DNA of 39,031 nt from Chloroflexi bacterium OHK40 (GTDB lineage: Bacteria > Chloroflexota > Chloroflexia > Chloroflexales > Chloroflexaceae). The notes under the pieces were generated by a model. The model had not been told where the DNA came from, made no database searches, and saw nothing but the letters and a program-made list of their open reading frames with translations. Positions within the stretch are counted from its first letter, which is position 1. The number at the start of each line of letters is the position of its first letter. The stretch lies in contig SFCB01000279.1 in NCBI GenBank assembly GCA_004367505.1, positions 1 through 39,031 on the forward strand, read 5' to 3'. Positions 1 to 39,031 of the stretch are shown here, piece by piece. The position numbers and the translations under genes are program-made.

Positions 1-1687
1 CGGGGTTACCTCCGTGGCCAACGCGGCGCTGATCACCGACGACGGCACGAACGGCGCCGACCCCACCCCCGGCGACAACACCGCCACCGACACCACCCCG
101 GTGAGCGCCACACCCGACCTCGTGCTGACGAAGAGCGACGGGGGCGCGAGTGCCGTGCCCGGCGCCAGTATCACCTTTACGCTCAGCTACACCAACACCG
201 GGAACCAGGCCGCCACCGGCGTCACCCTCAGCGAGACGGTGCCGGACCACACGACCTTCGACGCCGCCGCCAGCACCCCTGGCTGGAGTTGCGCCGATGG
301 TAGCCCGGCTGGCACCGCCTGTACCCTCACCATTGGCACCCTGCCCGCCGGCGACACGGGCAGCGCCAGCTTCACCACTCGCGTCGTCAATCCGCTCCCC
401 GCCGGGGTTACCTCCGTGGCCAACGCGGCGCTGATCACCGACGACGGCACGAACGGCACCGACCCCACCCCCGGCGACAACACCGCCACCGACAGCGCAC
501 CGGTGAACGCCGCGCCCGACCTCGTGCTCACGAAGAGCGATGGTGTGAGCTTCGTCGTCCCGGGTCAGGTGATCACCTACACGCTCACGATCAGCAATGT
601 TGGAAACCTGGGCGCCACCGGTATCGTGCTCAGCGATCAACTCCCCCCGGGCGCCAGCTTTGTGGGCGCCAGCGATGGTGGCACCGAAACAGCAGGCGTT
701 GTCAGCTGGCCGCCCTTTGATCTGGCCGGCGCCACCAGTACAACGCGCACGGTCAGCGTCCAGATCGCCGATCCCTTCCCCGACCCGAGTGGCCTGCTGC
801 TCAACACGGCGAGTGTGGCCGATGATGGTACCAACGGCGCGGATCCCACACCGGCCAACAACAACGCTAGCGACACCGATTACGTGCGTCCGGCGCTGGC
901 CCTGACGAAGACCGACGGCGGCGCCACGGCGGTGCCGGGCGGCACGGTCACCTTTACGCTCCACTACACCAACACGGGCGAGATCGACGCCAGCGGAGTA
1001 ACGTTGACCGAGACTGTGCCACAGCACACCAGCTTTGATCGGGATAGTAGCCCGATCGGCTGGGACTGCGCGGGGGGTGGCGCGGCAGGCGACACCTGCA
1101 CCTACAGCGTGGGCACCGTACCCGCCGGCGCGAGCGGCACGGTGGACTTCGTCACGCGGGTGGACGATGCGTTACCAGCGAGCGTGACCGAGATCATCAA
1201 CGCTGCTCGCATCAGCGACGACGACAGCAAAGGCCCCGACCGCACACCGGCCGACAACAGCGCCGGCGAGCAAACTCCAGTGGATGCGGCGCCGGATCTG
1301 ACGCTGACAAAGAGCGACGGCGGCGCGCAGCCACGGGCCGGGGAACCGATCGGCTACCTACTCACCTACCGCAATACCGGCAACCAGGGCGCCTCCGGCG
1401 TCACGATCAGTGAGACGGTGCCGGAGCACACCACCTTCGACCCCGCGAAGAGCACACCTGGCTGGAACTGCACGGGTACAGCAGCGGGATCGAGCTGTCG
1501 TTTCCTGGTGGGGAGCGTCGCCGCTGGCGCGGAGGGCCAGGTGATCTTCACCGTAGTGGTGAGTAACCCGCTGCCAGAAGATGCAGGGGTGATCCTCAAC
1601 ACGGCCAGTATCAGCGATGATGGAGCCAACGGCGTCGATCCCACCCCGGCCAACAACGCCGGTGACGCCGCAACCGTGATCAGCCCG
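1..1687 (+). repeat. Tandem DUF11-coding repeats, partly near-identical DNA
   Basis: Repeat units of roughly 375-405 bp encode the DUF11 domains. Bases 1-92 match 403-494 with a single difference (g56 versus a458), and similarity continues in patches beyond. Other units have diverged much more. High nucleotide identity between neighbouring copies suggests recent duplication or gene conversion, and it explains why an assembly would break exactly here. Confidence 0.85.
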
Positions 1688-2038
1688 ACCCCGGTGGTGC
1701 TCACACGCCTGGTGGCGGCCCGCGAGGGCGATGGCATCATGGTACGCTGGGAGACTGGCGCCGAGCTAGCGATTGAGGGCTTTGATCTCTACCGCAGCAC
1801 AACGCGGAGCCGGGCCAATGCGGTACGGCTAAACACGGAGCGCATCCCGGGCAAGGGCGGCGGCGGCGCGGGCGCCAGCTACAGCTATCCGGATAGCGAG
1901 GCCCTCCCAGACCGCACCTACTACTACTGGCTCGCGGCGATCGACGAAGATGGCAGCGTCCAGGAGTTCGGGCCGGCGAGCAGTGCGGCGGCGCCTGGCG
2001 GTGCCTACCGCGTGAGCCTGCCAATGCTGCGGCGCTAG
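2..2038 (+). CDS. DUF11-repeat secreted/surface protein, 5' truncated by the window edge
   Basis: The frame is open from base 2 to the TAG at 2036-2038, so the N-terminus (signal peptide and earlier repeats) lies outside the window. Four DUF11-type beta-sandwich units of about 125-135 residues are visible, each opening with PDL(V/T)LTKSDGG or PALALTKTDGG (DNA near 113, 515, 890, 1292). They carry the hallmark stretches YTNTGN, GVTLSETVP and DDGTNG(A/T)DPTP. A FN3-like domain follows (WETGAELAIEGFDLYRS, DNA about 1690-1970), and the chain ends in YRVSLPMLRR. DUF11 repeats are typical of large, stalk-like exported proteins; adhesion or cell-envelope display is inferred. The short hydrophobic-basic tail resembles C-termini I recall from other Chloroflexia secreted proteins and may be a sorting signal. 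The GTG at 14 is an internal codon, not the start. Confidence 0.88.
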   Translation, partial: GVTSVANAALITDDGTNGADPTPGDNTATDTTPVSATPDLVLTKSDGGASAVPGASITFTLSYTNTGNQAATGVTLSETVPDHTTFDAAASTPGWSCADGSPAGTACTLTIGTLPAGDTGSASFTTRVVNPLPAGVTSVANAALITDDGTNGTDPTPGDNTATDSAPVNAAPDLVLTKSDGVSFVVPGQVITYTLTISNVGNLGATGIVLSDQLPPGASFVGASDGGTETAGVVSWPPFDLAGATSTTRTVSVQIADPFPDPSGLLLNTASVADDGTNGADPTPANNNASDTDYVRPALALTKTDGGATAVPGGTVTFTLHYTNTGEIDASGVTLTETVPQHTSFDRDSSPIGWDCAGGGAAGDTCTYSVGTVPAGASGTVDFVTRVDDALPASVTEIINAARISDDDSKGPDRTPADNSAGEQTPVDAAPDLTLTKSDGGAQPRAGEPIGYLLTYRNTGNQGASGVTISETVPEHTTFDPAKSTPGWNCTGTAAGSSCRFLVGSVAAGAEGQVIFTVVVSNPLPEDAGVILNTASISDDGANGVDPTPANNAGDAATVISPTPVVLTRLVAAREGDGIMVRWETGAELAIEGFDLYRSTTRSRANAVRLNTERIPGKGGGGAGASYSYPDSEALPDRTYYYWLAAIDEDGSVQEFGPASSAAAPGGAYRVSLPMLRR

Positions 2039-2074
2039 CGCAAGAACCGGAAACCAGGAACTGGAGAAGCTCAA

Positions 2075-2108
2075 GCGGAGAGGCCTGCGGCCCCTTCGCA
2101 ACCCAATG
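2075..2108 (+). repeat. 34-nt dispersed hairpin repeat, copy A
   Basis: This 34-nt element starts 37 nt after the DUF11 gene stop and ends in GGCCCCTTCGCAACCCAATG. A second copy, with 4 differences confined to the hairpin part, lies on the minus strand at 11361-11394, 39 nt after the stop of the giant secreted-protein gene. The first half can fold (GGCC-tgc-GGCC here). It could be a REP-like element or part of a 3' UTR shared by the two genes. Confidence 0.6.
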
Positions 2109-2110
2109 CC

Positions 2111-2140
2111 GGGCCCCCGATCAAACCCGATCGGGGGCCC
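2111..2140 (+). terminator. Hairpin downstream of the DUF11 gene
   Basis: A perfect 12-bp stem, GGGCCCCCGATC (2111-2122) with its complement at 2129-2140 and a 6-nt loop, is followed only by TTAT. It lies 72 nt after the stop. The stem is strong but the U-tract is weak, so it is a plausible, not certain, intrinsic terminator or mRNA 3'-end stabiliser. Confidence 0.6.
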
Positions 2141-2155
2141 TTATGGGTCCGGGCA

Positions 2156-2209
2156 ATCGGTGCAGCGGCCTGCGCTGAGTCGATCGGTGCAGCGGCCTGC
2201 GCTAAGTCG
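2156..2209. repeat. Two tandem 27-bp direct repeats
   Basis: Two adjacent 27-bp copies, 2156-2182 and 2183-2209, both begin ATCGGTGCAGCGGCCTGCGC and differ at one base (g versus a). They lie between two hairpins in the spacer between convergent genes. No coding sense is apparent. Confidence 0.8.
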
Positions 2210-2227
2210 ACCGCCGCGCAAACCACA

Positions 2228-2258
2228 CGGCCGGCGGTGCAAGATTGCCCGCCGGCCG
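2228..2258. terminator. GC-rich hairpin between convergent genes
   Basis: CGGCCGGCGG (2228-2237) pairs with CCGCCGGCCG (2249-2258) around an 11-nt spacer that can itself pair partly (GCA/TGC). CCCTTTATAG follows on the plus side. It sits between the ends of the DUF11 gene (+) and the small membrane-protein gene (-) and could serve either transcript. The rest of 2039-2405 shows no gene. Confidence 0.4.
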
Positions 2259-2405
2259 CGCCCTTTATAGAAAGATCTTCACCGACCGGGTAGAGGCGCG
2301 ATAGGTCTGCGGCGGGTAACGACCGTCCTGGGGTTCACCGCGATGACATGTGGGTACTGCCGCGCCGGGGGACCATACCGTCCCGCGTGCGTAGCCCCTG
2401 AGCGG

Positions 2406-2882
2406 CTACTTCGCCTTCCGCTTGCGATCGCGGCGGGCCTCACGGCGACTGGTAGTGGCCACGGGGCGAGGGGTAGCAGTGGCTGGGTCGCCAGAGATCG
2501 CACGGGGCGGACGCGGGGCTCCAGGCCGGCCGCCACGGCCAGCGGCCGCGCGCTCAAGGCCCGGGAGCACGCTGCGCATATAGTAGACCACGTAGGCCGC
2601 CACGCCAAGCTCAACCAGGCCCTGGACCCAGAACCAGAGGCGCTGGTTCAGCACGGGGAGGTTCAGCATGCGCAGCACGCCCAGGAGCACGCCAACACCG
2701 CCGAGGATCATCAGCGCAACCCCGAGCTGGCGCATGAAGGTCTGCCGCGCCGTGTTCCGCTCCGTGTGCATAAAGTACAGGTAGGCGCCGGCACCTACGC
2801 CCAGGATCTGCGCAATAAAAAAGACCCAGGCGAAGGAGCCGAAGCTGGGAGCGGTAGTGGTCAGGTAGCTGATGAACCCCAT
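2406..2882 (-). CDS. Small membrane protein, three predicted TM segments, basic tail
   Basis: The product is 158 residues. Hydrophobic segments at about 14-37 (SFAWVFFIAQILGVGAGAYL), 51-73 (QLGVALMILGGVGVLLGVLR) and 79-101 (LWFWVQGLVELGVAAYVVYY) suggest three membrane passes. From about residue 107 the tail is low-complexity, rich in Gly, Pro, Ala and Arg, and ends RREARRDRKRKAK, which would sit in the cytoplasm under the positive-inside rule. I do not recognise the family and give no function. The ATG start at 2880-2882 has GGAGG about 10 nt upstream and a good promoter (2930-2958) about 40 nt further. The gene is divergent from the histidine kinase and may be a functional partner, but nothing in the sequence proves this. 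Confidence 0.8.
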   Translation of the reverse strand: MGFISYLTTTAPSFGSFAWVFFIAQILGVGAGAYLYFMHTERNTARQTFMRQLGVALMILGGVGVLLGVLRMLNLPVLNQRLWFWVQGLVELGVAAYVVYYMRSVLPGLERAAAGRGGRPGAPRPPRAISGDPATATPRPVATTSRREARRDRKRKAK

Positions 2883-2929
2883 AGTGAACGAGCCTCCGCA
2901 CAGTCGTTGTGGCCGCGAAAACGGCGCCG

Positions 2930-2958
2930 ATTATAGCAGCGCGCTCCAGCCGCGTCAA
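2930..2958 (-). promoter_or_regulatory. Sigma70-type promoter of the small membrane-protein gene
   Basis: On the minus strand, a -35 TTGACG (2953-2958), a 17-nt spacer and a perfect -10 TATAAT (2930-2935) are visible. Transcription would start near 2923, giving a 5' UTR of about 40 nt before the ATG at 2882. Confidence 0.7.
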
Positions 2959-3003
2959 CAACGACGATGACGGAACTGTCAGTCAGGAGCGCACCTCTAG
3001 CTC

Positions 3004-3031
3004 TAGACAGACCATAAAAATCGGTTAAAAT
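3004..3031 (+). promoter_or_regulatory. Sigma70-type promoter of the histidine-kinase gene
   Basis: TAGACA (3004-3009), a 16-nt spacer and TAAAAT (3026-3031) match the -35/-10 consensus at 5/6 positions each. The predicted start near 3038 leaves a leader of about 28 nt before the ATG at 3066. It is back-to-back with the divergent promoter, 45 bp away, so a common regulator could act on both. Confidence 0.6.
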
Positions 3032-3065
3032 AGGCCGCAACACGCATTGCACGATCAGCGAGCCC

Positions 3066-6000
3066 ATGAGCCAGCTCTCGCCAGAGGCCCTCGACATGCT
3101 CCCGCTCCAGGCGGCGCGCGCAGCCGAGGTAGCCCTTGCCACCGACACGGCCGACCTGGCCGCCCGAGTTGCGGCGGCCGTCGTCGCGTTGCTCCCCGGG
3201 CAGCAGTGCGAGCTTTGCTGGCTCGACGGCTTACCCACCGAGGCGCGCCCTACCCGAGCACTGCTAGAGCAGCTTGAGGCGGGCGAACCAGTGCTGGGGA
3301 GGCCCGGCACACCGGGCTACCTACCGCTGCGTGCCGGGAGCCGGTTGGTTGGCTGGGTGGTGATCACCCCCGGCGTCTGGGCGGCTGATCAGGAGCCCTG
3401 GCTGAGCGTACTGGCGGCCGTGGCGGCGCCGAGCTACCTGGCTCTGCGGGCAGCCGAGGCCGCCACCTCACTCGAGGTGCGCCGGGCCAGCTTGCGGGCT
3501 GAACTGGACAGGCTCCGTACTGCGAGTGCCGTGGAGCCGCTGCTCGCCGAACTGAGCACACTCATCCGGCGCACCCTGCCGTTCCAGCACATCTACTGGC
3601 TGCTGCGCTACCGCGACAGCGGCTGGTGCAGGCTGGCCTACGCCAGCCTCGGCGACGAGCCGGGCTGGAAGCAGATCTTTTGGAAGGATAGCGCGGGGCT
3701 CACCGGCGCAGTGCTAGCCTCAGGCCAGCCGCTCTACACCGACAACTACCGGAGCGAGTGCGCCCGGCGGGCGATCACTCCCATTCTCGACAACCACCCG
3801 GCCTACGCGTGGTTCGGAGTTCCGTTATGCGACGGCGGGCCGCCCTTTGGCGCGCTCGTGGTCTACAGTAGCGACCCGCAGGCCGCGATCAGCACCGAAG
3901 ATCGCGCACTGTTGCTCTGGCTGGCCGAGGAGACGGGCCGCACGATCAGCGGAGCCCAGCGCTACGAACAGGCCGCCGAGGCTGCCAGCCAGCGCGAGAC
4001 GCTCAACCGCATCACCCGGGCAATTAGCTCCAGCCTGGACCCGGAGCGCGTGCCGGCGCTGATCGTCGAGCAAGCCCCCGTGCTGCTCAACGCCGAGGAG
4101 GCGAGCCTGCTCCTGCTCGACGAGTCGACGGGCGAGCTCGAGTTCCGCTACGCCTCTGGACCGGCTGGCAACCGCTTGCTCGGCCAGCGGGTACCGGCCG
4201 GGAAGGGCGTGGCCGGATTCGTCGCCAGCAGCGGCGAGGCGAGCATCGTCAACGACACCCAGGCCGACGGCCGATTCTATCGCACCCTTGATGGGAGCAG
4301 CGGATTCCAGACGCGCTCGATCGTGGCCGTCCCTCTGCGCGGGATCGATGGCGTGAAGGGCGTGATCGAGGTGCTCAACCGCCGCGACAATGCCCCCTTT
4401 ACCGAGCACGATCGGGTGTTGTTGGAGGCCCTGGCCGACCAGGCGATGATCGCGCTGGAGAACGCCCGGCGCTTCGCGTCGATCGACCGGGCCCTGGCCC
4501 GCCGCGCCCAGGAGCTCGATCGCTCGAACGACCGGCTGCGCAAGATCCTCCGTGCCTCAAACGCCCTGCGGGCCGAGCGCCCGCTTGAACTCCTGCTCGA
4601 TCCGCTTGCCGCCGTGGTGTGTGAGAGCTCCGGCTTCCGGCGCGCGATGATCGCCCTGGTGGTTCGTGAGCGGACGCCCGCGCCCTACCTGCGGGCCGCC
4701 GCGCTGGCCGGTGCTCCCGTTCGCCGCCCTGGCACGGCCCGTATCCCCCTGGCAGAACTGGAGCCGCTCCTACGCCCGGAGCTGCGGCGTGGCAGCCTCA
4801 CCTACCTTCTGGAGCAACCCCACGCAGGCTACGCCGCGCTGTGGGGCGATGCCCAGGCGGTCAGCGCCTCACCGACCCTGCCCCGCCCCGGCGCCTGGCA
4901 GCCCGGCGACGCGCTCTTCTCCCTGCTGCGCGATAGCCGTGGCGAGCTCATCGGCCTGCTGGGCGTGGACGACCCGGAGGACGGGCAGCGCCCCGGCGCC
5001 GAGCAGGTTCAGATCCTCGAGATCCTCGCCAATCAGGCCGCAGCCGCGATCGAGAATGCGCACCTCTACGCGGCCCAGCAGCATAGCCTCAGCCGCATGA
5101 TGGCCCTGAATGGGCTCGGCCGTGCCCTTAGCACCACCCTGCGCTCACCCCAGCAGATCTATGAACTCACCGCCAGCGGCATGCGCGAGATGAGCGGCGC
5201 CAGCTGGACGGCTGTCTTTCTCTGCGACCCCGGCGAGCCGTGCGGGGCGCCGGCCCTCCGCGTTGGGCCGTGTGCCGCCGACGAGGCCGCCCTTGCGCGC
5301 CTGGCCGCCGAGGCGATCGCCGCTCGCCGGCCCTTGAGCCAGGCGGGAGGGCATGACGGCGAGGTCTGGATCGCCATCCCGCTGCGCGGCTCCAACAGTA
5401 GCCTGGGCGCGATCTGTGCCGGCTACGCCGACGGCCCGCCCGACACTGGCGACATGGAGAGCCTGGTGCTTTTCGCGAGCCAGGCCGCCGCCGCCGTTGA
5501 GAGCCTGCACCTCCTCAGCGCGGTGCGCCAGGGCCGCGACCAACTCGCCTCGATTATGGCCTCTACCCGTGAGGGCATGCTGCTGGTGAGTGAAGAGGGC
5601 CAGGTGGCGGTAGCCAATAGCGCCTTCCTCCACCTCGCCGGCACAGCGGCCTGGGAGCAGCCCCCCGGCGCGCCCATCGACCTTGCCGGCCTGCCCCTCA
5701 GCCATCTGCTTGAGCGCTGGCAGCAGGCGGCCAGCTTCCCACCCGCCGAGTTGGAGCAACTCCACAGCGGGCTGGCTGCCGTGGCCGACGGCGTGGAGAT
5801 CTTTGTGACTGGCCAGTTGAACGGTACGGCTCCCGGTGCTACCACCCTGGAGTGGAGCGTGCTCCGCGCGACCCGTGAGGGGTACTCCGCTCTGGAGGGT
5901 GCTACGGACTACGAGACTTGCCGCTGGCCCATCCTGCTGACGGTGCGCGATATCACCGCCGCCAAGGAGGCTGAGCGCCTGCGCAATGACCTGACGAATA

Positions 6001-6656
6001 TGATGGTCCACGACCTGCGCAGCCCCCTGACGAGCATTATGACCTCGATCGATATGCTCTTCCGCGAGGTGACGGGCGCCATTACCCGCCAGCAGCGCGA
6101 CATCCTCACTATCTCCTATGCCAGCGCCCAGAACCTGCTGAATATGGTCAACCTGCTGCTCGACATCAGCCGGCTAGAGAATGGCCGGATGCCGCTTGAG
6201 CGGGCGCCCCTTGCAGCGGCCGATCTGGCCGAACGGGCGCTGGGCCATATGAGCGTGATTGCCGGGAGCAAGGAGGTGCGCATCGAGACCCTCGTTGGCG
6301 GCGCCCGCGTCTTTGCTGACCACGACCTGCTGCTGCGCGTGCTACAAAACCTGATCGATAACGCGATTAAGTTCAGCCCGCACGGCGGCCAGGTGCAGCT
6401 GAGCATCGCGCCCGACAGCGCTGATCCGAACCTAGTGCGCTTTGCCGTTCGTGATTGCGGGATCGGGATCCGGCCCCAGGATCAGGAGAAGATCTTCGCC
6501 AAGTTTGGCCAGGCCGGCAACCAGCGCAACACGGGCAGCGGCCTCGGCCTCACCTTCTGCAAGCTGGTCGTCGAGGCCCACGGTGGGCGGATCTGGGTGG
6601 AGAGCGCCCCGGGCCAGGGGAGCACCTTCTCGTTTACCCTGCCTGCCGCATCGTAA
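3066..6656 (+). CDS. Cytoplasmic multi-GAF/PAS sensor histidine kinase
   Basis: The 1196-residue product has no signal peptide or membrane segment. GAF-like domains are seen at about 20-135, 155-298, 325-467, 498-670 and 690-825. A PAS-like segment spans about 830-970 (MASTREGMLLVSEEGQVAVA). The HisKA domain has the H-box HDLRSPLTS with phospho-acceptor His982. The HATPase_c domain has the N-box NLIDNAIKFS (1095 onward), G1 DCGIGI (1130) and G2 GSGLGL (1157), so the kinase looks intact. The ATG at 3066 lies just behind a promoter. It would sense small molecules or redox/light through its GAF domains and phosphorylate a response regulator. No response-regulator gene is adjacent, so the partner is unknown. 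None of the GAFs shows an obvious bilin-binding Cys context I can defend. Confidence 0.93.
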   Translation: MSQLSPEALDMLPLQAARAAEVALATDTADLAARVAAAVVALLPGQQCELCWLDGLPTEARPTRALLEQLEAGEPVLGRPGTPGYLPLRAGSRLVGWVVITPGVWAADQEPWLSVLAAVAAPSYLALRAAEAATSLEVRRASLRAELDRLRTASAVEPLLAELSTLIRRTLPFQHIYWLLRYRDSGWCRLAYASLGDEPGWKQIFWKDSAGLTGAVLASGQPLYTDNYRSECARRAITPILDNHPAYAWFGVPLCDGGPPFGALVVYSSDPQAAISTEDRALLLWLAEETGRTISGAQRYEQAAEAASQRETLNRITRAISSSLDPERVPALIVEQAPVLLNAEEASLLLLDESTGELEFRYASGPAGNRLLGQRVPAGKGVAGFVASSGEASIVNDTQADGRFYRTLDGSSGFQTRSIVAVPLRGIDGVKGVIEVLNRRDNAPFTEHDRVLLEALADQAMIALENARRFASIDRALARRAQELDRSNDRLRKILRASNALRAERPLELLLDPLAAVVCESSGFRRAMIALVVRERTPAPYLRAAALAGAPVRRPGTARIPLAELEPLLRPELRRGSLTYLLEQPHAGYAALWGDAQAVSASPTLPRPGAWQPGDALFSLLRDSRGELIGLLGVDDPEDGQRPGAEQVQILEILANQAAAAIENAHLYAAQQHSLSRMMALNGLGRALSTTLRSPQQIYELTASGMREMSGASWTAVFLCDPGEPCGAPALRVGPCAADEAALARLAAEAIAARRPLSQAGGHDGEVWIAIPLRGSNSSLGAICAGYADGPPDTGDMESLVLFASQAAAAVESLHLLSAVRQGRDQLASIMASTREGMLLVSEEGQVAVANSAFLHLAGTAAWEQPPGAPIDLAGLPLSHLLERWQQAASFPPAELEQLHSGLAAVADGVEIFVTGQLNGTAPGATTLEWSVLRATREGYSALEGATDYETCRWPILLTVRDITAAKEAERLRNDLTNMMVHDLRSPLTSIMTSIDMLFREVTGAITRQQRDILTISYASAQNLLNMVNLLLDISRLENGRMPLERAPLAAADLAERALGHMSVIAGSKEVRIETLVGGARVFADHDLLLRVLQNLIDNAIKFSPHGGQVQLSIAPDSADPNLVRFAVRDCGIGIRPQDQEKIFAKFGQAGNQRNTGSGLGLTFCKLVVEAHGGRIWVESAPGQGSTFSFTLPAAS

Positions 6657-7046
6657 TCCCCTCGGCTGGCCACGGGTGTGCTCCGTAGAGCCACCTTGCT
6701 CGTTCGATCCCTCGAAGACGCCGCACACCGCATCCCTGGGCATGCGACCGAACGATGGTGGTGATTCCAGGAGCGCACGAACCGCGAACCGGCGACGGGG
6801 AATCGCAAGCGGTCGGCGTCCTGACGCGATCCAGCCTCTCGCAGACGACGCAAGCTTCTCAGCAATGTGCTCCTGGCCGGCCACGGTGATTGTCGGGATG
6901 GCCGGGCGCACATAAGGGGCGACCAGACACCGCCGGCGGGCCTGAGCAACCGGGCGAGCCACCCGATGGTCTTGGCTGCCACACCGGCGGGCGCGGCCTG
7001 TGGCGATGCCCGGCGCCATCTGCGCCGCCCTGGCAGCTCTTCGCCG
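6657..7046. other. Non-coding spacer between convergent genes
   Basis: These 390 bp separate the 3' ends of the histidine kinase (+) and the 142-residue protein (-). No reading frame here looks like a recognisable protein, and I see no convincing terminator with a T-tract, repeat or RNA gene. Only short GC-rich inverted repeats are present, for example around 7042-7052 at the small gene's stop. Confidence 0.5.
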
Positions 7047-7475
7047 TCAGGCGGCGCTGGCCTCGTGCACGAGCAGCGCGAGCAGGGCCTGGCCATAGGC
7101 GTTGGATGCGCTCACACCTTCGAAGGCGCGGGGCGCACCAGCCAGGCTGACGGTACAGCGGTAGCCCGAGGCTGTCTGCTCCAGCCTGAGGGGCGACCCG
7201 GCCTCCAGGCGCACGGCGATCTGCTCGCGGAGCTGGGCCTCACTGGGCAGCCAGAGCGCATCCACGAGCATCACGTAGTCAAGCGCCCACTCGGCGCTCG
7301 CCTGAAAGGCGACGACGGGATAGCCGTTGACGCGCTGCACCAGCGCCGGGAGCGGGCTCACCACGAAGATCTGCTCGTCCATATCGCGGCCCGGCAGCGC
7401 GAACAGGTCCCGCTCGGCGGGCTGCCAGGTGAGGCCAGCTTCGTGCAACTGGCGGGCAAGCTCCAGGCTGATCAT
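7047..7475 (-). CDS. Conserved small soluble protein of unknown function (MISLELA family)
   Basis: This 142-residue protein begins MISLELARQLHEAGLTWQPA, followed by DLFALPGRDMDEQIFVVS and EWALDYVMLVDALWLPSEAQL. I recall similar short proteins with this N-terminus in Chloroflexota and some Gram-positives, annotated as hypothetical (sometimes, without support, as pilus assembly proteins). The ATG at 7473-7475 has AGGAG six bases upstream. The open frame extends further upstream, but that part has no family character. There is no signal peptide, membrane segment or catalytic motif. It lies 86 bp after the cyclase-ATPase gene on the same strand, so co-transcription is possible. The function cannot be stated. 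Confidence 0.75.
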   Translation of the reverse strand: MISLELARQLHEAGLTWQPAERDLFALPGRDMDEQIFVVSPLPALVQRVNGYPVVAFQASAEWALDYVMLVDALWLPSEAQLREQIAVRLEAGSPLRLEQTASGYRCTVSLAGAPRAFEGVSASNAYGQALLALLVHEASAA

Positions 7476-7561
7476 CGCGCACTCCTGCATAGCGTGGTGG
7501 GGACATTGTGCCCCACTAGCGCGCAGGATGCAAGGGGCAGGCGAGCAAGGCTGGCAACCCT

Positions 7562-10500
7562 TCAGACAGCGTTCACCCTGGCCAGTGCCACGGCCTGTTC
7601 GAAGTCGAGGGCGCGTCCGGCCTCCCAGGCGCCGGTGGCGGCATCGCCGAGCGCGGCGCGGGCCGAAGCCAGGGCCGCATCGAGCCGGGCCTGATCTGCG
7701 GGCGAGAGCGGGGCGCTCATGGCCTCGCGGAGCCGGGCCGCCGCGCCGGCCAGCCGGAGCGCGCCCTCGGCGTCGTCGAGCTGCACCCACAGCATGGCGA
7801 TATCTTCCAGGGCCATCAGCGCGGTCCAGCGATCGCCGATGCGAAGGTTGATCGCGCAGCTCTCGCGGTAGAGCTTCAGCGCCTCGCTGTAGTCGCCCCG
7901 GCGCCGCTGAAGGTTGCCGAGGCTATGGAGCGTGAGCGCAATCGCGGACTGGTCGCCGATCTCGCGCTGGATGGCGATGGCCTCTTCCAGGTGGGCGCGG
8001 GCGCCGTCGAGATCGCCTACATCTTCGAGCAGCGAGCCCATATTGTTGAGCGAGTTGCCAAGGGCCCAGCGGTTGCCGAGCTGGCGCCGGATGGCCAGGC
8101 TCTCGCGCTGGAGGGCAAGGGCGCCCTGGAGGTCGCCCCGGTAGGCGGCCACGATGCACATATTGTTGAGCACATTGGCGATATTCAGCTGGTCATCGAG
8201 GGCCCGGCGGATGGCCAGGCTGGCTTCGTACCGAGCCTGGGCCGTATCCAGATCGCCCTGCTGGGCCGCCAGGGTCCCGGCGCAGATCAGCGCCTTGGCC
8301 ACACCGGCCTGGTCGCCGAGGGCCTCGGACTCGGCGCGAGCCTGCTCGTACCAGGGGGCCGCTTCGGCGAAGCGACCCTGGCGGCGCAGGAGCTCGCCGA
8401 CCGCGATCCGGCAGGCGGGCAGGGTGGCAGCATCGCCGGCGGCCTCGGCGGTCTCCAGGGCGCCCCGGTAGCAGGTGTCGGCCTCGGGCCACTCGCCGAT
8501 CGTCTCGCGTACCTGGCCGAGCCGCAGGAGCACGGCCGCCCGCTCGGAACCGCTCAGCAGGGGCAGCGCCTGCGTGAAGTAGGTGAGCGCGGCCAGGTTG
8601 GCGTAGTCGGCCTGGGCCGCCTCGCCGGCGCGCCGCAGGTACTCGCGCTGCTTGGCAACATTGGTGCTGCGCCCGTAGTGGTAGGCCAGCAGGTCCAGCC
8701 GCTGCTCCAGGGCCTCGGGGTAGGTGCGCTCGATGTACTGGCCGATCTGGTCGTGGATCAGAGCGCGGGTGGCGAAGGGCAGGCTCTCGTAGGCCACCTC
8801 CTGGGTGATCACATGTTTGAAGAGGTAGGTCAGCTCGGGGTCGGGTTGATCGAGAGGGGTCAACTCGACCGAACTGAGCACATCGAGGTCGGCGCGCACA
8901 CGTTGCTCATCGCCGCCAAAGGTGTAGACGCCCCAGAGCATGGCGGCCTGGAAGAGCCTGCCGATAACGCTGGCCACCTTGAGCAGCGACTTCTGGTTCT
9001 CGCTGAGCTGGTCGATCCGGCTCAGGATCAGGCTATGGATGCTGGTGGGAAGCTCGATCTGGCGCACCGCCGTGGGGTCGCGCGGGTCCACACCACGGTC
9101 GTGGAGGTAGTTGAGGAGCTCCTCGACGTAGAAGGGGTTGCCTTGAGCCCGAGCGCCGATTTGCGCCACGAGCTCAGGGGGCGGCTCGGACTCCATCCCA
9201 TAGAGCTGGATGACCTTGCCGGTGAGCAGGTCTTCGATCTCAGGCTGGGAGAGGCTGCCGAGGGGGAACTCGGTAAAGTGGCTCAGGCGCGTGACCCGTG
9301 GGGCCAGCAGGCGCTCGAGCTGCGGCGGGCGGTAGGCCATCACGATCAGCACCGGCATGGTGGCGATGGCGCGCGCCACAGCTTCGAGCAGGTCGTGGGA
9401 GAGGGCGTCGAGCCAGTGACAATCTTCCAGCACCAGCAGCAAGGGCACCTCGGCGGCCCGGGCGCGCAGGCAGTCTACCAACAGCGCTTCGAGCGAGGCC
9501 TTGCGCAGCTTCGGGTCGAGCCCGCTGGTCAGCTCCGTCTCGGGGAGCGCGAGGTTGAGCACGGCGCCGAGGAGCGGTAGGCGGGGCAAGAGAGCGGGGT
9601 TGATCCGGGTGAGTTCGGCTTCCAGGAGCAGGGCCTGGTCCTCGAGCGGGTCGCTCGGATCGAGCCCGAAGAAGCCCCGCCAGATATTCTGCCAGGCGAG
9701 GTAGCTGGTGTTCGTGCCATAGGCCTGGGCCTCGCCACCGAGGGGCACGAAGCCCTCGCGACGGGCGACCCGCACCACCTCGGCGACGAGGCGCGACTTG
9801 CCGAGGCCGGCCTCGGCGCTGATGCCGACGATCTGGCCAAAGCCCTGGCGGGCGCGCTCGGCGAGGCTGGTGATCCGGGCAAGCTCGGCGACACGGCCAA
9901 CCATGGGCAAGGCGTAGCGCGGCTCCTGGAGCCTGATGGCGCGGCGCTCCTGGACGCCGAGGAGGCGGTAAGCCAGCACCGGCAGGGCCTTGCCCTTCAC
10001 CCGGAGCGGCGGTAGCTCCTCCCAGCTAAACGCGTCGGCGGTGGGCTTGCGCGCCGCCTGGTTGGCGTAGATCTGGCCGGGGGGAGCATGTTGCATCAGG
10101 CGCGCGGCGAGGTTCACCTCGTCGCCGAGCACACCGTAGGTGCGCCGCGTAGTGCCGCCGTAGGCGCCGGTACGCATGCGTCCCTCGCTGATCCCGATCT
10201 GCACGGCGCCGATGAAGGCCAGTTCGGGCGGCGGCACGCGCAGCTCCAGGGCAGCCCCGGCCGCGCGGGCGGCGTTGTCCTCGTAGGCGAGCGGGGCGCC
10301 GAAGGCAGCATAGAGGAAGCTGCCCTTGTCACCGATGGTCAGCTGGAGCATCGAGCCGCCGTAGCGGGCGAGCACGACCTGCACCCAGCGGATGAAGCGA
10401 TCGAGCTTCTCGCGCGCCTCGGGGTCACCATCGTAGTTGATCCCGCCGAAGCGGAGAAAGAGCGCCACAGCCGGTCGCAGCTCGGTGAGGAACTCGCCGA

Positions 10501-11287
10501 GCCCGCTGTGGAGGCGCTCGTAGACCGGGGGCAGGAGCCACTGGCGCGCCTGCTCCTCGTCGAGCAGAGCCGGGGCGAAGGGTGGCCAGGGCAGAGGCGC
10601 CACCTCGGCGGTGAGAGCGCGGAGCACAGCGGCCCGGGTGCCGCTGCTGTCGTCGAAGCGCCACTCGCGAATCGTTGCGGCCGGACCCAGGGCCGCCACC
10701 GCCGCCTCGTCGAGCATCACGTCGCCCTTGTTGGCCAGGTGCTCGGCGGCAGCCAGGCGCTGCAGCGTATCGCCTGCCAGCACGTCCATCAGCTGGATCG
10801 CCGGGTCACCGACGATGAAGCGGCGGGCCGCGCCGGCGGCCACGGCAACCTTGATCGCCAGGCTAACGGTGCCCACGCCAGGGATGGCGATCGCGGCGAA
10901 AGGCTGCATGGCAACTTGTAGCGCCAGCGCACATGCCGCCGCGCGCTGCACGGCCGGCGCGGGAGCGTCGCTCCCGGCCTGCTCGCCCGGCGCCAGCCAC
11001 ACCTGCTCGTCGAACCAGCAGGTGATCGCATCGCCAGCGAAGCCGAGCACGCTGCCACGGAAACGATCCACCTCGGCCACAAGCGCATCGTAGACCCGGT
11101 TGAGCTGCTGGGGTAGCTCCTCGGCCCCCCGCTGCGCGCCGAGCGCCTGAACCAGCGCCTCGGTGAGCGGCGTAAAGCCGGAGATATCGGCGAAAAGTGC
11201 CGCGCCTGCACAGCGCTCGGGCAGCTCCTGCCCGGCGGCCAGCGCCAGCCGCCGGTCGGTCGGGATGTAGGCAATCGGTGTTTCCAT
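7562..11287 (-). CDS. Soluble class III adenylate/guanylate cyclase-AAA ATPase-TPR protein
   Basis: The 1241-residue product resembles soluble adenylyl cyclases. The first cyclase domain (about 25-200) has both metal-binding aspartates, in ALFADISGFT (Asp34) and GFAGDAITCWF (Asp86). The second (about 275-400) has IGDKGSFLYAAFG and YGVLGDEVNLAARLM but lacks an aspartate at the first metal position (ALFLRFGGI). A STAND/AAA-type ATPase follows, with Walker A in AEAGLGKSRL (about 491-499) and Walker B LLLVLEDCHWLD (about 616-627). A helical TPR-like array covers about 880-1190 (for example GNSLNNMGSLLEDVGDLDGA). It would make cAMP or cGMP in the cytoplasm under control of the ATPase/TPR part. The ATG at 11285-11287 is preferred because of a GGGGGAG about 9 nt upstream; an ORF start 33 nt earlier lacks such support. 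Confidence 0.92.
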   Translation of the reverse strand: METPIAYIPTDRRLALAAGQELPERCAGAALFADISGFTPLTEALVQALGAQRGAEELPQQLNRVYDALVAEVDRFRGSVLGFAGDAITCWFDEQVWLAPGEQAGSDAPAPAVQRAAACALALQVAMQPFAAIAIPGVGTVSLAIKVAVAAGAARRFIVGDPAIQLMDVLAGDTLQRLAAAEHLANKGDVMLDEAAVAALGPAATIREWRFDDSSGTRAAVLRALTAEVAPLPWPPFAPALLDEEQARQWLLPPVYERLHSGLGEFLTELRPAVALFLRFGGINYDGDPEAREKLDRFIRWVQVVLARYGGSMLQLTIGDKGSFLYAAFGAPLAYEDNAARAAGAALELRVPPPELAFIGAVQIGISEGRMRTGAYGGTTRRTYGVLGDEVNLAARLMQHAPPGQIYANQAARKPTADAFSWEELPPLRVKGKALPVLAYRLLGVQERRAIRLQEPRYALPMVGRVAELARITSLAERARQGFGQIVGISAEAGLGKSRLVAEVVRVARREGFVPLGGEAQAYGTNTSYLAWQNIWRGFFGLDPSDPLEDQALLLEAELTRINPALLPRLPLLGAVLNLALPETELTSGLDPKLRKASLEALLVDCLRARAAEVPLLLVLEDCHWLDALSHDLLEAVARAIATMPVLIVMAYRPPQLERLLAPRVTRLSHFTEFPLGSLSQPEIEDLLTGKVIQLYGMESEPPPELVAQIGARAQGNPFYVEELLNYLHDRGVDPRDPTAVRQIELPTSIHSLILSRIDQLSENQKSLLKVASVIGRLFQAAMLWGVYTFGGDEQRVRADLDVLSSVELTPLDQPDPELTYLFKHVITQEVAYESLPFATRALIHDQIGQYIERTYPEALEQRLDLLAYHYGRSTNVAKQREYLRRAGEAAQADYANLAALTYFTQALPLLSGSERAAVLLRLGQVRETIGEWPEADTCYRGALETAEAAGDAATLPACRIAVGELLRRQGRFAEAAPWYEQARAESEALGDQAGVAKALICAGTLAAQQGDLDTAQARYEASLAIRRALDDQLNIANVLNNMCIVAAYRGDLQGALALQRESLAIRRQLGNRWALGNSLNNMGSLLEDVGDLDGARAHLEEAIAIQREIGDQSAIALTLHSLGNLQRRRGDYSEALKLYRESCAINLRIGDRWTALMALEDIAMLWVQLDDAEGALRLAGAAARLREAMSAPLSPADQARLDAALASARAALGDAATGAWEAGRALDFEQAVALARVNAV

Positions 11288-11360
11288 AGTCTTTTGCTCC
11301 CCCGCTACCGGGCGAAGCACGGTTCACTTGCCATCAAACCCTGGCTGGTGGGGTGCGCGA

Positions 11361-11394
11361 CATTGGGTTGCGAAGGGGCCTGTGGCCCCTCCGC
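11361..11394 (-). repeat. 34-nt dispersed hairpin repeat, copy B
   Basis: This minus-strand copy of the element at 2075-2108 matches at 30 of 34 positions. Here the stem is stronger: AGGGGCC-tgt-GGCCCCT on the plus strand (11374-11380 with 11384-11390). It begins 39 nt after the stop codon of the giant secreted-protein gene and may act in that transcript's 3' end. Confidence 0.6.
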
Positions 11395-11433
11395 GCCTCC
11401 ACATTGCTGCACGGTATCACGCCAGACTCACGC

Positions 11434-14400
11434 TTACGGGATGTTCACCCGCGTGTCGCCCTGGCCAGGGTTGAAGTCGGTGGCCGTGTCGGTGCCGGGG
11501 CCGCCGTCGAAGCGGTCGGCGCCCGAGCCGCCGGTGAGGGTGTCGTTGCCACCGCCGCCGAGCAGGGTGTCGTTGCCCGCGCCACCGGTGAGCTGATCAT
11601 CGTCGGCGCCGGCGTCAAGCGTGTCGTTGCCATCGCCACCGGTGAGGATATCGTTCCCCGCGCCGCTGATGAGCGCGTCGTTGCCTGAGCCGCCAGTGAG
11701 CGTGTCGTTCCCCGCGCCGCTGGTGAGCGTATCGTTGCCTGAGCCGCCGGTGAGCGTGTCGTTCCCCGCGCCGCTGGTGAGCGTGTCGTTCCCGTCGCCA
11801 CCATCGAGCTGGTTGTTGCCCTCGCCGGCGTTGAGCTGGTCGTTGCCCGTTCCGCCGGTGAGCGTGTCGTTTCCTGAGCCGCTCGTCAGCCGGTCGTCGC
11901 CGCTGCCGCCATCAAGCTGGTTGTCGCCCTCGCCGGCGTCGAGCTGGTCGTTGCCGCCCTGACCGATCAGCACGTCGTTGCCCGGGCCACCGGTCAGCCG
12001 ATCGTCACCGCTGTTGCCGTCGAGCCGGTCATTGTCGTCACCGCCATCCAGCTGGTCGTTGCCCGAGCCACCATCCAGGGTATCGTCGCCCGGGCCGGCG
12101 GTCAGCCGGTCGTCGCCGCCACCGGCGCAGAGCAGGTCGGCGCCGCCATTACCCGTGAGGACATCCTGCCCGCTGCCGGCGAAGAGGAAGTCGGCCCCGG
12201 CGCCGCCGGTGAGGGTGTCGTTGTTACTGCCACCGGCGTTCACCGTGATCGTCTGGGTCGCGGTGTTCACGCCGTCGCTCACGGTGATGGTGACGACTGC
12301 CATCCCGGTGCGGCCAGAGGCCGAGGTGATCGTGACGGTGCGGTTGGCGCCGCTGCCGCCGAAGCTGATATTGCCGTTCGGCACGAGCGTGGTGTTGGAC
12401 GAACTGGCGCTGAGGGTGAGGCCGGTCACACTGGTGTCGGGGTCGCCCAAGGCCAGATTCGCCCGCCCACGGAAGTCGGCGAGGCAGACACCGCCACCCG
12501 CGACAGAGATGGTTGGTGCCGCTGGCAGGATGGTGAGGCTGGCGCTCGCCGTCGCCGGCTCGTAGTAGCGGTCGCTCAGGCTGATCGCGCCGCCGGGGAG
12601 CGGCACCTCGCCGCTGAAGTAGACCGGTACGGCGTAGCTGCCTGCCGGCAGCGCAAGCGCGCCGAGGGGCGCGACGCCCTCGCCATCGGTGGTGCGTACG
12701 AAGCTCTGCCCGCCGATGATGAAGAAGAGCCGCTTATTGCCTACGCCCCGGTTGCCCGCATCGGTGAGCCGCACGCTGATGCCCGTATCCTGGCCGAAGG
12801 TGGCCGTGGCAGGCGCACCGGTTACGGTTGCGGTCGTGGCCTGACGCGCCAGGGTGAAGGGCGCCGTCACGAGCGAGGAGGCGAAGCCCTCGGCCCCGGC
12901 GAAGGTGGCCTGGATACTCAATTCGCCGGGTTGGTCGGTGAGCGGTAGCGTCACGGTGGCATTGCCGTCGTTGTCGGTGGGCGCGCTCAGGCTCACACCG
13001 CCGATGCTGAAGCTCACCGGCTGGCCCACGAGCGGCGTGCTGCCAGAGGCGAGCCGGGCGCTCAGCGCCACGCTATCGAGGTAGCGCCCCGAGGTGGGTG
13101 GGTTCAGTAGCGTGAGCGTGGTTGCCGCCGGCAGCGCCTCGCCCGGGGCTGGCGGCGCCGGGATGGCCGGATCGATGCCGGGGCTATAGTAGGCGCCGAA
13201 GTTGGTGAGCACGGCGACGAGGCCGTTGCCGCCGGCGGCCTGTACAAAGAAACGCACATCGGCGAGCGGGGTGGAGCCGCGCTCCGCCGCCGTCAGCGCG
13301 CCCGTCCACAGGGTCGGGTCACCCGCATCGAGGTCCAGCCTGAGCGACTGCCACTGGCCCAGGAGGCTGCCACTGAGCCCCGTATAGGTAACCCAGACCT
13401 CCTGCGTGCCAGCGGTGGCGCCCGCAGTGACGTTGACGCGGAAGGTGAGGTCATCGCCGTCGGCGCTGCTGGTGACGGCAGCAATAGCGGGTGGGCCATC
13501 CAGCGCGGCGCCGGCGACGGTGCTGTAGAAGAGCCGCAGCCGCATAGAATCGTAGGTGCGCAGGGTGCCGATCGGCGCGTCGGGGTTGTTGGAACGGTAC
13601 TGGGCCGGTTGCAGCATCAGCCGGGGCGAACCGTTCGGGTCGGTGAGCAGATCGTAGTAATTGAGCGACCACGGCTGCGTGGGGAAGAAGACACTGGAGC
13701 GGAAGGTGGGGTGGGGGCCGGCAAACTCCGAGGCCGGCACACTGGTGAGCACACGCACATCGGCGACGTCGGTATAGGTGGCAGCGAGCAGGAGCGTGCC
13801 GCGCACCACGTAGCCCACCTCGGATGGCGGCGCATCGACGTTGTGGCGTGAGAGCGGGAAGTAGGGCTGACCGGGCCTGGTGGCGTACCCATCGCGGCCC
13901 TCGACCTGCGTCCAGCTCTCTGGCTGGCCGGTGAGCAGGTTAATCAGCTCCACCGTGGTAGGCGTAACCGGGGTCGTAAAGGTAAGCTCGGCGGTCTTCA
14001 GGCCGAGCGGCGCGCCGGGGCCGGCGGGCACGGGGGCGAGCGCGGCAACCTCGGAGGCCGGCGCAGGCGGCGTAATGCGCGCCCCGAGCATATTCATGCG
14101 CTGCATCGGCAGGCCGAACATGGTGGGAATGAGCACCGTCTTCTCGTAGATCCCGTCGATCTCCACGCCGGTATCGGCGAGATAGGCCTGCTTGGCCTGA
14201 ACGAGGGCCTTGCCGATCGGGATGGCGCCCGTGCCGGTGCGCAGCTCGCGGGTGAAGTAGAGGTAAAGCCGCTCGCCGTACTCATCGAGGAGTTTGTCGC
14301 CGTACTGGTAGCCGGTTCCGGCGATCAGGGTCGCGCCACGAGCGGCGAAGGCCTCGGCCCAATCGGGCTCCTCGGCGCCGGCAGCGGCGTGAGCATCGAC

Positions 14401-17400
14401 GGTGTTGTAACCGGCGTGGCACCCCACACTATAGATCAGCGTATTGGCGAAGCTCGTGGGCGAGCTCACGATCTCCTGCGCCAGCAGCGTGTCGGCATAA
14501 TCGTAATTGGCGGCGAGCAGACTGCCGGCGGAGAAGTGCCCGGCCAGGTAGACGAGATCGTTGCGCGTGTTCACCAGCCTGGGCCGCAGATCAGCCGCCG
14601 ACCAGGAGGCGGGGTCGCTCGGGTCACGCTCGGCCGGATCGATCAGGGTATCGTCGAGGGTGGCCGTGGCACCCAGACCGGCCCGCAGCTGATCGGCCAG
14701 AGCGCGGGTGCCGTCCTCCAGCTGGCCGTAGCTCGTCACCAGGGCGCGGGTGGGGGTGATCACACCGCCCGAGGCGAGGTAGGCGTTCACCACCGCCAGG
14801 GCATCGCCGGCATCCTCCACCAGGCGACCGACGGCGAGATCGGGCAGCGGCAGTGTACTCTCCTGCAGGGAGATGATATTCGTCGTGCCGTACTCGTCCT
14901 GGCCGAGCACGTAGGCGAGCCGCAGGCTGGCCTGAGAGGTCGTGTCATCGCCGACGGGGGGCACAAAATCGGACTCGGGCGAGATCTGGGCCGGGTCGGG
15001 GTAACGGAAGAAGGGCATGATGTCGTCGTTGCCGACGAGCACCACATACTCAAGCGGGTTGAGCGCGCGGTACTTCTGCACGATCTCCTTGATCGTTCCG
15101 GCGTACTGGTTCATCGCGAAGGGGCAGCCGGTATTGCCGAGAGCCACACTGCGCGCGTCGCGCACCCGTGCATCATCGCTAACGTCCACCACCACACCCT
15201 GCACCTCGGGCCTGCCGCTGAGCACCCCGAGCTGGCTCAACAGGTCGGCCTTCTCCTGTGCGGTGCCGGCCATATTGTCGATATCGACGAGGAAGATCGT
15301 CTTGTAGTTACCGCTGGCGCCGCTGAGGGTGCTGGCGGCGAGGTTCAGGCGCACATTCGCGCAGGCGCCGGAGAGCAGGTCGACGCGCAGGTTGAAGGGC
15401 TGGGTAGGATTAAAGGCGCCATTGCGACCGGAGACGCGCACATAGAACTCGCCGGAGTTGTTCCAGCTGTTCACAACCACCCGTTCGTCGGCAGTGCCAC
15501 TGAGCGGCGAGTAGCCGATCACGCTCTGGATCTGGGCGTTGGAGAAGCCCAACGGGTTCGAGAAGCCCAGCCCGTTGGAGAAGCCCAACGGGTTCGAGAA
15601 GCCCAGCGGGTTCGAGAAGCCCAGCGGGTTCGAGAAGCCCAGCCCGTTATGGAAAGCCTCGGCGTTGGTGAAGGCATCGCCGTTGGAGAAGCCCAGCCCG
15701 TTGGAGAAGCCCAGCGGGTTCGAGAAGCCCAGCCCGTTGGAGAAGCCCAGCGGGTTCGAGAAACCCAGCGGGTTCGAGAAGCCCAGTGGGTTCGAGAAGC
15801 CCAGCCCGTTGGAGAAGGCCGAGGGGGCCGACTCGGTACTGAGCCTCGCCAGGCTCTGTTCGCCGGTGAGCTGCTGGTAGGCCTGGGCAATATCCTTAAA
15901 GACCACCAGGTCGTAGTCGGCCGCGAGGTTCGCGAGCGTCACCGAGACGGTCATGCCAGGGGTGACGCTGAACTTGAACCAGCGGGCCTCACCGCGCCGG
16001 GCGATCGCCTGGGTGCTCACAATCGCGCTTCGGGCATCAGCTGGACCGGTAAAGGTGGGCGTGAAGGCATCCGGCCAGATGTAGTTGTTCGGGCCAACCA
16101 CCTGGCAGTAGCTGAACTCGGAGGTACCGCCTGGACCGGTGGCCGTGGCGGTCACGAAGCGTCCATCGGGCAGAGCAGGCCCGCTGAACGTGAAGGCGAC
16201 GAGCCCGTCGGGGCCAGTGGTGACGCTCTGGCTGCCGAGGAAGCCCTCGCCCTCGCCGTAGAAGGTCGGATCGCAGCTCTGGCCGCTGTAAAAGTCGAGG
16301 GTGTAGCCGGTATTGGCCGCGCCGCTCAGGCCACCCGACACCAGCGTATTGACGCCGTTGTTAGCCGCGCCGAAGAGCACAGGGAAGTTCTGGAGCAGAT
16401 TGGGGCCGCTATCGCCGTCGCCGGTGTCGTTCGCCGTGACACTATCGCCGTTGAGGTCGATCCCGAGGGTTCCATTGCCGAAGATGCGATTGCGGCGGAT
16501 GGTATTGTTATCGGAGAAGACGCGGATGCCCTCGCTGCCGTTAAAGGCGATCAGGTTACCGGCCTCGGCCGTCGTGCCGCCAATCAGGTGGCTGCCGGTA
16601 TCGGTGAAGAGATCCAGCCCGGCGTTGGTGTTGCCACGCGGGGTGGCGCCATCGGCGGCGGTGCCGATCAGGTTGCCCTGGATGGTCGCGCCGAGCGCGG
16701 CCGCTCCCTCGAAGGCGATCCCGGTGTTGCTGTTGCCCGAGATCACGTTGCCAGCGCCAGGCGTGGTTCCACCAACGACGACGCCGGCGGCCTGAATACC
16801 GACGCCGTTGACGTTGGGAATAGCGGTGCTCCCATCGGCGCCGAGGCCGAGGTAGTTGCCGAGCATGCTGTTCCCGCTCTCACTCCCGTCCACCAGCACA
16901 CCATTGAAGCCGTTCCCGGCGATCACATTGCGCAGCGTGGCCGTGGCGCCGCCGACGGTATTGTTGGCAGAGCTGCTGATATGCACGCCGTGAAGCCCGT
17001 TGCCCAGGTCGAGCAGGCCGCTGGGGTCGGTACCGATGTAGTTGCCCTGGACGAGGTTGGCGCTAGTGGCGGTGCCGCCGATGAAGACGCCGTTGTTGGC
17101 GTTGCCCGCGATGACGTTGCGGTCGCCCAGGGAACCACCGCCGATCTGGGTCAGCGGCCCGAAGACGGCAATGCCGTTGAGGCCGTTGCCGAGGCCCGTG
17201 GTACCGGCGGCATCGGTGCCAACAAAGTTCCCCGCGATGGTGGTGCCCTGGACGGGGCTATCAACCTGGATGCCGTTGCCGAAGCTGGAGATGACGGTGT
17301 TACCACGCAGGCTGTTGCCGGCCACATCGACTCCCCAGAGCCAGATCCCGAGGGGGTTATTGGCCACCAGGTTATCGATCACCGTGTTGCCGGTGGTCGC

Positions 17401-20400
17401 GAGCAGGCCAGTGCCGCCGATCGCGATCCCGGAGTCGGAATTGGCGATCGGCGAGGTGCCATCGGGGCCGACCCCGACATAATTGCCCTGGACGGTGGTA
17501 TTGGCGACGTTGACGATCTCGATGCCACCGTTGAGGTTGCTACCTACCACGTTGCGGTCACCGGCTGATGGCCCACCGACGATATTGCCGCTCGAACAGT
17601 CGTTGAGGAGAATGCCCTCGAAGGCGTTGGGGATGGCGGCGCTACCGTCGAGGCTGAGGCCAACATAGTTACCAATAACCAGGTTGCCCGCGCCGGCGGC
17701 AGCGGCACAGCCCTCATGGCCGAGGGTCACCCCGGTGACGCCGTTGCCGGAGAGGATATTGCGGTCGCCCGGCGTGCTGCCGCCGATAATGTTGCCGCTC
17801 GCGCCAGCGGCCAGGCGCACACCGTCGTCAGCATTGGCCAGGGCGGCCGTGCCAGCGGCATTGGTGCCGACACGATTGCCAGCCACGCGGTTATTGGTCG
17901 CATCGGCCCCGCCGATACGCACACCCACCGCATCATTGCCCGCGATCTGGTTATCGCGGATGGTGTTGTTGGCCGAGTCGGCAATCTCGACACCGTGCTG
18001 GCCATTGCCCCGGTCGAGGGTGCCAATGACATCGGCGCCGATGATATTGCCCTGCACCGCCGTGCCCGTAGAGGCGGCGAGGAGGGTGACGCCATTGCCG
18101 ATGTTGGCAGAGATCAGATTACCGGCGCCGACCATGGGGCCGCCGATCACGTGGTTGGAGCCGCCATCGACATCGATGCCGCTCCCATTCGGGCGGGCGG
18201 TGCTACCGTCGGGCGCAAGGCCGATGTAGTTACCCTGGATGGTGTGCAAGACACCGCCCGCGATGCTGATCCCGGCACCAGTATTCGAGGCGATCACGTT
18301 GCGGTCGATCGTGCTGACACCACCGATCGTCACCGTGGAGCTGCCATTGCCGATGAAGATCCCGGAGCCGCTGTTGCCCAGGCCAGCAGCGCCCAGGGCG
18401 TTGGTGCCAATGAGATTGCCGACGATGCTGGTGCCGAACACCGCCCCGCCCAGATAGACCCCGTTGCCGGCGTTGTCGATGAGCGTATTGGCGCGAATGA
18501 CCGTATTCTGACCGGAGAAGTCGGTGATGCCGGCGAAGCCGTTGAAGGCGACCAGGTTGCCCTCACCGGGACCAGGCCCCCCGATCACGGTGCTCGGGGC
18601 GAAGTTATAGAGCGTAATACCGCCGTTCGTCCCCTCACCGAGATTGTTGCCGAGCGGCGTGACACCATCGGCGCCGACGCCCACATAGTTGCCCTGGACG
18701 ACCGTCGCGATGCTGGCACTCTGCCAGATCGAGACACCGTCGAGGAGGTTACCGGAGATTACATTGCGGGCACCGGCGGCGCCGCCGCCGATCTGGGCGC
18801 CGATCACGCTCCCGGTGTTGCCCGGAAGCAGCAGCACCCCGTACTGATTAGGCACGGCGCCCGTTCCGGCGGCGTTCGTGCCGATGTAGTTGCCCTGGAC
18901 GAGCAAGCCCGTCACCGCGCTCGACTGGGGCTCAACGAGGATTCCGGCGAAGGAGTGGCCGCCGACCACATTACCGGCGCCGGTGGCCGTGCCGCCAATA
19001 CGCACGCCGCTCCCGGCCAGCAGGCGCACCCCGGCGAAGGTATTCCCGACACTCGTGGTACCGTCGGCGCCAAGGCCGATGTAGTTGCCCTCGATCACAT
19101 GGCCGGTGCCGCTGCTCTCGATCGAAATGCCGTAGGTACCGTTCCCTCCGATCACGTTCCGGGTGTCGGCACTGGTGCCGCCCACCTGGGCACCCTGGCT
19201 ACCGATCAACGCGACGCCATTCTCGCTGTTGCCGAGCGATGCGGTGCCAGCGGCGTTGGTGCCGAGATAGTTGCCCTGGATTACGGTGCCGGTAGCGCCA
19301 GAACCAACGAAGATACCGCTGAAGGTATTGCCGGAGACGAGGTTGCGGTCGCCGGGGCTCCTGCCGCCCACCACGGCGCCGGTAGGCCCGTTGATATAGA
19401 TACCGCTATTCCCGTTGCCAAGATCGATCGTACCGGCGGGGTTGGCACCGATGACGTTGCCCTCGAAGGTCATGGGCACCGTCGTCTCGATCCCGTCCAG
19501 CGCGAAGCGATTGACCACCAGGCCGCGAACCACGCTCTCGTCGGCGCCAGCACCGAAGATCAGGCCGTCCGCCACACTGGCACCGGCGCCGTTGAGCTCG
19601 ATCAGCAGCGTGGCGTTGCTGCCGACGGCGAGGGTATTGGGAGCGGCACCAGGCTGGCTGTAGCCATCGAGAACCAGCGCATCGCTCACCGTGGGCAGCG
19701 CCGAGGTGGGGCTGATCGTCTGCACACCGGCGCCGGGAATGTCAAACAAGACCACATCGAGCCCGGCATCGACGTTGGCATCGAGCATGGCCTGGCGCAG
19801 CGAGCCCGCGCCGCTATCGTTGGTGTTGAGCACCAGGCGCGCCGCGCCCTCCACAGCGCCGATGTCGCAGGTACCGGCGCGAGGGCGCGCGCTCCCGCGC
19901 TGGTCGGTGGCGAGGGCCACAGCATCGGGGCCGAGGCAGCCACCCGCGCCAGCATCGAGGGCATTGCTCCCGGGGAGCGGAATGAGCGTAGGGGAGAGCC
20001 CACCATTGAGGCGAAGCGTCGTGCTGAGGTTCGTCACCGCGCCGAGGTTCCCGGCGGCCACACCACAACTGGCATCGTCGATCCGGTTGCCGGCGCCAGA
20101 ATTCCAGGCATCGCCAGCGCACTCGCTCCCGCTATTCCCGGTAAGGATACTGTTCTGCACACTCACGGTGGTCACACCACCGCCGCTGGTGGCGATCCCC
20201 CCGGCGCCGCCGCCGGCCGTGTTGTAGGCGATCGTGGAATTGAAGATCCTGGCAGTCTGGGTGCCGCCCGGAGCATTCACCGTGAAGAGCATCGCGCCGC
20301 TGCTGCTGCCGGCGGAGTTGAAAGCGATCGTGCTATTGACGATCGTCAGCGCCGTGGTGCCGCCGATATGGTCGCTCTGGATCGCGCCAGAGTCGCCGCT

Positions 20401-21048
20401 CGTCTGGTTACTGGCGATCGTGGAGCCGATCACCGTCAGGCTCCCGCCATAGTTATAAATTGCGCCGCCAGAACTACCGCTCTGGTTCTCGGTGATCGTA
20501 ACGCCGGTGAGGGTGGCGCTGCCCTGGTTGAAGAGCGCCGGACCGTTGGCCACACCGAAGACCGCGCCGGTGGTACCGTAGCGGAGCACAACGCCCGTGA
20601 GGTTCAGGCTCCCGCCGGGGAGCACATGGAAGATACGCCCGATACCGGCGCCGGGCGCGGGGCCCGCCTGGATGGTTGGCCGGCCCTTGATCCGCTCAAT
20701 CGTGATCGCGGAACTGATATCCAGGTCCTCGGTGGCCGCCCCATCTTCGCCAACACCGGCGAGCGTCAGCGTGTAGACGCCGTCTGGCAGGCTGATCGTA
20801 TCGGGGCCGGCCAGGGCGTTGGCCTCCTGGATGGCGGCCCGCAGCGTACACAGCCCCCCGGCTGTCGCACAGGCCCCATCGCCGGGGCTCGCATCCACGG
20901 CGTCGAGTGTACTATTGACGGTGATCGCAGCCGCGAGGACCGGCCCGGGCCAGGCAATGATGGCGCCCAGCAGCGCGACCGTGACAGCAAAGACCGTGAG
21001 CAGACGAACGAGCAGAATCGGCGCCGATGGTGCTGGTGACGTGTGCAT
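11434..21048 (-). CDS. Giant secreted CSLREA/beta-helix/C25 protease-like/RTX protein, 3204 residues
   Basis: A Sec signal peptide covers about 1-40 ([18 protein letters not shown], then VLAAA). A CSLREA-type motif follows ([16 protein letters not shown]). A right-handed parallel beta-helix runs from about 60 to 1530 with some 15 long units built on [13 protein letters not shown] and RNVISGN. A beta-sandwich lies at about 1565-1655. A PPC-like domain ([10 protein letters not shown] ... [17 protein letters not shown]) is split by 15 hexapeptides at 1748-1837. A C25/gingipain-like protease region spans about 1905-2330, with candidate dyad His2171 (YLAGHFSAG) and Cys2210 ([10 protein letters not shown]). 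Ig-like domains cover about 2600-2930, and 27 RTX nonapeptides (GGxGNDxLx) from about 2940 precede a [14 protein letters not shown] tail. The ATG at 21046-21048 directly precedes the signal peptide. An exported, calcium-dependent adhesin/protease is inferred. No dedicated secretion genes are adjacent. Confidence 0.93.
11463..12235 (-). repeat. RTX calcium-binding nonapeptide array, 27 units
   Basis: The C-terminal part of the giant protein is 27 consecutive nonapeptides of the form GGxGNDxLx. They include degenerate units such as AGEGDNQLD and SGAGNDTLT. At DNA level some 54-bp double units near 11690-11800 are almost identical, pointing to recent expansion. RTX arrays fold as a calcium-loaded parallel beta-roll outside the cell. 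Confidence 0.92.
15538..15807 (-). repeat. 15 tandem 18-bp repeats encoding (P/G)LGFSN hexapeptides
   Basis: The 270 bp encode residues 1748-1837 of the giant protein. Thirteen units are GLGFSN or PLGFSN and two middle units are diverged ([12 protein letters not shown]). The order shows a higher-level duplication: the block G-P-P-P-G-P (first residue of each unit) occurs twice, separated by GLGFSN and the two diverged units. A partial FSN precedes the array at 15808-15816. The units are in frame and coding, not a CRISPR array. Confidence 0.95.
16620..19480 (-). repeat. Long beta-helix repeats, about 15 units of roughly 60-70 residues
   Basis: Within the giant gene, VQGNYIG-type motifs (variants IEGNYIG, VIGNYVG, IAGNFVG) followed by a T(N/D)AAGT-type turn and (L)GN recur about 15 times. 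They alternate with GGT...DRNVISGN segments. The motif DNA is strongly conserved: plus-strand gtagttgccctgga recurs at many of these sites. Positions are approximate at the edges, where shorter beta-helix turns continue. Confidence 0.8.
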
Positions 21049-21449
21049 CCCCCCGCCCCCTCTGAGCTACGCCGGGAGGGCATCCCGGCCGCAGGCATAG
21101 GACGACCCTAGCCTAGCCCGGGCAGCGGTGTTGGCACATCGGGTGAGTTACGGTACACCGCTACGTAGTAGCGCGCTGGCGCCCCCTCAACACCAGCATA
21201 CGACTACGTAGCCCGGCCGAGCAGGCGACTGACAGGCGCCCCTTCGACCACGCGCCTCCACTGGCGCACCCATACAGTTCGCGTTTCTGGCAGGGCTGCA
21301 CGCCCATTATCACGCATGAGTCGCGAAAGAGATCTCACAGATTGGTAACAGTCTTGAAAGGTAGGGCGGCCAGCCTGGTGGCCCTCCACCCCGATCCTCC
21401 AGCGTCCAGACGCCTCAATGAGGCGGCGCGCCCCGGGTGCCCCGATGGG
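21049..21449. other. 401-bp upstream region of the giant gene with a long imperfect hairpin
   Basis: No coding frame is credible here. The main structure is an inverted repeat at 21160-21212. GCTACGTAGT (21160-21169) pairs with 21203-21212, then a symmetric 5/5 internal loop, then GCTGG (21175-21179) pairs with CCAGC (21193-21197) around a 13-nt loop. It lies about 110-165 bp upstream of the giant gene's start, so it may be an operator or leader-RNA structure. A lone -10-like GATAAT on the minus strand (21306-21311) has no good -35, so no promoter is called. Confidence 0.5.
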
Positions 21450-22088
21450 CTAACCCAGCAACTGGGTGCCGACGGCAAGGAAGTGGAGCGTGCTCCCGGT
21501 GAGCACAAAAAGGTGCCAGATGGCGTGCGCATAGGGGATGCGGCGGCTATGGTAGAAGAGCGTGCCGGCGGTGTAGGCCACGCCGCCGCTCACGAGTAGC
21601 ACCACGGCCACCCACGGCAGCGCGCTGATCATCGGGCCCGCAGCCACCACCACCAGCCAGCCCATGGCGATATAGAGCAGCGTCGAGATGATCGCGAAGC
21701 GGGTGCTGAAGATTAGCTTAAAGACCACACCGGCCACGGCCAGCGCCCAGACAACGGCGAAGAGGCTCCAGCCCCAGGCGCCCCGCAAGGTGACGAGGGT
21801 GAACGGCGTGTACGTGCCCGCGATCAGCAGGAAGATCGCGCAGTGATCCAGGATCTCCAGGCGATCCTTCGCGCGGCCAGCGGGCGCGCCGTGGTAGAGC
21901 GTGGAGGCGCTGTAGAGCAGTACGAGGGCAGCGGAGAACACGGCCGCGCTCACAATCCGCCAGGGGTCGTGCGTCCGGGCCGCGAGGGCCACCAGCATAG
22001 CGCCGGCCAGCGCGCTTAGCACCGCGCCCAACCCGTGGGTGAGGGTGTTTGCGGCTTCCTCGCGCCGCGAGCGAAATATTTCGGGCAT
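21450..22088 (-). CDS. trhA: Hemolysin III / TrhA (PAQR-like) family membrane protein
   Basis: The 212-residue, seven-helix integral membrane protein begins with the family signature EEAANTLTHGLGAVLSALAG. Conserved metal-site motifs are present: YSASTLYHG, LDHCAIFLLIAGTYTPF and, near the C-terminus, HAIWHLFVLTGSTLHF (His pair). Length fits the family (about 200-220). Bacterial members have been linked to membrane-fluidity/energetics homeostasis and were named for a hemolytic effect. The role here is inferred from family only. The ATG at 22086-22088 has AAGGA about 9 nt upstream. It lies between the phosphorylase and the giant gene on the same strand, with spacers of about 240 and 400 bp, so it is probably transcribed separately. 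Confidence 0.92.
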   Translation of the reverse strand: MPEIFRSRREEAANTLTHGLGAVLSALAGAMLVALAARTHDPWRIVSAAVFSAALVLLYSASTLYHGAPAGRAKDRLEILDHCAIFLLIAGTYTPFTLVTLRGAWGWSLFAVVWALAVAGVVFKLIFSTRFAIISTLLYIAMGWLVVVAAGPMISALPWVAVVLLVSGGVAYTAGTLFYHSRRIPYAHAIWHLFVLTGSTLHFLAVGTQLLG

Positions 22089-22327
22089 AGCAATAGTTCC
22101 TTACACTGCATCGGGCCTTCGGGGCACACAGTCACACGCGCCAGCCGGGGCAGCGCATCCACACGCTGAGCCGGGTGGCGTAGTGGTTCACGTAGCATAG
22201 CCGATCGGCCCGCCCGCAGCCAGTGTCGCGCGACTAGTCGCGGGTCATCCTCCTGACCGAGGCGCGCGCGGCCCCGTGACCAGCGCCACGGGCCGTGCTT
22301 CACACTGAGCGGCAGCCAGCCCTGGCG

Positions 22328-24073
22328 CTACGCTCGCCTGAGCCAGCGTACCCCGTAGGCCGGCAACTCGACGGCGAGGCTCCCATCGGGGGCCACGGCG
22401 AGGGTCTCGCCGCTCAGAAGTTCGGTGAAGGCGGCGCCGGGGCCGGCGGTATAGTGGACAACCCGGGGCGCGCCAGCGACGTTATGCAGGCAGAGGACGG
22501 ATCCGGAGGCGCCGGGTGCGCCACGCTCGATCGCGAAGAGCGCTGGCCCGAGATCAAGCACTCGCTGCGGGGCGGCGGGGTGGAAGGCGGGCTCGCGGCG
22601 CCGGGCGCGGATAAGATCGGCCATCCGCCGCAGCACGGCGCCCTCGCGCCGCGCCGGGTCCGCCAGGCGCGCCTCGAGCTCGGCCCGCTCCCACTTCTCG
22701 CGGTTGAGCGTGCGCGCCCGCCCCGTCTCGGTAAACCCGGCGTGGTTGTTCCCCGATCCAAGCAAGCTGTGGACGTAAACCCCCGGCACGCCCTGCAGCG
22801 CCAGCATGATCGCCTGCGAGCAGACGAATCGGTCGACCTGGCGCTCCCGGGGCTCAGCGCTCGCCGGATCGGAGAGGGCGTCGAACCAGGTGCAGTTCAG
22901 CTCGTAAGGGCTCTGGCTGCCGTCGGGATTGTTCTTGTAGGAGACGCGCCCGCCGTGGCGCTCGACCTGCGCACACAGGCCGGCGACCTCATCGGCGGTG
23001 AGGATGCCGGTGGCGGGCACCACCCCGATGCCGTCGTGGGAGGCGAGGAAGTTGAAGAAGGCTGTGGCCGGCGAAGGCGGCTCCAGGCCGGTGGCCCACC
23101 CGCTCAGGCGCGTGGCATCGCCGGTGGCGAAGGCGTGGAGCACGAGGGGCGCCAGGGGAAACTGGTAGACGAGCTGCGCCTCGTTGGTGCCGTCGCCGAA
23201 GTAGCTGATGTTATCGGCGTGGGGTACATTGGTCTCGGTGATCAGCAAAACCCCAGGCGCCACGGCGTCGAGGGAGGCGCGCCAGAGCTGCACCACGCGG
23301 TGGGCCTGGGGCAGGTGGATGCAGCGGGTGCCGATCTCCTTCCACAGGTAGCCGATCGCATCGAGGCGGATGAGGCCAGCGCCCCGCGCCACGTACTCGA
23401 GCAGCACAGCCGTCATCTCCAGGAGGAGCTCCGGACTGCCGTAGTTCAGATCGATCTGGTCGGCGCTGAAGGTCGTCCAGACATAGCGGGTGCCGCCGGG
23501 CGTCTCGAAAGGGGTGAGGAGCGGGGTCGTCCTGGGCCTGGTCACGGCGCGCAGGTCGGTACTCGGATCGACGATGTGGAAGCGCCGCTCGGCGCCAGGC
23601 ACACCGGCGAGGAAGTCGCGGAACCACTGGCTGCTGGCAGAGACGTGGTTCACCACGGCATCGAACATCAGGCGGTAGCTGCCCGCGAGGCGCTCCACGT
23701 CCTCCCAGGCGCCGAGGGCCGGGTCCACGGCGAGATAATCGACCACGGAGAAGCCATCGTCGGAGGTGTAGGGGTAGAAGGGCAGAATGTGCACGCCGCC
23801 GACGATCCCGGCGAAGGGGCCATCGAGGAGCTCGCTGAGGCTCTGGAGCGGGGGGCGACCGGGCTCGCGCACCTGGTCGCCGTAGGTGATCAGAATGACA
23901 TCATCCTGGGTGAGACGGTCGGCGGTTGACGGCTGGCGGCTGGCGGCTGGCAGCGGTCGGCTGGCGGCGAAGGTGGCGAGCATCGTCGCGAGTTGCGCAG
24001 CGGTGCTGGCGCCCACCTCAGGACCATAGATCGCCGCCAGGTGGTCGCGCATCCGGACGTGGGGGTCGTCCAT
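22328..24073 (-). CDS. GH13_18 phosphorylase, probably glucosylglycerate phosphorylase
   Basis: The 581-residue alpha-amylase-fold protein is of the sucrose-phosphorylase subfamily. GH13 regions are clear: ITYGDQ and GGVHILPFYPYTSDDGF, region I DAVVNHVS, region II GLIRLDAIGYLW (nucleophile Asp238), region III ITETNVPH (acid/base Glu280), region IV FLASHDGIG (Asp347). The LNYGSP motif and a C-terminal beta domain complete it. Subfamily members phosphorolyse alpha-glucosides such as sucrose or glucosylglycerate to glucose 1-phosphate. Its place beside GpgS favours glucosylglycerate, but sucrose phosphorylase is possible. The ATG at 24071-24073 (MDDPHVRMRD) has GAGGAGG 8 nt upstream; a longer ORF start has no such site. 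Residues 39-53 are an unusual low-complexity insertion. Confidence 0.88.
   Translation of the reverse strand: MDDPHVRMRDHLAAIYGPEVGASTAAQLATMLATFAASRPLPAASRQPSTADRLTQDDVILITYGDQVREPGRPPLQSLSELLDGPFAGIVGGVHILPFYPYTSDDGFSVVDYLAVDPALGAWEDVERLAGSYRLMFDAVVNHVSASSQWFRDFLAGVPGAERRFHIVDPSTDLRAVTRPRTTPLLTPFETPGGTRYVWTTFSADQIDLNYGSPELLLEMTAVLLEYVARGAGLIRLDAIGYLWKEIGTRCIHLPQAHRVVQLWRASLDAVAPGVLLITETNVPHADNISYFGDGTNEAQLVYQFPLAPLVLHAFATGDATRLSGWATGLEPPSPATAFFNFLASHDGIGVVPATGILTADEVAGLCAQVERHGGRVSYKNNPDGSQSPYELNCTWFDALSDPASAEPRERQVDRFVCSQAIMLALQGVPGVYVHSLLGSGNNHAGFTETGRARTLNREKWERAELEARLADPARREGAVLRRMADLIRARRREPAFHPAAPQRVLDLGPALFAIERGAPGASGSVLCLHNVAGAPRVVHYTAGPGAAFTELLSGETLAVAPDGSLAVELPAYGVRWLRRA
23915..23959 (-). 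repeat. Heptamer-like GC repeat inside the phosphorylase gene
   Basis: The plus strand here reads as imperfect 7-bp units around GGCTGGC/GCGGCTG. In frame on the minus strand they encode SRPLPAASRQPSTADR. The stretch lies between the first helix and the first (ITYGDQ) strand of the enzyme, where a flexible loop is tolerated. It looks like an in-frame mobile or slippage-prone repeat; similar SRQP-rich insertions are known to me from Chloroflexia proteins by memory only. Confidence 0.5.
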
Positions 24074-24280
24074 GGCCAGTCCTCCTCGTTGGCGCGTAAT
24101 GGGGAAGCGATGGGATGGGGGATCTCGCAGACGCCGCATAGCGCCGCGCCGGGCCGGGCCGTGGAGCGGGGTGCTGGATGGGCGATGCCGACCCGGCTGG
24201 GGAAGGCAGCTTCAGCGGAAGCGCCCCGCCGTCCTCCGCTGATGGATGGAGCGCCACCAGATCAGCGCGGCGGCGCACGA

Positions 24281-26146
24281 TCAGCCGTCCAGGCTCTCGG
24301 GGGGCAGGCCGCGCCGGCGGCGATACTCGGGGATGCGGGCCATCGGTGGGCGCTCGTGGTCACGGATCTCGCGCAGCTCCAGGTGGTAGCTGCCATCCTC
24401 GCGCTGCGTGATCAGCTTCATCGTCTGGTTCACCGGCTCGAGCAGGCTCACGCGCTGGCGCTGCTCCATGCGCTGGATGACCACCTGCGTGATCGCGAAG
24501 GCCATCTTGGAGAGCGGCACGAGCTCCTGGTTGCGGTGGATGCGCTCCAGCAAATCCACCTGAGCGAGGGCGTTCAGGCCGCGCTGTTCGAGCAGATCGA
24601 TCAGTAGGCCGGTCTCAACCCCGTAGCCGGTGAAGAAGGGCACCGCCTCGAGGGCGCTGCGGCGCCCGGCATACTCGCCAGAGAGGGGCTGGAGCATGCC
24701 CGAGAGCTCGGGGTAGAAGAGGTTCAGCAGGGGGCGAGCGGTCAGTTCCGTTACCCGGCCACCGCCACTGGCCGCGATGCGCTCGCCGAACTGGATGGGC
24801 CGGCGATAGAAGCCCTTGCAGTAATCCAGGCGACGCTCGCGGAGCAGCGGCCCAAGCACGCCGTAGACGAAGCGCGGGTGGAAGTTCTTAATGTCGGTGT
24901 CGCACCAGGCGATAATGTCGCCGGAGAGCACATAGAGGCTCTTCCAGAGCGCCTCGCCCTTGCCGACGAAGGCGCCGTACTGGGGCAAGATCTCCTGGTG
25001 AATGAAGACGGGCACGCCATGGGCGGCGGCGATCTCGCGGGTGCGGTCATCGGAGCCGCTGTCGATCAGCACCAACTCGTCCAGCAGCGGCACCTCCTCT
25101 ACCAGGGCGCGCCGGGTGCGGGCGATGATCTCGCCGATCGTCTCCTCTTCGTTGAGCGTGGGCAGGGCGAGGCTAACCGTCACACCCTGCTGCTGCTTGA
25201 GGGCGAGCAAGCGCTGAAGATCGTCGTACTCGGTGGAACTGAAGGTATTCTCGGCAAACCAGCGATCCACGGTGGCCGAGAGATCGCGATGCTGCTGCCA
25301 GATCTGCTGGGCCTGCTCCTCGGCCTGCGCCATGCGATGGCGCACGAGCACCACCGTGGTATCGGCGTTGCGCAGGATGCGGTCGGCGAGGGGGCCGATC
25401 GGCGCCTCGGGGTCGCCACGGCGACCGGTGACCCCGATCACGATCGCCTGGTGGTCGGGCGCCTCGGCGAGGATGGCCTGCTCGGCGGGGATGGTGCGCT
25501 CGAGCAGGCGGGTGACGCGGGGCATACTGCGGAGCGACTGAAGGCTCTCGCGCACGGCGGTATCGTCGGGGAGGCGCGGGTTGGCCGCGTAGAGCACGCT
25601 GATCGTCGCCTCGTGGCGCTCGGCGAGGGCCAGGGCCACATCGCAGGCGAGGCCGGTATGGGGGCCGCCGCGCACCGGCAGCAGCACCCGCTTCCAGGGC
25701 TCCCCATCCCGCAGGCGCACCACGACCACATCGCAGGGCGGCTGGCGCAGCAGGCTGTCGATCGGCGGGCCGAAGAGGCGCTCCGAGGACGACTGCTTGG
25801 CCTGCCAGCCGAGGAGGATCAAGCTCGCCCGCTGCTCCTCAGCGGCGGTACGGATCCCGTCGGTGAGATCGTGGGCGACCGTCGCGATGGTGCGCACCGG
25901 TACGCCGGCCTCGTCGAAGCTCACGGCAGCATCGTAGCCGGCACGGATGCGCCGGGCCTCCAGCATCCCCTCGCTGAGTGGCTGGCCCCGGGGCACCACC
26001 ACCACGCCAAGGATTACCACCTGGCCGCCCTGCTGCCGGGCGAGAGCCGCAGCCATGGGCAACATCAGCCGGGCCTTCTCCGGGTCGCTTGCGGGCAGCA
26101 GGATGACGGAGTGGCTCGAGCCGTTTCGCTCGTGAAGTTCGCTCAT
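24281..26146 (-). CDS. gpgS: Two universal-stress-protein domains fused to glucosyl-3-phosphoglycerate synthase (GT81)
   Basis: The product is 621 residues. Two USP-type alpha/beta domains span about 12-145 (SVILLPASDPEKARLMLP; LLGWQAKQSSSERLFG) and 151-270 (KRVLLPVRGGPHTGLA; VIGVTGRRGDPEAPIGPLAD). After a charged helix (271-320) comes the GpgS catalytic domain (about 322-600). It has VSLALPTLNEEETIGE, the metal-binding CDTDIKNFHP (DTD 416-418), KGFYRRPIQ, GGGRVTELTARPLL, LQPLSGEYAGRR and GYGVETGLLIDL. GpgS transfers glucose from an NDP-sugar to 3-phosphoglycerate, the first step to glucosylglycerate, a compatible solute. The ATG at 26144-26146 has AAGGAG 7 nt upstream. The USP part may bind ATP and tie solute synthesis to stress or energy state (inference). 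A dephosphorylating GpgP is not seen nearby. Confidence 0.9.
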   Translation of the reverse strand: MSELHERNGSSHSVILLPASDPEKARLMLPMAAALARQQGGQVVILGVVVVPRGQPLSEGMLEARRIRAGYDAAVSFDEAGVPVRTIATVAHDLTDGIRTAAEEQRASLILLGWQAKQSSSERLFGPPIDSLLRQPPCDVVVVRLRDGEPWKRVLLPVRGGPHTGLACDVALALAERHEATISVLYAANPRLPDDTAVRESLQSLRSMPRVTRLLERTIPAEQAILAEAPDHQAIVIGVTGRRGDPEAPIGPLADRILRNADTTVVLVRHRMAQAEEQAQQIWQQHRDLSATVDRWFAENTFSSTEYDDLQRLLALKQQQGVTVSLALPTLNEEETIGEIIARTRRALVEEVPLLDELVLIDSGSDDRTREIAAAHGVPVFIHQEILPQYGAFVGKGEALWKSLYVLSGDIIAWCDTDIKNFHPRFVYGVLGPLLRERRLDYCKGFYRRPIQFGERIAASGGGRVTELTARPLLNLFYPELSGMLQPLSGEYAGRRSALEAVPFFTGYGVETGLLIDLLEQRGLNALAQVDLLERIHRNQELVPLSKMAFAITQVVIQRMEQRQRVSLLEPVNQTMKLITQREDGSYHLELREIRDHERPPMARIPEYRRRRGLPPESLDG

Positions 26147-26306
26147 CGGTCGCTCCTTCTCAGCCTCATGGTTGGTCCGTTGCCGCCATCGTACACAGCT
26201 CCTGCCGATCGCCAGTTTCAGGCCCCTCGGCACTCCTGGCATCACCGTGCTGGCGGCTGCACCGAACGGTCCTGCCAGCGAAGCGGGCCGTCCGGCGTGG
26301 AGGCGC

Positions 26307-27590
26307 TCACCTGGCCAGGCCGGCGCGGACGGGGGCGGCGGCTGGGTCCGGTCGCTCTTCCAGCAGCGGCACAATGTCGCGGCGGTAGATCGCCTCCCAG
26401 GTGTAGGTCGTGCGGACGCGACGGCGCAGGCTGTAGCGCGGGTCGGCTGCGAGGGCCGCCGCGATGCGCCGCCCGATCAGCTCCGGGTCGTCGTCGAGCC
26501 GGAAGGGGTGCGCGGCGGGGCCGGCGGTGGCCCGCAGTGGCGGAATGTCGCTGCAGAAGATCGGCAGGCCGCTCAGGCCAGCCTCCAGCACGGGAATGCC
26601 AAAACCTTCATAGCGGCTCGGGAAGAGCAGCCCATCGGCCAGGTGGAAGAGATCGGCCAGCATGGCATCGGACACCGGGCGCGGCTGGCCGGCTTCGTCG
26701 GTGAAGCGCTCGTAGAGAAAGATCACGCCCTCACCTGCACCACTGGCCTCGCGCAGAGCCAGCAACTCGGCCAGGTACGCGGCGTTGGACGGGTTGTGGG
26801 GCCCGGGTGGCCCCGTCACAACCAGGCGGGCATCGTTGCCCTGGCGCCGCATCGCGCCGATGATCGCAACAGCGAGCTCAATATTCTTGCGGCGCGTCAC
26901 CCGGGCGGGCAGCAGCAGCAGCGGCGCCGCCTCCAACAGCCCCAGGCGCTCCGCCAGCGCGACTGTCTCAGGCTCCAGCTTGAGGAAGGAGGCCAGATCG
27001 ACCCCCGGCGTCACCACCGCCACATCGGCCTGGTTCAGCCCCAGCAAGCCCGCCAGCATCGCGCGCCGATCCTCGGAGACCACAACGTAGCGAACGCCGT
27101 GCCAGGCCTCGCGCAGCAGGTCCCAGGGGTAGCCAGCGTGGAGCTCAGGGGTATAGAGCGGATCGAGCCAGGCGAAGTCGTGGCACCAGGCGAGCAGACG
27201 CGGCGCCGCACCGGCCTCGTGGAGGCGCCGGAGGGCTGCGGTGAAGGCCAGGTTCTTATGCAGGCTGAGGACATTATGTACAATGGCCACCTCGCAGCCG
27301 GCGAGGGCCTCGGCGAGCCACGAGGCCAGGCGCTCGACGAGGGCATAAAAAGCATCGCTCACCACCCCGGCGGCCAACTCGCGGGCCAGCCGCTCGGCCA
27401 GCTCGCCGCGTGAACCGAGTTCGGGCAGCAGGCGCAGCTCCACCCCGGGGCCAACCTCACCGCCCTTGCCAGCCACGATCCGCACCGGGCGACCGTGGGC
27501 GGCCAGCACGTGGGCATGGGCGGCCATCGTCATCTCGACGCCGCCCACATATGGCGGGCCAGCAAAGTGGAGCATGGCAACAGCGCTCAC
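26307..27590 (-). CDS. GT4 glycosyltransferase, candidate mannosylglucosylglycerate synthase
   Basis: The 427-residue GT-B enzyme has the N-terminal glycine-rich loop (HFAGPPYVGGVEMTMAAHA), AIVHNVLSLHKNLAFTAALR, CHDFAWLDPLYTPELH, VVTPGVDLASF, LLLPARVTRRKNIELA and the donor-binding E-x7-E region YEGFGIPVLEAGLSG. It starts at GTG 27588-27590, overlapping the GH63 stop as GTGA, with GGGGAG 7 nt upstream. This marks translational coupling to the preceding gene; an ORF start 45 nt earlier lies inside GH63. Flanked by glucosylglycerate genes, it may add mannose to glucosylglycerate (MggS-type reaction, known from Rhodopirellula and Petrotoga). A general sugar transferase role is the alternative. 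Confidence 0.85.
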   Translation of the reverse strand: MSAVAMLHFAGPPYVGGVEMTMAAHAHVLAAHGRPVRIVAGKGGEVGPGVELRLLPELGSRGELAERLARELAAGVVSDAFYALVERLASWLAEALAGCEVAIVHNVLSLHKNLAFTAALRRLHEAGAAPRLLAWCHDFAWLDPLYTPELHAGYPWDLLREAWHGVRYVVVSEDRRAMLAGLLGLNQADVAVVTPGVDLASFLKLEPETVALAERLGLLEAAPLLLLPARVTRRKNIELAVAIIGAMRRQGNDARLVVTGPPGPHNPSNAAYLAELLALREASGAGEGVIFLYERFTDEAGQPRPVSDAMLADLFHLADGLLFPSRYEGFGIPVLEAGLSGLPIFCSDIPPLRATAGPAAHPFRLDDDPELIGRRIAAALAADPRYSLRRRVRTTYTWEAIYRRDIVPLLEERPDPAAAPVRAGLAR

Positions 27591-29356
27591 GAGATCTCTC
27601 CCCGGCTCATACGGATGGCCAGATCGATGAAGCACGCCGCCGACCAGCCGAACATCGGCGCGGCCTTGGGCGGGGGCTCGCCGGTGAGGGGGTGGTAGTA
27701 CTCGTAGATGTCGGGCTGGCCCATCACCAGGCGCAGGGTAGCCTCGGCGAGCGTACCGGCCAGCGCCGCGTTACCGGTACGTTGCAAGGCCTCCACAAAG
27801 ATGTAGTTGATATTGATCCAGACCGGGCCGCGCCACATCTGCTGCGGGTCGTGCTTGGGATCGCTGAGAGCCACAGTGGGCAGCGGGTGGGTCGGCCAGA
27901 AGGAAGCCGGATCGCGCAGATGGGCCAGCAGGCGCTCGTTGATGCTCGCTGGCAGCCTGCCCGTCCAGAGCGGATAGAGGCTAAAGGGCGTGAGCACGCG
28001 GATCGGCCGGTGCTCGTGCTGCGACCAGAAGAGGCCGGCCTCGGCGTCGTAGAAATGCTCGACGATTCGCCGGGCGAGGGCGTCGGCCCGGCTCTTCCAG
28101 ATCGTGGCTTCGCGCATCCGTCCGAGGATGCGGGCCATCTTGCCGAGCGACTCCATCTGCAGGCAGAGGTAGGTATTCAGGTCAACCGCCTCCACCGGCA
28201 TGCCTTCGTCCCAGAGCGGGCTATCGTCAAGGCCGGAGGAGAAGGGGTGCGAGTACTGGGCAATCCCGTCGGCGTCGTCGTCGTTGAGGCCGAACCACCA
28301 GGAGTTCCAGCGCACCAGGGGCTCATAAATCTCCCGGAGCATGGCGTGATCGCCCGTCTGCTCATAGACGTGCATGGCCACCCAGGCGATAATCGGCGGC
28401 TTGGTAACGGCGGCTGCCACCGGCACTTCGAGCTGGGTGATCGTGCCCTCATCGTAGACGGCGTCGGGGATCATCCCATCGGGGAGCTGGTGGTCGAGCA
28501 TGAACTGGATCTGGTCGCTGGCGAGGCGCGGGTCCGTGTAGCGGAAAGCCAGCGCGTGGAAGTAGTTATCCCACTGCCATGCGCCCACATAGTGAGCTTT
28601 GGAGGGCGCCACGCTCTCGCGGCGGAAGAGGCCGTAGGGCGCGAGAATGTTGTTGCCCAGCACCCACCAGGCGTAGTAGTACTGGCTGCGGTAGGGCTCG
28701 TGGACGGCGGGCACGGCGGCGAACCAGCGGTTCCAGCGCTCCTCGGCGGCGGCGAGGGTCGCGCGGAAGGGCTTAACGGCCCGGCTCAGATCCAGCCCGG
28801 CCTGGATGTGCAGGGTGATGGCGGTATCGGCATCGCCCTGGGCGGTGAGGATCACATCGTAGCCGCTCCCATTGTGCTCCACCTGGTTGAGCACGAGCGC
28901 GCCGTTGGTTGAGTAGCTACAATTGCGCACCGACTTGAACTCGCCACCGTGGCCATCCGGGCGGGCCAGGTCGGGCACCACGGTAAAACTGATCCCACTC
29001 GGCACGCCGCTGGGGAGCCCGAAGCTCAGGGTCCGGTCGTCCTGAAACGCGCAGCGAAACTCGCCGAGGGGGGTCTGGAAGACGATCGCGTGGGGATAGG
29101 TGGTGGCCTGGAAGGGGACGGGGCGGCCCTCGCCGTCGGTCAGACGCAGGCGAGGAATGAAGGGCGGACGGCTACGGTAGGCGGAGAGGCCGGGGGTGAG
29201 CGCCGTCAGGCGCTCGGCGAGCTTCAGGTAGAGCGTGTGGGGTTGTCGTCGGTCCTGGTAGAGCAGCAGCCGGGAGCCACGGTCGCTGAACGGGATGCGG
29301 TCGAGATGAATGCGGTTCTCGAGGGCGAGCAGATAGGGCGACGCGGGCACATACAC
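27587..29356 (-). CDS. GH63-like glycoside hydrolase, probable glucosylglycerate/mannosylglycerate hydrolase
   Basis: The 589-residue protein has an N-terminal beta-sandwich of about 200 residues and an (alpha/alpha)6 barrel. Barrel motifs are VGAWQWDNYFHALAF (candidate acid Asp263), DHQLPDGMIPDAVYDEG, SPLWDEGMPVEAVDLNTYLC, WRGPVWININYIFVEAL and, near the end, IYEYYHPLTGEPP with FGWSAACFIDL (the Glu in YEYY is a candidate base). This is the pattern of the GH63 group that includes the mannosylglycerate and glucosylglycerate hydrolases MgH/GgH, which are shorter than this protein. It probably releases glucose and glycerate from glucosylglycerate in the cytoplasm, as no signal peptide is present. 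The start is GTG 29354-29356 with AGGGA about 9 nt upstream. It is first in a two-gene unit with the GT4. Confidence 0.83.
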   Translation of the reverse strand: MYVPASPYLLALENRIHLDRIPFSDRGSRLLLYQDRRQPHTLYLKLAERLTALTPGLSAYRSRPPFIPRLRLTDGEGRPVPFQATTYPHAIVFQTPLGEFRCAFQDDRTLSFGLPSGVPSGISFTVVPDLARPDGHGGEFKSVRNCSYSTNGALVLNQVEHNGSGYDVILTAQGDADTAITLHIQAGLDLSRAVKPFRATLAAAEERWNRWFAAVPAVHEPYRSQYYYAWWVLGNNILAPYGLFRRESVAPSKAHYVGAWQWDNYFHALAFRYTDPRLASDQIQFMLDHQLPDGMIPDAVYDEGTITQLEVPVAAAVTKPPIIAWVAMHVYEQTGDHAMLREIYEPLVRWNSWWFGLNDDDADGIAQYSHPFSSGLDDSPLWDEGMPVEAVDLNTYLCLQMESLGKMARILGRMREATIWKSRADALARRIVEHFYDAEAGLFWSQHEHRPIRVLTPFSLYPLWTGRLPASINERLLAHLRDPASFWPTHPLPTVALSDPKHDPQQMWRGPVWININYIFVEALQRTGNAALAGTLAEATLRLVMGQPDIYEYYHPLTGEPPPKAAPMFGWSAACFIDLAIRMSRGEIS

Positions 29357-29418
29357 GCTGGCGATCCCTTCACGGCTTGTGCGGATGATCGATCGTCGGG
29401 GTAAGGCCTGGCAGGTTC

Positions 29419-29427
29419 ATTGTAGCA
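29419..29427 (-). promoter_or_regulatory. Extended -10 promoter for the GH63-GT4 unit
   Basis: The minus strand reads TGCTACAAT, an extended -10 (TGn + TACAAT at 29419-29424), about 63 nt before the GH63 start. No -35 is recognisable, as often with extended -10 promoters. It lies in the 144-bp spacer after the alcohol dehydrogenase gene. Confidence 0.45.
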
Positions 29428-29500
29428 CTTTGCGCGCCCAGGTGGCGGCCCTGCTGGGCCTGCATCTCCCGTGTGCGATGGCGGCAGCCAGGCCATATGC

Positions 29501-30547
29501 TCAGGGTCTGAACCGATCGATCACCGTGACACCGGAGCCCGCAAATTGATCCATGGCCGCCAGCGCAGTGGGGGCCTCATCAAGGGTGATGGTACGGCCG
29601 AGCATGCGCTCGGGATGCACGGCCCCGCTGCGGATGAGAGCCAGCATGGCGTCGTAGCGATGGGCTTGCATACCATGGCTCCCCAGGATCTCCAGCTCAT
29701 CGGCGATCACCCGGTCCATCGGGACGGCGGCCCGCCGGTGTTCAGCGAGCATCAGGCCCACCTGCACGTGGCGCCCGCGCTTGCGGAGCCCGGCGATCGA
29801 GGCAAAGCAGGTCGCCGGGCTGCCCAGGGCGTCGAGGGAGAGGTGAGCGCCGCCCCCCGTCAGCTCACGCACGGCCCCGGCCACATCACCGATGGCGGTG
29901 GCGTCCACGGTTTCGGCCGCGCCGAGGGCCCGGGCCAGCGCCAGGCGCTCCGCCGTGATGTCCACGGCAACCACCCGAGCACCGAGCGCCGCAGCGATCA
30001 TCACGGCCGAGAGGCCCACGCCGCCGCAGCCATGCACCGCCACCCACTGGCCAGCGGAGACACGCCCCTGATCCACGACGGCGCGGAAAGCGGTAGCGAA
30101 GCGACACCCCAGGCTCGCCGCCGTCACCATCCCCACCTCCGGGGGCAGAGCCACCAGGTTGATGTCGGCCCGGTCGATCGCCACATACTCGGCAAAGGAG
30201 CCCCAGTGCGTGAAGCCGGGCTGCGACTGATGGTCGCACACCTGGTGCTGGCCCGCGGCGCACTGGGGGCAACGCCCGCAGGCACACACAAACGGCACAG
30301 TCACCCGGTCGCCGGTACGCCAGCGCGATACTCCGGGCCCCACGGCGACCACCACGCCCGCGAGCTCGTGGCCGGGAACGTGGGGCAGAACGATGTCGGG
30401 GTCGTGGCCCATCCAGCCGTGCCAGTCGCTCCGGCACAGGCCAGTGGCGCCCACCGCGATCACCACACCCGCAGGTGGCGGCGCCGGGTCCGGCACCTCG
30501 CGCACCTCGATCGGCCCTCCGAACGTTTCGTAGATCACAGCCCGCAT
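29501..30547 (-). CDS. Zinc-dependent medium-chain alcohol dehydrogenase
   Basis: The 348-residue MDR-family oxidoreductase has catalytic-zinc ligands Cys38 ([10 protein letters not shown]), His60-Glu61 (PGHELAG) and Cys148. The structural-zinc cysteines are in [17 protein letters not shown] (90, 93, 96, 104). The Rossmann dinucleotide loop is GCGGVGLS (173-180), followed by VVAVDI, which suggests NAD preference (Asp after beta-2). It oxidises an alcohol or reduces an aldehyde; the substrate cannot be read from the sequence. The ATG at 30545-30547 lies 7 bp after the preceding gene's stop, so it is co-transcribed with the Memo-like gene. Confidence 0.9.
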
Positions 30548-30554
30548 ACACGCC

Positions 30555-31433
30555 TCACCGTGCCACCCGCTCGTAGCCGATCAGCGCGCCGGCCACCCAG
30601 GTGGGCGGCGGCGCATTGTAGAGCTCCGAGGCGTCGGTGTAGACAAGATCGTAGATTGTGCCGCGCAGGGACCCTCGGAGCAGGCTGATCACCTGCCCGG
30701 CATCACGATGGTCGCTCTTGGCGCTCACGCAGTGCTGGTTGTAGCCCCAGTGGTCGCCGCGCCCCAGGAGCTCCATGCCCTCCTCGATCCGCCGGCGGGC
30801 CAGGGCCAGGCCCCGCTCGTCGGGCGGCAGCGAGGCTTCGGGGGCATCGCCGTAGCCGATCCCGTGGTGGAAGGGGTCGGCGGTGGAGACGATCACCGCG
30901 TCGCGGGCAATCGCGACCAGTTCATCGATGCCGGGCAGCTCCTCGGGCTTGCCGCCGGCCAGGTAGGGGTAGCGCTCGATCACCCGGGGCACCCGCGCGC
31001 CGAGTCCACGCCGGCGTGTCTCCAACTCCCAGAAGAAGCGCCAGCTGATCAGCGCGTGGTCACTGGCCCAGTTGTCGCCGCGCGCCAGCCCCGGCCCCTG
31101 GATGCCCCAACTCGCCTCGGCGCTCGGCGGCCCACCGGCGGCCACGCGGCGCCGGGCCTGCTCCATCTCCTCAGTGAAGGCATGGAGCACACTCACCACC
31201 AGCACCGTGTCGGCGCCGCTGTCCAGCGCCGCGTGGACCGCCGCCGCGATCTGGTGACCGCAATCGGCCACGCCCGCGTGGGGGAAGACCACCACACCGC
31301 CGGCCCGCAGCAGCGGCGCGAGGTCCCACTGGCGGGCCTGCTCCAGCAGCCGCAGCCCACCCGCCTCACCGAGCGCCGCGTGCTCGTCCCGGTACAGCTT
31401 GAGGATCTTCTCTTGCAGCTCATCCCGTTGCAT
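30555..31433 (-). CDS. Memo/LigB-fold-like metal-binding protein of unknown function
   Basis: The 292-residue soluble protein has histidines set as in the Memo/extradiol-dioxygenase (LigB) fold: [15 protein letters not shown] (His52, His60), VVSVLHAF (His84), [14 protein letters not shown] (His189/190) and [12 protein letters not shown] (His234, Cys235). The PHAG...SVLH spacing recalls AmmeMemoRadiSam system protein B, but the similarity is partial and I saw no radical-SAM or AMMECR1 partner nearby, so the assignment is tentative. The start at [10 protein letters not shown] (ATG 31431-31433) has AGGAGGAG 8 nt upstream; the ORF continues 54 nt further without such support. It is followed after 7 bp by the alcohol dehydrogenase and preceded by the amidohydrolase, a likely three-gene unit. 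Confidence 0.6.
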
Positions 31434-31557
31434 GGCGCCTGCTCCTCCTGACACCTGATAGCTCGTCCGCACGGCCCGTTTCCTCATCGCTCCCAGTCAC
31501 CGCCGGGGCGCCCGGTCGCGGCACGCTGCCGCCCTCCAGCGACGGTTCGGTGACACC

Positions 31558-33198
31558 CTATCCCCTCCGATACACCACCCGCCCGCCGAGAACCGTCAAC
31601 TCCACCTGGATGGCCCGGATCTCCTCCTCCGGGCAACAAAAATAGTCCCGGTCCAGCACCGCCATATCCGCCAGGAACCCAGGCGCCAGGGGACCCTTGA
31701 GCTGCTCCTCGCGGGTGAGCCAGGCGCCGGCCACGCTGTAGGCGTAGAGAGCCTCCTCACGGCTGATCGCCTCCTGGGGGGCGATCAGGGTGCCCCGCCG
31801 GGTTCTGCGGGTGACAAGGCTGTAGAGACCAACGAAAGGGTTGTAATGGACGGTACTGGGAATGTCGCTCGTGGCCACCACGCGGATGCCACGATCCAGG
31901 TAGGTGCGGGCGGGCTTATAGCGGTGGGCAAGCTCGGGGCCAACGTCGCGGAAGAGATCGTCGCCTTCATAGTAGATGAACGTGGGCTGGATCACCACGG
32001 CGAGTCCGTGGCGAACCATCCACGCCAGGCTCTCCTCGCTGGCGAAGTAGCCATGGATGAGATTGTGGCGGTGGGGGCCCGGCGCGGCCGTGAGCACATC
32101 GGCAAAGGCAGCGGCGGCCTCGTGGTGGGCCCGGTCGCCGATGGCGTGAATGCCGATATCCCAGCCGAGGCCGTGGCCACGGGCGAAGAACTCGCGCAGC
32201 TCCTCCGGGTCGAGCCGGTTGAAGTCGTAGACCTGCGCCTCGCCGAGGAAGGGCTGGAACATCCAGGCGGTATGAGAGGTTGTGCCGCCGTCGATCGCCA
32301 TCTTCAGGCCGCCGAGGCGCAGCCACTCGTCGCCGAGGCCGCTGAGTACCCCCAGGCCCGCCGCTCGCGCGTCGAGCTCCTCGTGGCCCTCGTCGTCGCG
32401 GAAGCCGTGCCACGAGGGCATGAGGTTGGCCCGCACAGGCAGACGGCCGGCGCGGCGGGCCAGCATGTAGGCACGGATCTCAGGCGGCGCAAGGCCCGGC
32501 TCGAGCACACTGGTGATGCCGACCGCCAGATAGGCCCGCCCGGCGGCCTCGATCGCGGCGACCCGCTCCTCATCGCTGGGCTCGGGCAACAGGCTTCGGC
32601 AGAGCAGCTTGGCCGAGGCCCGCAGGATACCGCCGGGCTCACCGGTGGCATCACGCTCGACCCGGCCGCCCGGCGGGTCGGGCGTGTAGCGGGTCACGCC
32701 AGCCAGTTCAAGCGCCCGGCTGTTCACCACGTCCATATTGAAGAAGCGCTTCAGTAAGACCGGGTGGCGCGTCGTGGCGGCATCAAGATCGTGGCGGTTG
32801 GGGAGGCGCCCCTCGGCGAACAGCGACTCGTTCCAGCCCTCGCCGACGATCCACTGGCCTGGTGGGGTGCGGTCGGCGGCATCGCGCACCAGCGCCACTA
32901 GCTCGGCGATCGAGCCACACTCGTCCAGGGCCAGGCGACCGAGCTTGAGGCCGAGCTCCAGCAGATGGTTGTGGGCGTCGTTAATCCCGGGGATGACCGT
33001 ACGCCCCCCCAGGTCCACCAACTCCGTCGTTGGGCCGGCGAGGGCGCGCACCTCGGCATCGTCGCCGAGGGCGATCACGCGCCCGTCCTTACAGGCGATC
33101 GCGGCGCAGCGGGGCAACTCAGGCCAGAGCGTGTAGATGGCGCCGCCGTGGAGGATCAAGTCCGGCGCCGGATCACGGGCGAACAGGGTGGGCATCAT
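31558..33198 (-). CDS. Amidohydrolase 3 (YtcJ-like) family protein
   Basis: The 546-residue protein has the TIM-barrel amidohydrolase layout. The beta-sandwich start (PDLILHGGAIYTL ... CKDGRVIALGD, TVIPGINDAHNH) carries the metal-binding HxH at 76-78. Later come LKMAIDGGTTSHTA, WDIGIHAIGDRAHHEA, HNLIHGYFASEES, VVATSDIPSTVHYNP (the barrel Asp) and GFLADMAVLDRDYF at the C-terminus. This is the YtcJ/N-substituted formamide deformylase-like group; substrates of most members are unknown. There is no signal peptide, so it is cytoplasmic. The ATG at 33196-33198 (MMPTLF) has GAGG 4-5 nt upstream and a promoter just behind. The Memo-like gene follows after 124 bp. Confidence 0.9.
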   Translation of the reverse strand: MMPTLFARDPAPDLILHGGAIYTLWPELPRCAAIACKDGRVIALGDDAEVRALAGPTTELVDLGGRTVIPGINDAHNHLLELGLKLGRLALDECGSIAELVALVRDAADRTPPGQWIVGEGWNESLFAEGRLPNRHDLDAATTRHPVLLKRFFNMDVVNSRALELAGVTRYTPDPPGGRVERDATGEPGGILRASAKLLCRSLLPEPSDEERVAAIEAAGRAYLAVGITSVLEPGLAPPEIRAYMLARRAGRLPVRANLMPSWHGFRDDEGHEELDARAAGLGVLSGLGDEWLRLGGLKMAIDGGTTSHTAWMFQPFLGEAQVYDFNRLDPEELREFFARGHGLGWDIGIHAIGDRAHHEAAAAFADVLTAAPGPHRHNLIHGYFASEESLAWMVRHGLAVVIQPTFIYYEGDDLFRDVGPELAHRYKPARTYLDRGIRVVATSDIPSTVHYNPFVGLYSLVTRRTRRGTLIAPQEAISREEALYAYSVAGAWLTREEQLKGPLAPGFLADMAVLDRDYFCCPEEEIRAIQVELTVLGGRVVYRRG

Positions 33199-33231
33199 CG
33201 CACCTCGGGGTTGCTCGGGGCAGGCCCGCTG

Positions 33232-33263
33232 ATTGTACCATCCCCCGGCGCTTCCGCTACAAT
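33232..33263. promoter_or_regulatory. Overlapping divergent promoters in an inverted repeat
   Basis: ATTGTA (33232-33237) and TACAAT (33258-33263) form an inverted repeat. Toward plus: TTGTAC (33233-33238), 19-nt spacer, TACAAT, leading to the M24 peptidase. Toward minus: TTGTAG (complement of 33257-33262), 19-nt spacer, TACAAT (complement of 33232-33237), leading to the amidohydrolase. Each -10 overlaps the other's -35. The spacers are long and the -35s imperfect, so confidence is moderate. Confidence 0.5.
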
Positions 33264-33331
33264 GGGCGCACCCGCCGCCCGGCTGCAACGGCCACCTGAC
33301 CCGGCGAGTACCGATCCACGAAAGGCCACCG

Positions 33332-34585
33332 ATGGACACCAGCTTTCTCGGCCCTGTCCTCCCACTGCGCGAGCAGGCCCCGCTGCGCAACGCCTGGCTG
33401 CGCCAGCGCCTGGACACGCTGCTACCCGAGTTGATGGAGCGTGCCGGCCTCGACATGTGGCTCGTGGTGGCCCGCGAGTACAACGAGGACCCGGTGATCA
33501 TGACGCTCCTCCCCGAGCCGGAGATGGCCGCCCGACGCCGCACCATCCTCGTATTCAGCCGCAGGCCAGACGGCAGCGTCGAGCGCCTCACCGTGAGTCG
33601 CTACGCCCTCGGCGGCCTCTACGACGCCGTCTGGAACCCCGACGACGAGGAGCAGGACGTCTGCCTGCGCCGCGTGGTACATGCCCGCAACCCCCGCCGC
33701 ATCGGGGTGAACGTCTCGCGCACCTTCGCTTTCGCCGACGGGCTGAGTCACCAGGAGCACGAGCGGCTGGTGGCGGCCCTGGGCCCCGAGCTCTCGGTGC
33801 GCATGGTGAGCGCCGAGCCGCTGGCCATCGGCTGGCTGGAGCGCCGCACCGCCGAGGAACTGGCCCGCTACCCACAACTCGTGGCCATGGGCCACCGCCT
33901 GATCGCCAGGGCCTTCTCGCGCGCGGTGATCCGGCCTGGCGAGACCACTACCGACGACGTGATCTGGTGGATGCGCCAGACGCTGCACGACCACGGGTTG
34001 CGCCCATGGTTCCAGCCCAACTGTGAGATCCAGGCGCCCGGCCAGCGCTACGACGCCGCCGAGAAGCGGGTGATCATCCAGCCGGGCGACCTGCTCTGGT
34101 GCGATGTGGGCTTCAGCTACCTGGGCCTCTGCACCGACCAGCAGCAACACGCCTACGTCCTGCGCGACGGGGAGGCCGATGCGCCCGCAGGGCTGCGGGC
34201 GGCGCTCGCGGCGGGCAACCGGCTGCAGGATCTGTTGCTCGCGGAGATGCGCGTGGGCCGCACGGGCAACGAGGTTTTGCGGGCCAGCCGCGAGCGGGCG
34301 ATCGCCGAGGGTATCACGCCGAGCATCTACACCCACCCGCTGGGCTACCACGGCCACGCGGCCGGGCCAACGATCGGCCTCTGGGATCGGCAGGGCGGTG
34401 TAGCGGGTAACGGCGACTACCCACTCTACGACTCGACGGTCTACTCGATCGAGCTGAACGCGGTGAGTGCCGTACCCGAGTGGGACGGGCAGCCGGTACG
34501 CATCGCGCTCGAAGAGGATGCTGCCCTTGTCGGCAACCGGATGAGCTGGCTCGACGGACGCCAGGAGGCGCTCCACCTGATCTGA
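33332..34585 (+). CDS. M24-family metallopeptidase (Xaa-Pro aminopeptidase-like)
   Basis: The 417-residue protein has an N-terminal creatinase-like domain (1-165; LDMWLVVAREYNEDPVI) and a C-terminal pita-bread domain. All five dinuclear metal ligands appear present: Asp258 (LWCDVGFSYLG), Asp269 (CTDQQQH), a His in THPLGYHGHAAGP (334-346), Glu in YSIELNAV and Glu in ALEEDAAL. It is probably an active cytoplasmic aminopeptidase or prolidase; some members are hydrolases of other amides. The ATG at 33332 is chosen because AAAGG lies 7 nt upstream; 99 nt of upstream open frame contain the promoter. It is divergent from the amidohydrolase, sharing a 133-bp control region, which suggests linked regulation. 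Confidence 0.9.
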   Translation: MDTSFLGPVLPLREQAPLRNAWLRQRLDTLLPELMERAGLDMWLVVAREYNEDPVIMTLLPEPEMAARRRTILVFSRRPDGSVERLTVSRYALGGLYDAVWNPDDEEQDVCLRRVVHARNPRRIGVNVSRTFAFADGLSHQEHERLVAALGPELSVRMVSAEPLAIGWLERRTAEELARYPQLVAMGHRLIARAFSRAVIRPGETTTDDVIWWMRQTLHDHGLRPWFQPNCEIQAPGQRYDAAEKRVIIQPGDLLWCDVGFSYLGLCTDQQQHAYVLRDGEADAPAGLRAALAAGNRLQDLLLAEMRVGRTGNEVLRASRERAIAEGITPSIYTHPLGYHGHAAGPTIGLWDRQGGVAGNGDYPLYDSTVYSIELNAVSAVPEWDGQPVRIALEEDAALVGNRMSWLDGRQEALHLI

Positions 34586-34713
34586 GGAGCCCCCTCCCAC
34601 TGCCACGGGCACGCCGTCCGCTCATTGCCAACCCTGTGTGCTGGGGGGCACGATGGTTCCGCGCCGCCACGCCGCCGCGCAGTATGGGAGGCGGCAGATA
34701 CTCTCGCGGGTAC

Positions 34714-34751
34714 GGAAACAAACGCCCCTCTCCTGGATCAGGAGAGGGGCG
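34714..34751 (-). terminator. Intrinsic terminator of clpC
   Basis: A perfect 12-bp stem (CGCCCCTCTCCT at 34723-34734 with 34740-34751, loop GGATC) is followed on the minus strand by TTTGTTT. It lies about 50 nt after the ClpC stop. The remainder of the spacer 34586-34802 shows nothing else. Confidence 0.85.
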
Positions 34752-34802
34752 CCGACGTGATCGCGGGCGTGTAGCCCGATCAGTTCGGGGGCGAGCGGCG
34801 AG

Positions 34803-37331
34803 CTACTCCACGAGGGCCGGGCTCTCCTCCGGCTCCTGGGGCGTCTCGCTGCCATCGCCATCGATCTGGCGCTGGGAGCGCAAGCGCAGCTCATCATTGA
34901 GCACATCGACCACGATCGTATCGCCCTCCTGGAAGCGGCCCTCAAGCAGCCCCTCGGCCAGCGGGTCCTCGATCAGGTTCGTGATGATCCGGCGGAGCGG
35001 CCGGGCGCCGAAGGCCGGATCATAGCCCCGGCGGGAGAGCAGATCCAGGGCGTCCTGTCGCACATCGAGTCGCATCTGGTGCTCATCGAGCTGCTTCTGC
35101 ACCCGCTTGAGCATCAGCGTGGTGATGGCCTGGATCTCCTCCGTCGTCAGCGGATGGAAGATGATCGTCGCATCGATGCGATTGAGGAACTCTGGCCGGA
35201 ACAGGCTCTTGAGCGCATCGTCCACCTTCCGGCGCATATCGGTCTGGTCGATCTCATCGGCGTTACCACCGAAGCCGATCCGGCTGGCACGGCGGATGTG
35301 CTCGGTGCCGACATTCGAGGTCATGATGATGATCGTATTGCGGAAGTCGACCTTGCGGCCCTTGCCGTCGGTGAGATTACCGTCCTCCAGCACCTGCAGC
35401 AGCAGATTGAAGGCGTCGGGGTGGGCCTTCTCGATCTCATCGAAGAGCACCACACAGTAGGGCTTGCGGCGCACGGCATCGGTGAGCTGGCCACCCTCAC
35501 CGTAGCCCACATAGCCAGGGGGCGAGCCAACGAGGCGCGACGTAGTATGGCGCTCCTGGAACTCGGACATATCGATCTTGATCAGCGAGTCCTCGGAGCC
35601 GAACATAAACTCGGCCAGCGTCTTAGCGAGCTCAGTCTTCCCGACGCCGGTGGGGCCAAGGAAGATAAAGCTCCCGATCGGCCGCTTGGGGTCCTTCAGG
35701 CCAGCGCGGGCGCGGCGCACCGCCTTGGAGATCGTCACAATCGCCTCTTGCTGGCCGATCACCCGGTTATGGAGAAACTCCTCCATCTGCATCAGGCGCA
35801 CCGTCTCATCACCCTTGAGGCGCGTCACGGGGATGCCCGTCCACATCCCGACAACCTCGGCGATATCCTCCTCGGTGACGTAAGGGCGTTCGATCACACG
35901 GTCATCACCGGCGCTGGCGCCCATCTCCTGCTCGATCGCCGCGATGCGGCCCTGCATCCGCTCCTCGCGGTCGCGCAGTTCGGAGGCGAGCTCGTACTGC
36001 TTATCCTCGAGCGCGGCCTCGCGCTCTTTGCGCAGCGCCTCGAGGCCGCGCAGGGCATCGCGGAGCTGGGGCGGCGTCGCGGAGCGATACATCCGCACCC
36101 GGCTCGCCGCCTCATCGATCAGATCGATCGCCTTATCCGGAAGGAATCGGTCAGGCACATAGCGGGCGGAGAGCGCCGCAGCGGCCTTGATCGCCTCATC
36201 GGAGATCTGGAGCTGGTGGAAGTCCTCATAGCGGGACTTGATCCCACGGAGAATCTGGACGGTATCCTCAAGCGAGGGCTCATCAACCATCACGGGCTGA
36301 AAGCGACGCTCCAGGGCGGCATCGCGCTCAATATACTTGCGATACTCATCGAGGGTCGTCGCGCCGATCGTCTGGAGCTCGCCACGGGAGAGCGCGGGCT
36401 TCAGAATATTGGCGGCATCGAGGGTCCCTTCGGCGCCACCGGCACCGATGATGGTATGGAACTCATCGATGAAGAGAATGCAGCGCGTCTCCTTAATCTC
36501 GTCGATCACCCGCTTCAGGCGCTCCTCAAACTGGCCACGGTACTTCGTACCGGCCACCAGAGCACCCATATCGAGCGTCACCACGCGCTTTCCCTTGATG
36601 CTATCGGGCACATCGCCCTGGATGATCCGCTGAGCCAGCCCCTCGACAATCGCCGTCTTGCCGACGCCAGGCTCCCCGATCAGGGCGGGATTATTCTTGG
36701 TGCGGCGCGAGAGAATCTGGATCACACGCTCGATCTCGTGCTGGCGCCCAATGATCGGGTCGAGCCGGCCGGCCTCGGCCATCTCGGTAAGGTCGGTGCC
36801 GAGCGCATCGAGGTAGGGCGTCTTCGACTGGCGCTGGGCAGTAGCCTGGCTCCCGGCGCCGCCGCGCTGCTCGGCCGTACCGGCCGTACCGTGGCGGAGC
36901 ACGCGCATCACCTGGTTGCGCACCTGCTCCAGGCTTACCCCCATAATATCGAGCACACCGGTGGCCACACCCTCGCCATTGCGCACCAGGCCAAGCAAGA
37001 GGTGCTCGGTGCCAATATAGTGGTGATTGAGGCGGCTGGCCTCCTCAATCGCAAACTTGATCACCTTCTGGGCGCGGGCGGTGAGCTCCTGATCGGTGGT
37101 GGGCTGACCCTCACCCATCCCCACAATAAACTCCACTGCGCTGCGGGCCTGAGCCAGCTTGACCCCCAGATCATCGAGGACACGCGCGGCGATCCCCTCA
37201 CTCTCGCGGATGAGCCCGAGGAGGATATGCTCGGTGCCGATGTAAGGGTGATTGAATGAGCGCGCCTCTTCATGCGCGAGCTGCAGCACCTGCTTGGCCC
37301 GCTTCGTAAATTTACTGTAGAGGTCAGACAT
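34803..37331 (-). CDS. clpC: ATP-dependent Clp protease ATP-binding subunit ClpC
   Basis: The 842-residue AAA+ unfoldase delivers substrates to ClpP. The order is a double Clp_N repeat (1-145: [28 protein letters not shown], repeated at [11 protein letters not shown]), first AAA+ with Walker A GEPGVGKT (219-226) and [14 protein letters not shown], a UVR-type middle segment ([16 protein letters not shown]), second AAA+ with GPTGVGKTE (559-567) and [14 protein letters not shown], and the C-terminal ClpB-D2-small domain. The middle UVR element identifies ClpC rather than ClpA or ClpB. The ATG at 37329-37331 ([10 protein letters not shown]) has GGAG 6-7 nt upstream; the GTG 12 nt earlier overlaps that ribosome site. 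No CIRCE or CtsR-like operator is seen upstream. It follows rpsA after 229 bp. Confidence 0.97.
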
Positions 37332-37401
37332 GGTGTTCTCCACTAGCTATCCCTGGACCAGTTTGCTGGTGCGCCCACAGGGATCCGGGTACAGGCGGAC
37401 C

Positions 37402-37427
37402 GATGCCCGAGTGCAGAACCGGGCATC
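37402..37427. other. Weak hairpin in the rpsA-clpC spacer
   Basis: GATGCCCG (37402-37409) pairs with CGGGCATC (37420-37427) around a 10-nt loop, in the 229-bp spacer 37332-37560. No T-tract follows on the minus strand, so it is at most a weak attenuator or pause. Other GC-rich partial inverted repeats lie at about 37500-37550. I find no confident clpC promoter. Confidence 0.3.
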
Positions 37428-37560
37428 TGAGCAGGCATCGGGGCTCCTCAGTTGCCGCGTGGGTGGCGGGGTGCAGGGCAGGAGGCTCTGCGGGGGTAGG
37501 GGCGAGCCGGGAGCCGCGCGGGGTTGCCGCTCCACGCGGGTGGCCTCGGCCCGGGAATCA

Positions 37561-38772
37561 TCACTCGTCGGCCGGTGCATCGGCCTCATCGGACGGCTCC
37601 ACCTCGCGGTTGAGGCGCAGGCTCAGGCCCATCCGCTTACGGGCCGGGTCGATGCGAATAATACGGGCCTGCACCACATCGCCTTCGGCGACGATCTCCC
37701 TGGGGTGTTGGATGCGCTCATCGCCCATCTCGGAGATATGGATCAGCCCCTCGATACCGTCCTCGATCCGGGCAAAGGCGCCGAAGGAGGCCAGTTGGGT
37801 AATCGTGCCCTCGACCACCTGGCCGAGCTGGTACTTCTCGCCGGCCCGCGTCCAGGGCTCGCCCTGAGTCCGCTTGATCGACAGCGCGATGCGCTTGCGC
37901 TCGTTGTCGATACTGAGGATGTAGACCTGGACCTTGTCGCCCACCTTGAGCACCTCGCCGGGGTGCTTCACCCGGCTCCAGGAGATCTCGGAAAGGTGGA
38001 CAAGCCCGTCGGCGCCGCCGATATCGACAAAGGCGCCAAAGTCGCACACGGAACTCACCGTACCGGTACGCACATCGCCCTCCTGCAACCGGGAGAGCAG
38101 TTCGTCCTTCTTGAGCTCCCGTGACTCCTGCACAGCCTGGCGCTCGGAGAGGATGAGCCGGTTCCGGTTCCGGTTGATCTCGATCACTTTCAGCGACAGG
38201 TCCGTATTGACCATTCGGGCCATATCCGACTGCTTCTGGGTATCGGGGCCGCGGCTAATACCGGTGACCTGTGAGGCCGGCACGAAGCCGCGCACACCGT
38301 CGAGATTGACGAGCAGGCCACCCTTGTTGTAATTCACCACACGAGCCGTAATCACATCACCCTTCTCATACGCCGTCTGGAGCGCCCGCCAACTCCGCTC
38401 CTGGCGGGCCTTATCCACCGAGAGGATCGCGCGGCCCTCTTTATCCTCCGACTGTACCACAAAGACCAGCAGTGGATCACCCACCTGGAGGGCGGCCCGG
38501 TCCTCCGGAGAAAGCGACTGCATCTCGCGAGCGGGCACAATGCCCTCGGCCTTGGCCCCGATATCGACCAGGATCTCGTCCCGGTCGATGCGCATGATCT
38601 TCCCGTCAACCGTGTCGCCATACTTCAAGTTGCGGTAGTCGTGCGCGGGATCGCGGAGGAACTGCTCCATCAGAGCCAGATCCTCGGCATCGGCCAGGCT
38701 TGCGCCGTTCTCAACGTGCTCCGATGACGGCGAAGCCGTAGATTCGTCGGCGATCCCCTTCAGCTCTTCCAT
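37561..38772 (-). CDS. rpsA: 30S ribosomal protein S1, four S1 domains
   Basis: The 403-residue protein has an acidic N-terminus (1-48) and four OB-fold S1 domains at about 51-121, 138-211, 231-301 and 317-386. The last two carry the strong signatures CDFGAFVDIGGADGLVHLSE and SFGAFARIEDGIEGLIHISE. It binds mRNA on the 30S subunit to help initiation. The four-domain form is shorter than the six-domain enterobacterial protein and matches S1 of many non-proteobacteria. The second domain contains GLLVNLDGVRGFVPAS, typical of S1 domain families. The ATG at 38770-38772 has AAGGA about 7 nt upstream and a consensus promoter about 65 nt further. Acidic extensions at both ends are usual. Confidence 0.95.
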   Translation of the reverse strand: MEELKGIADESTASPSSEHVENGASLADAEDLALMEQFLRDPAHDYRNLKYGDTVDGKIMRIDRDEILVDIGAKAEGIVPAREMQSLSPEDRAALQVGDPLLVFVVQSEDKEGRAILSVDKARQERSWRALQTAYEKGDVITARVVNYNKGGLLVNLDGVRGFVPASQVTGISRGPDTQKQSDMARMVNTDLSLKVIEINRNRNRLILSERQAVQESRELKKDELLSRLQEGDVRTGTVSSVCDFGAFVDIGGADGLVHLSEISWSRVKHPGEVLKVGDKVQVYILSIDNERKRIALSIKRTQGEPWTRAGEKYQLGQVVEGTITQLASFGAFARIEDGIEGLIHISEMGDERIQHPREIVAEGDVVQARIIRIDPARKRMGLSLRLNREVEPSDEADAPADE

Positions 38773-38842
38773 GCGCCGTCCTTAAGGTAGCGTGCGACGA
38801 ACCCCGAAGTGGCGGCTGGGAATGGCGAGGACAGTCCTTGAC

Positions 38843-38871
38843 ATTATACGCTGCGCATGATCAAAAAGCAA
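38843..38871 (-). promoter_or_regulatory. Sigma70-type promoter of rpsA
   Basis: The minus strand has TTGCTT (complement of 38866-38871), a 17-nt spacer and a perfect TATAAT (complement of 38843-38848). Transcription would begin near 38836, giving a leader of about 64 nt before the rpsA ATG, long enough for autoregulation by S1, though no structure is evident. Confidence 0.7.
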
Positions 38872-38953
38872 GGGTATGGGGCAGGATAGGGCTTCGTGAT
38901 GCGGAGTACGGGCTAGCACGGAGCGAGGAGGGGGAAGGGGCGTAGAGGACGCT

Positions 38954-39007
38954 ATGGCTGCGACGGTGGAACTACAGGCCGATCGCGTAGACGGGGCGCT
39001 CGTCGGG
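38954..39007 (+). CDS. Possible start of a divergent gene, cut off by the contig end
   Basis: An ATG at 38954 with AGAGGA about 5-6 nt upstream opens a frame of 18 genomic codons (MAATVELQADRVDGALVG) running into the adapter at 39008. The codons have high third-position GC like neighbouring genes. It would be divergent from rpsA. It is too short to identify; it may be a real 3'-truncated gene or chance. Confidence 0.3.
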
Positions 39008-39031
39008 CTGTCTCTTATACACATCTGACGC
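39008..39031. other. Nextera transposon adapter (sequencing artefact)
   Basis: The last 24 bases begin CTGTCTCTTATACACATCT, the 19-bp Tn5 mosaic end used in Nextera libraries, and continue GACGC as in the read-1 adapter. This is library sequence, not genome. The apparent minus-strand reading frame starting MCIRDS (39024 downward) is its translation and not a gene. Confidence 0.98.

What the first reader, a model, noticed from the sequence alone, without database searches (positions are those of the whole stretch)
22328..29356. Glucosylglycerate island with synthesis and two opposite breakdown routes
GpgS (first step), a GT4, a GH63 MgH/GgH-like hydrolase and a GH13_18 phosphorylase lie in one block on one strand. 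Known: GpgS/GpgP make glucosylglycerate; GH63 GgH hydrolyses it; GH13_18 GGaP phosphorolyses it. Having both hydrolysis (glucose) and phosphorolysis (glucose 1-phosphate) beside the synthase implies a managed carbon/osmolyte store: build under stress, then recover with or without energy saving.
Basis: partly seen in the sequence, partly recalled or inferred. Interest (0 to 1): 0.68.

Follow-up and report, generated by a model that had tools for sequence, protein, structure and literature searches.

The report
Glucosylglycerate make-and-recycle operon
A real, conserved four-gene block in filamentous green bacteria probably builds and recycles a small sugar-acid stress solute, but one of its two supposed breakdown enzymes lacks the parts needed to recognise that solute and may instead act on a larger version made by the enzyme encoded next to it.

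Summary
[quoted passage not shown] In all 18 Chloroflexales genomes compared (window included) the order is GH63-GT4-GpgS, with the phosphorylase directly after GpgS in 11. The GH13_18 enzyme carries both published glucosylglycerate-phosphorylase (GGaP) signatures, and GpgS passes its curated cut-off. The GH63 protein is not a glucosylglycerate/mannosylglycerate hydrolase by signature: all 35 aligned members lack the 58-residue cap carrying Arg216/Tyr222 and have Tyr375->Met and Gln115->Lys, while keeping the sugar-binding and catalytic residues. The overlooked GT4 is tied to GpgS (60 of 66 genomes within 2.5 kb), its start overlaps the GH63 stop (GTGA), and GGaP occurs only in GpgS genomes that also have the GT4 (41/66 versus 0/31). 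Best reading: GT4 adds a sugar to glucosylglycerate, GH63 removes it, and GGaP then phosphorolyses the core, in series rather than as opposite routes. GpgS is fused to two universal-stress domains across the phylum. No GpgP lies in the block; Anaerolineae relatives carry a histidine phosphatase beside GpgS. Substrates remain unproven.

The parts
27587..29356 (-). GH63-clade (MGH1-like) glycoside hydrolase, 589 aa: N-terminal beta domain plus (alpha/alpha)6 catalytic domain; catalytic acid D377 (28226-28228) and base E552 (27701-27703)
   Evidence: PF22422 241 bits; AF2 pLDDT 94; Z 45.9 to YgjK over 551 aa, Z 44.9/43.9 to TtMgH/MhGgH catalytic domains; residue mapping
27587..27590 (-). GTGA overlap of the GH63 stop codon and GT4 start codon (translational coupling)
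   Evidence: Sequence; stop and start overlap in 16 of 25 related loci
26307..27590 (-). GT4a, retaining GT-B glycosyltransferase, 427 aa; acceptor and donor unknown
   Evidence: PF00534/PF13439; best curated hits weak (MSMEG_0565 63 bits, mannosylglucosylglycerate synthase 42 bits); GT-B model
24281..26146 (-). USP-USP-GpgS fusion, 621 aa
   Evidence: PF00582 x2; NF010496 above cut-off; PDB GT81 hits; fused open frame of 599 aa or more in 27 of 27 loci
25340..26104 (-). Two universal stress protein domains at the N-terminus of GpgS; canonical ATP motif degenerate
24329..25273 (-). GT81 GpgS catalytic domain with DTD metal motif and GRVTEL 3-phosphoglycerate-site motif
   Evidence: the roles of the two motifs are from general knowledge of GpgS
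22328..24073 (-). GH13_18 2-O-glucosylglycerate phosphorylase (GGaP), 581 aa
   Evidence: 44% identity to E. coli YcjM
23228..23239 (-). TETN motif at beta5, GGaP signature
   Evidence: Alignment; signature from PMC7178133
22895..22912 (-). SPYELN loop A with GGaP-specific Glu
   Evidence: Alignment; signature from PMC7178133 and PMC6720575

Best explanation
The block is an operon for making and mobilising a glucosylglycerate-based solute. GpgS, carrying two stress-protein domains that probably tune it, makes glucosyl-3-phosphoglycerate. A phosphatase encoded elsewhere gives glucosylglycerate. GT4a adds a further alpha-hexose to glucosylglycerate or its phosphate. On demand the GH63 hydrolase removes that outer hexose, and GGaP phosphorolyses the remaining glucosylglycerate to glucose 1-phosphate and glycerate, which a glycerate kinase in the genome can use. 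The two breakdown enzymes thus act one after the other. Shown here: gene identities, conservation, GGaP and GpgS signatures, loss of most glycerate-recognition residues in GH63, linkage statistics. Inferred: GT4a product, GH63 substrate, order of action, regulation by the USP domains.
For: GGaP: TETN and loop-A Glu invariant, as in E. coli YcjM. GpgS above its curated cut-off. GH63: the -1 sugar site and catalytic pair are invariant (Y256, W260, W262, D263, D377, W508, E552) while the cap with Arg216/Tyr222 is absent and Gln115->K319, Trp177->F372, Tyr375->M507 in 35 of 35. The GgH-type protein L076 used as a control reaches 411 bits against the window's 95 on NF047898. GH63 and GT4a overlap translationally. 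Across 300 Chloroflexota genomes GT4a occurs with GpgS in 66 of 68 and within 2.5 kb on the same strand in 60; all 19 GH63+GpgS genomes have GT4a; GGaP is in 41/66 GpgS+GT4a genomes and 0/31 GpgS genomes without it. Anaerolineae clusters add mannosylglucosylglycerate-synthase-like GT4s (210-248 bits full length) beside GH63 and a His_Phos phosphatase after GpgS. Glycerate kinase-type gene present.
Against: No activity is shown for any protein here. Several Anaerolineae loci hold GH63 with GGaP but no GT4a or GpgS within range; in L149 and L171 a LacI regulator and sugar ABC transporter lie between them, so GH63 can work without a local GT4a. Tyr36 and Trp40, two of the glycerate-contacting residues of MhGgH, are kept. 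GT4a matches the mannosylglucosylglycerate synthase model only weakly (42 bits against a cut-off of 640). Profile counts are not corrected for phylogeny, and the genome is a draft in 301 contigs.
Confidence: 0.45

Rival explanations
1. One reading: GH63 hydrolyses glucosylglycerate itself (a diverged GgH) while GGaP phosphorolyses the same molecule, giving two parallel recovery routes with and without energy saving.
For: GH63 and GGaP share loci across classes, including L149 and L171 without a local GT4a; the catalytic domain superposes on TtMgH/MhGgH with rmsd 1.6-1.9; Tyr36 and Trp40 are conserved; a beta-domain loop could supply new glycerate contacts (inference).
Against: Arg216, Tyr222, Tyr375, Gln115 and Trp177 are lost in all 35 sequences, and Tyr88 in nearly all; 95 bits against a 550 cut-off; best whole-length fold is YgjK; leaves the translationally coupled GT4a unexplained.
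Confidence: 0.25
2. GH63 is a YgjK-like alpha-glucosidase for an unrelated small glycoside (for example kojibiose, trehalose or sucrose), merely stationed in a general sugar-recovery operon.
For: Full-length match to YgjK Z 45.9 over 551 residues; Lys at the Gln115 site as in YgjK TKP; PRK10137 scores slightly above GgH.
Against: Strong and specific linkage to GT4a and to the GpgS/GGaP pathway; Met507 is shared neither with YgjK nor with GgH.
Confidence: 0.17
3. The product is a longer glucosylglycerate-primed oligo- or polysaccharide, like mycobacterial methylglucose lipopolysaccharide, with GT4a and other GTs elongating and GH63 trimming.
For: Some relatives carry several GTs in the cluster (L205: GGaP, two GT4b, GT4a, GpgS, phosphatase); the GT4a model matches GlgM and a mycobacterial MMP mannosyltransferase among many GT4s.
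Against: Only the four genes are conserved in the Chloroflexales block, so no methyl- or acyltransferase or branching gene goes with it; one or two GTs suggest a short glycan.
Confidence: 0.1

Closest known systems
GpgS/GpgP plus GGaP glucosylglycerate metabolism (Meiothermus, Spirochaeta, E. coli YcjM; Franceus et al., reviewed in PMC7178133)
   Same: GpgS next to a GH13_18 enzyme with TETN and loop-A Glu; the review reports that GGaP genes are frequently accompanied by GpgS, GpgP or glycerate kinase genes
   Different: Adds a coupled GT4 and a GH63 clade; GpgS fused to two USP domains; no GpgP or glycerate kinase in the block
Mycobacterial GgH and Thermus MgH (GH63; PMC6608630)
   Same: (alpha/alpha)6 catalytic domain, catalytic Asp/Glu and -1 site conserved
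   Different: Has an extra N-terminal beta domain; lacks the cap with Arg216/Tyr222; Tyr375->Met, Gln115->Lys
E. coli YgjK (GH63 alpha-glucosidase)
   Same: Same two-domain layout, best whole-length structural match, Lys in TKP
   Different: Only 23% structural identity; 589 against about 760 residues; different neighbourhood
Mannosylglucosylglycerate (MGG) pathway of Petrotoga and Rhodopirellula (MggS, NF041101; solute reported in PMC3694870)
   Same: GpgS followed by a GT4 that extends glucosylglycerate (from general knowledge of that pathway); an MggS-like GT4b sits in related Anaerolineae clusters and elsewhere in this genome
   Different: GT4a itself scores only 42 bits against the 640-bit MggS cut-off; MGG not shown in these bacteria

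Membership tests
2-O-glucosylglycerate phosphorylase (GGaP, GH13_18) | (T/S)ETN motif at beta-strand 5 | tested here: met
   T301-E302-T303-N304, invariant in 11 sequences including YcjM
2-O-glucosylglycerate phosphorylase (GGaP, GH13_18) | Glu instead of Gln in loop A | tested here: met
   Y412-E413-L414-N415, Glu invariant
2-O-glucosylglycerate phosphorylase (GGaP, GH13_18) | Strict phosphorolysis of glucosylglycerate, none of sucrose | not testable with these tools
   Needs enzyme assay
Glucosyl-3-phosphoglycerate synthase (GpgS, GT81) | Curated equivalog cut-off | tested here: met
   NF010496 372.9 bits against a cut-off of 262
Glucosyl-3-phosphoglycerate synthase (GpgS, GT81) | Glucosyl rather than mannosyl donor | tested here: inconclusive
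   Best PDB match is Rubrobacter MpgS (259 bits) above GpgS entries (207-212 bits); the adjacent GGaP argues for glucosyl
Glucosylglycerate hydrolase / mannosylglycerate hydrolase (GH63 GgH/MgH) | Catalytic Asp182 and Glu419 | tested here: met
   D377 and E552, invariant in 35
Glucosylglycerate hydrolase / mannosylglycerate hydrolase (GH63 GgH/MgH) | Glycerate-contacting Arg216, Tyr375 and Tyr88 of MhGgH (with water-mediated Tyr222 and Gln115) | tested here: not met
   Cap with Arg216/Tyr222 deleted, Tyr375->Met, Gln115->Lys, Tyr88->Gln
Glucosylglycerate hydrolase / mannosylglycerate hydrolase (GH63 GgH/MgH) | Curated GgH equivalog cut-off | tested here: not met
   NF047898 95 bits against a cut-off of 550; the GgH-type control L076 reaches 411, also below 550
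Mannosylglucosylglycerate synthase (MggS) | Curated equivalog cut-off | tested here: not met
   GT4a 42 bits against a cut-off of 640
YgjK alpha-glucosidase | Curated equivalog cut-off | tested here: not met
   NF007525 109 bits against a cut-off of 625

The most novel reading that the evidence does not exclude
Chloroflexota (and some Armatimonadota) make an extended glucosylglycerate, probably hexosyl-glucosylglycerate, through a stress-domain-regulated GpgS and a dedicated GT4, and recycle it with a new GH63 specificity that trims the outer sugar before phosphorolysis: a solute cycle not found in the papers held here.
Probability: 0.4. Interest if true: 0.6.

Novelty: new variant of a known kind. 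Interest (0 to 1): 0.45.

Why it matters
It would correct an easy mis-annotation (MGH1-like GH63 as GgH), give a GH63 clade and a GT4 clade a testable substrate, and show how a stress-related domain could be wired directly onto the first enzyme of a compatible-solute pathway across a phylum that includes hypersaline anoxygenic phototrophs. If the GH63 and GGaP steps are serial, the claimed choice between wasteful hydrolysis and energy-saving phosphorolysis disappears.

Tried and rejected
GpgP in the block: none. TIGR01486 gives no match above its cut-off in the genome; there are seven full-length His_Phos_1 candidates, none of the five scanned reaches a phosphatase equivalog for glucosyl-3-phosphoglycerate, and none is clearly orthologous to the Anaerolineae neighbour gene. 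A second GgH/MgH in the genome: none, only the window gene matches. Sigma-70 promoters and terminators: nothing above the shuffled background. Rfam: nothing. Canonical ATP-binding USP domains: the motif is degenerate. GT4a acceptor from fold comparison: many GT4s tie, uninformative. Papers joining GpgS and universal stress protein: none held. The original GGaP paper and the Mycolicibacterium hassiacum GgH physiology paper are not held.
Full report
What is there. The minus strand of 22328-29356 carries four genes in the order GH63, GT4, GpgS, GH13_18. Start codons were refined: GH63 at GTG 29356; GT4 at GTG 27590, which overlaps the GH63 stop as GTGA; GpgS at ATG 26146 and GH13_18 at ATG 24073, both behind purine-rich ribosome-binding-like sites. 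The flanking genes (alcohol dehydrogenase upstream, haemolysin-III-like downstream) are not conserved with the block. The window is contig C95 of a 6.9-Mb draft genome.

Conservation. GH63-GT4-GpgS in this order and strand occurs in the window and in all 17 other Chloroflexales genomes that hold the GH63 gene. The GH13_18 gene follows GpgS directly in 11 of the 18, lies elsewhere in four, and cannot be placed in three because contigs end. A scan of named genomes found the same genes in rearranged orders in Anaerolineae, a Thermomicrobiales MAG, Armatimonadota and others, with the GT4 repeatedly just upstream of GpgS. In 300 Chloroflexota genomes, GT4a and GpgS co-occur in 66 of 68 GT4a genomes, 60 of them within 2.5 kb on one strand. 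GGaP co-occurs with GpgS in 41 of 45, and among GpgS genomes it is found only where GT4a is present (41/66 versus 0/31). GH63 co-occurs with GT4a in 20 of 22. These counts are not corrected for shared ancestry.

GH13_18. The protein is 44% identical to E. coli YcjM, annotated as glucosylglycerate phosphorylase. It has the TETN motif and the loop-A glutamate that the literature gives as distinguishing GGaP from sucrose phosphorylase and most other GH13_18 specificities (PMC7178133, PMC6720575). I accept it as GGaP by signature; activity is untested. The same review states that GpgS and GpgP genes are frequent neighbours of GGaP, so that pairing is not new.

GpgS. The curated GpgS model is passed, and the GT81 DTD and GRVTEL motifs are conserved. 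The nearest solved structure is the Rubrobacter mannosyl-3-phosphoglycerate synthase, so donor specificity is not settled by sequence; the GGaP neighbour favours glucose. The gene also encodes two universal stress domains in front of the enzyme. The fused open frame is 599 aa or more in all 27 loci measured, and the arrangement extends to lineages without GT4a or GGaP. The ATP-binding motif of these domains is degenerate. No held paper mentions both terms, which is weak evidence of novelty.

GH63. The fold supports kinship: Z 44.9 to Thermus MgH and 43.9 to MhGgH over the catalytic domain, but the best full-length match is YgjK, Z 45.9 over 551 residues (model pLDDT 94). Residues were mapped through L076, a relative that aligns end to end with MhGgH and TtMgH, and by profile comparison. 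The glucose site and both catalytic residues are invariant across 35 members. Of the glycerate-contacting residues given in PMC6608630, Tyr36 and Trp40 remain, while Tyr88 and Tyr375 are replaced and Arg216 (with Tyr222) lies in a 58-residue cap segment that is absent from every member; Gln115 is Lys throughout. The curated GgH score is 95 against a cut-off of 550, while L076 scores 411. The claim that it is a GgH therefore fails a defining feature; whether it nonetheless hydrolyses glucosylglycerate is open.

GT4. It is a GT-B retaining transferase without a close characterised relative. Translational overlap with GH63 recurs: in 16 of 25 related loci the GT4 start overlaps the GH63 stop. In Anaerolineae an additional GT4 that matches the mannosylglucosylglycerate synthase model over its full length (210-248 bits, below the 640 cut-off) lies beside GH63 in clusters that also hold GGaP. 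A 60% identical copy of it exists elsewhere in this genome (219 bits). Together these suggest that glucosylglycerate is extended.

Mechanism. Best-supported path: 3-phosphoglycerate and NDP-glucose to glucosyl-3-phosphoglycerate (GpgS), to glucosylglycerate (phosphatase elsewhere; Anaerolineae place a His_Phos_1 protein right after GpgS), to hexosyl-glucosylglycerate (GT4a); recovery by GH63 removing the outer hexose and GGaP yielding glucose 1-phosphate and glycerate, with a glycerate kinase-type gene on another contig. Gene identities and conservation are shown; substrates, order and regulation are inferred. Evidence that complicates this: L149 and L171 have GGaP and GH63 flanking a LacI regulator and sugar ABC transporter without GT4a or GpgS, which suggests uptake of a substrate for both enzymes. 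An imported extended glycerate, or direct hydrolysis of glucosylglycerate, would each fit.

Verdict. Observation confirmed; interpretation partly supported; a new variant of known glucosylglycerate metabolism rather than a new kind of system.

Noticed in passing
window 11434-21048 (-): 3204-aa secreted protein with long repeats, a run of [12 protein letters not shown] units, a CSLREAIQEAN-like start and a C-terminal GGxGxD (RTX-like) repeat tail.
   Followed up: no
window 7562-11320 (-): 1252-aa protein combining an adenylate/guanylate cyclase domain, an AAA ATPase and TPR repeats.
   Followed up: no
window 30555-31487 (-): 310-aa protein with no Pfam or NCBIfam match, between an alcohol dehydrogenase and an amidohydrolase.
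   Followed up: no
L215 8921-10288 (G000:C192): Mannosylglucosylglycerate-synthase-like GT4 (219 bits) elsewhere in the same genome, next to a weakly amylase-like protein and a KefC/CPA2-type K+ antiporter.
   Followed up: partly
L149 1357-9746 and L171 1324-9755: Anaerolineae loci where a LacI regulator and sugar ABC transporter lie between GGaP and GH63, without GpgS: a likely uptake-and-use locus.
   Followed up: partly
L132 7677-8924: A second, 24% identical GH63-like gene directly after the GH63 gene and before GT4a.
   Followed up: no
L205 1-8200: Cluster with GGaP, two MggS-like GT4 genes, GT4a, USP-USP-GpgS and a histidine phosphatase in a row, but no GH63.
   Followed up: partly
L095 32-1857: In G016 the GpgS gene is split in two frames near residue 321, possibly a frameshift or assembly error.
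   Followed up: no
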